Shown here piece by piece: positions 1 through 64,000 of a stretch of DNA of 64,000 nucleotides. Each line of letters begins with the position of its first letter. Within the stretch, counting starts at the first letter, position 1. The notes under the pieces were generated by a model. The model searched no databases. It had not been told where the DNA came from and saw only the letters and a list, made by a program, of their open reading frames with translations. Both the position numbers and the translations under genes were made by a program. Source of the DNA: Psychrobacter pygoscelis (lineage in GTDB: Bacteria; Pseudomonadota; Gammaproteobacteria; Pseudomonadales; Moraxellaceae); the NCBI RefSeq assembly GCF_004335015.1, contig NZ_RQRU01000001.1:1116001-1180000 (forward strand), in the 5' to 3' direction.

Positions 1-1
1 T

Positions 2-631
2 ACGATGCAGACCTACCTAGGCACCTCAAGCGATATCTGTGAAGAGAACATTAACCTTGAGGCCTTAAGCCAAACGAGCTGGCTGTATTTAGAAGGCTAT
101 CTCGCCATGTCAGAGAACCTACAGCCTGCGGTTACCAAGCTACGTCAACAAGCCGGTATTCACAATGTCAATATTGCTTTAAGCTTTGCAGACCCTGCTG
201 TCGTTAAGTTTGCCAAAGAAGGTCTGCTAAATATGATTGGCAATGGCGTGGCAGTGATATTCTGTAATAGTGAAGAGGCAAAATTATTCACTGGCAAAAA
301 ACAGCTTAAAGCAGCAGCACGCGCCCTGACTGAGTTTTGCCAAACCGCAGTCGTTACCGATGGGGCGAATGGTGCGGTTATTGCTAACCAGCATGAAGGC
401 AGTATTGAGATTCATGAGGTAACCACCCCCAAGGTTATTGATGTCATTGATACCAATGGTGCTGGTGATAACTACTCTGGTGCTTTTTTATATGCTTTAG
501 CTCAGCACTACACCTTACCTGAGTGTGGCCGACTTGCCAGTGAAGTGGCCAGTCAGGTAATTCAGCAGATGGGCCCTCGCCTTGAAGCGCGGCAGTATCA
601 AGACATATCTCGCCGAGTTTTGGCCGGATAA
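2..631 (+). CDS. PfkB-family sugar/nucleoside kinase (adenosine kinase-like), 5' truncated
   Basis: This is the C-terminal part of a ribokinase/PfkB-fold kinase, which phosphorylates a sugar or nucleoside with ATP in the cytoplasm. The PfkB signature DTNGAGD lies at residues 149-155 counted from the first ATG in the window, with D155 as the expected catalytic base. An NSEE motif at 88-91 matches the conserved NxxE of the family. At 208 residues it is about 100 short of a normal family member, and the reading frame stays open to the window edge, so the true start lies upstream. Adenosine kinase-like proteins are the closest match by feel, but substrate is not determinable. A K+ transporter pair follows in the same direction. 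Confidence 0.85.
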   Translation, partial: TMQTYLGTSSDICEENINLEALSQTSWLYLEGYLAMSENLQPAVTKLRQQAGIHNVNIALSFADPAVVKFAKEGLLNMIGNGVAVIFCNSEEAKLFTGKKQLKAAARALTEFCQTAVVTDGANGAVIANQHEGSIEIHEVTTPKVIDVIDTNGAGDNYSGAFLYALAQHYTLPECGRLASEVASQVIQQMGPRLEARQYQDISRRVLAG

Positions 632-748
632 TAAACGCGGCACAAGTGCCGATAGACTAAGATATGCAAGTGCCTAAGCATCTACTAACCGATCAAAAAA
701 TAGATCGATAAATGGAGTAATAGGCCGCATCCCTACTGAGGATAAACT

Positions 749-1402
749 ATGCAGTTTGCTGTAATTGGATTGGGCGTATTTGGCCGCGCTTGTGCTTTTG
801 AGCTGCAGCGCCAAGGCAATGAAGTCCTAGGTATCGATATGGATGATCGTGAGGTCAGCAAGGTAAGCGGCGAGCTAAGTCACGCTGTCATTGCTGATGC
901 AACGGATAAAGAAACCATCAAGGAGCTTAATTTAAGTCAGTTTGACGGTATTATGGTTAGTATCGGTGATAATCTAGAAGCCAGCCTACTGTGTACGCTA
1001 AACCTCATTAATCTGCCCGCCAAAAATCTGTGGGTCAAAGCGAAGACTGACGCCCATCATGCCATCCTTGATAGTTTGGGAATTGAGAATATCATCCATC
1101 CTGAACAAGATATGGGTATCCGAATTGCTCAAGCGATGAACTATCCCATGATGAAGCAGTATCTGGCGCTAGGCGGTGAAGAGTACCTAGTACGTATTGA
1201 CGTTCATCCAAACTTTACACCGCAGACCATTGCCAAGATTCGAAACTCTCATCCCACCACTTCATTAGTGTTACTTATCCACCAAGGAGAGATGATCCGT
1301 GTCTTTAATGATGACCGGGCCGTCCAACCTGGTGACAGGCTGGTGTTTATTGGTCGCCTTGAAGATTTAAAAAGATTGGCGAAATACTTCCGCCGACACT
1401 AA
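749..1402 (+). CDS. ktrA: KtrA/TrkA-type K+ uptake regulatory subunit (single RCK)
   Basis: Cytoplasmic nucleotide-binding gating subunit of a K+ transporter. An N-terminal Rossmann RCK_N domain carries GLGVFG at residues 7-12 and the acidic end of strand 2 (GIDMD). A C-terminal RCK_C domain covers roughly residues 134-217. At 217 residues it has one RCK unit, like KtrA, rather than the doubled unit of enteric TrkA. The membrane subunit gene follows about 120 bp downstream in the same direction, as expected for a Ktr pair. Upstream lies an unrelated kinase gene. Confidence 0.88.
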   Translation: MQFAVIGLGVFGRACAFELQRQGNEVLGIDMDDREVSKVSGELSHAVIADATDKETIKELNLSQFDGIMVSIGDNLEASLLCTLNLINLPAKNLWVKAKTDAHHAILDSLGIENIIHPEQDMGIRIAQAMNYPMMKQYLALGGEEYLVRIDVHPNFTPQTIAKIRNSHPTTSLVLLIHQGEMIRVFNDDRAVQPGDRLVFIGRLEDLKRLAKYFRRH

Positions 1403-1520
1403 CTCAGCTAATAATGATATCGACATTTAAATTGTCTGCTGTCAATTTTTGCTTTTAACATTAGTTTATTGGTGCCACCTTCAAATGGCTCTGGTTTAGG
1501 TACTTTAATGTAGGTAGTGC

Positions 1521-2846
1521 ATGATGAACGTTCGCAAACGGCTGTTAATGTCTCCACCCGTAATCCTAGCCCTAGGATTTATAGTTCTAATAACCTCTGG
1601 CAGCTGCCTTCTAAAACTACCTGGTGCTACCTTCGATAATATTACTTGGATGCAGGCCGCATTTACAGCGACGTCAGCGGTTACGGTGACGGGGCTGAGT
1701 ATCGTTGACACCGCGAATTTTACTCGCTTTGGTCAGTTGGTGATCGCCTTTCTTATTCAGTTTGGCGGGCTAGGTTTTATGACTTTTGCCGTGCTAGCCT
1801 TTTTTAGTCTTCAGCGCCGCCTTAATATTCCTAGTCAGATGATCGCCCGCGAAGCGTTCGCCGAGACCAGCTTTGGTAATATTTTTGATACGGCAAAGGC
1901 TGTGATGATGATCTCATTGACGGTCGAATCTATCGGCTTCGTAGCCCTGACAATGGCCTTTTGGCCACATATGAGCAGTCAGGAGGCCATCTACCACGGG
2001 TTTTTTTATACTATCTCGGCATTCAATAATGCTGGCTTTGCCTTAACTGCTGATAGCTTAGCACCTTACGTGAGTTATGCGAGCATTAATATTATTATTA
2101 CCGCGCTTATTATCACTGGCGGCTTAGGTTTTTTGGTCATTAAAGACTTAGCCGAGCATCGTAGCTGGCGCAAGATTAGCGTCAATACCAAGATGGTATT
2201 GGTGGCTACTACGCTATTGAATATAATCGCATTTATTCTATTCTGGCTTCTTGAGCGGCATAATCCAGAAACCCTAGGTCAGCTAGGATTGGGCGATCAA
2301 ATCATAGCTGCATGGTTCCAAGCGATTACTCCCAGAACCGCAGGCTTCAATACTATCCCCATTGATCAGCTTACTGACGCCAGTAGCTTGCTGACGATGT
2401 TTTTAATGTTTATCGGCGGCGGCTCACTATCGACGGCCAGTGGCATCAAGCTTGGGACCTTCGTCATCCTTATCCTCACCACCTTGGCATTTTTGCGTCA
2501 ACGCAATCATGTCACTGTCTTTGAGCGGCGCATTCCAGAGCGCCAAGTGAGAAAGGCCTTAGCGCTCATCAGTATCACTATGATACTTATCTTTTTGAGC
2601 GTGTTTATCTTAGCGGTGATCGAACCTAACCACTCTCTCGAAGACGTGTTATTTGAAGTTGTCTCAGCGCTTAGTACTGTGGGGCTCAGCCGTGGCCTTA
2701 CCTCTGAGCTGAGTCCGGCCGGTGAGGTGGTCATCATGTTTATGATGTTTGCTGGTCGTGTCGGTCCCCTCACGTTGGCCTATTTAATCGCTATGCCTAA
2801 GGCAACACGGATCAGCTATCCCGAGACCAATGTATTGGTAGGCTAA
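1521..2846 (+). CDS. ktrB: KtrB/TrkH-family K+ transporter membrane subunit
   Basis: Integral membrane K+ translocating subunit partnered with the RCK protein encoded just upstream. The 441 residues are strongly hydrophobic. They contain the four pore-loop segments typical of the Trk/Ktr/HKT superfamily, each with the filter glycine: SAVTVTGLS near residue 56, FNNAGFAL near 175, TPRTAGFNT near 275 and SALSTVGLSRG near 390. The length is closer to KtrB than to enteric TrkH. It ends at a bidirectional intrinsic terminator shared with the convergent metY gene. The start has ATGATG and only a weak ribosome-binding site. Confidence 0.9.
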   Translation: MMNVRKRLLMSPPVILALGFIVLITSGSCLLKLPGATFDNITWMQAAFTATSAVTVTGLSIVDTANFTRFGQLVIAFLIQFGGLGFMTFAVLAFFSLQRRLNIPSQMIAREAFAETSFGNIFDTAKAVMMISLTVESIGFVALTMAFWPHMSSQEAIYHGFFYTISAFNNAGFALTADSLAPYVSYASINIIITALIITGGLGFLVIKDLAEHRSWRKISVNTKMVLVATTLLNIIAFILFWLLERHNPETLGQLGLGDQIIAAWFQAITPRTAGFNTIPIDQLTDASSLLTMFLMFIGGGSLSTASGIKLGTFVILILTTLAFLRQRNHVTVFERRIPERQVRKALALISITMILIFLSVFILAVIEPNHSLEDVLFEVVSALSTVGLSRGLTSELSPAGEVVIMFMMFAGRVGPLTLAYLIAMPKATRISYPETNVLVG

Positions 2847-2875
2847 CTCGGCTTAAGCCAAAATAGCACGTAATA

Positions 2876-2907
2876 AAAAGCCCCTGTCATAACGGATAGG
2901 GGCTTTT
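2876..2907. terminator. Bidirectional intrinsic terminator between ktrB and metY
   Basis: A perfect 10-bp stem AAAAGCCCCT / AGGGGCTTTT with a 12-nt loop lies between two convergent genes. A-rich and T-rich ends occur on both sides, so it can serve both strands. Confidence 0.85.
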
Positions 2908-2962
2908 GTATGCTAGAATTTAAAACTATAAGCAAGTTAAAACGCTCGAAGCTGAGATGACA

Positions 2963-4288
2963 TTAGGCCTTAGCTAGCGCTTGCTCAAGGTCTGCCTTGA
3001 TATCATCGATGTGCTCAATACCAATAGACAGGCGGACCATATCTTCAGACACACCCGCCTGCTCTAGCTCTTGGCCATTCAGCTGTCGATGCGTTGTCGT
3101 TGCCGGATGACAAGCTAACGACTTGGCATCACCAATGTTCACTAGTCGTGTTACCAGATTTAGCGCATCAATGAAGCGCGCCCCAGCTTCACGGCCACCC
3201 CCTTCACCACCACTTCGGACACCAAAAGTTAAGATAGCAGACGGTGTGCCCTTCATGTATTTTTGTGCCAAAGCATGCTCTGGATGGTCTGGTAGCCCGG
3301 CATATTTAACCCAAGCAACCTTGTCATGACCTTTGAGATACTCAGCCACCGCTTGAGCATTCTGAACATGGCGCTCCATACGTAGGCTGAGCGTCTCCAT
3401 CCCTTGCAAGATACTAAAGGCATTGAGCGGGCTAAGCGCTGCACCAGTATTACGTAGCGGAGCCACACGGGCACGAGCGATAAAGGCAGCAGCGCCCACG
3501 TCTTTGACGAAGTTGACACCGTGATAACTGGCATCAGGCTCGTTTAATAACGGGAAGCGCTCTGGATAATCGCCCCAAGGGAACTTACCACTATCGACGA
3601 TTGCGCCACCAATGGAAGTACCCGTACCACTCATATACTTGGTCAATGAATGCACCACAATATCAGCGCCAAAGTCAAACGGACGACACAATGCTGGTGT
3701 GGCCACGGTATTATCAATCACTACTGGCACACCGTACTCATGGGCAATATCACTTAGTGCTTGAATATCCACGATATTCCCTAGCGGGTTGCCGATACTC
3801 TCAGCATAAACCATCTTGGTCTTGTCATCGATCAGGTCACGAATTGACTCAGGGTTTTTGTGATCAAAGAAGCGCACTTCAACACCTTGGCGCGGTAGCG
3901 TATGGGCAAAGAAGTTATACGTACCACCATATAAAGTAGAAACGGCAACGATATTATCACCAGCTTCACAGACCGTCTGCACCGTATAGGTAATCGCGGC
4001 CATGCCTGAAGCAACGGCCAGCGCCCCGATTCCCCCTTCTAGCGCGGCAACGCGCTCTTCAAGCACTGCATTGGTCGGGTTCATAATACGCGTATAGATA
4101 TTGCCTTGGACCTTAAGGTCGAACAAATCTGCACCATGTTGAGTATCATCAAAGGCATACGAGCTAGTGTGATAAATGGGGACGGCAACCGCCTTGGTCG
4201 TCGGCTCCACGCTATAACCAGCATGGATAGCAAGGGTCTCTAGGCGGTGGTTACTATTTGGACTTTGCTCGATGTTTTGGTCGCTCAT
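2963..4288 (-). CDS. metY: O-acetylhomoserine aminocarboxypropyltransferase (sulfhydrylase)
   Basis: PLP enzyme of the Cys/Met metabolism (gamma family). It makes homocysteine from O-acetylhomoserine and sulfide in methionine synthesis. The Schiff-base lysine is K217 in HSLTKYMSG, preceded by the cofactor-binding aspartate region (IDNTVATP, about 191-198). The N-terminal FDTLAIHAG-like motif reads ETLAIHAGY here. The 441-residue length fits MetY (about 430) rather than MetB/MetC (about 390). A ribosome-binding site AGGAG lies just ahead of the ATG. No SAM riboswitch was recognised in the 375-bp upstream gap. Confidence 0.93.
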   Translation of the reverse strand: MSDQNIEQSPNSNHRLETLAIHAGYSVEPTTKAVAVPIYHTSSYAFDDTQHGADLFDLKVQGNIYTRIMNPTNAVLEERVAALEGGIGALAVASGMAAITYTVQTVCEAGDNIVAVSTLYGGTYNFFAHTLPRQGVEVRFFDHKNPESIRDLIDDKTKMVYAESIGNPLGNIVDIQALSDIAHEYGVPVVIDNTVATPALCRPFDFGADIVVHSLTKYMSGTGTSIGGAIVDSGKFPWGDYPERFPLLNEPDASYHGVNFVKDVGAAAFIARARVAPLRNTGAALSPLNAFSILQGMETLSLRMERHVQNAQAVAEYLKGHDKVAWVKYAGLPDHPEHALAQKYMKGTPSAILTFGVRSGGEGGGREAGARFIDALNLVTRLVNIGDAKSLACHPATTTHRQLNGQELEQAGVSEDMVRLSIGIEHIDDIKADLEQALAKA

Positions 4289-4663
4289 ATCGTCTCCTAG
4301 TAGAGTGAAAAATCAATAATAGACTAAGGCGTGTTCGCAATTAACGACCCTAGCATGTAATGGGGCGGCAATACTGGCTATAGCCTAGATTAACAGAGCC
4401 ACTCGGCGAAAGTCTCTAGACAGTAAGCTCATATTCTCTGCAAAATTTTCACCGATTGGCAAAATTCTATCTCATTTTTAGTCTTGTGCTGCAATTGCGG
4501 ACACACCCTAGCAAATTTATGCAAATAAAAAAGCCGAGTTATCACTCATGATAACCCAGCTCTTATATGAATATAATGACTTATTGTTCAGACTAAAATT
4601 ATTATTGGTAATAACAGTCATGACAATTTAGGCCATCTTAACTACCAATCGCAACCAGCATAC
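4289..4663. other. Intergenic region metY-nfuA
   Basis: This 375-bp gap holds the metY promoter region and the nfuA terminator (listed separately). No further gene or recognisable RNA element seen. Confidence 0.6.
4527..4565 (-). terminator. Intrinsic terminator downstream of nfuA
   Basis: On the minus strand an AGCTGGGTTATC / GATAACTCGGCT hairpin with a 6-nt loop (one mismatch region) is followed by TTTTTTATT. It lies about 100 bp after the nfuA stop. Confidence 0.75.
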
Positions 4664-5311
4664 TTATTGATAATAAGCATTTTCAGTGCGCGAATGATCG
4701 GTTTCATCAACCACTTGCATCAGCTCAGGCACTTGCTGCTTTAGCTGAACTTCCACACCTTGACGCAGCGTCATATCTACTGCTGAGCAGCCTTGGCAAC
4801 CACCACCGAACTTCAATACAGCAGTCAACCCTGCTTCATCGTCAATCAGCTCCATAAGCTGAACATTACCCCCGTGTGAGGCGAGTCCAGGATTAATCTC
4901 AGATTGTAGTACATAGTTGATGCGCTCTTCGACACTAGCATCTTCACCCACTTTTGGAATCTTCGAATTTGGTGCACGGAAAGTTAGCTGACCACCAAAG
5001 CGATCTTTGTTGTAATCAATGACCGCATCTTCCAAATATGGCACTGATGCCGCATCAATAAAGGCAGTAAAGTGCTCGTAATGTAGCTGTAAGTCCGCGG
5101 CATCTTCTTCGCCCGGTTGGTTGTATGCCATACAACATTCAGCGCGCGGTGTGCCAGGATGCTCAACAAAGATACGAACGCCGATACCATCGGTTTCTTG
5201 CTTAGCCAATAATTCTGCTAAGTAAACTTGGGCAGATTCAGTAATAGTGATATTGCTTTTGATATCCGTTTGTTCAATATCTAAGGCAGAGGTTTGGTTA
5301 TTGTCAGTCAT
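4664..5311 (-). CDS. nfuA: Fe-S biogenesis protein NfuA
   Basis: Carrier that delivers [4Fe-4S] clusters to client enzymes, important under oxidative stress or iron limitation. Residues about 20-115 resemble a degenerate A-type (HesB-like) carrier domain. Residues about 127-200 form the Nfu domain with the cluster-binding C172-x2-C175 motif (GGGCQGC). The 215-residue length is slightly more than enteric NfuA (191), the excess being an acidic N-terminal leader. It is a single gene with its own terminator. A 9-bp palindrome lies about 60 bp upstream of the start. Confidence 0.95.
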
Positions 5312-5695
5312 AAGATGACCTCACTTATTAACAATTGGGGAGTTAAACTGAATGGACGCGATGTTCAGAGAGACTATAAGGAATATATAGTCTCATTATG
5401 GCGCTGATTGAAAAATAATCAAGGTGCAAGGCTAGCGAGCGTAGAAGAAGTGGCCATATATTAATGTCTTATAAATTTGCCCTCATCCCTTGAGGGTTAA
5501 TTAAGTCAAAGACCTTACCTCTAGGCATTATCATTTAGCCCAGATTTCATGCTACTTAACCTATCTTTACTATTTTGATTAACAAGGTGCTTTGATTGAA
5601 TACTAAACCATCAATCATAGTCAAAGTGAAGCGAGTAGTCCCTAGCTACTAACCCAGTAAACCAAAGACTATAGTCTAGACCTAACAAGACGTAT
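5312..5695. other. Intergenic region upstream of nfuA, with two related palindromes
   Basis: A 384-bp gap. GAGACTATA/TATAGTCTC arms (5370-5394) lie upstream of nfuA, and a perfect 12-mer AGACTATAGTCT (5667-5678) lies just past the end of the next gene. No coding sequence or RNA gene seen. Confidence 0.5.
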
Positions 5696-6268
5696 CTATT
5701 CTGTCATCTCTTCAGGGTCATACACATTGGTTGTGGCTTCAAATAGCTCTAAATCGTACAAATCAGGATAAATATCAGCAATTATATCCAGATGCTGTTG
5801 GTTCGCTATTCGCATGAGAAACCACTTCCCATCATCCTCAAAAGCCACCATGTTCCCTTGCATCACGATGCCCATGCCGTCATTCATCATATCTAACTTG
5901 GTTGGAATAATAAGATAGTCACGGCCAATCTCTGACTGACGAACTTTGGCATTATCTAAGTCTACTAGATAAGTAAACACCATATCTTCTGACATACCGG
6001 CAAACACCTGCTGCGACTGAGCCATCATCAACTGTTTGATATCGTCTACAGACATACCGGTGCTCTCGGCAAAGTAGTCATAGACTTTCGATGGCATCAT
6101 CGCAAAGATAGGGGCAAAATCCATCCTTTCCATACTATCAACGATGAGCTGTACTTTATCTTCGATAATAGCTCTGTCCTGCGGGTCATAGGCAGTCGCT
6201 GACATGCTCGCTAGCATGGTAGAAATAGACAATAGCGCGATACTTAAAGATTTAAACAATGTATTCAT
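5696..6268 (-). CDS. Secreted protein of unknown function
   Basis: A 190-residue protein not recognised as a named family. It begins with a typical Sec signal peptide (MNTLFKSLSIALLSISTMLA, then small residues and probable cleavage SATA|YDPQ near residue 27), so it is probably periplasmic. The mature part is acidic, rich in Met and Asp, has no cysteine and shows no transmembrane helix. Blocks such as DLDNAKVRQSEIGRDYLIIP and GKWFLMRIANQQH suggest a compact alpha/beta fold, perhaps NTF2-like, but that is a guess. It is monocistronic. Confidence 0.75.
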   Translation of the reverse strand: MNTLFKSLSIALLSISTMLASMSATAYDPQDRAIIEDKVQLIVDSMERMDFAPIFAMMPSKVYDYFAESTGMSVDDIKQLMMAQSQQVFAGMSEDMVFTYLVDLDNAKVRQSEIGRDYLIIPTKLDMMNDGMGIVMQGNMVAFEDDGKWFLMRIANQQHLDIIADIYPDLYDLELFEATTNVYDPEEMTE

Positions 6269-6752
6269 ATTTTGGTCTTTTTAAAGAGTTATAAAATCTA
6301 GCAGTTGGTCTGCTCAGATTTATTCTGGATTTATTGAAAAGTTATTGCTAGTCCTTGATATTTATTCGCTCCTTCCAGCTTATTATCAACTTTTTACTTA
6401 CTGTCCTATACCTTTTACACTTCATTGGATTTTAAATTTAGCTAATATAGCTTATTAGTAATTTTCACTAATTTTATTTTTCTTTACTGCCCAGCTTTTA
6501 AATATAATCATTGGGTTTGGTTTAACAAGCTATTAAACGAAAAACCCGCATAAAAAGTCTCGGGTTTCTCGCTATAGCCAATCGTATTTAAAGCTGGTAT
6601 ATAAAGCAGTAGCTGGTACAAGTTTACTGGCTAGAAGTCATAAGACGACTGAAGCGAGGGTAAATTCATCCCAACAACTTTGTGGCAAACCTAAAATAGA
6701 TTGACTATATTACACGGCAACAGTCATTGTAAAATACTAATTGTTCAATGAC
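6269..6752. other. AT-rich intergenic region
   Basis: A 484-bp AT-rich spacer between the secreted-protein gene and kduI. It contains one hairpin (6538-6571) and no supported gene. Confidence 0.55.
6538..6571 (-). terminator. Possible intrinsic terminator after kduI
   Basis: AAACCCG / CGGGTTT arms, extended by CGA/TCG flanks, enclose a 12-nt loop. On the minus strand GCGGGTTTTTCG gives a short T-run. It lies about 180 bp after the kduI stop, so the assignment is tentative. Confidence 0.45.
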
Positions 6753-7652
6753 TTACTCAAGTTCTTGCTTGGTCTTTTCATCCACATCTGTATAGTCAAG
6801 GTTCTCGCCAGCCATGCCCCAAATGAAGCTATAGTTGCTGGTACCTGCCCCAGCATGAATGGACCATTCAGGTGAGATAATGCCTTGCTGATTATGTACC
6901 CAAATGTTCTGTGTTTTATCAGCCTCACCCATGAAATGAGCAATGGAGCCATCTTCGGGAAGATTAAAGTAGAAATAAGCCTCCATTCGACGACCATGCG
7001 TGTGCGGCGGCATAGTATTCCAGACGCTACCTTTCTTCAGCTCTGTTAGCCCCATTGTCAGTTGCGATGTCTCAACATTGTCTTTAGAGATATACTTAGT
7101 GATTAGCCGTGCATTAGCCGCCTCCATACTGCCAGCTTCCTCAGTTGGGGCTTCTGCCTTGGTTATTTTTTTAGTTGGATGCGAGGCGTGAGAGGTTGCT
7201 GAATTAAAATAGAATAAGGCCGGATCGCTACTGGATGCAGAATAAAAAGTGACTTCTTCATTGCCGCGACCAATATATAGAGCATCTTGATTGTTTAAGT
7301 CGTATCTTTTATTACCGACAGTAATGACGCCTTTACCACCGATATTGATGACGCCTACCTCTCTATGCTCAGTAAAATTAGACGACTTAATCGGTTCAAT
7401 CGGCTCTAGCTTAAGCGCTTGATTGACAGGCTTGGCACCGCCCATAATCATCCGATCGTGCATGGTATAGACCATGTTGACTTCATCATCCTCAAATAGC
7501 TTTTGTACTAAGTACTCTGAACGCAGGCGCTCGGTATCATAGCTTTGCGCATCGATAGGGTTGGTCGCGTAGCGCACTTCATAATTGGTATCGGCTTGCG
7601 CGAAAGTAGCTACAGATAGTAGCAATGTAGATAAAATAATCGTCCTTCTCAT
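6753..7652 (-). CDS. kduI: KduI-family 5-keto-4-deoxyuronate isomerase with signal peptide
   Basis: KduI interconverts 5-keto-4-deoxyuronate and 2,5-diketo-3-deoxygluconate in pectin or glycosaminoglycan uronate breakdown and is normally cytoplasmic. The metal ligands are all present: H217, H219 (PPHTHGRRMEAY), E224 and H266 (WSIHAG). Each lies exactly 21 residues later than its E. coli counterpart (H196, H198, E203, H245). The extra N-terminus reads MRRTIILSTLLLSVATFAQA|DT, a textbook Sec signal peptide with AQA cleavage, so export to the periplasm is inferred. No other uronate-degradation gene lies in this window. Nineteen-bp direct repeats sit directly upstream. Confidence 0.88.
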   Translation of the reverse strand: MRRTIILSTLLLSVATFAQADTNYEVRYATNPIDAQSYDTERLRSEYLVQKLFEDDEVNMVYTMHDRMIMGGAKPVNQALKLEPIEPIKSSNFTEHREVGVINIGGKGVITVGNKRYDLNNQDALYIGRGNEEVTFYSASSSDPALFYFNSATSHASHPTKKITKAEAPTEEAGSMEAANARLITKYISKDNVETSQLTMGLTELKKGSVWNTMPPHTHGRRMEAYFYFNLPEDGSIAHFMGEADKTQNIWVHNQQGIISPEWSIHAGAGTSNYSFIWGMAGENLDYTDVDEKTKQELE

Positions 7653-7680
7653 AATATCGCCCTTAAGGATTAGTTGAGTT

Positions 7681-7734
7681 AAGTGGGATTAAGTTAAATA
7701 AGTGAGATTAAGTTAAAGGTAGGTTAAGTTAAGT
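7681..7734. repeat. 19-bp tandem repeat upstream of kduI
   Basis: Two near-identical 19-bp units, AAGTGGGATTAAGTTAAAT (7681-7699) and AAGTGAGATTAAGTTAAAG (7700-7718), are followed by a third partial unit containing GGTTAAGTTAAG. They lie 30-80 bp upstream of the kduI start. Confidence 0.7.
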
Positions 7735-8883
7735 ACAATCAAAAACTAAAGGTCAATTGAATAAAATTTTAGTTAAATAAGAGTTATTTATATTAAAGGC
7801 AAGTTATATTAAATTGAATAAAGCTAACTGATAATCAGCTGATAAACTTTACTATAACCCATAGGCGTAAAAATTATGTTAAATATCAATTAAAACCACC
7901 AAAAGAGATAGAGTCTAAAAAATAGCGCCTTAAACAACAAATCAATAATAACCCTGAATAAACTAGTTTAAAGTTAATAATTTGAATAAGGAAATTCTAA
8001 TAAAAGATTGTTAATAACAGGATGCTACTCAAAATAGAAAAACACTAAGTTAGCCTATATTATAATAACCACTATTAATGCTCTGAGCCACTACTCCACC
8101 CCCATTTCATTGTTAGCTCCCTAAAGGCACTAAAAATTTAAAATTATTTAAATAAAAATTAAAGTCATTTAATTGATTGTCTTTTTAATATAAGATTTAT
8201 AAATCGAAATTATGGTCAAAACCTTGTCTTTTATTAACAGCTTTCTACTGAATATATTGAGGTTGTTAATAGTATTAAAAATGGTTAATTTAACTTTTAT
8301 TAATAAATTTAATTAGTAGCTCTTAATTAATAATATTTTCTTTCATAATTATATGAAATGACCTTATTAGCGCATGCAATAAGTTTTTATTGGCTATTAT
8401 TGTGAGACAAGGCTAAGGTAAGTTGAATAACTAAGACAGCATTTTTTAATTGCTCGATAGTTATCCTCTCTTAAATCCTGTGGACTATCATTATGATTAC
8501 TGGAAGCTTAACGCTCTTCACCAGCAAAGATCGCGAGCAATTGGCCATTTGGCAGGTCGCCGAAAAGAGTGAAGAGCATCAGGCCAATCAGCAAAATATG
8601 CTACTAACTATCATTGCCTTTATATTTTGGCGTGGCGTGGGTATATCCCTAGCCCCGCTACCAAGCAAAAACTTGATATAGAGACCGTTGCTCTAGATGT
8701 GTCTAATGAGAAATCAGGATTACCTCGACGAGGAGATTTAGCCGACGGTGTTAGCTTGGATGCATCAGTATTCGGTTTGATCAGGATTGGATCAGGATTG
8801 GATCAAGGTTAGATGGGGATTTAATTTGAGTGTTATGAAGATATCTTTAGGCGCAAAGTCAGTGAAAAGCGGTATCTACAAGC

Positions 8884-8926
8884 AAAAAAACAGCACCCTA
8901 GAACGACTAGGATACTGCCTTTTTTG
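8884..8926 (-). terminator. Intrinsic terminator of the metallothionein-like gene
   Basis: On the minus strand GGCAGTATCCTAG / CTAGGGTGCTG form a stem with a small internal bulge, followed by seven T. It starts about 20 bp after the stop codon. The plus strand also ends in TTTTTT, so it may work both ways. Confidence 0.8.
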
Positions 8927-8944
8927 TAACTGCTTAATCAGTAT

Positions 8945-9061
8945 TTAACTGCACTCGCAGCATTTTTCGCACATATCGCACTTGTCACAAGTAGCGTCAC
9001 AACTACAGCCGCATTTAGAACAAGTGCAGCTACCAGAGTTATAATATATAGAAGTAGTCAT
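8945..9061 (-). CDS. Metallothionein-like cysteine-rich peptide, 38 aa
   Basis: A 38-residue peptide starting MTTSIYYNSGS and then almost purely Cys-based: 11 cysteines (12, 14, 17, 19, 21, 25, 28, 31, 34, 35, 37) in CxC, CxxC and CC arrangements, interspersed with K, D, E and S. There is no His or aromatic residue after residue 7. Clustered CxC/CxxC spacing is the hallmark of metallothioneins, which bind Zn, Cd or Cu(I) as thiolate clusters in the cytoplasm. The ATG has AGGGA about 8 nt upstream, and a strong terminator follows. I cannot tie it to a named bacterial family (SmtA/BmtA are longer and contain His). The cysteine density plus expression signals make a real gene likely. Confidence 0.8.
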   Translation of the reverse strand: MTTSIYYNSGSCTCSKCGCSCDATCDKCDMCEKCCECS

Positions 9062-9374
9062 AATAAATCCCTATTTATGAATGTCATTTCATTGTGGCGA
9101 AGTCTAGGAACACTCTCAGTAGTCTAATTGTTAATTCAATGGCTTGTTTGGTTAAGTAAATTTGGTATAAAGCAACTCATCACTTGAGTGATTAGTGCCT
9201 ATGACCTCTTCTACAAACAACTTCTGCCAATTTATCAATAGCTCTGCATTTATGTAGCGTGTGACAGTGTGGGACTTGTCAGTAAGTCGCTCAGTGTGTC
9301 AGTATTGACCTCATTAGACAATTATTACTGATTATGAATAGCTTATTAATCGATTTCGCAAGGAGACTGCGGTT
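9062..9374. other. Divergent intergenic region
   Basis: A 313-bp region between the divergent metallothionein-like and nadM genes. It must hold both promoters. I did not recognise a metal-regulator operator or an NrtR/NiaR site with confidence. Confidence 0.5.
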
Positions 9375-10463
9375 ATGAGTACACTACCGGAGCGAAGCCC
9401 CGTGGGTATAGATGCACATAAAGACAAACCCAAAACCAATCAAGATGACGACCGCCGTTATAAATATTTGGTATTTATTGGCCGCTTTCAGCCGTTTCAT
9501 TTGGGTCATAAGGCCGTCGTCGATGAGGCGCTGAAACGCGCAGAAAATGTGATTATGCTAATCGGCTCGGCGAATTTGCCGCGCAGCCTACGCAATCCAT
9601 TTTCGGTCACGGAGCGCGCGCAGATGATTAAGGGTGCATACTCAGCTGAGGATGCAGCGCGGATTCACTGTGTCGGTCTGGACGATGCCCTGTATAACGA
9701 CACACGCTGGCTACAGTATGTGCAAGCGGCAGTAAAGTCAGTAACCCACGATTTGCACGCGGATATTGGTCTTATTGGTCACTCTAAAGACAGCTCGTCT
9801 TATTACCTATCGTTGTTCCCCAATTGGGCCGCCGTATCAGTGCCCAACTATCAAAACTTATCAGCGACGCCGATTCGTGAAGGCTACTTGATGGGGGCGA
9901 CGCCAACACCTGAGCGCACGCCTGACTCTACGCGGCAGGTACTAGAGGAATTTAAGACGACTGAAGAATTCAGCCAACTACAAGAAGAAGCGTGGTTCGT
10001 CGATAACTATAAAAAACAATGGGAAGATACCCCCTATCCACCGACCTTTATGACTGCTGATGCGTTGGTCGTTCAATCAGGACATATCCTACTGGTTGAG
10101 CGGCGTAGTATGCCAGGTCGTGGTCTTTGGGCGCTGCCTGGAGGCTTTATCGACCAAAAAGAGACCTTGCTAGATGCTTGTATCCGCGAGCTGCGTGAGG
10201 AGACTCGGCTTAAGGTGCCAGAGCCCGTACTGCGCGGCTCGCGTCATAGTCAGCACACCTTCGATGATCCGTACCGCTCGGCGCGGGGTCGCACGATTAC
10301 TCAAGCATTTTATTTTCAGCTTAAGAGTGATGCCAGCGGCCTACCTAAAGTTAAGGGTGGTGATGATGCGGCTGACGCCTTTTGGTTGCCCTTAGCGGAG
10401 CTTGATGCCAAAAAGATGTTTGAAGACCACTACGCCATCATCTGTAAGATGGTAGGATTGTAG
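9375..10463 (+). CDS. nadM: Bifunctional nicotinamide-nucleotide adenylyltransferase / Nudix hydrolase
   Basis: The N-terminal half is a NadM-type adenylyltransferase (NMN + ATP to NAD). It has FIGRFQPFHLGHKAVV with HxGH at 42-45, and a late GHSKDSSSYY segment. The C-terminal half, from about residue 215, is a Nudix domain with the box GGFIDQKETLLDACIRELRE beginning near residue 255 and continuing ETRL. This matches the GX5EX7REUXEE pattern and is expected to hydrolyse ADP-ribose or related products. Fused NadM-Nudix proteins of about 340-360 residues are known. AAGGAG lies 9 nt before the ATG. The next gene supplies NMN, so together they form a two-step nicotinamide salvage route. Confidence 0.95.
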   Translation: MSTLPERSPVGIDAHKDKPKTNQDDDRRYKYLVFIGRFQPFHLGHKAVVDEALKRAENVIMLIGSANLPRSLRNPFSVTERAQMIKGAYSAEDAARIHCVGLDDALYNDTRWLQYVQAAVKSVTHDLHADIGLIGHSKDSSSYYLSLFPNWAAVSVPNYQNLSATPIREGYLMGATPTPERTPDSTRQVLEEFKTTEEFSQLQEEAWFVDNYKKQWEDTPYPPTFMTADALVVQSGHILLVERRSMPGRGLWALPGGFIDQKETLLDACIRELREETRLKVPEPVLRGSRHSQHTFDDPYRSARGRTITQAFYFQLKSDASGLPKVKGGDDAADAFWLPLAELDAKKMFEDHYAIICKMVGL

Positions 10464-10659
10464 AGTATAGGCTAATGGCCCAGTAGGACAATGAATGATA
10501 AATCATCAGCAAATAAATATAAATGATAACGCTTTTCGCCCCTGCCGATAGACGGCTAGGGCTACCCTGTCACGGCTGACTTGTCCCACTGACGGAGTCA
10601 ATTTGCAGTGTGGCTTCAAGAGGGCTGTGATATTTTCAACGCAGAGGAGTTCTGTGAGT

Positions 10660-12057
10660 ATGTTTACCAGTAATTTTAACAATCTAATCTTGAATTCAGA
10701 CAGCTACAAGGCATCGCATTGGCTTCAGTACCCACCCGGGAGCGAGTACATGTCGAGCTACGTCGAGGCCAGACGTGGTGATTACGATGTGGTCTTCTTT
10801 GGCCTGCAAGCCTATATTAAAGAGTACCTAGATAAGCCCATTACCACCGCGCATGTTGATGAGGCCGAAGCTGTCATTAGCGCCCACGGTCTGCCTTTTA
10901 ACCGTGCTGGTTGGGAGCGCTTGGTAGAAAAACATGGCGGCTATTTACCGGTCCGTATTCAAGCGGTTCCCGAAGGCTCTATTGTGCCAGTCTCCAACGT
11001 GGTCTGCCAGATTGTAAACACCGACCCTGAGTTTTATTGGCTACCAAGCTACCTTGAGACCTCTCTACTGCGCGCAATTTGGTATCCCTCTACCGTGGCA
11101 AGCCTATCTTACTATTGCAAAGGCATTATCAGAGACGCGCTAGAAAAAACTGCTGATAGTAGCGCAGGACTGCCGTTTAAACTGCATGATTTTGGCGCGC
11201 GCGGGGCATCGAGCATGGAGACCGTCGCCCTAGGGAGCTTGGCGCATCTGGTCAACTTCTCTGGCACCGACAGTATGACCGCCTTGATAGCTGCTAGCCG
11301 CTGGTACGGTATGGACAATGAGATGCCTGCCTTCTCTATTCCGGCCGCTGAGCACAGTACTATGACGGCGTGGGGCCGCGACTTTGAGACCGAAGCCTTT
11401 GCCAATATGCTCGAGCAGTTCGGCGGTGAGGGCAAAATAGTCGCGGTAGTCTCTGACAGTTATGACTTGTGGAATGCCATCGATAATATTTGGGGTGAGA
11501 CTTTAAAAGAAGACGTCAAGACTATGGGCGGCACGCTAGTGATTCGTCCCGATAGCGGTGACCCTGCCAAAGTCGTCCGTGAGGCCTTGGAGCGCTTGGC
11601 TGTGAAATTCGGTACATCGGTTAATAGTAAGGGCTATAAAGTATTGCCAGATTATGTGCGCCTGATCCAAGGTGACGGCATTAATCCGCTGAGCCTTGGT
11701 AAAATCTTGGATACTATAATTGAGGCAGGCTTTAGCGCGGAGAACGTCACCTTTGGTATGGGTGGTGGCCTACTGCAACAAATCACGCGTGATACGATGA
11801 GCTGGGCGATGAAAGCCAGCGCCGTGCGTATCGACGGTACTTGGAAAGATGTGTTTAAAGACCCAATTACCAGCCGCTCCAAGCGCTCTAAAAAGGGCCG
11901 CCTAGCGTTAGTCAAAAACGATAAAGGTCAGCTAAAAACAGTCAAAGAAGATACCTTGACGGCTGCTAGTAACAATCTACTTCGTGACGTGTTCGTCGAT
12001 GGTAAGCTCCTCGTTGATGAGAGCTTGACAGAAATTCGTAAACGGACGGGCTGGTGA
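10660..12057 (+). CDS. nadV: Nicotinamide phosphoribosyltransferase
   Basis: Converts nicotinamide + PRPP to NMN, feeding the NadM enzyme encoded upstream. The protein starts NFNNLILNSDSYKASH and has the NAMPT active-site pair spaced as in the human enzyme: D204 (FSGTD) and H232 (PAAEHS), 28 residues apart. VIRPDSGDP (phosphate binding) and TFGMGGGLLQ are also present. GAGGAG at 10644-10649 supports ATG 10660 (10-nt spacing) or GTG 10654 (4-nt). An in-frame ATG at 10603 adds 19 unlikely residues and lacks a ribosome-binding site. The stop overlaps the start of the following SGNH gene. Confidence 0.95.
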   Translation: MFTSNFNNLILNSDSYKASHWLQYPPGSEYMSSYVEARRGDYDVVFFGLQAYIKEYLDKPITTAHVDEAEAVISAHGLPFNRAGWERLVEKHGGYLPVRIQAVPEGSIVPVSNVVCQIVNTDPEFYWLPSYLETSLLRAIWYPSTVASLSYYCKGIIRDALEKTADSSAGLPFKLHDFGARGASSMETVALGSLAHLVNFSGTDSMTALIAASRWYGMDNEMPAFSIPAAEHSTMTAWGRDFETEAFANMLEQFGGEGKIVAVVSDSYDLWNAIDNIWGETLKEDVKTMGGTLVIRPDSGDPAKVVREALERLAVKFGTSVNSKGYKVLPDYVRLIQGDGINPLSLGKILDTIIEAGFSAENVTFGMGGGLLQQITRDTMSWAMKASAVRIDGTWKDVFKDPITSRSKRSKKGRLALVKNDKGQLKTVKEDTLTAASNNLLRDVFVDGKLLVDESLTEIRKRTGW

Positions 12058-12821
12058 TGCAACTAAAAGACATTCTATTTATTCCGCTCTATCTTCATCA
12101 AGGCAAAAAGCTAAAACGCACTGCGATGCGGTTGCCTGAAGCAAGTGGCGAGCGCCATGGTAGCTTGTCGCTAGCCGATCCGGACCAAGCGACATCATCT
12201 GAGGGCAAAACGCTTAATTTGATGATTGTCGGAGATTCAGCAGCGGCAGGTGTGGGTACCGATACGCAGGATCAGGCTCTTGTTGGTCAGCTGCTTAATA
12301 GCCTTCAAGATATACCCTCCTTAAAAGCCAAGTTTGCACAGATTGACTGGGCAGTTTATGCCACCTCTGGTCACACCAGCTTTGACAGTCTACGCCGACT
12401 GTATGTTTTGGCATCGCCGCCCAACCCCATTGATATTATGATTGTCAATGTCGGCGTCAACGATACTAAGAGGAATGTATCCATTAACCGTTGGCGCGCG
12501 CAGCTTGAGGAGATTATCGTGATAGCCAAGCGTAAATTTGGCGCGAAGCATATTATCTTCCCTTGTCTACCACCGATGGCGCAGATGCCCGCCATCCCAA
12601 AACCCTTGAATGGCTTTATTGGTGCTAAGGCAGACCAGCTTGATCAGGTCTTACAACAAGTCTGCGAGCGATACGATAATGTCACCTATGCCCCTATCGA
12701 CTTTACCCAAGCAGACTTTAAGGTCGATGAGATGTTTGCGATTGATGGTCTACATCCCAACGCTACTGCCTACACTTACTGGGCATCAACGTTGGCAGTC
12801 CAAATAGAGGGGCTGCTGTAG
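12054..12821 (+). CDS. SGNH/GDSL-type hydrolase
   Basis: Likely esterase or lipase-type hydrolase of the SGNH superfamily. Block I is IVGDSAAAGVG (nucleophile serine near residue 62), block III is VNVGVNDTK (Asn), and block V is DGLHPN (catalytic Asp and His). There is no obvious signal peptide although the first 25 residues are hydrophobic/basic (ILFIPLYLHQGKKLKRT). The GTG and the ATG 3 bp later both overlap the nadV stop (TGATG arrangement), indicating translational coupling to NAD salvage. Substrate unknown. A bidirectional terminator follows. Confidence 0.88.
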   Translation: MMQLKDILFIPLYLHQGKKLKRTAMRLPEASGERHGSLSLADPDQATSSEGKTLNLMIVGDSAAAGVGTDTQDQALVGQLLNSLQDIPSLKAKFAQIDWAVYATSGHTSFDSLRRLYVLASPPNPIDIMIVNVGVNDTKRNVSINRWRAQLEEIIVIAKRKFGAKHIIFPCLPPMAQMPAIPKPLNGFIGAKADQLDQVLQQVCERYDNVTYAPIDFTQADFKVDEMFAIDGLHPNATAYTYWASTLAVQIEGLL

Positions 12822-12870
12822 TTGGCAGCAACAGCGCTTAGCCTAAAGTTCAATCATAAAATGCAGGCAT

Positions 12871-12908
12871 AAAAAAACACCGCTGACTAAATAGCAGCGG
12901 TGTTTTTT
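12871..12908. terminator. Bidirectional intrinsic terminator
   Basis: A perfect 14-bp stem AAAAAACACCGCTG / CAGCGGTGTTTTTT lies between the convergent SGNH and rpmE2 genes. Confidence 0.92.
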
Positions 12909-12946
12909 ATGAGCTTATAACGGCAAGCTTACTACTACAGTTAAAT

Positions 12947-13228
12947 TTACTCTGCAGAGTCAGTTGCTGCTTTCTTACCACGGCTACCAAACGCGCCAAA
13001 GCGTTTGTTGAAGCTAGCAACACGACCTTCGTTAGAAGATTTACGCTGCTCACCAGTGTAGAAAGGATGCGATGCACTTGAGATATCAAGTGGATAGTAT
13101 GGGTATTCTTTACCTTCGTATTCACGAGTCGCTTTGGTATTTACAGTAGAGCGAGTTAAGAAATACACGTCAGCATTGGTGTCGTGGAATAGAACTTCTT
13201 GATAATTAGGATGGATATCTTTACGCAT
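12947..13228 (-). CDS. rpmE2: 50S ribosomal protein L31 type B
   Basis: Ribosomal large-subunit protein of 93 residues. It has the type B form: starts [18 protein letters not shown], has [22 protein letters not shown], and lacks the CxxC zinc ligands of type A. Type B L31 often replaces the zinc form when zinc is scarce, but the sequence does not show whether this genome has both. A 15-bp palindrome TGTAGCTAAGCTACA lies at 13252-13266, about 24 bp before the start, where it could form a leader hairpin or an operator. Confidence 0.97.
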
Positions 13229-13747
13229 GATAATTCTCTCTTGGTCCGATATGTAGCTAAGCTACACGTAACTGAGGCACTAAGGGCATATTGACCACCA
13301 GCCATCATATCACTGGCTTATTCCAGCACATGACACCGATAATCTGCAATCTTAGCCTTCCCCAGCGGGAAATTTAAACGGCGATTTTACCGATTTTTAG
13401 CCTTATTTGCAAGGTTATTAGCGTGACGTCGTGGCGACTAGCTCATCAATAGCTGCCCCTTAAAGCTTAGACAGTGAGCAAAAATAATGACTTAAACAGC
13501 TCACCTAATAAGGTGCAAAAAAGCATGCCAAGAGAAAAGCTAAAAACAACAAAGCTTAAATAAAAAGATTTAACAAGAAGGAAGCTAAAAAGAAAGCAGC
13601 TGAAAAATGCAAAACTTAATGACCTGAAGTACCCATTCGCTAAAATCTCTAACGATATCCGGCACCACAGGCCCTTTGCTATTAGAATCCTATTGCTAAG
13701 ACTATAGTTAAAAATCTTCTCTTAAATAGGAGCAAGGCGGTTCTAGC
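13229..13747. other. Intergenic region upstream of rpmE2
   Basis: A 519-bp spacer. Apart from the rpmE2-proximal palindrome it contains a purine-rich stretch at about 13480-13620 with many AAAAG/AAGCT words. No supported gene. Confidence 0.5.
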
Positions 13748-14182
13748 TTAATTAGTCGCTACCACATGCCAAACATCGAATTTGCCATCGCCGTTTTTAT
13801 CACCAGGTTTGCTATCATTGGCATAAAAGTATAGCGGCTTGCCATCCATGGCCCATTGATAAGTGCCATCTTCACGCTGGAATGGCGCGAATCTACCTGA
13901 GGCTTTAGCATCGCTTGGGGCTAGGAATGCAGGCCAAGCGACTAAGCAAACCTTGCCACAGTCTGACTTATTCGCAGAATCTTTGTCATAAGTATACAAG
14001 GTCATTTGTTTGATTGAGTCTACCAACACGCCATTTTTGCTAGTGACAGGCGCCGTGTTGGTACTGGTACTTTTAATCTCATGCATTCCTGAGGTGTCTT
14101 TGCCCACCACGTCCTTGAGGGTTGAACAGCCAGAGAGGGCTAATACGCCTGCTAATGCTGACAAAATAATCATCTGTTTCAT
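13748..14182 (-). CDS. Lipoprotein with PF03640-type secreted repeat
   Basis: A 144-residue lipoprotein: signal MKQMIILSALAGVLALSGC with lipobox LSGC and lipidated C19. The mature part carries the two-part repeat typical of COG4315/PF03640 proteins: MTLYTYDKD...CGKVCLVAWPAF and PLYFYANDSKPGDKNGDGKFDVWHVV. Members are exported proteins of unknown function. The two cysteines in the CGKVC segment may form a disulfide. Monocistronic. Confidence 0.88.
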   Translation of the reverse strand: MKQMIILSALAGVLALSGCSTLKDVVGKDTSGMHEIKSTSTNTAPVTSKNGVLVDSIKQMTLYTYDKDSANKSDCGKVCLVAWPAFLAPSDAKASGRFAPFQREDGTYQWAMDGKPLYFYANDSKPGDKNGDGKFDVWHVVATN

Positions 14183-14895
14183 AGTACATCCTTGAGATAA
14201 ACAAGATATTAGAGTAAGAGCAATATACAGCTAAAAGAATCAGTCGCGATAACGACTAGTCACTCATGAGGTCAGGTATTACTCCTCATACTTGAGCTGT
14301 TATTGATCGAGAGGGTGGATAGGATTGATGACAGTCGTTATAAAGCTTGAAGGTCGCTAAACGTTGACTTGCTCCTAGTAAAAATCTATAAAGGGTTAGG
14401 ATCAATGACATATAAGAACCAATAGAGCGCCCTATCAGTAAGATATGGCCGTCTTGTAACTATGAACCTTATCATTAATCCATCCTGTTTCAAGCCCGTC
14501 AAATATAGCATGGGAGCATATCAGTAATAATTTGGCTCTGACCACGACTTACAAAACGGCCCAATATTTACAAAACACATGTTTGCTGTAATATGAGGGT
14601 TATGAAACGAAAGTTATGAAACAAAAAGCATGACGGCTTGTTATAAACCACAGCCTTACCCTGACGCCCTACGCCACCTCGCCACCGGCCAAGATTGTTA
14701 GTGACCCTTGGCAACTGGCTGAATTAACAGCGGTACTAATCCGTTAGTCGGCTGTAAATTGAACATTGCATTTCTCACTATATTTTATTGCCCGACGTAC
14801 AAAAAAGCGGTTTTGAAATAGTGGGATTAAAGAAGTAAAGTAGATCCAGCAGCTTATTCAATTATCACAATAAAAATCTAACTGGAAGTAACGAT
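14183..14895. other. Intergenic region
   Basis: A 713-bp spacer between divergent lipoprotein and yceI-like genes. Stop codons are frequent in all frames. No gene, tRNA or clear structured RNA seen. Confidence 0.5.
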
Positions 14896-15540
14896 ATGAA
14901 GAACACCATTCAAGCCATAAAGATATTATCAAGCGTAGGATTACTGACAATAGCGCTACCCCTGACAGCCGTATCAGCCGCAGCCGCAACGCCCGCTACC
15001 GCCATAAAAGCGCCCGCCCTACCCCAGCACTGGGAGCTTGATCTCTCACACACCCGCATCGGTTTTGAGGTGGAACATTTGGGCTATTCAACGACGATGG
15101 GCCGCTTTAACAAAGCCGATGGGGCAGTGCATTACGATATCAAAAACCCCAATAACACCACCCTGCGCTTTAGCATAGATACCGACAGTATTGATACAGG
15201 TTGGGAAGCTCGCGACGAGCATTTACGCGGTGAGGACTTCTTTAACAGTGAGAAATATCCCACTATGACCTTTGAGTCTACCAAGGTTAATTTTATCAAT
15301 CCTCAGCAAGCCATAGTAACCGGCGACTTTACCTTATTGGGCAAAACCAAGCCACTCACCCTAAACGTTACTTTAAAGAAAATTGCGGTAAGCCCGATGA
15401 CCAAAGAGCCTGTCATTGGCTTTAGAGCCACCGGCACAATTGATCGCACTAAATTCGGCATGGACGCTTTTGCCAAGGCCATCACTACCAATGTCCCTAT
15501 CCAAATCGATGGTGAGCTGACTTACATTAAGATGCAATAA
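14896..15540 (+). CDS. YceI-family periplasmic protein
   Basis: A 214-residue exported protein of the YceI lipocalin-like family, which binds polyprenoid or amphiphilic ligands in the periplasm. The signal peptide ends in a run of Ala (VSAAAATPA, about residue 32). Family signatures are WELDLSHTRIGFEVEHLGYS, the GRFNKADG segment, HLRGEDFFNSEKYPTMTFES and the VTGDFTLLGKTKPLTL strand. The ligand is not determinable. No partner cytochrome gene (often seen next to yceI) is nearby. Confidence 0.93.
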   Translation: MKNTIQAIKILSSVGLLTIALPLTAVSAAAATPATAIKAPALPQHWELDLSHTRIGFEVEHLGYSTTMGRFNKADGAVHYDIKNPNNTTLRFSIDTDSIDTGWEARDEHLRGEDFFNSEKYPTMTFESTKVNFINPQQAIVTGDFTLLGKTKPLTLNVTLKKIAVSPMTKEPVIGFRATGTIDRTKFGMDAFAKAITTNVPIQIDGELTYIKMQ

Positions 15541-15879
15541 GCTTATTATGAGGATGGTGCAGGTATAGCGTCTATTAGTTAGTAGCTTGCGATATCTAAG
15601 CTGCCATTGGCTACGTAACCTCGGTTACAGACCAACGGCCAGCATTACTGTATTGCCTTTAAGCAGTACTATTTTTAAGCTGTATTGTTTTTAAATTGCA
15701 TCGACCCTACTGATTGCTAATGCGCTTAACTGTAATCAGTTTGTAGAATTGCTGATTTAACATACATTTAGTGACAACTTCTTAGTAGTGGATTACGTAG
15801 GCATACGTAAGATAGACGCAGTCAGTCCATTAGCACGTTATAATAGTGCTCATTCGATGATGAGCGAGAACTTGCAATT
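15541..15879. other. Intergenic region
   Basis: A 339-bp spacer before the FAD oxidoreductase gene. Nothing beyond presumed promoter sequences seen. Confidence 0.45.
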
Positions 15880-17655
15880 ATGTCTATGCTTAAATCACCA
15901 AATCAACACGTCACAATTTTAAACAAGGCTACAGTGTCTCCAGATGATGACTGTGAGCGCTTCGCTAAGAGTGTAGAAAGTATGGATAATAATAACAATG
16001 ATATAAATGCCACGTCCGTGCCCCCTAAGCATAAGACTCGCCCTACAACGAAAGTAGGAATCATCGGTGGTGGTACTGCAGGCTCTACGATTGCCTTGCG
16101 CCTAGCAGAGCTGGGGGTTGAGACCTATTTATTTGAGCGTAACGCCAGTCTGATTGATGGTCCACCGATGTGTCACCTTCATGCTGGCGGCAATCTGTAC
16201 CGTGAGATTCCGGACGAGGATTGTGTGGCGCTGTTAGAGCAATGTATCGATATTCTGCGGCTCTATCCGTATACCATCGATGTGCGTCCGACCGTATTTG
16301 CAGTCCCCATCCACGATAGTGGCTCGCCTGAAGATCTGCTGCCACGTCTCGACATTCTCACCGATGCCTATCGAAAGCTGGTCGCGCAAGACCCGAATAA
16401 TAAAGTATTAGGTGAGCCAGAAGAGTACTACCAGCTGTATGATCGAGCGGCACTTGAGAGTTTAGCTCAGCAGCCGCAGCAGCCCGTACCGACGACGGTA
16501 GATGAATGGCTGATTCCTGTAGCGAAATATCTGGATTTAGACAAGGTCCAATATCCACTTATTGTGGTACAAGAATATGGCTGGAATATCTTCCGCCTAG
16601 CGGCTTCTGCAAGCTTAGCACTAAGCGATAAACCCTGCGCCCATATCTTTACCAACACCACTGTCACTAAGGTTGAGCCGCTAGCCACTAAAAACCAGCA
16701 AGATAATGACCATGATTATAAGCCTGCTCATAAGCACGGTATTGACACTGCTGTTATCAGCGGTGATGCTGCTCCGAGCTGGCGCATAGACTATGAAACT
16801 TGCGATCCGGCAGCAGATACTAATGATCAGCAGACTATCGAGGTAGATTATCTGGTCAACGCTTGCGGATTTCGCACAGGATTAATCGATGACATGGTAG
16901 GCGTTGATAGCGCGCGTATGGTCGAGTTTAAGTCTTCTTATGTAACCTATTGGAATAATAGTGGTGGTCAAATCCCAGAGATTATCATCCATGGTGAGCG
17001 CGGGACGCCGCATGGTATGGCACAGCTGACGCCTTACCCAGACGGCTACTTTCAGATTCATGGTATGAGTAAGGACATCACCTTATTTAATGATGGTCTC
17101 GTGGCCTCCTCCGAGCTTAGTGCCCAGCCAAGCTTACCGCCTAAGTATGTGGAGTATATCGAAGAGGGTTGGGACCCATTTGCTCTAAAGACCCGCAGCC
17201 AGCGCGCGATTGAATTTGTCGCTCAGTATATCCCCAGTTTTAAGAGCGCTATTACTATCGGCAATGCCTTATACGGTGGTCAGCAGATCCCTGGTAAAGA
17301 CGATACGCTACGAGTCGCGGATGTGAGTCTCTACGATGATAGACGCTATGCGCGCGCGGAGAATGTAAAGGCCTCCTCTGCACTACTGGCTGCTGATGAG
17401 ATTGTTGCGACTTTAAGCAAGCTTGGTCTACTTACCCCCACTGCAACCAGTGATTCAGCTCGGCGTGAGCACCAATGGCAATATCTGACTAAGGTAAATA
17501 GCAACGATATAGACAAGGTCGCGCAATCTTTAGCACAGCAGCGCCACTTTCCACAGCCTATGGCTAAGGTGAATCATAGTATAAAAGTCAATGCTGAAGT
17601 AAATAGCCAGTCCTGCACGAAGCGTGATCATAACAATTCGTCAGCAGCAAGCTGA
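15880..17655 (+). CDS. FAD-dependent oxidoreductase of unknown substrate
   Basis: A 591-residue flavoprotein. After a hydrophilic leader of about 55 residues comes a dinucleotide-binding motif, GIIGGGTAGSTIALRLAELG, with VETYLFER ending the beta-alpha-beta unit (about 59-86). A second conserved block, VDYLVNACGFRTGLIDDM near residue 330, corresponds to the ATG/GD-type motif of FAD enzymes. The C-terminal 60 residues are hydrophilic and low in complexity. The overall pattern resembles uncharacterised FAD oxidoreductases distantly related to malate:quinone oxidoreductase or halogenase folds. Substrate cannot be inferred, and it stands alone. The start is the first ATG; a shorter start inside the leader is possible. 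Confidence 0.8.
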   Translation: MSMLKSPNQHVTILNKATVSPDDDCERFAKSVESMDNNNNDINATSVPPKHKTRPTTKVGIIGGGTAGSTIALRLAELGVETYLFERNASLIDGPPMCHLHAGGNLYREIPDEDCVALLEQCIDILRLYPYTIDVRPTVFAVPIHDSGSPEDLLPRLDILTDAYRKLVAQDPNNKVLGEPEEYYQLYDRAALESLAQQPQQPVPTTVDEWLIPVAKYLDLDKVQYPLIVVQEYGWNIFRLAASASLALSDKPCAHIFTNTTVTKVEPLATKNQQDNDHDYKPAHKHGIDTAVISGDAAPSWRIDYETCDPAADTNDQQTIEVDYLVNACGFRTGLIDDMVGVDSARMVEFKSSYVTYWNNSGGQIPEIIIHGERGTPHGMAQLTPYPDGYFQIHGMSKDITLFNDGLVASSELSAQPSLPPKYVEYIEEGWDPFALKTRSQRAIEFVAQYIPSFKSAITIGNALYGGQQIPGKDDTLRVADVSLYDDRRYARAENVKASSALLAADEIVATLSKLGLLTPTATSDSARREHQWQYLTKVNSNDIDKVAQSLAQQRHFPQPMAKVNHSIKVNAEVNSQSCTKRDHNNSSAAS

Positions 17656-17768
17656 TGGCAGCAAATATAAGCTTTAGCTTTACGCTCATATTAGCTGGCC
17701 TTTAACGGCGGTTTTAGCATTGATTAGCACTGCTTTTCCCAGTAAACCTTTTTAAACTAAGCACTAAT

Positions 17769-17806
17769 AAAACAGGCACTAATAGCCATCACTATTAGCG
17801 CCTGCT
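17769..17806 (-). terminator. Intrinsic terminator after LOG-like gene
   Basis: A hairpin of CAGGC-ACTAATAG and CTATTAG-CGCCTG arms with a 6-nt loop lies between convergent genes. The minus-strand side continues GTTTTATT. Confidence 0.65.
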
Positions 17807-17848
17807 TAATCTATAATTTGGACAAGTCGATATGTTAGCTTGCTACCT

Positions 17849-18562
17849 TTAAATTTTATCGGTATCGAGCTGATCGTTAATTTTGACCACTTGCAGTAAT
17901 AGCTCAATGGCTTCATCAATGGTATTGCACACGATGAGCCGCTCAAAGTCCTGCTGCTTCATGAAGCCTTGCTCAGCGGTATAGCGTAAATGATCAATCA
18001 GTCGATCATAATAGCCATTGATATTCATAATGATCATTGGCTTTTCGTGCTGATACAGCTGCCGCCAAGTAGCAATCTCCATAATTTCCTCTAGCGTACC
18101 AAGGCCTCCTGGCAAGGTCACAAAGGCATCAGCATACTCTGCCATGATGGCTTTTCGAGTGTGCATGGTATCTGTTAGATGTAGCTTGGTCAGACCTTGG
18201 TGCGCAATCTCATGCTCTAGCATGAAGGTAGGAATGACACCAACCGCATCACTACCATGCTTGATGGCTTCATCAGCAACTGCGCCCATAAGCCCAATAC
18301 TAGCGCCGCCATAGACCAGACCTAAACCATTTTTGGCCAAAGCTTTTCCCAGCTCGCGCGCAGCCTTGTCGTAGATGTCATTATTGCCCAGTCGTGATCC
18401 GCAATACACCGCAACTAAAGGCTGGCTTAAGGATTTCTTATCTACTGCTTCGGCAATGTTATTTAAATCCATACTGGTAATTACTTTCTGCTCGCTCGTG
18501 GCTTTGCTTTTGGGCGGGATAATAGCCGCGCTCGAGGTATCAATATTAGCTGTATTTCTCAT
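17849..18562 (-). CDS. LOG-family (TIGR00730) nucleotide 5'-monophosphate phosphoribohydrolase
   Basis: A 237-residue protein of the LOG/lysine-decarboxylase-like fold. Such enzymes cleave nucleoside 5'-monophosphates (in plants, cytokinin ribotides) to base and ribose 5-phosphate. The diagnostic PGGxGTxxE motif reads PGGLGTLEEIMEIATWRQL, with VYGGASIGLMGAVAD as the nucleotide-binding loop. The first about 45 residues are a hydrophilic extension relative to the family. Bacterial substrate not determinable here. Confidence 0.9.
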   Translation of the reverse strand: MRNTANIDTSSAAIIPPKSKATSEQKVITSMDLNNIAEAVDKKSLSQPLVAVYCGSRLGNNDIYDKAARELGKALAKNGLGLVYGGASIGLMGAVADEAIKHGSDAVGVIPTFMLEHEIAHQGLTKLHLTDTMHTRKAIMAEYADAFVTLPGGLGTLEEIMEIATWRQLYQHEKPMIIMNINGYYDRLIDHLRYTAEQGFMKQQDFERLIVCNTIDEAIELLLQVVKINDQLDTDKI

Positions 18563-19166
18563 TGTCTGTTCCTATTTTGATTAAATCTATAGTTAAAGAG
18601 TGGCTAATACATGGGGATTACGTCGGTAGAGACAACCTAACTCACAGCTAAAAGTGAGCTGTTCACGGATTGTGATACTTTGGTATCTTGAATCTTTCAT
18701 ATCTAGAAGAATAGGTTAGATCCAATCCAATAACTTGTGCTTAGATCTTTAGTGATACCTATTATAAATTTTGCTAAGTCTTACTATAGGTGGTAGCGCC
18801 ATCAAGCTGCTCTGCCTGCCCTATATGCTGTACTATAATTGCAACTATGATTTTGATATCTTTAAATTTTATGCCGGTGACACGCTGACGCAACCCATGC
18901 ATAACAATAAGCCTAACCCAGTTACTTAAGACTATATAATTACACTACTTAAGACGGCATAATAATGCCATTGATTCACTATATCATACTCATGCTACAG
19001 CTCTGCATCACAAATATAACATCGCTTGATAAGTTTAGAGCGAGCCATGCTAGCTCATAGGCCATCCCTAATAAGTGCCTTATTTATAATAAAGCTATCC
19101 CCCAATTAGCACCATAACCAATTACCCTTGCTACTTTATCTCATTTTACTATTTAAGAAGGCTGTT
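18563..19166. other. Intergenic region
   Basis: A 604-bp spacer between divergent LOG-like and alcohol dehydrogenase genes. No gene or clear RNA element. Confidence 0.5.
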
Positions 19167-20261
19167 ATGACGACAACTACGCAAGCTACCAACGCTCCTA
19201 CTGCTGATAACCTGAGCGCTACTGACCTCGAGGTTAACCAACCTAACAACCAAGTTCGCGCCTACGCTGCTATGCAAGCTGGCGGCGAGCTAGAGCGCTA
19301 CGACTTTGACGCAGGCGAGCTAAAAATCGATGAAGTAGAAATTGCCGTAAGCTACTGTGGTATCTGCCACTCAGACTTATCGGTCATTGATAATGACTGG
19401 GGTATGAGCCAGTATCCTGTCATCGCTGGTCATGAAATCGTCGGCCAGATTATTCGAATGGGCGAGGCTGTCAAAGGATTACAGGTCGGTCAGACTGTCG
19501 GTATCGGTTGGACCGCTGAATCGTGTCAGCACTGCGACTTCTGTATTGATGGTAAGGCCAATGTCTGCCGCCAATCCACACCGACCATCGTCGGTCATTC
19601 AGGCGGCTTCGCTGATAAAGTTCGAGCTCAGTGGCAATGGGTTATCCCTCTGCCAGCAGAGCTGGATGAGTCTAAAGCAGGGCCTTTAATGTGTGGTGGT
19701 ATCACAGTCTTTCGACCCATCATCCAGCATCAGATGGACGCCAGTAAAAAGGTCGGGGTTATCGGTATCGGTGGCCTCGGACATATGGCGCTCGACTTTT
19801 TGAACGCTTGGGGCTGCGAAGTCACTGCCTTTAGCAGTAGTCCAGAGAAATATGATGCCATTCGTGAGATGGGCGCACATCACATCATCGATTCAAAAGA
19901 CGCCGACGCATTAAAGGACGCTCAAGGCTCGCTTGACTTAATTATCTCTACCGTTAATGTCGCGCTAGACTGGAATCTGTACTTAAGCTTGCTTAAACCT
20001 GAAGGCAAGCTACATTATGTTGGCGCGGTACTAAAGCCTCTTGATATCCAAGCATTCAACCTAATAGGCGGCGCTAAATCCGTCGCAGGGTCGCCAACAG
20101 GATCAGCAGCTGAGCTGCGTCAGATGGTCAAGTTCGCTGCTCGCGCAGGTGTTGAGCCCATTACTGAGACTTATCCTATGTCGCAAATCAATGAGGCCAT
20201 GACACGAATGCGCGAGGGCAAAGCTCGCTATCGAATCGTACTAGAAAACGATTTTGAGTGA
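19167..20261 (+). CDS. Zinc-dependent NAD(P) alcohol/aldehyde dehydrogenase (YahK/CAD-like)
   Basis: Medium-chain dehydrogenase, cytoplasmic, oxidising alcohols or reducing aldehydes. Catalytic-zinc motifs are CGICHSDLS and GHEIVG. Structural-zinc cysteines lie in CQHCDFCIDGKANVC. The Rossmann motif is GIGGLGHMALDF. This set matches the YahK/cinnamyl-alcohol-dehydrogenase branch. The start at ATG 19167 is chosen because AGAAGG precedes it, giving 364 residues. An upstream TTG at 19128 would add a hydrophobic leader without ribosome-binding site. The first about 25 residues are a variable Thr/Asn-rich extension. Confidence 0.92.
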   Translation: MTTTTQATNAPTADNLSATDLEVNQPNNQVRAYAAMQAGGELERYDFDAGELKIDEVEIAVSYCGICHSDLSVIDNDWGMSQYPVIAGHEIVGQIIRMGEAVKGLQVGQTVGIGWTAESCQHCDFCIDGKANVCRQSTPTIVGHSGGFADKVRAQWQWVIPLPAELDESKAGPLMCGGITVFRPIIQHQMDASKKVGVIGIGGLGHMALDFLNAWGCEVTAFSSSPEKYDAIREMGAHHIIDSKDADALKDAQGSLDLIISTVNVALDWNLYLSLLKPEGKLHYVGAVLKPLDIQAFNLIGGAKSVAGSPTGSAAELRQMVKFAARAGVEPITETYPMSQINEAMTRMREGKARYRIVLENDFE

Positions 20262-20339
20262 TGGAAGGGTCTTCAAGTTATTAGTAACACTCGGTAAGAC
20301 TATTCACAATAACCAATCCCTATAATAAGAGACTGTGCT

Positions 20340-21290
20340 ATGACTGAAGAAACCTCAGATACGCTTGTGATAGATGATAAAGCACCGACATTATCAGCAA
20401 AGCGCCAAGCGTCGCCGGTAGTGACTACCGAAGCGCTGACAATATTGAGCGAACGCAACAAACCATTAGCGGCGACACTATATCGCCCCAAGGTTACCCC
20501 AAGTATAGCCATTATGATAGCGCCGGCTACTGGGATTAAAAGGCAGTTTTATCATAATTTTGCCACATATCTTGCTGAGCAAGGCTTTGGGGTATTGACT
20601 TTTGACAATGAGGGCATTGGACAATCGCTCAGCTGCCCCATCGACAAGTCAGACGCCTCGCTAATCAGTTGGGGCCGTCATGACATGCCAGCGATACTTG
20701 ATGCGCTTCAACAACAATATCCTGAAGCAAGCTATCATCTCATTGGTCATAGTGCCGGCGGTCAGCTTATTGGTCTAATGCCCAACCATACCGAGCTTAG
20801 TTCAGTGGTTAATGTGGCCTGCTCATCAGGTCAAATCAAAAATATGGCATTGCCCTACAAGGCTAAGGCTATAGGCTTTATGGAGGCCTTTATTCCTGCC
20901 AGTAATCTGATATTAGGCTATACGCCTGCTGACAAGCTGGGTATGGGTGAGCCACTACCGCGCGCCGTAGCGAGACAATGGCGTATCTGGTGTAATGGCG
21001 CAGGCTATATCAAGACCGCTTTTGGCAAGACGGTGCACACGCATTATTACGCTGCAGTGACTACGCCAGCCCTTTGGCTTAATTTCACCGATGATGACAT
21101 CGCCAATAGTAAAAACGTCAACGACATGCTTCGAGTCTTCCCCAATATGCCCGCCAAAAATTGTATGCTAGCCCCTAGTGACTTTGGGCTAGATGAGGTT
21201 GGTCATATGAAATATTTTAGCCGTAAGACTTTCGCTAAGGCGCCAGAGCTGTGGCAGATGACCGTAGATTGGCTAAGAGAGCATAGCTAG
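20340..21290 (+). CDS. Alpha/beta hydrolase (COG4757-like)
   Basis: A 316-residue alpha/beta-hydrolase fold protein. The nucleophile elbow is IGHSAGGQ, with MIAPATGIKRQFYHNFA preceding the oxyanion region. A late acid is present in TDDDIANSKNV and the His in DEVGHMKYF. The RQWRIWCNG segment is characteristic of the COG4757 group. It lies 78 bp after the alcohol dehydrogenase in the same direction and may be cotranscribed. Substrate unknown. Confidence 0.85.
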   Translation: MTEETSDTLVIDDKAPTLSAKRQASPVVTTEALTILSERNKPLAATLYRPKVTPSIAIMIAPATGIKRQFYHNFATYLAEQGFGVLTFDNEGIGQSLSCPIDKSDASLISWGRHDMPAILDALQQQYPEASYHLIGHSAGGQLIGLMPNHTELSSVVNVACSSGQIKNMALPYKAKAIGFMEAFIPASNLILGYTPADKLGMGEPLPRAVARQWRIWCNGAGYIKTAFGKTVHTHYYAAVTTPALWLNFTDDDIANSKNVNDMLRVFPNMPAKNCMLAPSDFGLDEVGHMKYFSRKTFAKAPELWQMTVDWLREHS

Positions 21291-21328
21291 TCAGCTCTTG
21301 TTCGCCTTCCTCAAAGCTCAACCGTGGG

Positions 21329-22063
21329 TTACTTTGTCACTGCCTCATCAGCTATAAAGACATCCTTAGCCAAGCGTTTTTGTAGCGCTGAGTATAGTGA
21401 GGGGTTCATACTCTGAACATTGCTGAGCAGCCATTGCACATAATTACTAGGCAAGTCTTTAATCGCTCGACCTTTATACTTGCCAAAAGGCATCTGCCTC
21501 ACTGGCTTGGCTTGATTGGCCATACGGTGCGCCGCGGCAAAGTCGGTCGGCTCTATCTGCAATCGCTCACAGCATGCTTTATAGAGCAAATAGCACATAC
21601 GCGCATCCCCTAGCGCATCATGTGCAGCAGCGGTCATCTCGCGGGCTGCCGCCTCCCCTATTAACTGCTCTATACATCTAGACTGGCTATAACGTGACCA
21701 CTCTGGAAAGGCAAATCGAGCCAATCTTACCGTGCAAATGAGCTTAGTCGATGGCCTACCGATCACCCCCCAATCAAAGCGTACGTTGTGACCGATAAGG
21801 TAGTCACTTAGCTCAAACTTCTGCAAATCAAAGCGCTCAAGCCCTGCTACGTCAGCATCAGTAATACCATGAATCTTGGTAACAAATGGAGAAATAGGTC
21901 GACCACTATTAAAGTAGGCCATCCATTCAAAGCCCGTTTGCACATTTATTGTCGCCACCTGAATAGGTCTAGCATTGCGGCCTTGGTCGGTCTCGGTATC
22001 AATCACTAAGGCGGTAGCGTTCGGTGTCATAGGCTTTAACCTCATCGTAGTATAGAATGCCAT
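21329..22063 (-). CDS. DnaQ/ExoX-like 3'-5' exonuclease with C-terminal DUF3820-type domain
   Basis: A DEDDh exonuclease domain at about residues 15-175: ExoI VIDTETD, ExoII GHNVRFDWGV, ExoIII HDALGDARM (catalytic His and Asp). This is followed by MPFGKYKGRAIKDLPSNYVQWLL, the compact domain seen in DUF3820/PF12843 proteins and at the end of some ExoX-like nucleases. It probably trims DNA 3' ends in repair. The start has two nearby in-frame Met (residues 1 and 7), and which is used is unclear. Confidence 0.88.
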   Translation of the reverse strand: MAFYTTMRLKPMTPNATALVIDTETDQGRNARPIQVATINVQTGFEWMAYFNSGRPISPFVTKIHGITDADVAGLERFDLQKFELSDYLIGHNVRFDWGVIGRPSTKLICTVRLARFAFPEWSRYSQSRCIEQLIGEAAAREMTAAAHDALGDARMCYLLYKACCERLQIEPTDFAAAHRMANQAKPVRQMPFGKYKGRAIKDLPSNYVQWLLSNVQSMNPSLYSALQKRLAKDVFIADEAVTK

Positions 22064-22458
22064 GACCTTTATAATGCGTACTTTGGCAGTATATTTCTAG
22101 CGCTTATGGTGTACTTATAGAGCTAGTCGCTAGATTTTGTATAAATCAGCGATTATTAACTATTGCTATTACTCTTCATGGTCTTTTCATATCCATATAA
22201 AGCGGAAATTGCTACGCTAATCTATAGCCAGTTCATTAGAAAAACAATACAGCGGTACTAGGATGAATTTTTGCGCTCTCTGTCGGTGTGCCCACAGCAA
22301 ATCAGAAAACTTATACCAGCGGCGCAGCATAATACAGCGACGCTATTTTATTTAGAATCGACTATATTATAGTAAACTTAATTCAAAACTCTTTAGCACT
22401 CAACGGTCCAACCGAACCTTAGCGTATTCACGCTATAAAACAGACGATACATAATAAG
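22064..22458. other. Intergenic region
   Basis: A 395-bp spacer between divergent genes. No gene or structured element seen. Confidence 0.45.
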
Positions 22459-23085
22459 ATGCCAAAACAGCCTTATTCACAAAAACAAGCCAAATCCAGC
22501 CCTAAGCCTGTAGCACAGCCACCGAGGCGCTCATGGTTAGGTCGGCTGCTCAGCTTACTGATGCATTCTATTTTGCTATTGCTGCTATTATTTGCATTAG
22601 ATCAGCTCCTCCCAAACTTACACGACAAAGTAAAATCCTTTGCCACTCAGAGCTGGCAGTACTTGACTTTAATGCAGCAGGATCTACCGACAGACAATAG
22701 CTTACCCAACCCGTTAATCGATCGCCATCTTACAGATACTTGGGGCGGCGCTCGCAGTGAGGGTCGCCGCCATGAGGGTATTGATATCTTTGCCCAGCGT
22801 GGCACACCAATCCACGCTACCACTCACGGCATCGTGCGAAAAGTCGGGTTAGATCGCTTGGGTGGTAAGGTGGTGGTCATCGTCGGACCAGGCGGAGCGG
22901 GGCACTATTACGCCCATCTTGAGGATTATGCAAATATCAATGAAGGCGACTGGGTAAATGCAGGCGATGTTATCGGCTATGTGGGCGACAGTGGTAACGC
23001 AAAGGGCACGCCGCCACATGTGCATTATGGCATCTATATCAATGGCAGTGCGGTAAATCCTTATCCACTATTGGTTAAAGAGTAA
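22459..23085 (+). CDS. M23-family metallopeptidase, membrane anchored
   Basis: A 208-residue LytM-type peptidase that probably cleaves or remodels peptidoglycan cross-links in the periplasm. A basic N-terminus is followed by one transmembrane helix (about residues 29-48, [16 protein letters not shown]). The zinc motifs are HEGIDIF (HxxxD, near 111) and HVHYGIY (HxH, near 189), and [10 protein letters not shown] lies between. Both zinc-ligand motifs are intact, so it is likely catalytically active rather than an activator of the EnvC type. Confidence 0.92.
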
Positions 23086-23203
23086 AAATAGTCCCTATCA
23101 GAACTAGGGTCAAACTCTAAACAGCATCTAGCGATGGGTAGGAAACATAATAGTTATAGGAAGCTTAACAGTCATGACATTAGGCTCCGCTATTGATCGA
23201 CTG

Positions 23204-24574
23204 TCATGCATCGGTAGAATTAGAGCTTGTACCGCAGATTCTGGAGGCAGGGAAGAATACTTTAAAGGTCGAGCCATGATCCTCACTCGACTCAATCTTT
23301 AGGGTAGCATCATGCTGGTATAAGACGTGCTTGACGATAGCAAGGCCTAGCCCAGTACCGCCAGTAGCGCGGCTACGACCACTATCTACCCGATAAAAGC
23401 GCTCCGTTAAGCGGTCGATATGCTCCTTGGCAATGCCAATCCCCGTATCACTAACGGCAAACATACAACCCTCTTTCACTGCCGTCCAGCTGATACTAAT
23501 CTCGCCACCTTTGGGCGTATACTTAATAGCATTGGTAACGAGATTAAGTAGCGCACTATTGAGGTACATCTCTGAACCATACAGGTTATCCTGTGAGTCT
23601 AAGTGCAGATCAATAAAGTGACCATAGTCCTTGTTATAAATCTGAGCATCATCAAAAACATGAGTCAGTAGTCTGGGCATATCCACACACTGCGTCTCAT
23701 GCGCCTCTTCATTCTCAAGGCGCGATAGCATCAATAGATCGTTGATAATACTATTCATGCGCCGCGTCTGCTGGGTCATGAGACTAAAGCCACGCTGCCA
23801 TTTTGGGTCAATGTCAGGCTGGTCAGAAAAGGTCTCAATATAGCCCATAATCACCGTCAGCGGTGTGCGCAGCTCATGTGAGACATTAGCCACAAAGTCT
23901 TTTCGCATCTGCTCTAGGTGCTGTAATCTAGTAACATCATAGATGAGCAGCAGCTTCTCCTCACCAAAGTGAGTCACCTCACATTGAACGTAGCGCTCTG
24001 GGTCTTTCCATGAGTTCAAGCGAACACCATCATTGGGGGTCTTCGTCATCTCATAGTATTCACGGAACTCAGGCACATTAATCAGGTTAAAGATACTATT
24101 GCCTTGATCTTCTGAGCGCAGCTGCAAAAGCTTTTCAGCAGACTGATTCCACCACTCTAACCGATCTTCTGAGTCCAGAAGGATAACCGCATCTTGTAAG
24201 GCAAGTAGCGAGCTACGGATCTTTTTGATAAGCCCCATCATCTTTTGCTGAGTGAGCTGCTCTTGCGTTCGGCTTTGGTATAGCTGAGTGGCGACGAAAG
24301 TAAGCCCACCTGACATCTCTGGCGGCGGTGCTTGAATAGGCGCTTTCACCCAATAGCTAAAGCGCTGCAAGGCATAGAGACGTAGCAGATGAAAAAACAC
24401 CAAGCCGACGACGATACCCCAAGGAGTAACGCCGAAGTACCAGCCGCCTATCGCACCGACACCCATCCAAAATAGTAACCAGCGAAAATCAGCCCAGAAT
24501 AAGACGTAGTTTTGTGAAGAGGAGTTAGAATTAGAATTAGTCATAATTGGATCATTATTGGCATAGATATCCAA
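23204..24574 (-). CDS. phoR: Phosphate regulon sensor histidine kinase PhoR
   Basis: Membrane sensor kinase partner of PhoB, controlling phosphate starvation genes. Two close transmembrane segments lie at about residues 25-70. A PAS domain follows (about 120-215, LLALQDAVILLDSEDRLEWWN). The H-box is NVSHELRTPLTV, the N-box is LVTNAIKYTPKGG, and the G-boxes are DTGIGI and GGTGLGLAI. The 456-residue length matches PhoR. The start could be the first ATG or the ATG 30 bp inside; neither has a strong ribosome-binding site. It lies 246 bp downstream of phoB on the same strand. Confidence 0.95.
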   Translation of the reverse strand: MDIYANNDPIMTNSNSNSSSQNYVLFWADFRWLLFWMGVGAIGGWYFGVTPWGIVVGLVFFHLLRLYALQRFSYWVKAPIQAPPPEMSGGLTFVATQLYQSRTQEQLTQQKMMGLIKKIRSSLLALQDAVILLDSEDRLEWWNQSAEKLLQLRSEDQGNSIFNLINVPEFREYYEMTKTPNDGVRLNSWKDPERYVQCEVTHFGEEKLLLIYDVTRLQHLEQMRKDFVANVSHELRTPLTVIMGYIETFSDQPDIDPKWQRGFSLMTQQTRRMNSIINDLLMLSRLENEEAHETQCVDMPRLLTHVFDDAQIYNKDYGHFIDLHLDSQDNLYGSEMYLNSALLNLVTNAIKYTPKGGEISISWTAVKEGCMFAVSDTGIGIAKEHIDRLTERFYRVDSGRSRATGGTGLGLAIVKHVLYQHDATLKIESSEDHGSTFKVFFPASRICGTSSNSTDA

Positions 24575-24820
24575 AACAAAAAGCCAAAATTATACGCCGG
24601 CTAAGGAATAGGCTAATTTATTAGCCAAGCTACGCCTACTGACTGTCATACTTATCTGTAGCGCTTGTACGCAGCTTTTATACTATTTTAAAGAATTTTA
24701 AAGATGATCTTGAGCGCCCTATCAAAGCCTTTTGTCGCAAAAGACTAAGCGGTCAGAGGTAAGTGAAGCGTGGTAAAGACGAGACCTCGCTAAATTCCCT
24801 CTTAAAGACTCGTCATTGAG

Positions 24821-25522
24821 TTAGCCACTCATTTGTGTCGAAAACCGATAGCCAGTACCACGAACCGTCTGAATAAATCCAGCATAGTTATGAGGCTCCA
24901 GGACCTTACGCAGCCTACGAATATGCACATCGATAGTACGATCCTCGACGTAGACATTGCCGCCCCAGACTTGGTCTAGCAGCTGCGTCCGAGTATAAGC
25001 GCGCTCCGGATGGCTCATAAAAAAGGCCAAAAGACGATACTCTGTCGGACCAATGTCAACCGCATTGCCATCAGCAGTGACGCGTTGACTGACTGGATCT
25101 AAACTCAATCCCTCTGCCTCTATGGGTTTGTCACCTGACAAGGCACTACTGCGGCGCAGCACAGCTTTGATCCGCGACACAAGCTCTCGGGTTGAAAATG
25201 GCTTGGTAATATAGTCATCAGCGCCAGCATCTAAGCCCTGCACCTTATTGTCCTCTTCACCTTTAGCCGTAAGCATGATCACAGGGATCTCAGCGAGAAG
25301 TTCGTCTTTTTTTAGCATCCGGCAAAAGTCTATTCCTGACTGACCACCTGGTAACATCCAGTCCAGTAAGATTAATGCAGGGCGATGATCGACCACTTGT
25401 CGATGAGCACCAGAGACATCTTCGGCTTGTACACAGTCAAACCCCGCCATTTCAAGCGCTGTCATGATCATTTCACGAATTGCTGGCTCATCTTCAACGA
25501 CCAATATGGTTTCGTTATTCAT
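24821..25522 (-). CDS. phoB: Phosphate regulon response regulator PhoB
   Basis: OmpR-type response regulator of 233 residues. The receiver has D54 (LLDWMLPGG) as phosphoacceptor, the acidic pocket VEDE at 9-12, and K in the TKPF motif. The winged-helix DNA-binding domain ends with [15 protein letters not shown]...VRGTGYRF. It activates phosphate uptake genes through Pho boxes, and one such box with a properly spaced -10 lies upstream of this gene (25754-25790), predicting autoregulation. Confidence 0.96.
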
Positions 25523-26209
25523 GCCCTACCCTCAAAGTTGTTCGATCAATTATGATTTATCAATGCTATTTAACCAATATTATCTAAATACGCTTACTTA
25601 AAAAGCTTACTTAAACAGTGTGATACCGCTTAACGTCTCAGTCTCTATTGGTTAAGAAATGACTGCTAATAAATTATCACTTATTCATCACCAAAAAAAT
25701 AAACAATATTTGGTAATTACTCTAGCTGTCCTTACCTTATAATTATGACGGTTATATTACAACCTACCAATATGACAACCATATGACAAGCAGCAACTTA
25801 TCCTTATTTTCTTGTTGTAAGGCAACGATAAAGGCTTTTTAAAGAGGATAACCGTCCACCACTCTAAGGTTAAAGTGCTGACGACAAACTTATGCCTTTT
25901 TGATATACCTGCCTCATCGGCTCAAGACGTTATGTACGGTAAATCCATTTTAGATTTACCACAAAGCCGTTGGGATGAATTTACGCCCGCCTCAGCCATC
26001 TTACGACTTCTAGCCAGTAACGTTATACCAACGACTGTTTTTCGTACCAGTTTTAAATAGGATTGATTATACTTACCAAAATTGCAAAAAAAGTATTAAA
26101 ACAATGCTACTCAAATATAGTGCTACTAAAAAACAAGGCGAATAAAAGCACATTATTGAGAACAACCGTACTAAAATGACAGTGTCAAAATAGCAGTGTG
26201 GCAAGCCCT
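25523..26209. other. Intergenic region upstream of phoB
   Basis: A 687-bp region. It contains the Pho-box promoter and a phoB leader of roughly 220 nt. A plus-strand ORF at 25875-26060 lacks ribosome-binding site and recognisable motifs. Confidence 0.5.
25754..25790 (-). promoter_or_regulatory. Pho box and -10 of phoB
   Basis: On the minus strand two direct TTGTCATA repeats start exactly 11 bp apart (TTGTCATATGG then TTGTCATATTG). They match the PhoB-binding consensus CTGTCATA-n3-CTGTCA. After GTAGGTTG comes TAATAT as -10, the spacing expected for PhoB-activated promoters that lack a -35. It faces phoB about 230 bp away. Confidence 0.75.
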
Positions 26210-26647
26210 TTAGACCTCAAGAAGGAAGTTAATAGGTCCATCATTGACAGCAGATACTTGCATATTAGCGCCAAATTCACCTGTAGCCACTTTAGAGTAC
26301 TGCGACTGGGCATAGAGCACCAAACTATCAAAGAGGGCTTTTGCCGCTTCAGGCGCCATAGCCGGTCCAAAATCAGGACGTCGACCTTTATCAGTCTTGG
26401 CCATTAGCGTAAATTGTGATACCAGTAACAGGCCACCTTGCACCTCTTGAAGGTTTTTATCGAGCCGTCCTGCTTCATTGGCGAAGATTCGATAAGTTAA
26501 TATCTTATCGATGAGTTTCTTGGCCACCGTTAGATCGTCATCATGACCAAGACCAATATAAGCCAAAATACCTTGATCGATAACTCCTACGACTGTGCCG
26601 TCAACACTCACGCTAGCTTGGGTAACTCGCTGAATAACTGCTTTCAT
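26210..26647 (-). CDS. dtd: D-aminoacyl-tRNA deacylase
   Basis: Hydrolyses D-aminoacyl-tRNA and Gly-tRNA(Ala), protecting translation. A 145-residue protein starting MKAVIQRVTQASVSVDG. It has the SQFTL active-site motif and the C-terminal Gly-cis-Pro motif, which reads NDGPIN where most DTDs have NxGPVT. GAGGAC precedes ATG 26647; a longer reading frame to 26683 adds 12 residues that do not fit the family. Confidence 0.95.
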   Translation of the reverse strand: MKAVIQRVTQASVSVDGTVVGVIDQGILAYIGLGHDDDLTVAKKLIDKILTYRIFANEAGRLDKNLQEVQGGLLLVSQFTLMAKTDKGRRPDFGPAMAPEAAKALFDSLVLYAQSQYSKVATGEFGANMQVSAVNDGPINFLLEV

Positions 26648-26971
26648 ACTGTCCTCATAACTTATGTTTTTATCTGAATGCACTTTGTCTTAATGCTATC
26701 TGCCTTGATGCCAATTAACTCGATGCTAGGCATTTGACTATTATCACTATTATATCGATTATTACGCCAGTACCGCTGCTCAATATCGCCTTAGGTCTCA
26801 GTATCTGGATAAACTCTTGCCACCTTGTCAACGCTTAATAGCCTGATGACCTAATTACAGCAGCATTGCTCTAATCAACCCGCAGCTTATCCTCTGATCT
26901 TAGCAATTCATGATAGACTATTTATTATTAGTCAGCGCCATTCCTCAATATATGATTAAACTGTGAGACTC
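26648..26971. other. Intergenic region
   Basis: A 324-bp spacer between divergent dtd and psd. No additional feature recognised. Confidence 0.45.
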
Positions 26972-27862
26972 ATGAAAAACTCTTTAAAAAACCAGCTTAA
27001 GGCAACTTTAAGTACCGATAAGCTCTTCACTGCCGCTCAGCACCTTATCCCCCAGCAACGACTCAGTAAGACCGCAGGACGCTTTGCCGCCAGTCGCCAT
27101 CCTCTTGTCAAAAAAGCCTTTATGCACACCTTTGCCAAGGCTTACGGCGTTACTCTAGATGAATACGAGCGCAAAAGCCTCAATGCCTATGAGAGCTTTA
27201 ATGACTTCTTTACCCGTGAGCTAGCCAGTGATGCACGACCTATTGATGACAGCGCAAATGGTATCGTCTCACCAGCAGACGGTGTCATCTCACAATTAGG
27301 CCATATTGAGCAAGGAAAGTTGCTGCAAGCCAAAGGCCGACATTATGCAGTTGGTCAGTTATTAGCCGACAGTGAAGATGGCAAATACTTTAAAGATGGT
27401 AGCTTTGCCACCGTTTATCTCGCCCCGAGTAACTACCACCGAGTACATATGCCATTCGATGGTAAGCTGGTACAGACCCGCTATGTTCCAGGGTCACTGT
27501 TTTCAGTTAACAACGTCACCGCTGCCGGTGTACCCGACTTATTTGCCCGCAACGAACGCTTGGTCTGTCTGTTCGAGACTGAGTTTGGGATGGCATCGGT
27601 GGTTATGGTAGGGGCTATGATCGTGGCCGGTATTGAGACCGTCGCTACGGGGAAAATTGAGCGCTCCGAAACTATCCAGAGACAAAATCATGATATGGCG
27701 CTGAATAAAGGCGATGAGCTTGGTCGCTTTTATCTGGGTTCTACCGCCATTGTGCTATTGCCTAAAGCAGCAGGGGTAGTATGGCAAGAAGGGCTAGAGC
27801 ACAACTTGGCGGTGCAGATGGGCCAACTGCTTGGGATCGCTAACACGACCCAGTCTGTATAA
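26972..27862 (+). CDS. psd: Phosphatidylserine decarboxylase proenzyme
   Basis: Makes phosphatidylethanolamine from phosphatidylserine at the inner membrane. The self-cleavage motif LGST is at residues 255-258 (FYLGSTAIVLLP), cutting between G256 and S257 to form the pyruvoyl group on the alpha chain. The N-terminal beta-chain shows ESFNDFFTREL, SPADGVIS and YHRVHMPFDG, all typical. A GTG at 26963 is an alternative start three codons earlier. Confidence 0.96.
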   Translation: MKNSLKNQLKATLSTDKLFTAAQHLIPQQRLSKTAGRFAASRHPLVKKAFMHTFAKAYGVTLDEYERKSLNAYESFNDFFTRELASDARPIDDSANGIVSPADGVISQLGHIEQGKLLQAKGRHYAVGQLLADSEDGKYFKDGSFATVYLAPSNYHRVHMPFDGKLVQTRYVPGSLFSVNNVTAAGVPDLFARNERLVCLFETEFGMASVVMVGAMIVAGIETVATGKIERSETIQRQNHDMALNKGDELGRFYLGSTAIVLLPKAAGVVWQEGLEHNLAVQMGQLLGIANTTQSV

Positions 27863-27878
27863 TTAAGCGCTAAGCAAA

Positions 27879-28565
27879 CTAGTATCGATAATGACCAGTA
27901 ATGGGATAGGCAAATAAGATATCTTCTTGCTGCACGCCTTGACCAATATTGTGAATAATCAGCGGTGTCCCCTCCGCTGATGTTTTATTAGAGACGATAC
28001 CTATGTGCGGCAGATTGCCACTTGGCAGTCGCCACGAGACGATATCACCGGCTTTAAAACTCTCAATATCTGTTATAGACAAGCTCTGACCATGACGCTC
28101 AAAGAAGGTCTCTAGATTGGGAACACGGCGATGGTCGATGTTTTTATCGGCAGTTTTTAGTCCCCAGAGTTTAGGATATTCTGCAAAATGCTGCTGCATA
28201 TCGTGATTGACCAGCTGCTGCAAATCGATATTTTGTAGTCGATAAGCACGAATGACGACATCGCTACATACCCCGGTATGCTGCGGCACATCGCCCCGTG
28301 GAAAGTCCAACTTGCGATATGAGGGGTCATAACTCACGGTAACACCAATTTGCTTTTTGGCATCTCGAGCAAGCTTCGCGCCATTGCTGACAGGCTCAGC
28401 AGCTACGGCCAGCTGCATACTGGCGATGCTCAGCGCTATCAGGCCTGTTCGAGCGAGTCTCGCCATGATAGCTGTTACTGGCATGGCTAACGGTGAGTTG
28501 GCATGGGATATCTTATCTTGGTATATCTTGTTTAAGGCAATACGGTCCTGACATTTCACTAACAC
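27879..28565 (-). CDS. DUF1287 domain protein, exported
   Basis: A protein with the DUF1287 fold (NlpC/P60-like by reported family relationships). It has an AKKQIGVTVSYDPSYRKLDFP motif, CSDVVIRAYR with a conserved Cys, a KTADKNIDHRRVPNL region, and HIGIV near the end with the likely catalytic His. A signal peptide is evident at MARLARTGLIALSIASMQLA, so translation may begin at the internal ATG near 28463 rather than at 28565; either way export is expected. It ends 16 bp from the convergent psd stop. Confidence 0.85.
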   Translation of the reverse strand: MLVKCQDRIALNKIYQDKISHANSPLAMPVTAIMARLARTGLIALSIASMQLAVAAEPVSNGAKLARDAKKQIGVTVSYDPSYRKLDFPRGDVPQHTGVCSDVVIRAYRLQNIDLQQLVNHDMQQHFAEYPKLWGLKTADKNIDHRRVPNLETFFERHGQSLSITDIESFKAGDIVSWRLPSGNLPHIGIVSNKTSAEGTPLIIHNIGQGVQQEDILFAYPITGHYRY

Positions 28566-28630
28566 TCCCCTGTTTTCTTTTTATTAGTCCATTATTTATT
28601 ACTTACTGAAACCCTAATGAGCTATCCATT

Positions 28631-28702
28631 GAGTTCTTTATTGAGTTCTTTATTGAGTTCTTTATTGAGTTCTTTATTGAGTTCTTTATTCCGTTCTTTA
28701 TT
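28631..28702. repeat. 12-bp tandem repeat, six units
   Basis: Five perfect units of GAGTTCTTTATT (28631-28690) are followed by one variant unit CCGTTCTTTATT (28691-28702). The array lies 65 bp upstream of the longest DUF1287 reading frame and is read NKEL on the minus strand, but it is not in a gene. Confidence 0.95.
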
Positions 28703-28818
28703 GAATGATGCGCGCATCGTGCGTCGAATGATTGAATAACTGGCCAATTTTACTTTCTATCCATAAACCTTAGATTGTTAGAATGAATACGCTGTCATAG
28801 TCTCTTATGCAGATAAAC

Positions 28819-29451
28819 TTAGGCATCAATCAACCACCCTTGCTCAACGGCAACATCAATCTGCTGAATTAACCAGTCATAAATATCGGGAAACGACTTT
28901 TTGATAAAGGCCTGCGTGGATAAGACTTGGCTACGAGTCACTTGGTGCATCTGCCACATGCCGCCTTGGGTCTTTAAATTCAACAAAAATGGCAGTAGCC
29001 TATCGACCACCTTAACCAGCTGGGTCTCTTGACTGCTCCCCGTCTCTTGCTCTTCCCAAATCTTGGCCAGATTATCAATACCATTGCCCCGCTCGTCTTG
29101 AAGTCTATGAATGCCTTCACGTTCTGTATGATGCGCCTCACTACGTTGACTATCGTACAAATAGGTATCGCCCGCGTCAATCTCACCCAAATCATGCACC
29201 AATGCCATCTTCAGTAAGCGCTCATGATTGAGCGGTAGCTTGAAGTATTCGGCAATAGACCAGCAAGCCATTGCCAAGTGCCATGAATGCTCCGCAGAAT
29301 TCTCACGCCGAGTACCGCCTGTTATATAATTGCGGCGCTCCACGTGTTTAAGCGCATCAAGCTCTAGTAAAAAATGCGTAATATCTTCCATCTTTGGCAA
29401 GTTGTCTGGTGCGGTGCTTTTAGATTGACGCTGACTGTCCATAACTCTCAC
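28819..29451 (-). CDS. HD-domain phosphohydrolase (YfbR/HDDC2-like)
   Basis: Metal-dependent phosphohydrolase, plausibly a 5'-deoxynucleotidase. The HD signature is AEHSWHLAMACW...LVHDLGEIDAGDTYLYD (metal-binding His, His-Asp, Asp), matching the PF13023 (HD_3) subfamily. The 210 residues match HDDC2-type proteins. Translation may start at GTG 29451 or ATG 29442. Substrate inferred only from family. Confidence 0.88.
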   Translation of the reverse strand: MRVMDSQRQSKSTAPDNLPKMEDITHFLLELDALKHVERRNYITGGTRRENSAEHSWHLAMACWSIAEYFKLPLNHERLLKMALVHDLGEIDAGDTYLYDSQRSEAHHTEREGIHRLQDERGNGIDNLAKIWEEQETGSSQETQLVKVVDRLLPFLLNLKTQGGMWQMHQVTRSQVLSTQAFIKKSFPDIYDWLIQQIDVAVEQGWLIDA

Positions 29452-29558
29452 TATTTATTACTAAAAAGCCAATCAACTAATTGACTAATTGACTATAGGA
29501 ATCTTTAATACCCTGCTACTTAACGGCTATTTGACCTCTATGAACCGTTATTTGCCCC

Positions 29559-30134
29559 CTATTTAACTAGGTTGCTAATTGTTTTAAAGGCAGGGTCTTT
29601 ACTGGAGCGGCATAGCTCAAATAATATGGCCTCCACCGTAGTAACGACAGCTCCTGCTCGGCGCATTCGGCGAATCGCTTGCTTACGATCATAGGCGTTT
29701 CGTGAGCCTGTTGCATCAGCAATAATGACAGGCTGCATGCCATTATCAAGCAGGTCTAATGCGGTCTGCATAACACAGACATGGGTCTCAACACCGCACA
29801 ATAATACGGCATTACGATTTTGCTGTGCCAGATGATTCCACGCTTCATTATTATCACAGGCACTGAACGTGACCTTTTCTACAGCCTTCGCTTTGTTGCT
29901 ATCTAGGACTTCCATAATCTCCGGCACAGTCTCACCTAAGCCTTTTTTGTATTGCTCGTTCAGCATAATGGGAATGCCAAGAGCTTGCAGTCCTTCAATT
30001 AGCATCACAATCTTGCTAAGGATTTCCTGCTGACGATAAATATGCGGGGTAAGCTTTTCTTGCACATCAATGATCACGGCTTGGCAATTATCACGCATGA
30101 TGCGGTAGGTCTTATCGGTAGTAATCGTCGACAT
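29559..30134 (-). CDS. Isochorismatase-family cysteine hydrolase (YcaC-like)
   Basis: A 191-residue hydrolase of the isochorismatase-like fold. The catalytic triad is D23 (VIIDVQEKL), K87 (VEKVTF) and C120 (GVETHVCV), in the expected order and context. Members include YcaC and nicotinamidases; the sequence best fits the YcaC-like group of uncertain substrate. A nicotinamidase role is not supported because the zinc-binding DxHxxH motif is absent. Confidence 0.9.
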   Translation of the reverse strand: MSTITTDKTYRIMRDNCQAVIIDVQEKLTPHIYRQQEILSKIVMLIEGLQALGIPIMLNEQYKKGLGETVPEIMEVLDSNKAKAVEKVTFSACDNNEAWNHLAQQNRNAVLLCGVETHVCVMQTALDLLDNGMQPVIIADATGSRNAYDRKQAIRRMRRAGAVVTTVEAILFELCRSSKDPAFKTISNLVK

Positions 30135-30357
30135 AACACTCTCCTTGTGGCTATCGTTTTAACTTATTCTCTTATTTAGTCACACTTTAGCTGATGGGTC
30201 AACGTTGTGTTTTTAGAGAAGATCATTTTTAGGGTTTTATTTCATGAGGCGTTAAGCCGCCCGTTCAGCACCGTCATTTAATGTCTTAAACGCTGACTGC
30301 TAGCTTTACCGCTATACTTCAAAGCCTTAGCGCTACAACCTAATAATAGCTAAGAGC

Positions 30358-30771
30358 CTAGCACTTACCTGTTACAATAATCTGCCGCTCAAAGTGCCCC
30401 ATGTGACCATAGCTGCCTACCTTACTAACAACCCCTTTGATACAGACGTTATCCAGCTTATAAAACGAGTCTTTGATACCGCGCTGCTTGGCAATACTGT
30501 CTATAATATTGCTGGGGTCATCAATATGATACTGTTGACCGGTATTACTGCTAAAGCTGAACTGCTCTAAGGTCTTAAGGACTGTGCCAGTTACTGGCTT
30601 TGGCTTTAACCCTGGATTATCTAGATGGGCAGATAGCTTGGCGGACATGGCTTGCTGAGCAGCAAAGCTTGTTGCTCCTATACCAATTAGAGCCAGTAAA
30701 GCAAATTTTAGTATCGAATTTTTGCGTTTGTTATGTTGATTATCTTGACGTGGTTTTTGAGTACTGCTCAT
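30358..30771 (-). CDS. Exported small protein of unknown function
   Basis: A 137-residue protein: basic N-terminus, one hydrophobic segment at about residues 20-38 (ILKFALLALIGIGATSFAAQ) that may be signal or anchor, then a mature domain with two cysteines (CIKGVV and the terminal TGKC). These could pair as a disulfide in the periplasm. Not recognised as any family. Confidence 0.7.
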   Translation of the reverse strand: MSSTQKPRQDNQHNKRKNSILKFALLALIGIGATSFAAQQAMSAKLSAHLDNPGLKPKPVTGTVLKTLEQFSFSSNTGQQYHIDDPSNIIDSIAKQRGIKDSFYKLDNVCIKGVVSKVGSYGHMGHFERQIIVTGKC

Positions 30772-31088
30772 TTTAGTCTCCTACTAAGCCCAATGCTTAG
30801 TTAGATATATAGCGTTTTTAGCTACAAATATTGTATCGTGGGATAAATGGAGTAAGCGTAATTTTTGTTATACAGATAAAAACTTAAAACCCTTATAAAT
30901 AGGTCAAATATGAACTATAACAAGATAATTGGCGAACAGTGAATTGAATATAACTTTAATAACGTGGCTGAAATTTATAAATAGTAGAGCAACAAACCAA
31001 AAAAAACGCCAGAATTATCTGGCGTTTTTTTTATTATGCGATTAGAGCGTATTGGTCTAAAAAGAAACTTTTAAATAAAATTCTTTAA
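30772..31088. other. Intergenic region
   Basis: A 317-bp spacer containing the fadBA terminator and the promoter area of the small exported protein. Nothing else seen. Confidence 0.5.
31001..31033 (-). terminator. Intrinsic terminator of fadBA
   Basis: Stem AAACGCCAGA / TCTGGCGTTT with ATTA loop, with A-run and T-run on both sides. It follows the fadA stop by about 55 bp. Confidence 0.9.
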
Positions 31089-32261
<1,173 letters not shown>

Positions 32262-32305
32262 TTAAAGCTCCTTTCAAATTTTATTATAACTATAGGTCAT
32301 CGTTA

Positions 32306-34465
32306 TTAGGCTTGTGGGTAAAAAGTCTCACCGGCAGCGGCCATATCACGGATCTTTTGCGGGGCTTCATAGGCTTTACCAAGATGGGCATATTTTTCAC
32401 ATAGCGCTAGGTAGTTGTCTAGACCGAGTTGATCAATATAGCGGCAAGGACCACCACGGAACGCTGGGAAGCCGACACCCATGATCATCGCCATATCGGC
32501 CTCGCTTGGCGTAGCGACGATGTTGTCTTCTAAGCAGCGAACGGTTTCGTTACAGAACGCCAGCATCATACGATCGATGATGGTTTGATCGTCAAACTCT
32601 TGCGTCTTGCTATCAGTGGTGTCTTTAAGCAGCGCATAAGTCGCCTCGTCTGCCGTTTTCTTTGGCTTGCCGCGCTTGTCTTTTTCGTATTTATAGAAGC
32701 CAACGCCATTTTTTTGACCCAAACGCTGGTTCTCAAACAAATGCTTGATAGCGCCTTTAAAGTCAGGCTTCATGCGATCTGGGAAGCCCTCTGCCATAAC
32801 CTCTGCGCCGTGCACACCGGTATCAAGACCGACCACATCGATAAGATAAGCAGGTCCCATAGGCCAGCCGAACTTCTCCATGACTTTATCGACATGAACA
32901 AAATCCGCACCTTCTTTAAGCAATAAGTCAAAGGCACCAAAGTAAGGGAACAATACACGGTTGACGAGGAAGCCTGGGCAGTCGTTAACCACAACGGGTA
33001 CTTTACCCATGCGCTGCGCTAGAGCAACCGTGGTCGCAATCGCTTCTTCTGATGACTTCTCACCGCGAATAACTTCGACCAGTGGCATACGGTGCACAGG
33101 ATTAAAGAAGTGCATACCGACGAAGTTCTCAGGACGCTCAAGCACTTCAGCCAGATGAGTAATTGAGATGGTCGAGGTGTTAGAGGCTAAGATAGCGTTG
33201 TCTTTGACCAAGCCTTCGACTTCTTTTAGTACTGCATGCTTCACTTTTGGGTTTTCAACGACTGCTTCAATGACGATATCGGTCTCAGCAAAGTCGCCGT
33301 AGTTGAGGGTTGGACGAATTCGGCTTAGGGTTTCGCCCATTTGTGCAGGGGTCATCTTGCCGCGATCGACCATTTTGCCAAGCAATTTGCTGGCCTCGCC
33401 CATACCAAGGTCTAATTGCTCCGCCTTGATGTCTTTCATGATGATTGGCAAGCCTTTAGACGCTGCTTGGTAGGCAATACCGCCGCCCATGATGCCTGCA
33501 CCTAGTACCGCTGCTTCATCGATATCATGCGCCAGCTTGCTGTGCTTTTTCGCCAGCTTTTTGACTGTCTGATCGTTCAAGAATAGACCCACAAGGCTAG
33601 TCGCTTGCGGGGTCTTAGCCGCTTTAGCAAAGCCTGCCGCCTCTACTTTAAGCGCTTCATCACGGCTTAGATTGATGTGCTTTTCGATAGCATCGATGGC
33701 GATGGCAGGGGCTGGATACTGCTTGGGATTGGCTTTAGCAAAGATAGCGCCTTTAGCACTATTGATCGCCATAGCTTGCTCAAGCTGGTTGAGTTTAACC
33801 GGCTGCAACTTCTCTTCGCGTTTTGCTCTCCAGTCCAGCTCGCCTGAGATACATTTTTTGACCAAGTCGATAGCAGCATTTTGCAAGTCATCTGCTGACA
33901 CAACGGCATCGACTAAACCAACTTTTAGCGCATCGGCCGGCTTTTGCGGCTTACCAGTCGCGATAAGCTCTAGTGCATTGTCCACACCCAATAGTCGCGT
34001 GGTACGCACAGTACCACCAAAGCCTGGGAAAATACCAAGCTGGGTTTCAGGGAGACCGATTTGCGCTTTTTCGCTCATGACCCGATATTCACAGACCAAT
34101 GTCATCTCACAACCACCACCTAATGCTGCGCCATTGATAGCGGCAACTTTAGGGAATGGCAAGTCTTCAAAACGGTTAAATACATCATTGATATCTAGAA
34201 TCCAGTTCTTAATATCATCTTCATCTTTACGGAAATAACCGACAAACTCAGTGATGTCAGCACCAGCGATAAACACGCCTTTGCCAGAAGTTACGATAAG
34301 ACCTTGAATGTCGTCAGCCTTTTCTAGCGCATTCACGGCTTGTTTAAATTGCTCATTGGTCTCGGCATCAAACTTATTGACGCTCTCATTTTCTGCATTA
34401 AATTGCAGGTTAGCGATACCATCATCTAGCATGGTCACCGAAATGCGGTTGCCTTGATAAACCAT
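32306..34465 (-). CDS. fadB: Fatty acid oxidation complex alpha subunit (enoyl-CoA hydratase/3-hydroxyacyl-CoA dehydrogenase)
   Basis: A 719-residue multifunctional subunit. The enoyl-CoA hydratase/isomerase domain (about 1-190) shows the oxyanion-hole blocks [15 protein letters not shown] and [13 protein letters not shown], with catalytic Glu in [17 protein letters not shown]. The NAD-binding domain has [20 protein letters not shown] near residue 318. [13 protein letters not shown] carries the dehydrogenase His. AAGGAG lies 7 nt before the ATG. No PsrA/FadR operator was recognised upstream. Confidence 0.97.
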
Positions 34466-35045
34466 TCGAAGCTCCTTGTTGTTCTTGGGTTATTGTGCAA
34501 GTTAAAAATAATTTTATGAAACTGTGATGAATTAATGAAAACAAAACGCCAAATTGCCTAAAATCCATTAGCCAATAAGCTGTTAGTAGCCATACACTTA
34601 TGGCTTATTAAGTTATATGGCTCGCTATTACTGGTAGCTAATTGGCCCTTAACGCATTCACAATAAATGAAAAGAACCCTAAAAAGACCACAGCGAAACA
34701 TACCATTGTTAAGCGCTCATCGTCCTTTAGATTTTGACAGATAAAATTTTGGTTATAAAAATACTCAACCATTAAGGAACATGGTCGCTCTTTCGGGCTT
34801 AGTGTAGGGGATTTGCCCCCTGACTGTCACAATGTTAGCTCTGACTCATAAGTCATTATTAATAATTATTGGTCGTAAATTTGTGTAATAGTCTCCTTCT
34901 ATCATCATGCTACACCACCTATCAAGATTATTGTTATACTTATTATAATAAATCTGTTTTTCGTCGTTTGCCGGATTCAAGTCACCATTTCCCGCACACG
35001 TAAGCCACTATTATTCCTATTTTAGGTTATTCGCAACTGCTATTT
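34466..35045. other. Divergent intergenic region fadB-ispA
   Basis: A 580-bp region that must contain promoters for both directions. No gene, clear operator or RNA element identified. Confidence 0.45.
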
Positions 35046-36038
35046 ATGTCCAAATTTAATAATGACGCTGTGGTGCCCTCAGCGCCGCCTACCCCTGTTT
35101 TAGCTGCTACTCAGGATCAACTATCCTTCGACGCACTTAGATCCCACACAACCCAGCTTTTAACTGCTGATATCGAGCAACTCATCGAAGTCTCATCACT
35201 ACCAGAGCCTTTAAGAGGAGCCTGCCATTATGCGATGAGCGGCAGTGGTAAGCGAGTGCGGCCTTTGTTAGTTGCTAGCGCCTTTATGACGCTGCAAGGT
35301 AAGTTTGGCCCATCAGAGTCGTCAGCGCCTATATTAAATGATGCCTGTCGGCGAGCGATGTTAGCGGTCGAGCTACTGCATGCCTACTCGCTTATCCATG
35401 ATGACTTACCCTGCATGGACGACGATGACCTACGCCGTGGTCAACCGACCTGTCATATTGCTTTTGATGAAGCTACTGCCCTACTGGCAGGCGATGTCTT
35501 ACAGACGCTCGCCTTTGAGGTTTTAAGCGCCGATATTGACGGATTTGCCGCCATTGATACCACCCTTTCACTGCGGCTTATCAAGGTGTTCGCCCCGCGA
35601 GCTCGGCGTATGGTGGCAGGTCAGATGCTGGATTTAAACGCCGAGAGTACCCCTATCTGTCAGGAGGCTCTTGAGGCCATTCATCGTGACAAGACTGGCG
35701 CTCTAATTGAAGCAGCCAGCTTAATGGGCGCTATATGCGCTGATGCAAGCGATACTGAGCTTGACACGGTGCAGCACTTTTCAGCCAATCTTGGCCTTGC
35801 CTTTCAGGTTCAGGACGATATCTTAGATGTAACGGTCAGTACTGATGATCTGGGCAAGCCTGCTGGGAGCGATGAAAAGCTCGACAAATCTACCTACGTT
35901 AAGCTTATGGGCGTTGAGACGGCCAGTGAGTATGCTAGAGAGCTATTTGATTCGGCTAAAGCGGCTGTGGTGCAAACTTTTGGTGACGACAATCAGCTTA
36001 TTGAGCTAGCAAACTGGCTTTGGAAGCGCAATAAATAA
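35046..36038 (+). CDS. ispA: Polyprenyl synthetase, farnesyl diphosphate synthase type
   Basis: Condenses IPP with allylic diphosphates in isoprenoid synthesis. First aspartate-rich motif HDDLPCMDDDDLRRG and second motif FQVQDDILD are both intact. SGKRVRPLL and the KTGAL loop are also present. The DDxxxxD spacing in the first motif is the FPP/GPP synthase form seen in IspA. At 330 residues it is longer than E. coli IspA (299), the excess being an N-terminal extension of about 25 residues. Confidence 0.9.
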   Translation: MSKFNNDAVVPSAPPTPVLAATQDQLSFDALRSHTTQLLTADIEQLIEVSSLPEPLRGACHYAMSGSGKRVRPLLVASAFMTLQGKFGPSESSAPILNDACRRAMLAVELLHAYSLIHDDLPCMDDDDLRRGQPTCHIAFDEATALLAGDVLQTLAFEVLSADIDGFAAIDTTLSLRLIKVFAPRARRMVAGQMLDLNAESTPICQEALEAIHRDKTGALIEAASLMGAICADASDTELDTVQHFSANLGLAFQVQDDILDVTVSTDDLGKPAGSDEKLDKSTYVKLMGVETASEYARELFDSAKAAVVQTFGDDNQLIELANWLWKRNK

Positions 36039-36066
36039 CAGGTTTCGCTTAACAGGAAGAATAAAT

Positions 36067-36136
36067 AGATAGGAGCAATCGAATGGACAAAAGCTTGAGC
36101 AGTCACGTATGAGTCACTTTCATACGGCTCCTATCT
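36067..36136 (+). other. Nested inverted repeat downstream of ispA
   Basis: Outer 10-bp arms AGATAGGAGC (36067-36076) and GCTCCTATCT (36127-36136) enclose an inner hairpin CGTATGA / TCATACG (36106-36126) that abuts the outer right arm, so the two stems could stack. TTAAACTTTT follows. It could be a terminator-like or structured RNA element. Confidence 0.55.
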
Positions 36137-36266
36137 TAAACTTTTACCTATGCTCCTAATAATAAATAAATTTTCATTGCATAACTTTTGCTGAGTTGTC
36201 TTTTTATAGTTATACTCAATTGCTACCATCAAACTAAAAACAATTAACTATAACTTGGAGCACCTT

Positions 36267-37475
36267 ATGCCATTGTCAAAGCTACCACTGTCTTTAATAA
36301 TAAGTGCCATCTGTATAACGCCTGCGCTTTTAGGATGCGGAGGGGGGTCGGATGGTGACACCTATACATCTCATCACTCATCCCCTGCTACACCCACTCC
36401 ACCAAAGCAGACACCCCCACCTAAGCCCAGCTTTACCCTTGAACCTAGTGCCAGCATCCCTAAGCTTAAAAACAATGATTCATTAGCCTTTAAACACACT
36501 ATGGCTGGTGAGCAAGCACTCACGACGGGGATTTATAAGCCTAAGCTGGTCACCTTAATATCTGATAAAAACAACTGCCCAAGCTTTGGTAGTGTGGGTT
36601 GTCCAAGCTTTGATCGAATTTGGTTAGATGCCAATGGTCAATTTAACAGAGACAGCTGGGCCTACTTGCCGACAGATAAATCTTGGGTACAACTGGATGC
36701 CTTCCATAATCTCTTTCGTTTTAGCTTCGGCGACTTTTTCTCTGATGGCAGCGAGTTTAGTTCAAAAGAATTCGACCCTGAAGAGGCACAATGGTCCCAT
36801 TCGCCATCGGGTTTTACCGCTCCCTATCTAAACGCCGCTCGCTTTAAGCTAAGTGTCGCTGATAAAAACATAAGTGATCTTCTAATTAACCCTCGCAAAC
36901 CGGCTACTGGCAACTATGGTAAGGGAGCTGTCGGTTATGATATCAACATCGGGCTGGCAGAAGGGGAGTACTATTATTTTGAAGATACGGATTCTCCAGC
37001 CTTATCTTATCGTCAATCGTCCAACGATGCCTCGACCTATAAATCTTTAGAGGCGTATCGCGCTGCACATACAAATAAACAAAGTGTAGTTTGCGCTATT
37101 GAAGAAGGTAAAAATAAAGGTCTAGTGTTTAATCCTTCTAAACTCGGCGCTACCCTTTATACTTTAAAAAATAGCAGTTGTAGTAATGAGGTGGATACTA
37201 ATAAACCCAACAAGACCATTCCTGAATATATTAAACTGATTGATAATCGCAAAGTCATCGTCATGCCAAGCCTAAGCTTCGACAGTGTAGCGAATAAGTC
37301 TTACTATACTGTCCTGACGCTAAATGATAATGGCGTCGCGGCCCAAGGTCGTGGTTATCAAAAAGGTTATGGTATAAAAAATTCTGATTTTGTTAACGAA
37401 ACCGCCTTTATTGCTTGGCTAAAGACTTTCAATAATGAGACGTCAGCGCTTGTCTTGCCAGGTAAAACCCGATAA
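36267..37475 (+). CDS. Lipoprotein of unknown function
   Basis: A 402-residue lipoprotein: signal MPLSKLPLSLIISAICITPA and lipobox LLGC with C24, followed by a Gly/Ser/Thr/Pro-rich flexible linker (GGGSDG, PATPTPPKQTPPPK). The surface- or periplasm-facing domain is rich in aromatic residues and contains several Cys (KNNCPSFGSVGC, VVCAIEEG, SSCSNEV) that may pair. The family is not recognised. The start at ATG 36267 is chosen because GGAG precedes it; an in-frame TTG lies upstream. A terminator follows. Confidence 0.8.
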   Translation: MPLSKLPLSLIISAICITPALLGCGGGSDGDTYTSHHSSPATPTPPKQTPPPKPSFTLEPSASIPKLKNNDSLAFKHTMAGEQALTTGIYKPKLVTLISDKNNCPSFGSVGCPSFDRIWLDANGQFNRDSWAYLPTDKSWVQLDAFHNLFRFSFGDFFSDGSEFSSKEFDPEEAQWSHSPSGFTAPYLNAARFKLSVADKNISDLLINPRKPATGNYGKGAVGYDINIGLAEGEYYYFEDTDSPALSYRQSSNDASTYKSLEAYRAAHTNKQSVVCAIEEGKNKGLVFNPSKLGATLYTLKNSSCSNEVDTNKPNKTIPEYIKLIDNRKVIVMPSLSFDSVANKSYYTVLTLNDNGVAAQGRGYQKGYGIKNSDFVNETAFIAWLKTFNNETSALVLPGKTR

Positions 37476-37538
37476 GCTCGCTAAATGACTAACGCGGCTT
37501 AAATTTGGTATTTAATATTGGGTTGGTCAGAGTCTGTT

Positions 37539-37568
37539 AAGCACGCCTTCCCTGATTGCGTGCTTTTA
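37539..37568 (+). terminator. Intrinsic terminator after lipoprotein gene
   Basis: Arms AAGCACGC / GCGTGCTT with an 11-nt loop, then TTAAA; it lies about 65 bp after the stop codon. Confidence 0.7.
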
Positions 37569-37584
37569 AATAAATGAGAAGCGT

Positions 37585-38040
37585 ATGACTGTACCCTCAC
37601 ACCATCATGAAAGCTCGCACGATGAGCATACCCCACATGTAGGCTCACAAGTAGCGGACAATTTCGCTAGTAGCGCCAAAGGCAAAGCTGGGGTGATGCG
37701 GATTATAAAAGCCGCAGGCTACTCAGCTGATGGCTTTATCGCCGCCTACAAAAACGAAGCGGCCTTTCGGCAAGTGCTTTGGCTTAATAGCGTACTGCTC
37801 ATCGTAATCATATTTGCACCATTTACTATGCTGTTCAAAATGGCACTATTAATTGCCTCGTTTTTGTCACTCATTGTTGAGTTATTTAATACCGGTATTG
37901 AAGCCAGTATTGACCATACCTCTACCGCTCGTCATCCTCTAGCAAAGATCGCCAAAGACGTCGGCTCCGCAGCTCAGTTTTTAGCGTTAGTACTACTCTT
38001 TATTCTTTGGTCGATGGCGATTTGGACTTTGTGGCAATAG
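37585..38040 (+). CDS. dgkA: Diacylglycerol kinase
   Basis: Small integral membrane kinase that recycles diacylglycerol to phosphatidic acid. It has the DgkA core: AAYKNEAAFRQVLWLN, three hydrophobic helices, and the catalytic ELFNTGIEASIDH motif. The 151 residues exceed enteric DgkA (122) because of a His/Ser-rich N-terminal extension of about 30 residues (HHHESSHDEH), an unusual feature. A DUF72 gene follows after 13 bp. Confidence 0.92.
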   Translation: MTVPSHHHESSHDEHTPHVGSQVADNFASSAKGKAGVMRIIKAAGYSADGFIAAYKNEAAFRQVLWLNSVLLIVIIFAPFTMLFKMALLIASFLSLIVELFNTGIEASIDHTSTARHPLAKIAKDVGSAAQFLALVLLFILWSMAIWTLWQ

Positions 38041-38053
38041 CTGCTGTAGATTT

Positions 38054-39004
38054 ATGACCACTGATAATTCGCCCCTTCCGCTATTTGACGTTTTATTTGA
38101 TGATGCGTTTGACGATCTTGTGCCTAGCAACGAGAGCGAGACGCATACTAGCTCATCAGATGCTGTCGCATCTACCGATCAGTCTCAGCGCACGCCTACC
38201 GTATATCTTGGCACGGGCGGCTATAGCGATACGGATATGCTTGGTACGCTCTACCCTAAAGGCACTAAAAAGTCCGACTTTCTGACTGAATATGCTAAGC
38301 ACTATGGTGCGGTCGAGATCAACAGCACCTTTTATGCACCGATAGGTCAAAAGGCTTTTGCCGGAATGCTACGAAAGTCGGATGCCAAGGTTCGCTTTGC
38401 GGTCAAACTCCATCAAGACTTTACCCATGTGCGCTCAGGCTCAGCTGAGCATGCACTTGCCTTTATCGAAGCGCTAAAACCCATCATCGAAGCGGACTGT
38501 CTTGCGCCCCTTCTCCTACAATTCCCACATGGCTTTGACCGCACCCAAGCGCACCGGCTGTATTTAGCGAGATTGGTCAAATGGTTTAGCGACTACCCAC
38601 TCGCTATCGAATTTCGTCACGCCAGCTGGCATGTGCCGCAAGTGCTAGACAGCTTTCGTAAGCAAGGTCTAATCTGGTGTAGCGTGGATTATCCGAAAGT
38701 TCAGGGACTGCCACCGTCGCGGCTGATGTTGACCCAAAGTGACGCAAGATCGGGCCTGCGTACTGGCTATCTACGCATGCATGGCAATAATCTACAATGG
38801 TGGGATGCCCTATCCGCCAGCGAGCGTCATGACTATCGCTATTCGGTGGAGGAGATGCAAGGCTGGGCGCAGGCGATTGCCAACCAGCGCCAGCATTTTG
38901 ATGAGCTGTACGTGTTCTTTCAAAACTCAGTCAATGCTCATGCTTATTATAATATTAAGATGCTGCGCGAGGCTTTGACTGGGCTTGGGTTTGTAGTGCA
39001 ATAG
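38054..39004 (+). CDS. DUF72 domain protein
   Basis: A 316-residue TIM-barrel-like protein of the YecE/DUF72 family, function unknown. Signatures are LGTGGYSDTDMLGTLYP, AVEINSTFYAPIGQKAF, FAVKLHQDFTH, PLLLQFPHGF, PLAIEFRHASW and the C-terminal YVFFQNSVNAHAYYN. A hydrophilic N-terminal extension of about 45 residues precedes the domain. Probably cotranscribed with dgkA. Confidence 0.93.
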   Translation: MTTDNSPLPLFDVLFDDAFDDLVPSNESETHTSSSDAVASTDQSQRTPTVYLGTGGYSDTDMLGTLYPKGTKKSDFLTEYAKHYGAVEINSTFYAPIGQKAFAGMLRKSDAKVRFAVKLHQDFTHVRSGSAEHALAFIEALKPIIEADCLAPLLLQFPHGFDRTQAHRLYLARLVKWFSDYPLAIEFRHASWHVPQVLDSFRKQGLIWCSVDYPKVQGLPPSRLMLTQSDARSGLRTGYLRMHGNNLQWWDALSASERHDYRYSVEEMQGWAQAIANQRQHFDELYVFFQNSVNAHAYYNIKMLREALTGLGFVVQ

Positions 39005-39038
39005 TCAGGTTTAATAACTATTCATTAAGCCCCACAAG

Positions 39039-39365
39039 TCAAGTGCTAGCCCTCACCACACAAACCACCTTTCCTATCACTTGCTCTAACATTATCCAGC
39101 CCATCTGCACTTCAGTCACACTAGCAGCAGCATTATCACCGCACAGTCGCAGTGCTATGGCTTGACCATTGTTATCCAGTCGCACCTGACTAACTCGCTT
39201 GATAATCTCACCATAATAAGAATGACGAACGGCGACGATATCGCCGACTTGTACTTGCTGCCGATAGCGGCCAATTTCCCAGCGCCACACCAAAACAAAT
39301 GCACCCGACTCAAGGGCCGGGTGCATGCTAATACCATCTATTTTTAATAGTTTTAGCTTAATCAT
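39039..39365 (-). CDS. sodX: Nickel-type superoxide dismutase maturation protease
   Basis: A 108-residue S26/S24-type peptidase with catalytic Ser S13 (DGISMHPAL) and general-base Lys K56 (GEIIKRVSQ). It lacks a clear transmembrane anchor, like SodX rather than LepB. SodX removes the leader of nickel SOD to expose the nickel-binding His. The nickel SOD gene lies 33 bp upstream on the same strand, which decides the assignment. It ends 34 bp from the convergent DUF72 gene. Confidence 0.92.
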   Translation of the reverse strand: MIKLKLLKIDGISMHPALESGAFVLVWRWEIGRYRQQVQVGDIVAVRHSYYGEIIKRVSQVRLDNNGQAIALRLCGDNAAASVTEVQMGWIMLEQVIGKVVCVVRAST

Positions 39366-39398
39366 GATTGTATATATTAATTATACCGTAATGATTAG

Positions 39399-39887
39399 TT
39401 AGCTAAATTTTGGATAAACGGTTTCGACTTTAGGCTCGTATGGACAAGTCGCACGATAAGTCTCAACGCCTTTAGACTGCCAAAATATCTCAGTGAACTC
39501 ATTCACCAAGTCTACTAATTTTTGCGCTTTATCCATAGTGATATGCTGCTTGGCTCCAGAGCCTGCTAGCATAATATCGTGCGTCAGCTTATGAATATTA
39601 GGATACTTCTCTAATAGCTCACCCTTAAAGTAGTCACCCCAAATGATGCGAATCTCATTTTTAACCGATTCAGCATGTTTTTCTTTATCTTCTATTAAAC
39701 GGCCAAACTTCGCCAAATCTTCTTTACTATCGCCAAGGCCCTGAATCTGTTGACAATAACGTAATACACTTAGCGCATAAATCTGAGCAGGGGTGGTGTC
39801 ATAGATACCACAAGGGATATCACAATGAGCGGAAACAGCGGTAAATGGGCGAACTTGATCAATCTTTTTGAGTAGTGAATGTAGCAT
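39399..39887 (-). CDS. sodN: Nickel superoxide dismutase precursor
   Basis: Superoxide dismutase using nickel. The N-terminal nickel hook HCDxPCGxY is intact as H21-C22-D23-I24-P25-C26-G27-I28-Y29, immediately after a 20-residue leader ending VSA. Cleavage after A20 would expose His as residue 1 of a 142-residue mature enzyme, in agreement with NiSOD. The rest is helical and ends CPYEPKVETVYPKFS. AAGGA precedes the ATG. It forms an operon with sodX; an iron SOD gene lies about 1.1 kb away. Confidence 0.95.
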   Translation of the reverse strand: MLHSLLKKIDQVRPFTAVSAHCDIPCGIYDTTPAQIYALSVLRYCQQIQGLGDSKEDLAKFGRLIEDKEKHAESVKNEIRIIWGDYFKGELLEKYPNIHKLTHDIMLAGSGAKQHITMDKAQKLVDLVNEFTEIFWQSKGVETYRATCPYEPKVETVYPKFS

Positions 39888-40188
39888 GATAGATTCCTTA
39901 TCCTTTGATTCGAATAAATAAATGCAAATAAACAGCTGCGAATAAAAAATGAGATTAAATAACTTTAATACTGGTAATTAATTCGCGATTGATTCAACGC
40001 CAATATTAGTTCGATGTTCAGTTAGCGGTAAGATTCAATGAGCGATTTCCTTGTTTTTCAAAACTACTGTAAAAAGAGACTTTGGCAGCGATAGACTGCT
40101 GCGATGGGACTATTCAATACTCATATACTCAGCGCTTAAACCGATAGTGCTTAAATCAATGCGGCCAAGCATAGAAGCTGACGCCCAA

Positions 40189-40407
40189 CTACTTATTATT
40201 TTGTTGGGTGACGTAGCGATAGCCAACCCAAGCACAAACGCCTAACGCGGCGATGATGCTGCCATAGAATAATATGTGAATAAGCATAGAGCTGTTGGCA
40301 CTGTGGTCATGGCCTGGATGGGCAAAAGCTTGCGAGGTCATCATGATGCTAGAGATAACTGCTAGCATGGCCGAAATAACGGAGTGAACTAAAGATTGTT
40401 TTTTCAT
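40189..40407 (-). CDS. Small exported His-rich membrane protein next to nickel SOD
   Basis: A 72-residue protein. A Sec signal peptide ends QAFA, so the mature form would begin HPGHDHSAN, a His-rich metal-binding-like N-terminus, followed by one transmembrane helix (SMLIHILFYGSIIAALGVCAW) and a short cytoplasmic tail. GGAG precedes ATG 40407; a longer TTG frame to 40419 is less likely. A similar exposed HPG-H start occurs in HupE-type nickel/cobalt permeases, but this protein is far shorter. It lies 300 bp upstream of sodN on the same strand. A role in nickel handling is inference. Confidence 0.75.
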   Translation of the reverse strand: MKKQSLVHSVISAMLAVISSIMMTSQAFAHPGHDHSANSSMLIHILFYGSIIAALGVCAWVGYRYVTQQNNK

Positions 40408-40974
40408 ACTGCGCTCCAAGTTTTAGTGATGATAATGGGATGGCACGATTGGGACTATTTGAATCACCTAAAAGATAGGCTCCTCAATGGCTGTGATATG
40501 TCGGTAGCTGCTATATCTTCGGTAGCCCTTATCACAAGGTTATCTGCTCAATATGACAAATGACTATGACTAACTTATATATTTAGACGCAGTTAGGCGT
40601 ACTTAAAAATGGTTCCTTAAGTTAGATAACTGATGTCTATGGCTAGCTAAAGGTAGTTTAACCAACTAAAGCCGGTCACATGAAGATTATGCACTTAATC
40701 ACGCTTCCATTTAAATAAATACCAATCAACCATAGCCTGAATAGCTCTAAATGTAAATATATCTCATTTATATTTTTATAATAAACTTTTGTTTATTATT
40801 CTTAGATAATATCTCATTACCAACAAGTTATCTAGTCAGCTGCCTCCCTACTCTCTCGTTATACGCATCCTATAACTGATGCTGGCTACCTGAAGCTTAA
40901 AAAAGCAGGCACAAAAAAAAGGATGCCTTAGGCACCCTTTCTTATCATCTAACGCGAGGTTAAAAAGCTATCAA
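40408..40974. other. Intergenic region
   Basis: A 567-bp AT-rich region carrying the sodB terminator and the promoter area of the small His-rich gene. No clear Nur or Fur operator found by eye. Confidence 0.5.
40913..40942 (-). terminator. Intrinsic terminator of sodB
   Basis: On the minus strand GGGTGCC / GGCATCC with TAA loop and preceding AAA, followed by eight T. Confidence 0.85.
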
Positions 40975-41604
40975 TTACTCTTCAACGCCAGCGTCTTGTC
41001 CTTTGTACTTAGCGTTAGCGTAGTCCCAGTTCACTAGCTTGTCTAGGAAAGTGTCTACGTAGTCTGGGCGACGGTTACGATAGTCGATATAGTAAGCGTG
41101 CTCCCATACATCACAAGTCAACACAGCAACTTTACCGTGCGCTAGTGGCGTATCTGCGTTAGCAGTCTTCATGATAGATAGCTTACCACCTTCAGAGTCT
41201 GCTACTAGCCAAGCCCAGCCTGAACCGAACTGAGAGGTTGCTGCATTTTTGAACTCTTCACGGAACTTATCGTAAGAGCCGAAGTCTTCGTCAATTTTAG
41301 CTTGAAGATCACCTGTTGGTGCGCCGCCACCATTTTCTGGCGTCATGCAGTTCCAGTAAAAAGTGTGGTTCCAAACTTGCGCCGCTTGGTTAAACATGGT
41401 TTGCTTACTGTCATCTTCAGCAGTGGCTTTGATGATTTCAGGAAGGGTCTTATCTTCAAGGCCTGATCCTGGTAGCAATTCGTTTAGCTTGTTCACATAA
41501 GCAGCGTGGTGTTTATCATGGTGAAACTCAAGAGTCTCAGCACTGATGTGCGGCTCTAAAGCACCTTTTGCATAAGGAAGATCTGGTAGAGTAATATTTG
41601 ACAT
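40975..41604 (-). CDS. sodB: Superoxide dismutase [Fe]
   Basis: A 209-residue Fe/Mn-SOD fold enzyme. Metal ligands are in LEFHHDKHHAAYV (His), QVWNHTFYWNCM (His) and CDVWEHAYYIDYRN (Asp and His). AATSQFGSGWAWL carries the active-site Gln (residue pattern of the iron form), and the AQVWNHTFYW context also favours iron. AAGGA precedes the start. The presence of a second, nickel-dependent SOD gene suggests metal-dependent switching. Confidence 0.97.
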   Translation of the reverse strand: MSNITLPDLPYAKGALEPHISAETLEFHHDKHHAAYVNKLNELLPGSGLEDKTLPEIIKATAEDDSKQTMFNQAAQVWNHTFYWNCMTPENGGGAPTGDLQAKIDEDFGSYDKFREEFKNAATSQFGSGWAWLVADSEGGKLSIMKTANADTPLAHGKVAVLTCDVWEHAYYIDYRNRRPDYVDTFLDKLVNWDYANAKYKGQDAGVEE

Positions 41605-42110
41605 ATTCTTGTATCCTTGGCTGATTTAGCGTCGCTTATTACTATAAGTTATTGCTATCTTTCATGACGCTACTTCACGTCATAAAAGCAATATCTATAG
41701 ACTCTAGAACGATTTATTACCTACCGTCATTAGAGCCATAAGCGGCTAGCTAAAATGGCTGAATTGTTATTAAAAATATAGTGAAACCAACATCGAATTA
41801 GGGTCGCCCTAACTATAATGGTCTCTTATTATCTTACTAATTCCTACAGTGCTGCGCCCTAATTGGGTCAACGCATTATACTAAAATTAGTAAGTATCTT
41901 AAAGACTTGCGCTGCAGTATAACAAGGAGACGACGTAATAACCGTTACTGAATGTTATACAAATGATGGCGTTATTCACAGACTATATTTTCACTTATTA
42001 TATTAAAGAATTTTTCAGCTGTTAGGCGTCAGTGACCTTAGCGATGAGCGTATAGCGCAGAGGATTAACCCCACTTTGATACAACCAAAATACAACGAGG
42101 TGTCATAACA
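41605..42110. other. Divergent intergenic region sodB-rdgB
   Basis: A 506-bp region. It contains a tight inverted repeat TTAGGGtcgCCCTAA (41798-41812) directly followed by TATAAT (41813-41818), which might be an operator next to a -10, but no -35 is obvious. No gene seen. Confidence 0.45.
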
Positions 42111-42824
42111 ATGCAGTCCAACACTACTATCGAACCTTCTGCTAGTCCTTCTTTCACCAGTGCTTCTAGAATTAATGACGCTAGCGATGCTGCAAACAGC
42201 ACTACTCACAACCCGCAGCGCTGGGTATTAGCGAGTAACAATAAAGGCAAGCTTAGAGAGTTTCAGCGATTGTTTGCAGATGCCAATCTAAACGTAGATA
42301 TAGTGCCGCAAGGCGAGCTAGGTATCGAAGATGCGGTTGAAGATGGCTTGAGCTTTGTAGAAAATGCCATCATCAAGGCGCGGCACGCCAGCCGTAGTAG
42401 TGGCCTACCCGCTATCGCTGATGACTCAGGGCTTTGTGTCCCTGCTTTAGGCAATGCTCCTGGGATATTCTCAGCGCGCTACGCCGGTGAGCACGGTAAT
42501 GATAGTAAGAATAATGCGAAGTTAATCGCTGACTTATCCCCCATACGTGAGCTTAATCCTCGTGCGCCTATCGCTGGTCAGTTTGTTTGTGTGCTAGCAT
42601 TGGTGCGTCATGCTGATGACCCGCTACCGATAATAGCGCAAGGGTTATGGCACGGTGAGATATTAGAAGTGCCCCGCGGTGCGCATGGCTTTGGATATGA
42701 TCCGCTATTTTTGGTACCAGACTTGGCACTAAGTGCAGCGCAGCTAGATAGTGCTGTCAAAAACCGCTTAAGCCATCGCGGTCAAGCCATTGAATCTTTA
42801 CTAAAACAGCTGGATAATTTCTAA
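42111..42824 (+). CDS. rdgB: XTP/dITP diphosphatase
   Basis: House-cleaning pyrophosphatase that removes dITP, dHapTP and XTP from the nucleotide pool. It has the Ham1/RdgB signatures WVLASNNKGKLREFQRLF (substrate-binding SxNxxK), DDSGLCVPAL, FSARYAGEHG, HGFGYDPLF and LSHRGQA. The 237 residues include a Ser/Thr/Asn-rich N-terminal extension of about 37 residues not present in most homologues; initiation further in is unlikely since no Met lies near the core start. Confidence 0.95.
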   Translation: MQSNTTIEPSASPSFTSASRINDASDAANSTTHNPQRWVLASNNKGKLREFQRLFADANLNVDIVPQGELGIEDAVEDGLSFVENAIIKARHASRSSGLPAIADDSGLCVPALGNAPGIFSARYAGEHGNDSKNNAKLIADLSPIRELNPRAPIAGQFVCVLALVRHADDPLPIIAQGLWHGEILEVPRGAHGFGYDPLFLVPDLALSAAQLDSAVKNRLSHRGQAIESLLKQLDNF

Positions 42825-43131
42825 TACGCTTAACTCGCTAAGAAAAGTCATGCAACTGTGGTTACTAAATGCGGTTATTAAATACAGCTTTAATCTATAT
42901 GGTCGATACGCACCTGATTGAGCTGCCTAGATAACTTTTACTTTGATAATGAGATAGACTATACTATTCTACTTTTAAAATTTTACAGCACGACCAGTTT
43001 TACGGTTCCGATTGAATCGTTATAACCGTTTTTATCTTTTATTTATTCATTGAGATAGTGCAATCGGCAGTCATCACCACCTATATTGTAAAGACCGATT
43101 GCCCTCCAATTAACCCAAAGGTGTATTTAAC
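42825..43131. other. Intergenic region rdgB-tig
   Basis: A 307-bp spacer with the presumed tig promoter; no terminator or gene identified. Confidence 0.45.
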
Positions 43132-44469
43132 ATGGCAACAGATCTACAAGTTACTACCAATAAAGTGGCAGACAATCAAACTCAACTTACCGTTAAGGTA
43201 CCTGTTGAAAAGATTCAAAACAAAGTCGACGGTCGTATTCGTCAAGTCGCTAAGACGGCTAAGATTGATGGCTTCCGTAAAGGCAAAGTCCCTATGTCAC
43301 ACATCCGTGCTCAGTATGGCGCGGGCATCCAGCAAGAAGTAATCAACGATGTGATCCGTGATACGGTCTTTGAGGCTATCAAATCTGAAGACGTACGCGC
43401 TGTAGGCATGCCTAACATCGATGACGTTAAGTTAGAAGACGACTTCTTGGTCTATCAAGCTACTGTCGAGATCTTCCCAGAAATCGAAGTTCAGGGTGCA
43501 AGCGAAATCGAAGTTGAGCGTCAATCAGCGACCGTCAGCGACGAAGACGTCGATACCATGATCGAAAACCTACAAAAGCAGCGTCAAGAGTTCACAGACA
43601 AAGACGGTGCAGCGGATGAGGGCGATCAGGTTACCTTTGACTTTGAAGGCTCAATTGATGGCGAAAAATTCGACGGCGGCAGCGCAGAAGACTTCAAATT
43701 GGTCATCGGTAGCGGCCAGATGATCCCAGGCTTTGAAGATGGTATCAAAGGTCTTAAAGCAGGTGAAGAAAAAACCATCGATGTGACTTTCCCCGAGGAC
43801 TATCAAGCTGAAGAGCTTGCGGGCAAAGAAGCACAGTTCAAAATCAATGTCAAAAAAGTTGAAGAATCTAAGCTTCCTGAGCTAAATGAAGAATTCTTCG
43901 AGCAATTTGGCGTGACTGAAGGCGGCCTAGAGCAGCTCAAAAAAGACGTGCGCAAAAACATGGAACGCGAAATCAAAAATGCAGCGCGTAGCCAAGTGAA
44001 GCAAGCGACTTTTGATGCGCTACTTGAGAAAAACGAATTTGACGTACCGCAAGCGATGCTAGATCAAGAGATTGAGCGTCAGCGCAACTTGATGATGCAG
44101 CGTTTCGCCCAGCAGTTCGGCGCTAACCCTGAGAACTTCAACAAAGACATGCTGCCTGATGAGCTATTTGAAGAGCAGGCATTGCGTGCTGCCCGTCTAG
44201 GTATCATCGTCGCCCGTGTTATCGAAGAGCAAAAGCTAGAAGTAGATCAAGACCGTGTTGAGACCTTCATCCGTGAAGCGGCTGAAAACTACGAAGATCC
44301 ACAAGAAGTTATCGATTACTACACTAACGATCAGCAGCAACGTGCTAATATCGAATCTGTAGTACTAGAAGACCAAGTGGTCGACTACTTACTGTCTCAA
44401 GCCAAGGTCTCTGACAAAGAAGTCAGCTATAAAGACCTGCTTGCCGCTCAGCAACAAGCTGCTATGTAA
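43132..44469 (+). CDS. tig: Trigger factor
   Basis: Ribosome-bound chaperone and prolyl isomerase, 445 residues. The N-terminal ribosome-binding domain has the signature [11 protein letters not shown] (GFRxGKxP). The FKBP-type PPIase domain spans about residues 160-245 ([38 protein letters not shown]). The C-terminal helical arms follow. It heads the common tig-clpP-clpX order, but a terminator separates it from clpP. Confidence 0.97.
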
Positions 44470-45044
44470 AGAGGCTTGTAACCTAAATCTAATACATTAG
44501 CTTTGCAGGTTTAGCCTTAATCAGATGACCTTAATACCATTATCTAAATGGCTATAGCTGCAACTCTTATGTTTTAAAGTTAATGTAGGGATTTATATTT
44601 AAATAATTTATATTTAAATTAAAGCTACTGATCAAGGTTACTTACCGTCTAAGTCTACTAAGTGTCCAAAGATACTTTGGTAGGAGCAGCAAGTAGATGC
44701 CTCAACGATAACGTTGGGGCATTTTTATAGGTCGGCAGTTATCTTTTGTCCTTGTTGACGTCTATGGTAAGCCGGCAGGTGAACTTGCTCGCGAGCCACA
44801 GATAGGTACAGCCCGTCTAAAAAAGTCAGCTTATTTTTGACATTGGGTATTAGCACTTGATAATCAGTAACTACCCCCCTATTAAGACAAGTATTCGATG
44901 GTTATTTTAACTCTGCTGATTTAAGCTTATTGATAGGGTATAAATAAAGACTTACTAACGGCCTTATTGTCAAGCAAGCCATTTTATTCGTCACCCACCT
45001 TATTTATTTTGACACTTATAACTATAGCAATAGGAACTCAGTCT
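44470..45044. other. Intergenic region tig-clpP
   Basis: A 575-bp region with the tig terminator and the clpP promoter area. No other feature recognised. Confidence 0.5.
44697..44728 (+). terminator. Intrinsic terminator after tig
   Basis: Arms ATGCCTCAAC / GTTGGGGCAT with a 6-nt loop (one G-U pair), followed by TTTTTA. Confidence 0.85.
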
Positions 45045-45722
45045 ATGTCCAATATTGACCACATTAAAGCCAACCCTCATTTTGATTTGCTCATGAGCGC
45101 TCATCAATCTGCCAGCCAAGCGCCAAGAAGTGCGCTGGTACCGATGGTGGTTGAACAATCGGCTCGCGGCGAACGCTCTTTTGATATCTTCTCACGCCTA
45201 CTGCGTGAACGTGTCATCTTTTTGACCGGTCAAGTAGAAGATCACATGGCCAATCTCATCGTGGCGCAGATGCTATTTTTGGAAGCGGAAAACCCTGAAA
45301 AAGATATCCATCTCTACATCAACTCGCCAGGTGGATCAGTCAGTGCTGGCCTGGCTATCTTTGATACCATGAACTTCATTAAGCCCGAAGTATCAACCAT
45401 CTGTATGGGCGGCGCTTATAGCATGGGCTCATTCTTGCTCGCAGCAGGCGAAAAAGGCAAACGCTATGCCCTTGCCAACTCTCGCGTGATGATCCATCAG
45501 CCCTCAGGCGGCGCGCAAGGTCAAGCCACAGATATCGAGATTAACGCTCGCGAGATCCTAAAAATTCGTGACCGTCTAAATCGAATCTTGGCCGAGCGTA
45601 CTGGTCAACCACTAGAGAAAATCGAAAAAGACGTCGAGCGCGATTTTTGGTTAGACGCTGAAGAAGCCAAAGAATATGGCTTAGTCGATGAAGTACTAAA
45701 TCGCCGTCCGCAAGAGATGTAG
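45045..45722 (+). CDS. clpP: ATP-dependent Clp protease proteolytic subunit
   Basis: Serine protease core of ClpXP/ClpAP, 225 residues. The catalytic Ser is in [14 protein letters not shown], the catalytic His in [10 protein letters not shown], and the Asp in [10 protein letters not shown]. The start at ATG 45045 is chosen because TAGGAA lies about 8 nt upstream and the N-terminus then resembles ClpP with a short propeptide; the frame is open further upstream to 44967. It is followed by its own terminator and then clpX. Confidence 0.97.
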
Positions 45723-45766
45723 GGCCGCGTCCTATGGAGACGATAAGGACTATTTAATATTTCGCA

Positions 45767-45794
45767 GATGCCTCAAAACGCTGAGGCATCTTTT
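45767..45794 (+). terminator. Intrinsic terminator between clpP and clpX
   Basis: A perfect 9-bp stem GATGCCTCA / TGAGGCATC with loop AAACGC and TTTT. It lies 65 bp upstream of clpX, implying a separate or read-through promoter arrangement. Confidence 0.85.
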
Positions 45795-45858
45795 AGCGCA
45801 TAAGCGATTAGTCTTCGCATACATTTTCGCCAGCTGAACAAATTTTAGGAGCGCCTTT

Positions 45859-47136
45859 ATGGCAAAAGATACCACCCCGCAGTGCTCGTTCTGCGGTAAA
45901 TCGAAAGACGATGTCCAGCAGCTCATCGCCGCTGATAACGCCAATATTTGTAATGAATGTATTGAGCTATGTACGGACCTCATCGCTGATGGTAGCGACA
46001 CAGCCGACAACTTAGACGATGATATTGATACCTCGTGGGTCAATAAAAAGCTACCGACCCCTAAAGAGCTACGCGCCCATCTTGATGACTATGTTATCGG
46101 TCAGGATTCGGCCAAAAAAGCCCTATCAGTCGCTGTCTATAATCACTACAAACGCCTTAAAGTCAGTCAGCAAATGGCCCAAGATAAGAAGCAAGCCAAG
46201 ATTGGTGCTGATGATGCCATGATCGAGCTGTCAAAGAGTAATATCTTGCTTATCGGTCCTACCGGTTCTGGTAAGACGCTATTGGCTCAGACCTTAGCTC
46301 GCTTACTTGATGTGCCATTTGCGATGGCTGATGCAACGACTCTCACTGAAGCCGGCTATGTGGGTGAAGATGTCGAAAATATCGTTCAGAAGCTATTGCA
46401 AGCATCAGATTATGACGTAAGTAAGGCAGAACAAGGCATCATCTATATCGATGAGATTGATAAAATCAGTAAAAAGGGTGAGAACTTATCAATCACTCGT
46501 GATGTCTCAGGTGAAGGCGTTCAGCAGGCTTTGCTTAAGCTTATTGAAGGTACAGTCGCCGCTATTCCACCGCACGGTGGTCGCAAGCATCCGCAGCAAG
46601 AGCTCATCCAAGTCGATACCAGCAATATCTTAGTCATCGTCGGTGGTGCATTTGCCGGACTTGATAAAGTGATTCAGCAGCGTACTGAAAAGACCGGTAT
46701 CGGCTTCAACGCCGACGTGCGCTCTAAAGAAGATCGTCGCCAAGTCTCTGAGCTGTTTAAAGAGGTCGAGCCAGAAGATTTAATCAAATTCGGTCTAATC
46801 CCTGAGCTCATTGGTCGCTTACCAGTTATCGCTACTTTAGAAGAGTTGGACGAAGACGCCCTCGTACAAATATTGACTCAACCAAAAAATGCTTTGGTCA
46901 AGCAGTATGAGTACTTATTCGATATGGAAGGCGCGAAAATATCCTTCACGGACGAAGCTCTAGACGCTATCGCTAAGAAAGCAATGGAGCGAAAAACCGG
47001 TGCCCGTGGTCTGCGCTCTATCGTCGAAAATGCTCTACTTGAGACCATGTATGAGCTGCCGTCCATGAAGGATGTCAAGACCGTGTTAGTAGACGATACC
47101 GTAATCAATGAAGGTGCTACCCCTAAGATTGCTTAA
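45859..47136 (+). CDS. clpX: ATP-dependent Clp protease ATP-binding subunit ClpX
   Basis: AAA+ unfoldase of 425 residues. The N-terminal zinc-binding domain has the four cysteines of CSFCGKS and CNECIELC. Walker A is GPTGSGKT, Walker B is [10 protein letters not shown], pore loop GYVG (AGYVGEDVE), sensor 2 GARGLRS. The ClpP-interacting loop (IGF) appears as [14 protein letters not shown] precedes the start. A strong terminator follows. Confidence 0.98.
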
Positions 47137-47190
47137 TCGCTGATTTTAGATTGAGTTAGTATCTACTTAGCTCATCTTCATACAAGCACA

Positions 47191-47227
47191 AGGCAGTATC
47201 CAATAGTTTGGATACTGCCTTTTTTAT
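47191..47227 (+). terminator. Intrinsic terminator after clpX
   Basis: A perfect 12-bp stem AAGGCAGTATCC / GGATACTGCCTT with an 8-nt loop, then TTTTAT. Confidence 0.93.
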
Positions 47228-47394
47228 TGCCCTAATGGGCTGTTATACAAATTAGTTACAAAGATAATTTAATTAGATGCTGATAATTTATAGATTATTG
47301 TTTGCTAAATTTTCATAAGACTGTCATATCAGGGTCGTTTATTCGTTATACTTTTGACTTGTTAATCGATCTATCAACACCAAGGAAGGGCATT

Positions 47395-47850
47395 ATGACT
47401 TTTTTCTCTTTACCTGCACCTCTGCAACGATTAGCACAGCTGACTAAGTCGACGTTACCAGCCAGAGCTAAGATTGTATTTTGCTGAGCAGGTCGCGGCC
47501 TTACTTAGAGTCTACGTCAAGAACTTGAGCTACAAAAATGTGGCGTTTCGGCAACTTGTGTGTACCCTAGCGGCATTAAGACCAATATTGCTAATAGCGC
47601 TCGAGGCAATGATAGTATTCGCTCGCTAGGCATGGCGCGAGGTGAGAGCACCATCAGCAGCTTCAATAAAGTACTACGCTTTGATGCGAATGAAGCCGCT
47701 ATGATTATCTTATCCGCAGTGGTCAATGATGCTAGGCGCTGTCTTATCGGCAGCGATGCCAAAGTGGTTGATGTGGTTCAGCGGCTACTCACGAGTCACT
47801 ATCAGCGGCTCATGAACCAAGCTGCTAAGTTAGGTCGTATTATTCAGTAG
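47395..47850 (+). pseudogene. Decayed short-chain dehydrogenase/reductase
   Basis: One reading frame from ATG 47395 (strong AAGGAAGGG site before it) reads about 30 residues ending ARAKIVFC, then TGA, then AGRGLT, then TAG, then SLRQELELQKCGVS and VYPSGIKTNI onward to the stop at 47850. The second part matches the C-terminal third of SDR proteins (VRGLTESLRQEL, then the PGGIKTNI region). The first part could be the end of an SDR N-terminus just before the GxxxGIG motif. The NAD-binding site and the YxxxK active site are missing, so a large in-frame deletion plus two nonsense codons is inferred. Confidence 0.75.
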
Positions 47851-47947
47851 TTAAATAGCTAGTCAATTAGCATAGAATTCCCGATCAGCGCGCTGCCTGA
47901 ACAATAGAGCAACCCCAGCCTATTATCCTGATCCTGTTATCCTATTA

Positions 47948-49039
47948 CTAAGGTAGTGTCATATCTCCTGGCTCAAGCCAACCAGCTTTTCGCATTAGCG
48001 TGGCGACGAGCCAAGCGATAATGGCAGGTAGTACCAACATTAAGAGAACAATCGCTAACCATAACCGGCCCGGGCTCATCAGACTAGCTGAGGCCTCTAA
48101 TACGCCAAATACCCCGACCAACCCTGCTGTGCCCATGCCTGCTCCTGTCGCCGTACAATGCAGAGCAAATACGCTGGTAGCAATAGGGCCTGCGACCGCA
48201 CTGGCAACCACTGCTGGCAGTAGGATAATTGGCTTTTTGAGGACATTAGGAATCTGAAGCATACTGGTACCAATCCCCTGTGACACCAGTCCACTCACAC
48301 CATTGTCCCTATAACTGGCGACGGCAAAGCCGACCATATGTGCTGCGCAGCCGACCACCGCCGCGCCTCCCGCCAGACCACCGAGACCAATCGCTATACA
48401 AATAGCCGCACTAGATGTGGGCATGGTTAATAAGATTCCGACGACGACAGCAATGACAATCCCCATAAAGAAAGGTTGTAGCTCAGTGGCAGCATGGATA
48501 CCTTGACCGATGGCATTTACTGCAGCGACGACTGGCGGATTTAAAGTGGCGCACACGGCAAGAGCAACGCCGCAGACCACCAAGGGTATCAATAGGATAT
48601 CTAGCTTGGTACGACCAGCGATAAGGACACCGACGCGATAGGCAAATACCGACGTTAGATAAGCGCCTATCGGATTGCCAGGTAGCGCCAAAAATGTCGG
48701 CGCAGCGCCCACCTGCGGCGTAAACAATGTTCCTGCCATTAAGGCTTCAGAATGCGCGCCTAGCATACCAGCGACCAAGCAGCTGAGCATGACTAGCGTC
48801 GGCGCTTTAAGATAGTAGGCAATACCAACGCCAATCCCAGCTCCCATTAGAATACTCGCCAGCTTACCGATACTCATAAGTACCGGCAAATCAAGCCATT
48901 GTCCTATCTGTGAGATAATAAGACCGGCTATTAAGGTCACAAACAACCCTAGCGCCATACCGGTAAAGGCATCAATAAAATAGGTCTGAAAGAAGCTTTT
49001 AAGCCGACCTTGCTGGGCCATCTGCGTGCTGCTTGTCAT
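47948..49039 (-). CDS. PTS EIIC-like membrane protein (PF13303 type)
   Basis: A 363-residue polytopic membrane protein with about nine hydrophobic segments. It contains FTGMALGLFVTLIAG, VGAAPTFLALPGNPIGAYL, a PTSSAAICIAIGLGGLAGGAA loop segment and HMVGFAVASYRDNG, features of the PTS_EIIC_2 family. No EIIA, EIIB, HPr or EI gene is nearby, so whether it is a phosphotransferase permease, a transporter of another type or a regulator is unknown. Confidence 0.8.
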   Translation of the reverse strand: MTSSTQMAQQGRLKSFFQTYFIDAFTGMALGLFVTLIAGLIISQIGQWLDLPVLMSIGKLASILMGAGIGVGIAYYLKAPTLVMLSCLVAGMLGAHSEALMAGTLFTPQVGAAPTFLALPGNPIGAYLTSVFAYRVGVLIAGRTKLDILLIPLVVCGVALAVCATLNPPVVAAVNAIGQGIHAATELQPFFMGIVIAVVVGILLTMPTSSAAICIAIGLGGLAGGAAVVGCAAHMVGFAVASYRDNGVSGLVSQGIGTSMLQIPNVLKKPIILLPAVVASAVAGPIATSVFALHCTATGAGMGTAGLVGVFGVLEASASLMSPGRLWLAIVLLMLVLPAIIAWLVATLMRKAGWLEPGDMTLP

Positions 49040-49106
49040 CTTAATCCCTTAATGGTTAATCTTCGGTTTTTATGTAACATATGACTATAGAGCTCAAACA
49101 TAGCCA

Positions 49107-49134
49107 CAAAAAAAGCGTCTATCACTAGACGCTT
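49107..49134 (-). terminator. Intrinsic terminator after SPOR protein gene
   Basis: Minus-strand stem AAGCGTCTA / TAGACGCTT with GTGA loop, followed by TTTTTG. Confidence 0.85.
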
Positions 49135-49181
49135 ATCATATATTTTAATATTTAAATTTGCCAACTTTTGGCAGCTATTAT

Positions 49182-49997
49182 TTAGCGGCGCTGCTCAACG
49201 ATGAGCGAGTCGATACCATTATTCTGTAAACGCTGCTGGGCACTAATGACCGCTTGACGATTGCTCATGGGACGCGAGATAACCTGATAGAGCGGCTGAC
49301 CATTGCCCGTCATTTTTTTCACCACATTAGCATCCACGCCTGCCATTAGCACTTGCGCGCGGCGGCGGTCGGCCTCATCGGCACTACCAAAGCTATTAAT
49401 CTGTAAGATATAAGTCCTGGTACCCGCACTGTCTGGAGTAGCTGCAGAGATTGAAGCGGTCGCTGAGCTATTATTGGTCGTGGCAGCTGGCACATTATCA
49501 TCACCATCATAAGTGGTGTCTTCTTCTACCACAACGATCTGATTATCATCCGCGCCACTTTGTACGCCGTCAGCTTGTGGACTGAGCGTCGTCTGCTCTT
49601 GAATGCTTAAATTGCTATTACTATCCGCTCGCGGCTCTACTCTTGGCTGCGTAACAACTGCATCTGGCTCAAAAGTATTGGGCACTGTCTCGATACCCTC
49701 ATCATCAATAGCCACAGACTCATCAGGGATGGTTGCCATCTCTTGATTGGGCAACACATCATAAAACTCATAGTCGCCATTATCAGTATCTGTCTCAACT
49801 TTGGGCTGAACCTGACGCTCAGCGGTTGTTGTCTCTGAGCCACCCACTGGACTAAAGAAGTCAAAAGAGTTGAACAAATATAAAGCCACCAAGATCATCA
49901 GTGTCAAAATAGCACCGACCAGCATCCATAAAAAGCCTGAAAGACTGCTACTCTTGCGGCGCTTTTCAACTGCACCTTTTGGTTTTTTGGCTAACAT
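49182..49997 (-). CDS. SPOR-domain cell division protein (FtsN-like)
   Basis: A 271-residue bitopic protein: basic cytoplasmic N-terminus (KKPKGAVEKRRKSSS), one transmembrane helix (about residues 26-46, FLWMLVGAILTLMILVALYL), a long acidic Asp/Thr/Gln-rich periplasmic linker, and a C-terminal SPOR domain (about 193-270, TYILQINSFGSADEADRRRA...YQVISRPMSNRQAV). SPOR domains bind denuded peptidoglycan at the septum. Placement directly downstream of argS, and the architecture, suggest the FtsN role; the essential FtsN motif cannot be verified. Confidence 0.85.
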   Translation of the reverse strand: MLAKKPKGAVEKRRKSSSLSGFLWMLVGAILTLMILVALYLFNSFDFFSPVGGSETTTAERQVQPKVETDTDNGDYEFYDVLPNQEMATIPDESVAIDDEGIETVPNTFEPDAVVTQPRVEPRADSNSNLSIQEQTTLSPQADGVQSGADDNQIVVVEEDTTYDGDDNVPAATTNNSSATASISAATPDSAGTRTYILQINSFGSADEADRRRAQVLMAGVDANVVKKMTGNGQPLYQVISRPMSNRQAVISAQQRLQNNGIDSLIVEQRR

Positions 49998-50337
49998 GAC
50001 TGTCCCTCTCGGTGCTTATCTTCAAGCCAGCTAATCCCTTTGATTTAATTTTAGATAGGATGACAGCTTTCAGTGTTTAGATAAGCAGTTAGTTGATTAA
50101 CTATATTTTAAACTATGATTATAGAGCGCCTCACTAGTCTGAGCACTGATTAGGCGCGCTTTTCATCAAGATTTCATGAGGTTTGAATTAAACCGTCATC
50201 TAAAACCTGCCTCCTATATAGGGACAGATGTTGTCGATGACGAGTGAAATAAGTAATGTACCCAATCAGCATCATGTCCATAGTGCCTGACGTACCAATA
50301 TAGCTCATGATGCTGATTATATTAACCCCACTAGCAG
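49998..50337. other. Intergenic region downstream of argS
   Basis: A 340-bp spacer that carries a perfect 13-bp inverted repeat, AATCAGCATCATG (50264-50276) and CATGATGCTGATT (50306-50318), just after argS. It lacks a T-run. No gene seen. Confidence 0.55.
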
Positions 50338-52167
50338 TTACATGCTAGACGGTGCTGAGAGTCCCAATAAGCTAAGGCCATTGGCGATAACTTGACGCAC
50401 TGCTTTTGACAGGCGCAAGCGCGCTTGCATTAAGGCCAGCTCTTCATCACTAGGAGTCTCACCCGAGGTTAGACTCACGGGCATGATACGACTGGTATCA
50501 TACCAACCATGGAACAAGGCAGCTAAATCTTTTAGATAATTGGTCAATACATGGGGGTCATAGCCCGTCGCTGCCCGTTTCAGCGTCGCAGGATAGGCAG
50601 CAAGGAGCTTTAATAGCTCGCCTTCAGCCTCATTGACCAGTAGCTCTTGATGCTCAAGACCTACGCTATCATCGACACTATAGCCAAATTGCTCAAGCTT
50701 TTCTAAGACACGGCACACTCTAGCATGAGCGTACTGAATATAGTGTACTAGATTGTCTTTACTCTGCGACTTGGCCAGCTCAAGGTCAAAATCAATGTGA
50801 ACCTCAGGCTTTCTTGCCACATAGTAGAATCGTGCTGCGTCGTTGCCGACTTCTTCACGAAGCTCACGCAAGGTCACGAATTGACCCGAGCGTGAAGACA
50901 TCTGTACCTTTTGCTCACCACGCCAAAGCGCCACGAACTGAACCAAGATAACGTCTAGTTTATTAGCGTCAATGCCCAGCGCTGTAAGCGCTGCTCTCAC
51001 GCGAGCGACGTAGCCATGATGGTCAGCACCCCAGACATTAATGACCTTATCAAAGCCGCGGTCAAACTTATTTTTGTGATAAGCGATATCTGAAGCAAAG
51101 TAAGTGCTTTGACCGTTAGCACGGCGCACTACTCGGTCTTTTTCATCACCAAAATCAGTAGATCTAAACCAAATATTGCCATCTTTTTCGTATAGATAGC
51201 CTTTGTCATCTAGTATCTGCAGAACAGGCTCTATCTCAGGCTCAATTGACTTCTCGCTAAACCACTGCTCAAAACGCACGCCAAAATCATTTAGGTCATC
51301 TTTGATGTCTTCTAAGATACTGCTCAATGCCGCATTTAAAAATATCTCATAGGCTTCGCCAAGCGTCACTTTGGCATTATTGATTAGGCCATCAATATGC
51401 GCTTCTTTATCGCCAGAGACCAACGTTTTTTTGCCTTCAGCATCCGTCTCATAGACTGCATCTGCTGGCACATCTTTGGCTATTTGCGCAAATGGGTGTA
51501 CATAGGTATCTGCATGCTGCGTCTTGATGGTATTAGCAATATCACGGACGTAATCACCCTTGTAGCCATTGACCGGAAAGATAATGACCTCATCATTGGC
51601 TTCTAAGTAGCGTAGGTACGTACTGGTCGCCAAGATATCCATTTGCCGACCTGCGTCATTGACGTAATATTCGCGGGTCACGTCGTAACCGACGGCTTCA
51701 AGCAAGTTTGCCACACTCATACCAAAGGCAGCACCGCGGCCATGACCAACATGCAGGCTCGAAGTTGGGTTGGCCGAGACAAACTCGACTTGCACCTTTT
51801 GCTCTGCAAACTCATCGCTAAGACCAAAGCGCTCTTTTGCAGCGAAGATATCATCTAATACCGCAAACTTAGCATCGCTGTTTAAAAACACATTGATAAA
51901 GCCTGGTCCAGCGACTTCTACTTGGCGGATATCAGCATTGTCTGGCAGGGCCGCGACGATCTTCTCTGCCAAGGCGCGTGGATTCATTTTCGCCGCTTTT
52001 GCCGCGATTAAGGCAATATTGCTGGCAAAGTCGCCATGCGAGGCATCTTTGGTGCGCGTAATTTGACTGCTGTTTTGCCAGTCAGCCGGTAAGGTGCCCT
52101 CTGCTTGCAGTGCTTGAGCGGCATCATTAAATAGCTTGAATAGGGTATCAATCTGAGCTTGGGACAT
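50338..52167 (-). CDS. argS: Arginine--tRNA ligase
   Basis: Class Ia aminoacyl-tRNA synthetase, about 609 residues from ATG 52167. It shows the N-terminal Add-1 domain, ATP motif HVGHGRGAAFG (HIGH-like), the VEFVSANPTSSLHVGH block, NVWGADHHGY, KVQMSSRSG in place of KMSKS (usual for many ArgRS), and a DALR anticodon-binding C-terminus. The longer frame to 52260 adds 31 hydrophobic residues that do not fit the family. Confidence 0.96.
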   Translation of the reverse strand: MSQAQIDTLFKLFNDAAQALQAEGTLPADWQNSSQITRTKDASHGDFASNIALIAAKAAKMNPRALAEKIVAALPDNADIRQVEVAGPGFINVFLNSDAKFAVLDDIFAAKERFGLSDEFAEQKVQVEFVSANPTSSLHVGHGRGAAFGMSVANLLEAVGYDVTREYYVNDAGRQMDILATSTYLRYLEANDEVIIFPVNGYKGDYVRDIANTIKTQHADTYVHPFAQIAKDVPADAVYETDAEGKKTLVSGDKEAHIDGLINNAKVTLGEAYEIFLNAALSSILEDIKDDLNDFGVRFEQWFSEKSIEPEIEPVLQILDDKGYLYEKDGNIWFRSTDFGDEKDRVVRRANGQSTYFASDIAYHKNKFDRGFDKVINVWGADHHGYVARVRAALTALGIDANKLDVILVQFVALWRGEQKVQMSSRSGQFVTLRELREEVGNDAARFYYVARKPEVHIDFDLELAKSQSKDNLVHYIQYAHARVCRVLEKLEQFGYSVDDSVGLEHQELLVNEAEGELLKLLAAYPATLKRAATGYDPHVLTNYLKDLAALFHGWYDTSRIMPVSLTSGETPSDEELALMQARLRLSKAVRQVIANGLSLLGLSAPSSM

Positions 52168-52447
52168 AATAGTAACAACTCTAAAAGTCGGATAATCTAA
52201 AAAATTAGCAATGACAAAATAACTTGTCAATATAGCAATGTTTGCCCTAATTTGCATCATTTATGGCGAATTAACTGGCTATCGACTGCCCGAGATGAGC
52301 AAAAAATTTGCCCTAAAGCCTTCAGTAAAACCTAGCATGGCTACTGTAGCGTTCCTGTTTTTGTGGTGTCCGCTTAACCACAGACACGTTATAATACCTT
52401 CATATAGTGCCTAACGTTTTAGGCCTAATTAATATTAGGAAAATTAT

Positions 52448-52666
52448 ATGTTTGCCATTGCTGCCGAGACAGTCACTAGCTGGGGGCTGTACGTATTACT
52501 GCCCGTCTTTATCGCATTCTTATTCTTTATTATTTGGGATTTGTCTAGAAAGTCCAACGCAGGCCGTGCGGGTACTTTTTGGATGTTTTTGGCCTTAGGT
52601 GCTGGTTTTGTTGGCTTTATTATTAAAGTTCTTATAGAAATGGCATTCGAAAGATGGTTTATTTAA
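52448..52666 (+). CDS. DUF2788 small membrane protein
   Basis: A 72-residue protein with two transmembrane helices (WGLYVLLPVFIAFLFFIIWDL and FWMFLALGAGFVGFIIKVLI) separated by a short RKSNAGRAG loop. This pattern matches DUF2788, a family of unknown function in gammaproteobacteria. It starts about 280 bp from the divergent argS gene. Confidence 0.85.
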   Translation: MFAIAAETVTSWGLYVLLPVFIAFLFFIIWDLSRKSNAGRAGTFWMFLALGAGFVGFIIKVLIEMAFERWFI

Positions 52667-52874
52667 GGCGCTAGCATTGCCTTGATATCATTGATTTAAT
52701 AACGATTTAATGACATTGTCTTGACAACGGTAGTGAAAATAGCAACGCAGTATTGTTGGTCAATAGTCAGCAGCTGTGCTTATAATGCTAGGCAGTGGTG
52801 ACTTAGTAGCTACTCTGTTTTTATATAGATATTCACCACCATCTGCCGCTATTTTTTAGTAACTTAAATAAAAG

Positions 52875-54068
52875 CTACTTTGAGTTATTTTTAGCAGCGT
52901 CTTTTTTTACGACCTTACTGACATAGCTAGGTAAATCCCAGGCACCACCAGCAAAGCCTCGGCACAGACCTGTAGTTGACTCTTCCGACTTCACAAAGCG
53001 GCTACCATCCCAAATCCAAGCCGCAGTATTCCAGCAGTCGCCCAGTCCTCGGTCTTTGTGAGAGGCCCAAATCTCTCCCTTCTCATAATCACTGCCACTT
53101 GTGGTGACCAGCAGGGGGCTACTGGGTCTGTCGTTACTGAGCAGCCAGTAACCAAAGCCTTCATTATAAGCGCCTGTCCAGCAAGGATGAATGGCTAGGG
53201 TATGCTGGTCATCAACGGGCAAAAACAACCATTTAGGGTCTTTATTATAATAGGCATTATCAGTGTCAAAGACATCACACTGATTATCCTCACTGTCTAA
53301 AGTCGGCTTGACCCAGCTTGTCATATTATCTTGCCAATAGGCCTTTTGGCTTTTGCTTATACGTCTGAGGTGCTTTGGGTCGTTAGCGACGGCTCGCTCT
53401 GCGCCAGTCGCATCTTCTTCATAATTAGGATAGACATACTGCGAGATGGGATACGCATAAGCAGCATGGATCACCGGAGCAGGCAGCGCTTTTTTAGGAA
53501 TTTGCCGGTTGCGACTGTCTTTACTCACTAGCGCTAGCGAGGTTCCGACCCGGCCCTGAACCTCATCAAGCTTAAGAAGAACAGCAGCCAAGCCATTATC
53601 ACTGATCCGGTATCTTTTATCACCCGCTCTTATCTCTATGTTGGTCGCCTTGCGCGCACGGCGGATCACTTGCTTGATTTGCTCTGCGTTTAACTCATAG
53701 CGGTGGTTATTAGTATCATAATTGATAAAGCCATAGTTTTTATTGTCTAGCCATAGCTCTGGCGGCTTTTGCCTATTAGCTGACTCTGTTTTATCGACTG
53801 TATCAGGTTCGTCAGATTCGTCTGTATAATTAATATAGGCTGTGGTTACAGGCCTTTGCGCAGCGACAATGAATAGTAGTGAAGCTGGCGGCGACGTCTC
53901 TTCTGCATAGCCCGCGGCGCGGCAAGTCAAAGTATTGTCACAGACCAGCTGCCAATCATTCTGCACGAAGCCCCAACCTGAAAAGGGCTCGCCATAAGCG
54001 GCCAACGCTGGCAGGGACAGCAAGCTACTTAAGGCTATAGTTAATCGCTTGAATACTTTCACCGTCAC
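52875..54068 (-). CDS. DUF1176 family exported protein
   Basis: A 397-residue exported protein. Its signal peptide ends near LPALA|AYGEP. The FQVQNDW-like motif appears as GFVQNDWQLVCDNTLTCRAAGY, characteristic of DUF1176, with paired cysteines (CDNTLTC). Later segments such as HPCWTGAYNEGFGYWLL, DRGLGDCWNTAAWIWDG and TTGLCRGFAGGAWDLP are also typical. Function unknown. Confidence 0.88.
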   Translation of the reverse strand: MTVKVFKRLTIALSSLLSLPALAAYGEPFSGWGFVQNDWQLVCDNTLTCRAAGYAEETSPPASLLFIVAAQRPVTTAYINYTDESDEPDTVDKTESANRQKPPELWLDNKNYGFINYDTNNHRYELNAEQIKQVIRRARKATNIEIRAGDKRYRISDNGLAAVLLKLDEVQGRVGTSLALVSKDSRNRQIPKKALPAPVIHAAYAYPISQYVYPNYEEDATGAERAVANDPKHLRRISKSQKAYWQDNMTSWVKPTLDSEDNQCDVFDTDNAYYNKDPKWLFLPVDDQHTLAIHPCWTGAYNEGFGYWLLSNDRPSSPLLVTTSGSDYEKGEIWASHKDRGLGDCWNTAAWIWDGSRFVKSEESTTGLCRGFAGGAWDLPSYVSKVVKKDAAKNNSK

Positions 54069-54243
54069 CGCTCCTTGCCGAGATTATATGGTCATAGTTA
54101 TTAAGATCAACCGGCGCCTAGTTTAATAGTAGCTCTTTGTTAGTACTATTATTAAATTAGTCGTGATTATTATTTCCAATTGTTAATTTCCGCGCCAACC
54201 GTCCTTGCACTCATCTTTTGGGGTTACCTTTATGAAGCCGCCC

Positions 54244-55293
54244 TCACTTAGTGGCGATAAGGGTCGCGCGCATTGGGGCCGGATAACCCTCAATCGTCTT
54301 GCTAGAATCACTAGGGTCTAAGAAGTCACTGAGGGACTGATAAGTCATCCACTCAGTCGCGCGCTGCTCCTCAACACTAGTGATATCGATATCGACACAG
54401 CGCACTTCAGTGAAGCCCACCTTGTTAAGCCAGCCCGTTAAGGCTGCCACTGAGGGCAGGAAGTAGACATTATTCATCTTCGCATAGCGGTTATGTGGCA
54501 CGAGGACAGTCGTGTCATCGCCTTCAACCACTAGTGTCTCAAGTACCAGCTGACCGCCCTTGACTAGCTGACCCTTGAGCTGTTGTAAATGCTCAAACGG
54601 GGATGGACGGTGATAGAGAACCCCCATACAGAACACCACATCAAAAAGCTGACTTTGCCTAGGCAGTGCTTCTAAGCCCACAGGGATATAGTGCGTTCTA
54701 TTGTTGTCCGCAGCACCAACGAAATGGCGAATCGCCATAAACTGATGATAAAACAAGCATGACGGATCGATGATGATGACCTGTTTGGCACCTGCGCCCG
54801 CCATACGCCAACCATGGTAGCCAGAGCCACCACCGACATCTAACACATAGCGCCCCTCAAGCGTGCCATGATCTGCAACAAGGTGCGGGGCAATTCGCTG
54901 CCACTTCCAGTCGCTATGCCATTCGGTATCAATAAATACTGTATGACGGTCACCCTCAACACCTGAACCAATCTGAAATGGACCTTTTCGCCATGGCATT
55001 AATTGCTTCATCAAAGCCGTAATCTGCTTGTATTCGGCCTCTGATAAATCAGCCTGAATGGTAATCGTGTCGGTATCTAAGTCCACACTATGCACATCTA
55101 TTTGCGGCAGCTTTTCTACTGCTGCCAGATATGCTGGTGCGTGGGCATAGCGCTGCTTGTCTTTAATTGCCGCTAGCCATTCTGGCAGTGCGGCCAGCCA
55201 CTCATTAACGATAGGGTGATAATGCACGCGCTCAAGTAGGTCAAGATAGAGGGCGCGTTCGGCGTTATAGATGGTTTTATTGGTCATAGTCAT
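54244..55293 (-). CDS. cmoB: tRNA 5-(carboxymethoxy)uridine-34 synthase CmoB
   Basis: Transfers a carboxymethyl group from Cx-SAM to 5-hydroxyuridine at tRNA position 34. It has the CmoB hallmarks RKGPFQIGSGVEGDRHTVFIDTEW (start of catalytic part) and WKWQRIAPHL, the SAM-fold motif LDVGGGSGYHGWRMAGAGA, and MGVLYHRPSPFEHL. The 349 residues are slightly more than E. coli CmoB (323). Its partner cmoA lies 1.3 kb away on the same strand, with an opposite-strand lipoprotein gene between them. Confidence 0.94.
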   Translation of the reverse strand: MTMTNKTIYNAERALYLDLLERVHYHPIVNEWLAALPEWLAAIKDKQRYAHAPAYLAAVEKLPQIDVHSVDLDTDTITIQADLSEAEYKQITALMKQLMPWRKGPFQIGSGVEGDRHTVFIDTEWHSDWKWQRIAPHLVADHGTLEGRYVLDVGGGSGYHGWRMAGAGAKQVIIIDPSCLFYHQFMAIRHFVGAADNNRTHYIPVGLEALPRQSQLFDVVFCMGVLYHRPSPFEHLQQLKGQLVKGGQLVLETLVVEGDDTTVLVPHNRYAKMNNVYFLPSVAALTGWLNKVGFTEVRCVDIDITSVEEQRATEWMTYQSLSDFLDPSDSSKTIEGYPAPMRATLIATK

Positions 55294-55805
55294 AGATTAG
55301 TTAGAGCAGATGTTGGCTAACGTTGAATAAAATTAGCTGGTAGCTAATCCTATGTTAAATAGGTGTAATGTCAATCAGGGTTTACGTCAAGCTGTATCGA
55401 TAATGAAATATTCTAAGGGTTAGGCAGTGCGATTGCGGGGGGCTTTTTGCTGACCGTGTATAGCTTCGCCGCAGCTGACTAGGTAGCTGATCCGTGCGCT
55501 GCACGAGAAGACTATATAGGCATGCAATCTGTTACTGACTTTGTTTATAAGACAATAAATTAACTGAACATAAATAAACTTATTGTAATAACAATAACTT
55601 TCAGTGTTTAATAAGACATTGATTTTATTAGATTGAATTTAAATATTATCTTGAGGAAATATTAACACACAATCCATTCTTGCATTGCAAATCGCTAAAA
55701 AGCGTGGCTTTTGAGAGTGTTGTTCCCTAAAGTGTTCTCATTAACTTAGAAATCGCCCTACTGACTAAAATACTAACCCATCAATACTTTAAAAGGTAAC
55801 CTGCT
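55294..55805. other. Divergent intergenic region
   Basis: A 512-bp region between cmoB and the lipoprotein gene; the AT-rich stretch 55540-55680 probably contains promoters. No gene or RNA element seen. Confidence 0.45.
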
Positions 55806-56312
55806 ATGTCTAATAAAAATACTTATATGACCCTTGCCTTGGCCTTATCCGCTATGTTAACAGTTAGCGGCTGCGCTACCAGCGCCAAGAACAGTCTGAA
55901 TAAGTTGGTCACTAGCACACCGTCAAATGATATTGTCTTACCGGTAAATTATCTAGACGCTTATGCCAATACCAAAGCCTATTACAATAAATGCGTTGCT
56001 CAAGCTGGCGTCTCTTATCCCAACACGGTAACCACTAATGGAGTGACGGTCACCACTATGGCCCAAACCCCAGACACCACTATCAGCTCTAATCTTGATA
56101 GAGACCATCAAACTGCCTCTATTGATGTATTTATGGGCAGAAAAGCACAGCAGCATATTACCTTCGAGCCTAAAGACGCTAATACTACAGTGGTACGCTA
56201 TTATGGCAGTAAAGCAGGGCTACGCTCCAAAGAGCATAATGACAAAAAGCTTGCTGAGCGGCTAACTACTCTTAAGACTGTCAGCCAAAATCAACTGACT
56301 GAGTGTCTATAA
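55806..56312 (+). CDS. Lipoprotein of unknown function
   Basis: A 168-residue lipoprotein with signal peptide MSNKNTYMTLALALSAMLTV and lipobox VSGC (C23). The mature part has two cysteines (YNKCVAQ and the terminal TECL), possibly paired. It is not recognised. It interrupts the usual cmoA-cmoB neighbourhood on the opposite strand. Confidence 0.75.
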   Translation: MSNKNTYMTLALALSAMLTVSGCATSAKNSLNKLVTSTPSNDIVLPVNYLDAYANTKAYYNKCVAQAGVSYPNTVTTNGVTVTTMAQTPDTTISSNLDRDHQTASIDVFMGRKAQQHITFEPKDANTTVVRYYGSKAGLRSKEHNDKKLAERLTTLKTVSQNQLTECL

Positions 56313-56568
56313 GCTCTTAACGCCTATAAAGTCAGATATATAATCAATGCTGTTGCTAACTAGGGCTTGTGAGTCACTACAATATTAGCCTATAGACTCT
56401 CACTGATAATGATGTCTTAACGAAGTTAAAAACTAAAGCTTGTGTTTTGGCATCATCTCATAGCACTGCTAGCTTGTTCCCTTCACTGCTTATCAATCGG
56501 TCTCCCTCAAAAGCGACTTTGTAAAAGCCGCAGTTGAGCCAAGCTGAAAGGCCAGTCATCAAAACACA

Positions 56569-57372
56569 TTACTTAAACGCAATCATCGACGCAAAGTTCA
56601 AAAATTGAAACCAAGTCAGAGTTCGGCTAAAGCCCACCTGCGCTAGTCGCTCATGATGCTGAGCTAGGGTATCAGTGATTAATACATTTTCTAAAGCATT
56701 ACGCTTACCACTAATCTCAAGCTCACTATAGCCATTAGCGCGTTTAAAGTCATAATAGCGCTCAACCAGCCACGCATCGTCTTGCTCATCACCCGAATGG
56801 GTCTTTTCAGTCAATACCAATATACCACCGTCATTTAGCGCGTCATAGATATTCGCTAACACTCGATAGCGGTCCTCTGGCGGCAAGAACTGTAACGTTA
56901 AATTCAACACGACCATATCACACGGTGCAAAGTCAATCTCGCGAATGTCCGCGGTAATGACCTCAATGTCATGCTCGGGGTAATTATCTGCCAATAGCGC
57001 TTTGGCTTTATCGGTCATCGCAGGTGAGATATCAACGGCTTTAATTTGCAAATCATTCGCATCAAAGCCACCCGACGCACTCACAAGCGCCATACTTGCG
57101 CCGCCAAGAGAGCAGCCCAAGTCATAAATTCGGCTGACCCTATGCCCCTCAGCATTGGTCTGTCCAAACTGACAATGACGCTGGGCGAATATTGGTAGCA
57201 TCGCCAGTACCTGACCATAGCCTGGCACGCTACGGCGGATCATATCAGGGAAGCAAGCCACCACCTGCTCATCAAATGAGAAGCGTGCGGCGCGGTCTAG
57301 AGGCGTGGTAAATACCGTATCAAACAAGGTCTCATGGGAGCTTTGGTCTTGATTAGATTTAGCGTCATTCAT
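56569..57372 (-). CDS. cmoA: Carboxy-S-adenosyl-L-methionine synthase CmoA
   Basis: Makes Cx-SAM from SAM and prephenate for CmoB. It has [20 protein letters not shown] (CmoA N-terminal signature, usually FxFDExV), the SAM-binding motif [26 protein letters not shown], and LTEKTHSGD with the Arg-bearing [17 protein letters not shown]. The 267 residues exceed E. coli CmoA (247) by an N-terminal extension. Confidence 0.95.
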
Positions 57373-57704
57373 TCGGGCAATCCTGCAATATCAGTGGTGA
57401 ATATTATAGCAAATACGCCCTTTTACAAATTGCTTTTAAGCGCATCCAAAATAATGCAGCTTATAGTGAGACTGCGCTATCAGCCTTTAATCCATAACTC
57501 ACCAAAACTCTTTGGCGGTTCACTATATACACTATTTAATACTATGTAAGACAACGTTAAACTTAAGTCAATTATTATTGCACCAATTATCCAGTTATAA
57601 TAAATAAAAATAATAACTTAGCCTTGGTCGCTACCTAGAGGTCGGTAAGGGCTTTTTTAACTTTTAGCTTTTCTTAAATAACCAATAAAGGAATAAAAGA
57701 GATT
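57373..57704. other. Divergent intergenic region
   Basis: A 332-bp promoter-containing spacer between cmoA and the vWA-PP2C-kinase unit; nothing else seen. Confidence 0.45.
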
Positions 57705-58391
57705 ATGGAAATAGAATTTGCCAACATAGAGACGCCAAGTAACTATCAAGAAAAGTGTCTTTGCGTGCTAGTTCTTGATATCTCAGGCTCTATGCGTGGA
57801 GGGCGTATCAAGGCGTTAAACGACGGGCTGCAAAGCTTTTATGAAGACATCCGTCAAAACTACTCACTTGCTGATGCTTTAGAGATTGCTATCGTCACCT
57901 TTGGTGATGCGGCGCAGCGCGTCCTAGAGCCAGCGCTAGTTGAGGACATGAAGATGCCCAAGCTTAAGGCACACGGCGGCATGACCAACTTAGTGGACGG
58001 TATCGAGACGGCTATTGAGATCGTCGACGAGCGTAAGCAATTTTATCGTCAGCATGGTATCAGTTATAAGCGGCCTTGGATTATTCCCATGACCGATGGT
58101 ATGCCGACCAATAGCGATAACGAGATCTCCCGAATCGCCGATACGGTGCACAGCGGTATGGCGGACAACAGCTTTCACTTCTTTGCCATCGGTGTCAAAG
58201 TGAATAGATCGGCTATGAGAACGCTCAACCGCATAAGCTCGCCCTTAGTGCCAGCCGCTCAGCTGGACGGTATTCGTTTCTCTGATTTCTTTCAATGGCT
58301 ATCTAATAGTATGGATAAAATTTCACACTCTCGTGAGGGCGATACCGTCGATCTTGAAGCGCCAAAATGGATGTCCGGACTCTCTGTGTGA
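57705..58391 (+). CDS. TerY-like von Willebrand factor A domain protein
   Basis: A 228-residue protein that is essentially one vWA domain. MIDAS motif DISGSMRGG (DxSxS, about residues 25-29), the threonine of GGMTNLVDG, and the third MIDAS aspartate in PMTDGMPT are all present, so metal binding is intact. The form without signal peptide, starting MEIEFANIETP, matches TerY-like cytoplasmic proteins of tellurite-resistance-associated systems. It heads a set with a PP2C phosphatase and a kinase (TerY-P triad). No other ter gene is in the window. A run of 16-bp repeats follows its stop codon. Confidence 0.9.
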   Translation: MEIEFANIETPSNYQEKCLCVLVLDISGSMRGGRIKALNDGLQSFYEDIRQNYSLADALEIAIVTFGDAAQRVLEPALVEDMKMPKLKAHGGMTNLVDGIETAIEIVDERKQFYRQHGISYKRPWIIPMTDGMPTNSDNEISRIADTVHSGMADNSFHFFAIGVKVNRSAMRTLNRISSPLVPAAQLDGIRFSDFFQWLSNSMDKISHSREGDTVDLEAPKWMSGLSV

Positions 58392-58467
58392 GGAAATGCT
58401 TATCTTAATTTACAATAAAGAATTTGCTAATACATAAGAGTAGACAGCATATCAAAGCACTAGCTTT

Positions 58468-58579
58468 TTGCTTTAAATGGTAATAACTTAAATAATAAGT
58501 AGCTTAAACAATAACTAGTTAAAGCGATCAGTAGTTTAAATAATCAGTGGTTTAAATAACAATCAATTAAAGTGATGGC
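58468..58579. repeat. Degenerate 16-bp tandem repeat between vWA and PP2C genes
   Basis: About seven consecutive 16-bp units share a TTAAA core, for example TAACTTAAATAATAAG, TAGCTTAAACAATAAC, TAGTTAAAGCGATCAG, TAGTTTAAATAATCAG and TGGTTTAAATAACAAT. The last unit overlaps the start codons of the phosphatase gene. Confidence 0.8.
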
Positions 58580-59747
58580 TATGTCAATTTCTTTTAGCGA
58601 TACCACGTCCAGCTCAGCTGAACCCAAGTTCGCTGAGGTATTTATCACAGCAGATACCGCGCCTGCTACCGGCCACTGGCAACTCAGCGGCGCTAGTGTT
58701 CGTGGCCTATCGCACCAGCAGCACTGTCTGCCTTGTCAAGATCGACATGGCTACTGTCAGCTTGCCGAGTATCCCGACTGGGCGATTGCGGTCGTGGCAG
58801 ATGGGGCTGGTGCCAAAAGTCACTCTGATATCGGCGCTCAGATCGTCGTGGCTGAGACCCTCAGCTTTGTTAAATCATGGCTACGCTCACAGCTTGAGTC
58901 ATCCGCGCAGTCTCAATTGATATTTTATCCGCACTGTGACTTTCATCCTCCATACCTTAGCCCTTCCTCTTCTCCCCTCGCAGGCGGCTTAAGAGGCAGC
59001 GACTCTCATAATAGTGTCTACAAGGTCGTACCAAGCTATATCAATGCTAGCTATAACAAAGCTTCGCTAGCCCCACCCGTCTTTTGGCAAGCTCCCTTCC
59101 TCCCCCCAGTATTACCTAAAGACTCTCAGCTCAGTCAATTGGCCGATCAGCTGTATCAGCATTTATATTCTCGGCTGCACGATTACGCTAGCCAGCAAGA
59201 TATCCCCATAGCAGCATTAGGATGCACATTGATTGTCAGTATTTTATCGCCTATTGGTGTTACCCTCATTCACATCGGTGATGGCCGCGCTGCCTATCAA
59301 GACACCGCGGGTGACTGGCATGCTTTAATGCAGCCTTGGAAAGATGATGAGGGCTATACTGTCTTTGTCACGACTCAAGCACTACAACAATCCTCGCGAC
59401 AAGCCAGCAGCAACAACCATGACTATATCCGCGCCACGACCGTCATGCAGCCTATTCAGGCTGTGGTGTTGATGAGTGACGGCTGTGAATCTTCCGCGTT
59501 TGAATGTCAGGTATTTGATGCCGCTAAGCAGCAATACATCAGGCCCAATCGACCTTTTGCTAGGTTTTTAGACCCAGTAAAATCAACCTTAATGCAGCTG
59601 CATCACCACTATCGCAATGATAGTGCAGCTATCAATTCGCGGTTTGCAGCGTTTTTGCAGCAAGGAGCAGACAGTCTAAAAAAAGAAGGTGACGATAAAA
59701 CTTTAGTCTTTGCCGTCTATCAGCCTCTTAACGCGCCTTCTAACTGA
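58575..59747 (+). CDS. PP2C-family serine/threonine phosphatase
   Basis: Metal-dependent protein phosphatase, about 390 residues. Motifs: CQDRHGY (D for metal), VVADGAGAKSHSDIGAQ (DG..G motif), ALGCTLIVSIL, LIHIGDGRAAY, and VVLMSDGCESSAF. Between about residues 115 and 170 there is a Pro/Ser-rich insertion encoded by DNA with a palindromic element. Starts at 58572 (GTG), 58575 and 58581 are in frame without a strong ribosome-binding site. It ends 12 bp before the kinase gene, so coupling is likely. It is expected to reverse the kinase's phosphorylation. Confidence 0.9.
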   Translation: MAMSISFSDTTSSSAEPKFAEVFITADTAPATGHWQLSGASVRGLSHQQHCLPCQDRHGYCQLAEYPDWAIAVVADGAGAKSHSDIGAQIVVAETLSFVKSWLRSQLESSAQSQLIFYPHCDFHPPYLSPSSSPLAGGLRGSDSHNSVYKVVPSYINASYNKASLAPPVFWQAPFLPPVLPKDSQLSQLADQLYQHLYSRLHDYASQQDIPIAALGCTLIVSILSPIGVTLIHIGDGRAAYQDTAGDWHALMQPWKDDEGYTVFVTTQALQQSSRQASSNNHDYIRATTVMQPIQAVVLMSDGCESSAFECQVFDAAKQQYIRPNRPFARFLDPVKSTLMQLHHHYRNDSAAINSRFAAFLQQGADSLKKEGDDKTLVFAVYQPLNAPSN

Positions 59748-59759
59748 CTGCCTTAAGTT

Positions 59760-61886
59760 ATGACTGTATTTTATGTTTGGCAACACGACGAGCTTACCCG
59801 CTTAGAGGTTGGCGCAGCGATTGGTCGTGGCGGTGAAGGGACCATCTACCCTATTACCGCGCCTCAAGAGTGGCTAGGCTACTGTATTAAAGAGTATGTT
59901 GAGAAGTACAGAACTGCGGCCAAAGAAGCCAAGCTACAGTTTATGGTTGATCATCCGCCTGAGCCGCTCCACTACGCGAATGGTAAGCTGTGTTGGCCCG
60001 TCGCCCTCGCATATGATGCAGGCTTTAGCGAATTTGTCGGCTATGTCATGCCGCTGGCTTATACCAATAGCCAGGAGCTGTACCTGCTGTCGAATCTAAC
60101 CAACAAGCGCCTAGGAGCTCAGTGGCAACCTTACTTCGATCAAAGCGAAGAGAGCGCTCATAAGCGTCTCAATATCTGTGTCAATCTGTGTACTAGCGTT
60201 CAGCTCCTTCATCAAGATACCAATTACGCTATTGTTGACTTTAAACCACAGAATATTATGTTTACCGCGGATGGCAAGGTCGCTTTGGTGGACTTAGACT
60301 CCCTACAGATTCGTGCTGATGAGTCGGGGGAGCCACACTATGGACGGGTTAACACCCTAGAGTACACGCCGCCTGAGGGCGCGAACATCACGGTAAAAGA
60401 CACGTTGGTTAATAAGAGTTGGGATGAATTCTCCCTCGCTGTTATCCTCTATCAGATACTGTTCGGCATTCATCCTTATATGGCGACCTTTGCGCCGCCT
60501 TTTGAGCAGCTAAATAGTCTAGGCGACAAGATTCAACAAAACTTATTCGTTCATGGTCAAGGCCAGCGCCATCTTAGCGCCTTACCAGCGCCGCATAACC
60601 GATTCAATCTATTGCACGATGATATTCAGCAGCTATTTAGGACCTCCTTTGATAATCGAACCGATTATCGGGCATCAGCCACGCTCTGGCAAGAAACCTT
60701 ATCTCAGCATATCCAGCAGCACTCACATGGCCTTACGCCGCCGCCTGTCAAGTCTGTTAAGCCAATTAAGGGTCGAGCTACTGCCGCTTTCTCTTTAAGC
60801 GCCTTATCTTCACAGTCATCTATTGTTAGCACCTGCACTGGTTGGATTACGGCATTATCAAAGGCACTCTTACGACTGATAGCAGGGATTAATAATTATC
60901 AATCACGACAACGTCAGCAATCGTCTAAAGCTAAACCGCCTAAAGCCTCTACGTCGACCGCTACTAATAAAAGCAATAGTATTAACCAGACTCGCAGTTC
61001 ATCACATCAGCGTGCTAAGGCCCATCAGAGTTCGGTAAAACAACAAACCTCGCGCTATCAAAAACGCAGTTATGGTAATAATACTCCGCCTAGTCAGACG
61101 CAGCATCGCTCTTGGCTTAGCAGCCGTGCCAAATCAAAATCACTGCACCCCTTTAGTCCGGCTCCTTTAGCGATAGCAAAAGGCATTCAGCCGACACCAC
61201 GCAATATTATCTTTCGAGTCCCGATTGCGCTGATAACTCATTATCCAGCTGCGCTCATTAGTATCGTTATTATATTGTGCGCGGCCTTAAGTATCTTTTA
61301 CCGCCCATCATCTTCAACATCAAATCAGAGCAGCTATGTTCAGGTACACTCCGCTCAAATAGCTGAAGTAGAGGATAATCTAGTACAAGATAATGAGTCA
61401 AATTCAGCCGGTAATGCAGTAAAAGAGACACCAATCTATGACAATACTGACTATTATCCCGCCCGCCCGAACCGACCCTACCCTTATGATACCTATGAGC
61501 AGTTAAAGCGGCGAGCATTGGAGCAAGAACGAGCGCAACAAGAGCAAGAATATCAAGAGGCTACGCGAGAACCAAAAGACATTGTCATAAAGAGCAGCTC
61601 AGAAGCTAGATTTAGGCGAGCGCCTAACCCTGAGCTTCCGCAAAGATTGCTCAGGACTTTAAGTACAGATGGAGTATCTAGAGCAACCTTAAAAGTCACT
61701 GTAAGATTGAGCGTGAACAAACAAGGAGAGGTGACTGACATCACGATACAATCTTCTTCAGGTCATGAAGCGCTGGATAGATATACGCTAAGGGAGTTTA
61801 AAAAGGTAAAATTTTATCCTTTTATGCAAGATGGCAAACCTGTTAATGGTAGGGTGACTGTTCCTATCGTCTACCTTATTCCATAG
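59760..61886 (+). CDS. Protein kinase with transmembrane segment and TonB-like C-terminal domain
   Basis: A 708-residue protein. The kinase domain (about 15-320) has glycine loop IGRGGEGTIY (21-30), ATP-binding K44 (YCIKEY), catalytic loop IVDFKPQN with D160, K162 and N165 (HRD replaced by IVD), metal-binding D178 in VDLDSLQ (DFG replaced by DLD), and an APE-like TPPE. A low-complexity Ser/Gln/Lys-rich linker follows (about 330-480), then a transmembrane helix (about 494-514), an acidic/Gln-rich segment and a TonB_C-like domain (about 625-708: LKVTVRLSVNKQGEVTDITI, FYPFMQDGKPVNGRVTVPI). The topology places the kinase in the cytoplasm and the TonB-like domain in the periplasm. Third member of the triad. 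Confidence 0.88.
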   Translation: MTVFYVWQHDELTRLEVGAAIGRGGEGTIYPITAPQEWLGYCIKEYVEKYRTAAKEAKLQFMVDHPPEPLHYANGKLCWPVALAYDAGFSEFVGYVMPLAYTNSQELYLLSNLTNKRLGAQWQPYFDQSEESAHKRLNICVNLCTSVQLLHQDTNYAIVDFKPQNIMFTADGKVALVDLDSLQIRADESGEPHYGRVNTLEYTPPEGANITVKDTLVNKSWDEFSLAVILYQILFGIHPYMATFAPPFEQLNSLGDKIQQNLFVHGQGQRHLSALPAPHNRFNLLHDDIQQLFRTSFDNRTDYRASATLWQETLSQHIQQHSHGLTPPPVKSVKPIKGRATAAFSLSALSSQSSIVSTCTGWITALSKALLRLIAGINNYQSRQRQQSSKAKPPKASTSTATNKSNSINQTRSSSHQRAKAHQSSVKQQTSRYQKRSYGNNTPPSQTQHRSWLSSRAKSKSLHPFSPAPLAIAKGIQPTPRNIIFRVPIALITHYPAALISIVIILCAALSIFYRPSSSTSNQSSYVQVHSAQIAEVEDNLVQDNESNSAGNAVKETPIYDNTDYYPARPNRPYPYDTYEQLKRRALEQERAQQEQEYQEATREPKDIVIKSSSEARFRRAPNPELPQRLLRTLSTDGVSRATLKVTVRLSVNKQGEVTDITIQSSSGHEALDRYTLREFKKVKFYPFMQDGKPVNGRVTVPIVYLIP

Positions 61887-62152
61887 TTTTTATCATTTTA
61901 TCAGCGACTGGTGCTAAGTTGTTATTCAAGTAAGTGACGATGGCGCGCTGCACATTATCCGCGTACCTATAAGCATAACTATAAATAGACTTAGCTTCGC
62001 CAATAACTTTTACCGCATGCTTTTTACTGGCTGACTTTTACTGATTGTTACTCAGTTACTGCGGCGCGCCTGCTAAGCTTAATAAGCGTCAATGCTATTA
62101 GAATACTATTGGCGATTGACATTTTATAATGTCCCATAATAAGGAGCAAACT

Positions 62153-62674
62153 ATGCAAACCATTATTTTAGGCGGTGGCTGCTTTTGGTGTACTGAATCG
62201 GTGTTTTTATCGGTCAAAGGTGTGCAGCAGGTGACGTCAGGCTATACAGGCGGTGATGCAGCAACGGCAAATTATAATGCCGTCTGTGGCGGTGATACGG
62301 GCCATATCGAAGTTATTAAGGTTGATTTTGATGAGTCTGTAACTCCGCTGGAAGTCATTTTAGATATTTTCTTTGCCACCCATGATCCTACCACTCGTGA
62401 CCGTCAGGGCAATGACGTCGGCAGTCAGTATCGTTCAGTCATCTTTTACACCGGTGAGCAGCAGAAGCCGACCATAGACCGTACTATCAATAAACTTCGT
62501 GATATGGGTCTCGACATCGTGACAGAAGTACATCCGGCAAGTGAGTTCTTCGAAGCTGAGGACTATCATCAAGACTACTTTAACAAAAACCCTGACCAAG
62601 GCTACTGCCAGTTTGCCATTCCGCCAAAGCTTGCTAAGCTTCGTAAAGAGTTTAACGAGTATGTGGCAAATTAA
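62153..62674 (+). CDS. msrA: Peptide-methionine (S)-S-oxide reductase
   Basis: Repairs oxidised methionine. It has GGGCFWCTESVF with catalytic Cys, a YTGG..ANY region, GHIEVIKVDFD, and DVGSQYRSVIFY. The 173 residues are typical of the compact MsrA form. AAGGAG lies 7 nt before ATG 62153; an upstream in-frame ATG at 62129 spans that ribosome-binding site and is rejected. There is no fused MsrB domain. Confidence 0.96.
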   Translation: MQTIILGGGCFWCTESVFLSVKGVQQVTSGYTGGDAATANYNAVCGGDTGHIEVIKVDFDESVTPLEVILDIFFATHDPTTRDRQGNDVGSQYRSVIFYTGEQQKPTIDRTINKLRDMGLDIVTEVHPASEFFEAEDYHQDYFNKNPDQGYCQFAIPPKLAKLRKEFNEYVAN

Positions 62675-62704
62675 CTTGCCAATTAACAAAAGCCACCAGA
62701 GAAC

Positions 62705-62850
62705 AGGGGCTGATTAAAATTATTGGTGCTGTTGTAATCATCTACTGTCAATTTATATTTTGCTCGGTGCTGGGCTATACTTTGCTCAGCGTCAGCTTAT
62801 TTATTACCCTAGCCCGTTACTCAAGATCGCTTTGCTGAACTATAGTAATA
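62705..62850 (+). pseudogene. Remnant of an alpha/beta hydrolase N-terminus
   Basis: Two frames read in succession give IKIIGAVVIIY..., then LGAGLYFAQRQLIYYPSP. That pattern, a hydrophobic anchor followed by YFQR-x-LIYYPxP, is typical of the first 35 residues of membrane-anchored alpha/beta hydrolases (BEM46/YfhR type). The rest of such a gene is missing and tpm begins within 30 bp. A decayed fragment is inferred. Confidence 0.5.
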
Positions 62851-62876
62851 GACACCCAATAACAAGGATCGAGAAT

Positions 62877-63542
62877 ATGGAAGCTAAATTCTGGCAAGAC
62901 CGATGGGCGAATAAAAAAATTGGCTTCCATGAGCCTGAAGTTAATCCAAAGCTAGCTACCTATTTCTATGCCTTGGATTTGGCTAGCGGTAGCCGGATAT
63001 TCGTACCTTTATGCGGCATGACGTGCGACATTGGCTGGTTAGCCCGTCAAGGGCATGACGTGGTCGGTATTGAGCTGGTTGAGAGTGCAGTCGTAGGATT
63101 ATTTGAAGCCCTAGACGTCATACCAAGCATCACTCAGCACCGGCACCTTACCCACTATTATGTTCAATACGCTGGGCGCAATATTGACATCTGGGTCGGC
63201 GATATCTTAGAGATGACCATTCGCGATATCGGGCCTGTCGACGCCATCTATGACCGCGCCGCTCTAGTCGCTCTGCCTGATACGCCGCCGCAATATTTAC
63301 GCTCCCGTTACACCCAGCAGTTGATTGACTTAACCAACAGCGCGCGCCAGCTAGTCATTACTTTTGATTTTGATCAAGAGCGTCGCCCTGGCCCACCTTT
63401 TGTCATCACTACTGAGCAATTGCAGACCTATTACGGCGCTCATTATCAACTTGACTGCCTCGAAGATATCTATTTAGAAGCCCTACTTAGAGACGGAACG
63501 CCTGGACGCAGCTTGGTGTGGTTATTAAAGAAACACGGCTAG
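62877..63542 (+). CDS. tpm: Thiopurine S-methyltransferase
   Basis: SAM-dependent methyltransferase, 221 residues. It starts MEAKFWQDRWANKKIGFHE, a strong TPMT signature; the SAM motif is VPLCGMTCDIGWLARQGHDVVGIELVE, and YDRAALVALP follows. In bacteria the family also methylates selenium and tellurium compounds, which may be relevant next to a TerY-type unit, but that link is speculative. AAGGA precedes ATG 62877; the longer open frame upstream belongs to a gene remnant. Confidence 0.94.
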   Translation: MEAKFWQDRWANKKIGFHEPEVNPKLATYFYALDLASGSRIFVPLCGMTCDIGWLARQGHDVVGIELVESAVVGLFEALDVIPSITQHRHLTHYYVQYAGRNIDIWVGDILEMTIRDIGPVDAIYDRAALVALPDTPPQYLRSRYTQQLIDLTNSARQLVITFDFDQERRPGPPFVITTEQLQTYYGAHYQLDCLEDIYLEALLRDGTPGRSLVWLLKKHG

Positions 63543-63644
63543 AAATAGCCGACTCAATCACCGAGTCTCTGAGAGCTTGCTAAACGGCGATCAAGTGCGG
63601 CTTTTATTAGGCTAACAGCCCAGTACAAAATAGCGTTATAGCGT

Positions 63645-63680
63645 ATGCTAAAGCCATTATGGCTTTATGCATAATTTTAA
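63645..63680. terminator. Possible intrinsic terminator between tpm and the ThiY-like gene
   Basis: GCTAAAGCCAT / ATGGCTTTATGC form a hairpin with minimal loop between convergent genes, followed by ATAATTTT on the plus strand. Confidence 0.55.
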
Positions 63681-63702
63681 ACTTGGCGATAACCTACTTA
63701 AC

Positions 63703-64000
63703 TTATTTGGCAAGTTGCACCGCATAAGTGCTAACGGGCTTAACGGTTTTAATAATGCCGTTACGCTGTAAAAACTGCGCCATTCGCTGATATTTACCCT
63801 TATTTAGTGATCGCGGATGCGTCGCCAATAGTGGCACCGTATCATTCCACGCACGGCGGTTTAGCGCATTGTCTAAGTCGTTTGGCTTATAAGACTGAAA
63901 AGCATGCCAAGCTTGTTTTGGATGTTTTTTGGTATAGATGGTGGCTTTCTCTAATGCGGTCACAAAGCGCTTAAATCGCGGATCATTTACCTTGTTTGCG
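63703..64000 (-). CDS. ABC transporter substrate-binding protein (ThiY/NMT1 type), N-terminus beyond window
   Basis: C-terminal about 99 residues of a periplasmic binding protein of the NMT1/THI5-like family. The frame runs open through the window edge (ANKVNDPRFKRFVTALE precedes the first internal GTG), so the start is outside. The pattern HPKQAWHAF..., LNRRAWNDTVPLLA and KYQRMAQFL resembles ThiY, which binds thiamine pyrimidine precursors. The substrate assignment is tentative. No TPP riboswitch is visible because the 5' end is outside. Confidence 0.75.
   Translation of the reverse strand, partial: ANKVNDPRFKRFVTALEKATIYTKKHPKQAWHAFQSYKPNDLDNALNRRAWNDTVPLLATHPRSLNKGKYQRMAQFLQRNGIIKTVKPVSTYAVQLAK

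Follow-up and report, generated by a model that had tools for sequence, protein, structure and literature searches.

Within a 64,000-nt stretch of the Psychrobacter pygoscelis genome (the window), we found a vWA-PP2C-kinase triad in which the Ser/Thr kinase ends in a TonB_C domain. This outer domain is the new and unusual part of the triad and, within the searches reported here, the first case of TonB_C on a Ser/Thr kinase, with a role that we infer from the comparisons below. We consider it probable that the locus is a phospho-signalling triad of the YegL-PphC-YegI type, its kinase a single-pass receptor kinase with an envelope-binding outer domain that is reset by the PP2C.

The three ORFs lie on the plus strand at window positions 57705-61886, in the vWA, PP2C, kinase layout proposed from the sequence alone. 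Pfam bore out this same-direction triad, with matches to VWA_2 (7.5e-9), PP2C_2 (4.8e-32) and Pkinase (3.2e-11, kinase residues 101-242). The vWA protein has the MIDAS residues (DxSGS at 25-29, T94 and D131), and the phosphatase keeps the DGAG, GDG, SDG and GDDK motifs.

Features of the triad, in window positions
Feature	Position	Strand	Evidence
vWA protein (YegL/TerY-like, 228 aa)	57705..58391	+	ORF, Pfam, E. coli YegL comparison, MIDAS residues
AT-rich gap vWA/PP2C, 180 bp	58392..58571	.	sequence
PP2C phosphatase (PphC-like, 391 aa from GTG)	58572..59747	+	ORF, Pfam, motifs
Kinase gene, 708 aa	59760-61886	+	ORF
Kinase domain, residues 1-322	59760..60725	+	Pfam, residues, model
Low-complexity basic linker, residues 323-493	60726..61238	+	composition, model
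Transmembrane helix, residues 494-515	61239..61304	+	hydrophobicity, model
Predicted periplasmic spacer, residues 516-638	61305..61673	+	model; topology inferred from basic linker
TonB_C domain, residues 639-708	61674..61883	+	Pfam, NCBIfam, genus TonB alignment, fold

By sequence comparison, the nearest characterised relatives are E. coli YegL (40% identity to the vWA protein, 2e-40), PphC (1e-7, a partial match) and YegI (25% identity over 318 aa, 8e-18). The homologous E. coli genes yegL-pphC(yegK)-yegI follow the same order as in the window, with yegJ between pphC and yegI in K-12. The kinases differ in their C-terminal halves: in YegI, a CxxC segment is accompanied by a hydrophobic stretch and a region resembling HHH_5 (20.1 bits, under the cut-off), whereas the window kinase has a linker, a helix and TonB_C, and the two fall in different tree clades. 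In the sections of PMC13232886 available to us, YegI is described as a membrane-bound kinase that autophosphorylates and is dephosphorylated by PphC, and its inducing condition and role are given as not established. PMC12189002 is the second source for our account of YegI and PphC.

The kinase domain appears to be catalytically equipped. The IVD (residues 158-160) and DLD (178-180) motifs, which the sequence-only reading regarded as unusual replacements for HRD and DFG, are present but are the norm of this kinase family: K44, D160, D178, D180 and S181 are identical in 37/37 aligned kinases and N165 in 35/37, these being rows that we chose from the loci of the vWA scan, window included. The window kinase shows the DxDS motif together with K44, D160, N165 and D178 but without HRD, and we rejected a pseudokinase arising through loss of catalytic residues because all four are kept. 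The model of this domain has a pLDDT mostly >90, with PknB among its top structural matches.

Between residues 325 and 490, the linker consists of 15.7% K/R with zero D/E, a composition that favors placement of the kinase inside and the C-terminus outside; one helix is predicted in it, at 356-388. The strongest hydrophobic stretch of the protein follows at about residues 495-515 (modelled helix 496-513). In the spacer, residues 579-602 are modelled as a helix that may form a coiled coil, although the model of the spacer and periplasmic helix was built from very few related sequences. From the basic linker, the TonB_C domain is predicted to be periplasmic. PASTA kinases such as PknB combine a cytoplasmic Ser/Thr kinase, one helix, an envelope-binding outer domain and a PP2C partner. 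The window kinase has the same receptor-like layout but differs in carrying TonB_C in place of PASTA, YegI-type catalytic motifs and a vWA gene in the set; no PASTA repeats were found in it by Pfam up to E=1.

Several lines of evidence identify the tail. Pfam places TonB_C at residues 645-705 (5.9e-15; 55.9 bits, cut-off 24.6), and NCBIfam gives TIGR01352 tonB_Cterm at 9.7e-12. An alignment with Psychrobacter TonB tails begins near residue 604, and the eight closest are 41-44% identical over ~105 aa. Foldseek ranks 1-18 for the tail model are all TonB-type C-terminal structures, with Z up to 9.3, a modest fold match in that one Foldseek match has E<=0.001 and three chains have Z>=8. Since profile, fold ranking and genus TonB identity agree, we rejected a chance motif match. 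These searches, with the hydrophobicity profile, confirmed the proposed architecture of linker, membrane helix and TonB_C. The best explanation for its origin is fusion of the 3′ end of a Psychrobacter-type tonB gene to the kinase. The architecture had been called unusual as a whole, which holds for the outer domain but not for membrane anchoring: triad kinases fused to TM helices are mentioned in the portion of eLife 2020 that we consulted and, with membrane-bound YegI, mean that a membrane-anchored triad kinase is not in itself new.

The outer domain was apparently borrowed from TonB, a linker of the inner and outer membranes, and the kinase therefore probably reports cell-envelope state. 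We hypothesize that the ligand of TonB_C is a component of the envelope, with peptidoglycan and a TonB-dependent receptor of the outer membrane as the likeliest candidates, and that the SH3 domains at the corresponding position of the same-genus sister kinases also have an envelope ligand. Ligand binding would alter kinase pairing through the periplasmic helix at 579-602 and thereby alter autophosphorylation; the PP2C would strip phosphate from the kinase, and the vWA protein may serve as a cytoplasmic metal-dependent adaptor or substrate.

Alternatively, the kinase could be an iron or nutrient-transport sensor, its TonB_C meeting TonB boxes and either reading loaded receptors or competing with TonB. 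The tail keeps the TonB C-terminal pattern, and receptor-bound TonB C-terminal domains (9dc4, 6i97, 2gsk) are among its best structural matches. We nevertheless regard this as unlikely: the eight scanned neighbouring genes include no receptor or ExbB/ExbD gene, and the tail is poorly kept in the second species described below. TonB is defined by a conserved His in its N-terminal membrane anchor. Although its C-terminal domain is related to the window tail, the window protein has an N-terminal kinase, no N-terminal His anchor and a mid-protein helix whose core, unlike the TonB helix of the same genome, contains no His. Drive by ExbB/ExbD is for this reason not expected.

Among the matches listed, a triad kinase with TonB_C occurs in two genomes, that of the window and one Psychrobacter metagenome-assembled genome (MAG, locus L135). 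The MAG triad has the same arrangement at the same genomic place, with the same gene order and strand in L056/L135, and both copies have a helix and spacer together with a TonB_C-like end. Identity between the two is 66% in the kinase domain, 23% in the spacer and 24% in the tail; the MAG TonB_C scores 23.1 bits, under the Pfam cut-off of 24.6, so it may have another ligand or be decaying. This divergence, together with the presence of the fusion in just two of the genomes examined, is what would be expected if the 3′ end of a tonB gene had been captured by chance and the resulting tail were decaying, contributing anchoring at most. However, the window frame is open and the domain intact, with good profile scores and TonB as the best folds, and both copies have retained the helix, spacer and TonB_C-like end; receptor outer domains, moreover, are often fast-evolving. 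We judge chance capture to be distinctly improbable.

A sensory role for the outer part is also consistent with the closest relatives of the kinase. Three same-genus sister kinases (L031-L033) have, after the kinase domain, one strong hydrophobic stretch (a membrane helix) and then SH3_3 where the window kinase has TonB_C; with the window and MAG kinases they form one tree group (support 100/97). Outer domains have thus been exchanged within one small clade. The sisters differ in that vWA and PP2C genes were not found in the 13-19 kb fetched around them, and in L031 and L032 the kinase adjoins an Hsp70-like gene. For the outgroup kinase L147, a terminal SH3 domain was considered, as this would point to SH3 being ancestral, but Pfam gave no match and our own model 3.2 bits; the exchange may have run either way. 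TPR, WD40 or SH3 domains occur in other triad kinases, and C-terminal halves are variable in the family; the Pfam tally of 63 kinases covers the 25 commonest of 108 families.

Tentatively, and with more doubt than confidence, we propose that the window protein is a receptor-type Ser/Thr kinase reading TonB-dependent outer-membrane receptors or peptidoglycan via the TonB C-terminal domain, and that the triad is a general chassis for exchanged outer sensor domains (SH3, TonB_C, TPR, WD40). If so, eukaryotic-like kinase signalling would be directly connected to outer-membrane transport. YegL-PphC-YegI-type triads are widespread, yet the available text of PMC13232886 reports no signal or phenotype for them; an outer domain derived from TonB, whose partners (TonB boxes, the envelope) are known, alongside SH3-bearing sisters, allows a concrete guess at the signal.

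The triad itself is widespread: 72/80 of the best loci from the vWA scan also contain PP2C and kinase genes. A model of 26 genus TonBs (E 1e-4), which distant TonB_C domains may escape, matched 1/80 of these loci, namely L135. Inspecting the matches listed by eye, we found no other kinase-TonB_C fusion, neither as paired matches nor as a long frame containing both parts, in 96 relatives besides the window or in the 20 genomes behind the loci. None was listed among 119 genomes of the phylum of locus L208, where scoring covered at most 9 candidates per genome and the matches listed included no TonB_C, or among 303 genomes from the class, for which no more than 3 candidates per genome were scored. 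Two long-frame TonB_C matches turned up in the class survey; judged by eye, one is an M56/BlaR1-like protein carrying TonB_C and the other a TonB whose frame extends far upstream, and neither is a kinase. We note that rare fusions may be missed, as the surveys show best-ranked matches. None of 35 plasmid records reached 80% query coverage, one phage record matched the kinase part alone, and the scan of viral contigs gave no vWA relative. Our literature search returned no report of a Ser/Thr kinase carrying a TonB domain and no vWA-PP2C-kinase operon tied to tellurite.

The sequence-only reading had linked the triad to TerY and tellurite. TerY-P triads likewise consist of adjacent vWA, PP2C and kinase genes with a TerY-like vWA containing the MIDAS residues, as here. 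Their kinases, however, usually end in a zinc ribbon, as the reading had stated and as the part of PMC11090510 available to us describes, or carry an OB-fold; that part also cites Gao et al. 2020 for an anti-phage function of OB-fold triads. The window kinase has no CxxC zinc-ribbon motif (Cys only at 42, 78, 140, 144, 359 and 507) and no Pfam OB-fold match, and in the tree it lies apart from three kinases that we labelled TerY-P by eye, although the deepest fork is weak. With YegL, PphC and YegI as the nearer relatives, a tellurite role is not implied. As anticipated, no TerD-family match lies within the window; seven lie elsewhere in the genome, five on the same contig.

We therefore think it highly improbable that the triad is a TerY-P-like anti-phage or stress cassette comparable to the OB-fold triads. 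The three gene types are the same, and occupancy is patchy at an otherwise conserved site: the triad lies between cmoA and msrA, which are <=0.9 kb apart in 28 other genomes inspected. Its neighbours, however, include cmoA, cmoB, msrA and argS (NCBIfam), and PADLOC gave no match for the vWA or PP2C and only kinase-core models for the kinase (PD-T4-6, mad6, PglW and a fourth; best 4.8e-9). The sole hint of a tellurite role near the triad is a TPMT-family methyltransferase gene two genes downstream (62760-63542; TMPT_Se_Te 216.6 bits, just below the cut-off of 223.2), a possible tellurium/selenium link whose position is occupied by another gene in the MAG locus.

Measured over 1-kb windows, the triad has a G+C content of 0.42-0.50, similar to its surroundings, and hence gives no compositional sign of recent transfer. 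Promoter and terminator scans at the triad gave nothing above shuffles. The PP2C gene starts with GTG, with in-frame ATG codons also at 58575 and 58581, and the vWA/PP2C gap contains a 16-bp direct repeat in ~4.6 copies (58487-58559).

The vWA (228 aa), PP2C phosphatase and kinase (708 aa) genes are borne out by their reading frames, all in one direction, and by Pfam (VWA_2, 7.5e-9; PP2C_2, 4.8e-32; Pkinase, 3.2e-11). The PP2C stop lies 12 bp from the kinase start; the gap between vWA and PP2C is wider, at 180 bp, and contains an AT-rich direct repeat, possibly a regulator site or plain AT-rich drift. The vWA protein keeps its MIDAS residues, the phosphatase has the DGAG, GDG, SDG and GDDK motifs, and the kinase retains K44, D160, N165 and D178, all of which we take to be active residues. 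The altered catalytic motifs of the kinase noted in the sequence-only reading are present but are no peculiarity. In 37 aligned kinase rows, which we picked from the loci of the vWA scan plus the window, K44, D160, D178, D180 and S181 are identical throughout and N165 in 35; the C-terminal piece at L135, from a Psychrobacter MAG, was omitted because it has no kinase domain.

Coordinates of the triad and of loci discussed in the text
Sequence	Coordinates	Strand	Feature
Window	57705-58391	+	vWA
Window	58487-58559		~4.6 copies of a 16-bp repeat
Window	58572-59747	+	PP2C
Window	59760-61886	+	Kinase
Window	62760-63542		TPMT-family methyltransferase
Same genome, contig C11	392628-399271		TerD-family matches
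L056 (Psychrobacter MAG)	12052-12885		Alpha/beta-hydrolase-like protein
L057 (same family, another genus)	4968-7799		Triad, order vWA, kinase, PP2C
L092 (same family, another genus)	6192-10826		PP2C and kinase
L095 (same family, another genus)	2424-6617		PP2C and kinase
L252	330-2210		BlaR1/M56-like protein
L031 (Psychrobacter)	1866-8828; 9574-11544		SH3-bearing kinase and gene group
L032 (Psychrobacter)	7906-17508		SH3-bearing kinase and gene group

The proposed membrane helix and TonB-like C-terminus of the kinase were both recovered, by Pfam (TonB_C, 5.9e-15), NCBIfam (tonB_Cterm), hydrophobicity and AlphaFold. The model places a kinase domain (pLDDT mostly >90) ahead of helices at 356-388, 496-513 and 579-602 and a TonB-like end, with 496-513 the strongest hydrophobic stretch of the protein. 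The last 109 residues, modelled separately from an alignment of two sequences, gave a pLDDT of 74.7 (ten-residue blocks 66-90 from residue 21 on). TonB C-terminal domains are its best fold matches: Foldseek ranks 1-18 are taken up entirely by TonB and the related FusB, HasB and TolA, although a single match reaches E≤0.001 (6i97_D, 4.7e-4), and the only chains at Z≥8 by VIA-align are 9dc4_T (Z 9.3, rmsd 5.0 over 84), 9ddz (9.2, 2.2 over 75) and 6i97_D (8.4, 2.7 over 85). Over ~105 residues, the eight closest of 27 Psychrobacter TonB tails share 41-44% identity with the kinase end, and the tail encoded in the same genome is one of them (42%); the simplest origin would be a fusion to the 3′ portion of a Psychrobacter tonB gene.

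The linker ahead of the membrane helix is basic, with zero acidic residues, which by the positive-inside rule would place the kinase domain in the cytoplasm and the C-terminal end in the periplasm. A histidine in the TonB helix is required for coupling to ExbB/ExbD. The TonB of this genome has it, whereas the core of the kinase helix has none, and energisation of the kinase by ExbB/ExbD would not be expected.

A tree built from 84 kinase domains joins the window and MAG kinases as a pair (support 100/99). Their sisters are three SH3-bearing Psychrobacter kinases (five rows in all, 100/97), and the whole group is nested in a 21-row clade (99/99) of Bacteroidota, Herpetosiphon, Verrucomicrobiota and gammaproteobacteria. 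E. coli YegI falls in a separate 56-row clade (96/93). Outside both, across a weak root fork (64/17), lie three TerY-P kinases, labelled by eye, and four triad kinases of same-order genomes, all on long branches. TerY-P kinases are described as ending in a zinc ribbon (PMC11090510), a contrast to the TonB-like end that the sequence-only reading had drawn. The window kinase has no CxxC after its kinase domain, but this is not peculiar to the window: CxxC directly follows the kinase domain in 53 of 69 tested kinases, and 15 of the 16 without it fall inside the 21-row clade, whose tested members lack it except for L136 and L140. The missing zinc ribbon is therefore mostly a clade feature.

The triad itself is widespread. 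The window proteins match E. coli YegL (vWA; 40% identity, 2e-40), PphC (PP2C; 1e-7, partial) and YegI (25% over 318 aa, 8e-18). PMC13232886 describes YegI as a membrane-bound Ser/Thr kinase that phosphorylates itself and from which PphC removes the phosphate; no inducing condition was found. A scan of species genomes with a vWA alignment confirmed at least 579 matches, of which we used the best 80; models built in this analysis detected PP2C in 77 of these 80 loci, a kinase in 73 and both in 72. Three of the other eight (L142, L165, L169) stop ≤0.7 kb from PP2C. The loci range from Bacteroidota and Cyanobacteriota through to archaea. Kinase and PP2C are swapped at L057 (PP2C_2, 2.4e-26).

Across 348 family genomes, a close kinase (66%) together with a close vWA protein (74%) occurs only in the MAG. 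NCBIfam neighbours of the triad are cmoA, cmoB, argS, msrA and a TPMT-family methyltransferase. CmoA was matched in 99 of 100 genus genomes, and among the 30 best of these, vWA adjoins cmoA only in the window and the MAG. In both, the entire triad lies between cmoA and msrA. The remaining 28 sites lack the triad, and msrA and cmoA are separated by 97-901 bp in all 28 (middle value 227 bp). One genus genome, G332, is without the triad although its CmoA is nearer to that of the window than the MAG's (85% vs 83%), so the triad has been gained, lost or both. The G+C content of the triad gives no sign of foreign origin. The nearby methyltransferase (TMPT_Se_Te, 216.6 bits vs a cut-off of 223.2) resembles by eye, at its start, the start of the hydrolase-like protein that comes after msrA in L056, possibly a gene replacement next to the triad.

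The outer domain of the kinase is exchangeable. The three sister kinases have a membrane helix followed by SH3_3, with no vWA or PP2C gene within the 13-19 kb fetched. Elsewhere, triad kinases carry TPR (11/63 by Pfam), WD40 (5/63) or SH3 (L145 and L187), not all clearly past a membrane helix. TonB_C was found on such kinases only in the window and the MAG, among the genomes examined; the MAG domain is weak (23.1 bits vs a cut-off of 24.6) and 24% identical to that of the window, compared to 66% for the kinase domain, and in the MAG an assembly gap interrupts the gene within the linker. At L092 and L095, both the phosphatase and the kinase contain a hydrophobic stretch (1.6-2.4, Kyte-Doolittle scale), and Pfam gave nothing over cut-off on their long further parts. 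The L252 protein ends, by eye, in TonB_C and looks like another membrane signalling-type protein that acquired this domain.

Bacterial SH3 domains often bind the cell wall, and TonB_C stands where the sisters carry SH3, which argues for an envelope component as its putative ligand. In the mechanism we consider most likely, every step past the anatomy is a proposal: as a single-pass receptor kinase, the protein would bind an envelope component through its outer TonB_C, and a shift in kinase pairing via the periplasmic helix would lead to autophosphorylation. PP2C would reset the kinase, and the vWA protein may be an adaptor or substrate. The window triad sharpens one question, the ligand of the outer domain. 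Triads with zinc-ribbon (TerY-P) and OB-fold kinases are already described in PMC11090510, and PMC7159879 mentions triad kinases with transmembrane helices in actinobacteria. In the open-access literature searched, no paper turned up that describes such a kinase with a TonB domain, and the main text of PMC1262709, which surveyed kinase architectures in prokaryotes in 2005, has no mention of TonB. TonB_C is therefore the new part, a variant within a known kind.

For the TerD family, the remark that no other ter gene lies in the window holds: the genome's seven TerD-family matches, on C11 and elsewhere, are all distant from it. The genome thus has a ter-like cluster, unlinked to the triad. At L031 and L032, the SH3-bearing kinases adjoin a common gene group encoding a 541-aa protein, a coiled-coil-like protein, an Hsp70 of ~850 aa (PF00012, 2e-65 in L031) and a 580-592-aa protein. 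Together they appear to form a kinase-chaperone system of their own; in E. coli, yegI likewise adjoins an Hsp70-family gene, yegD.
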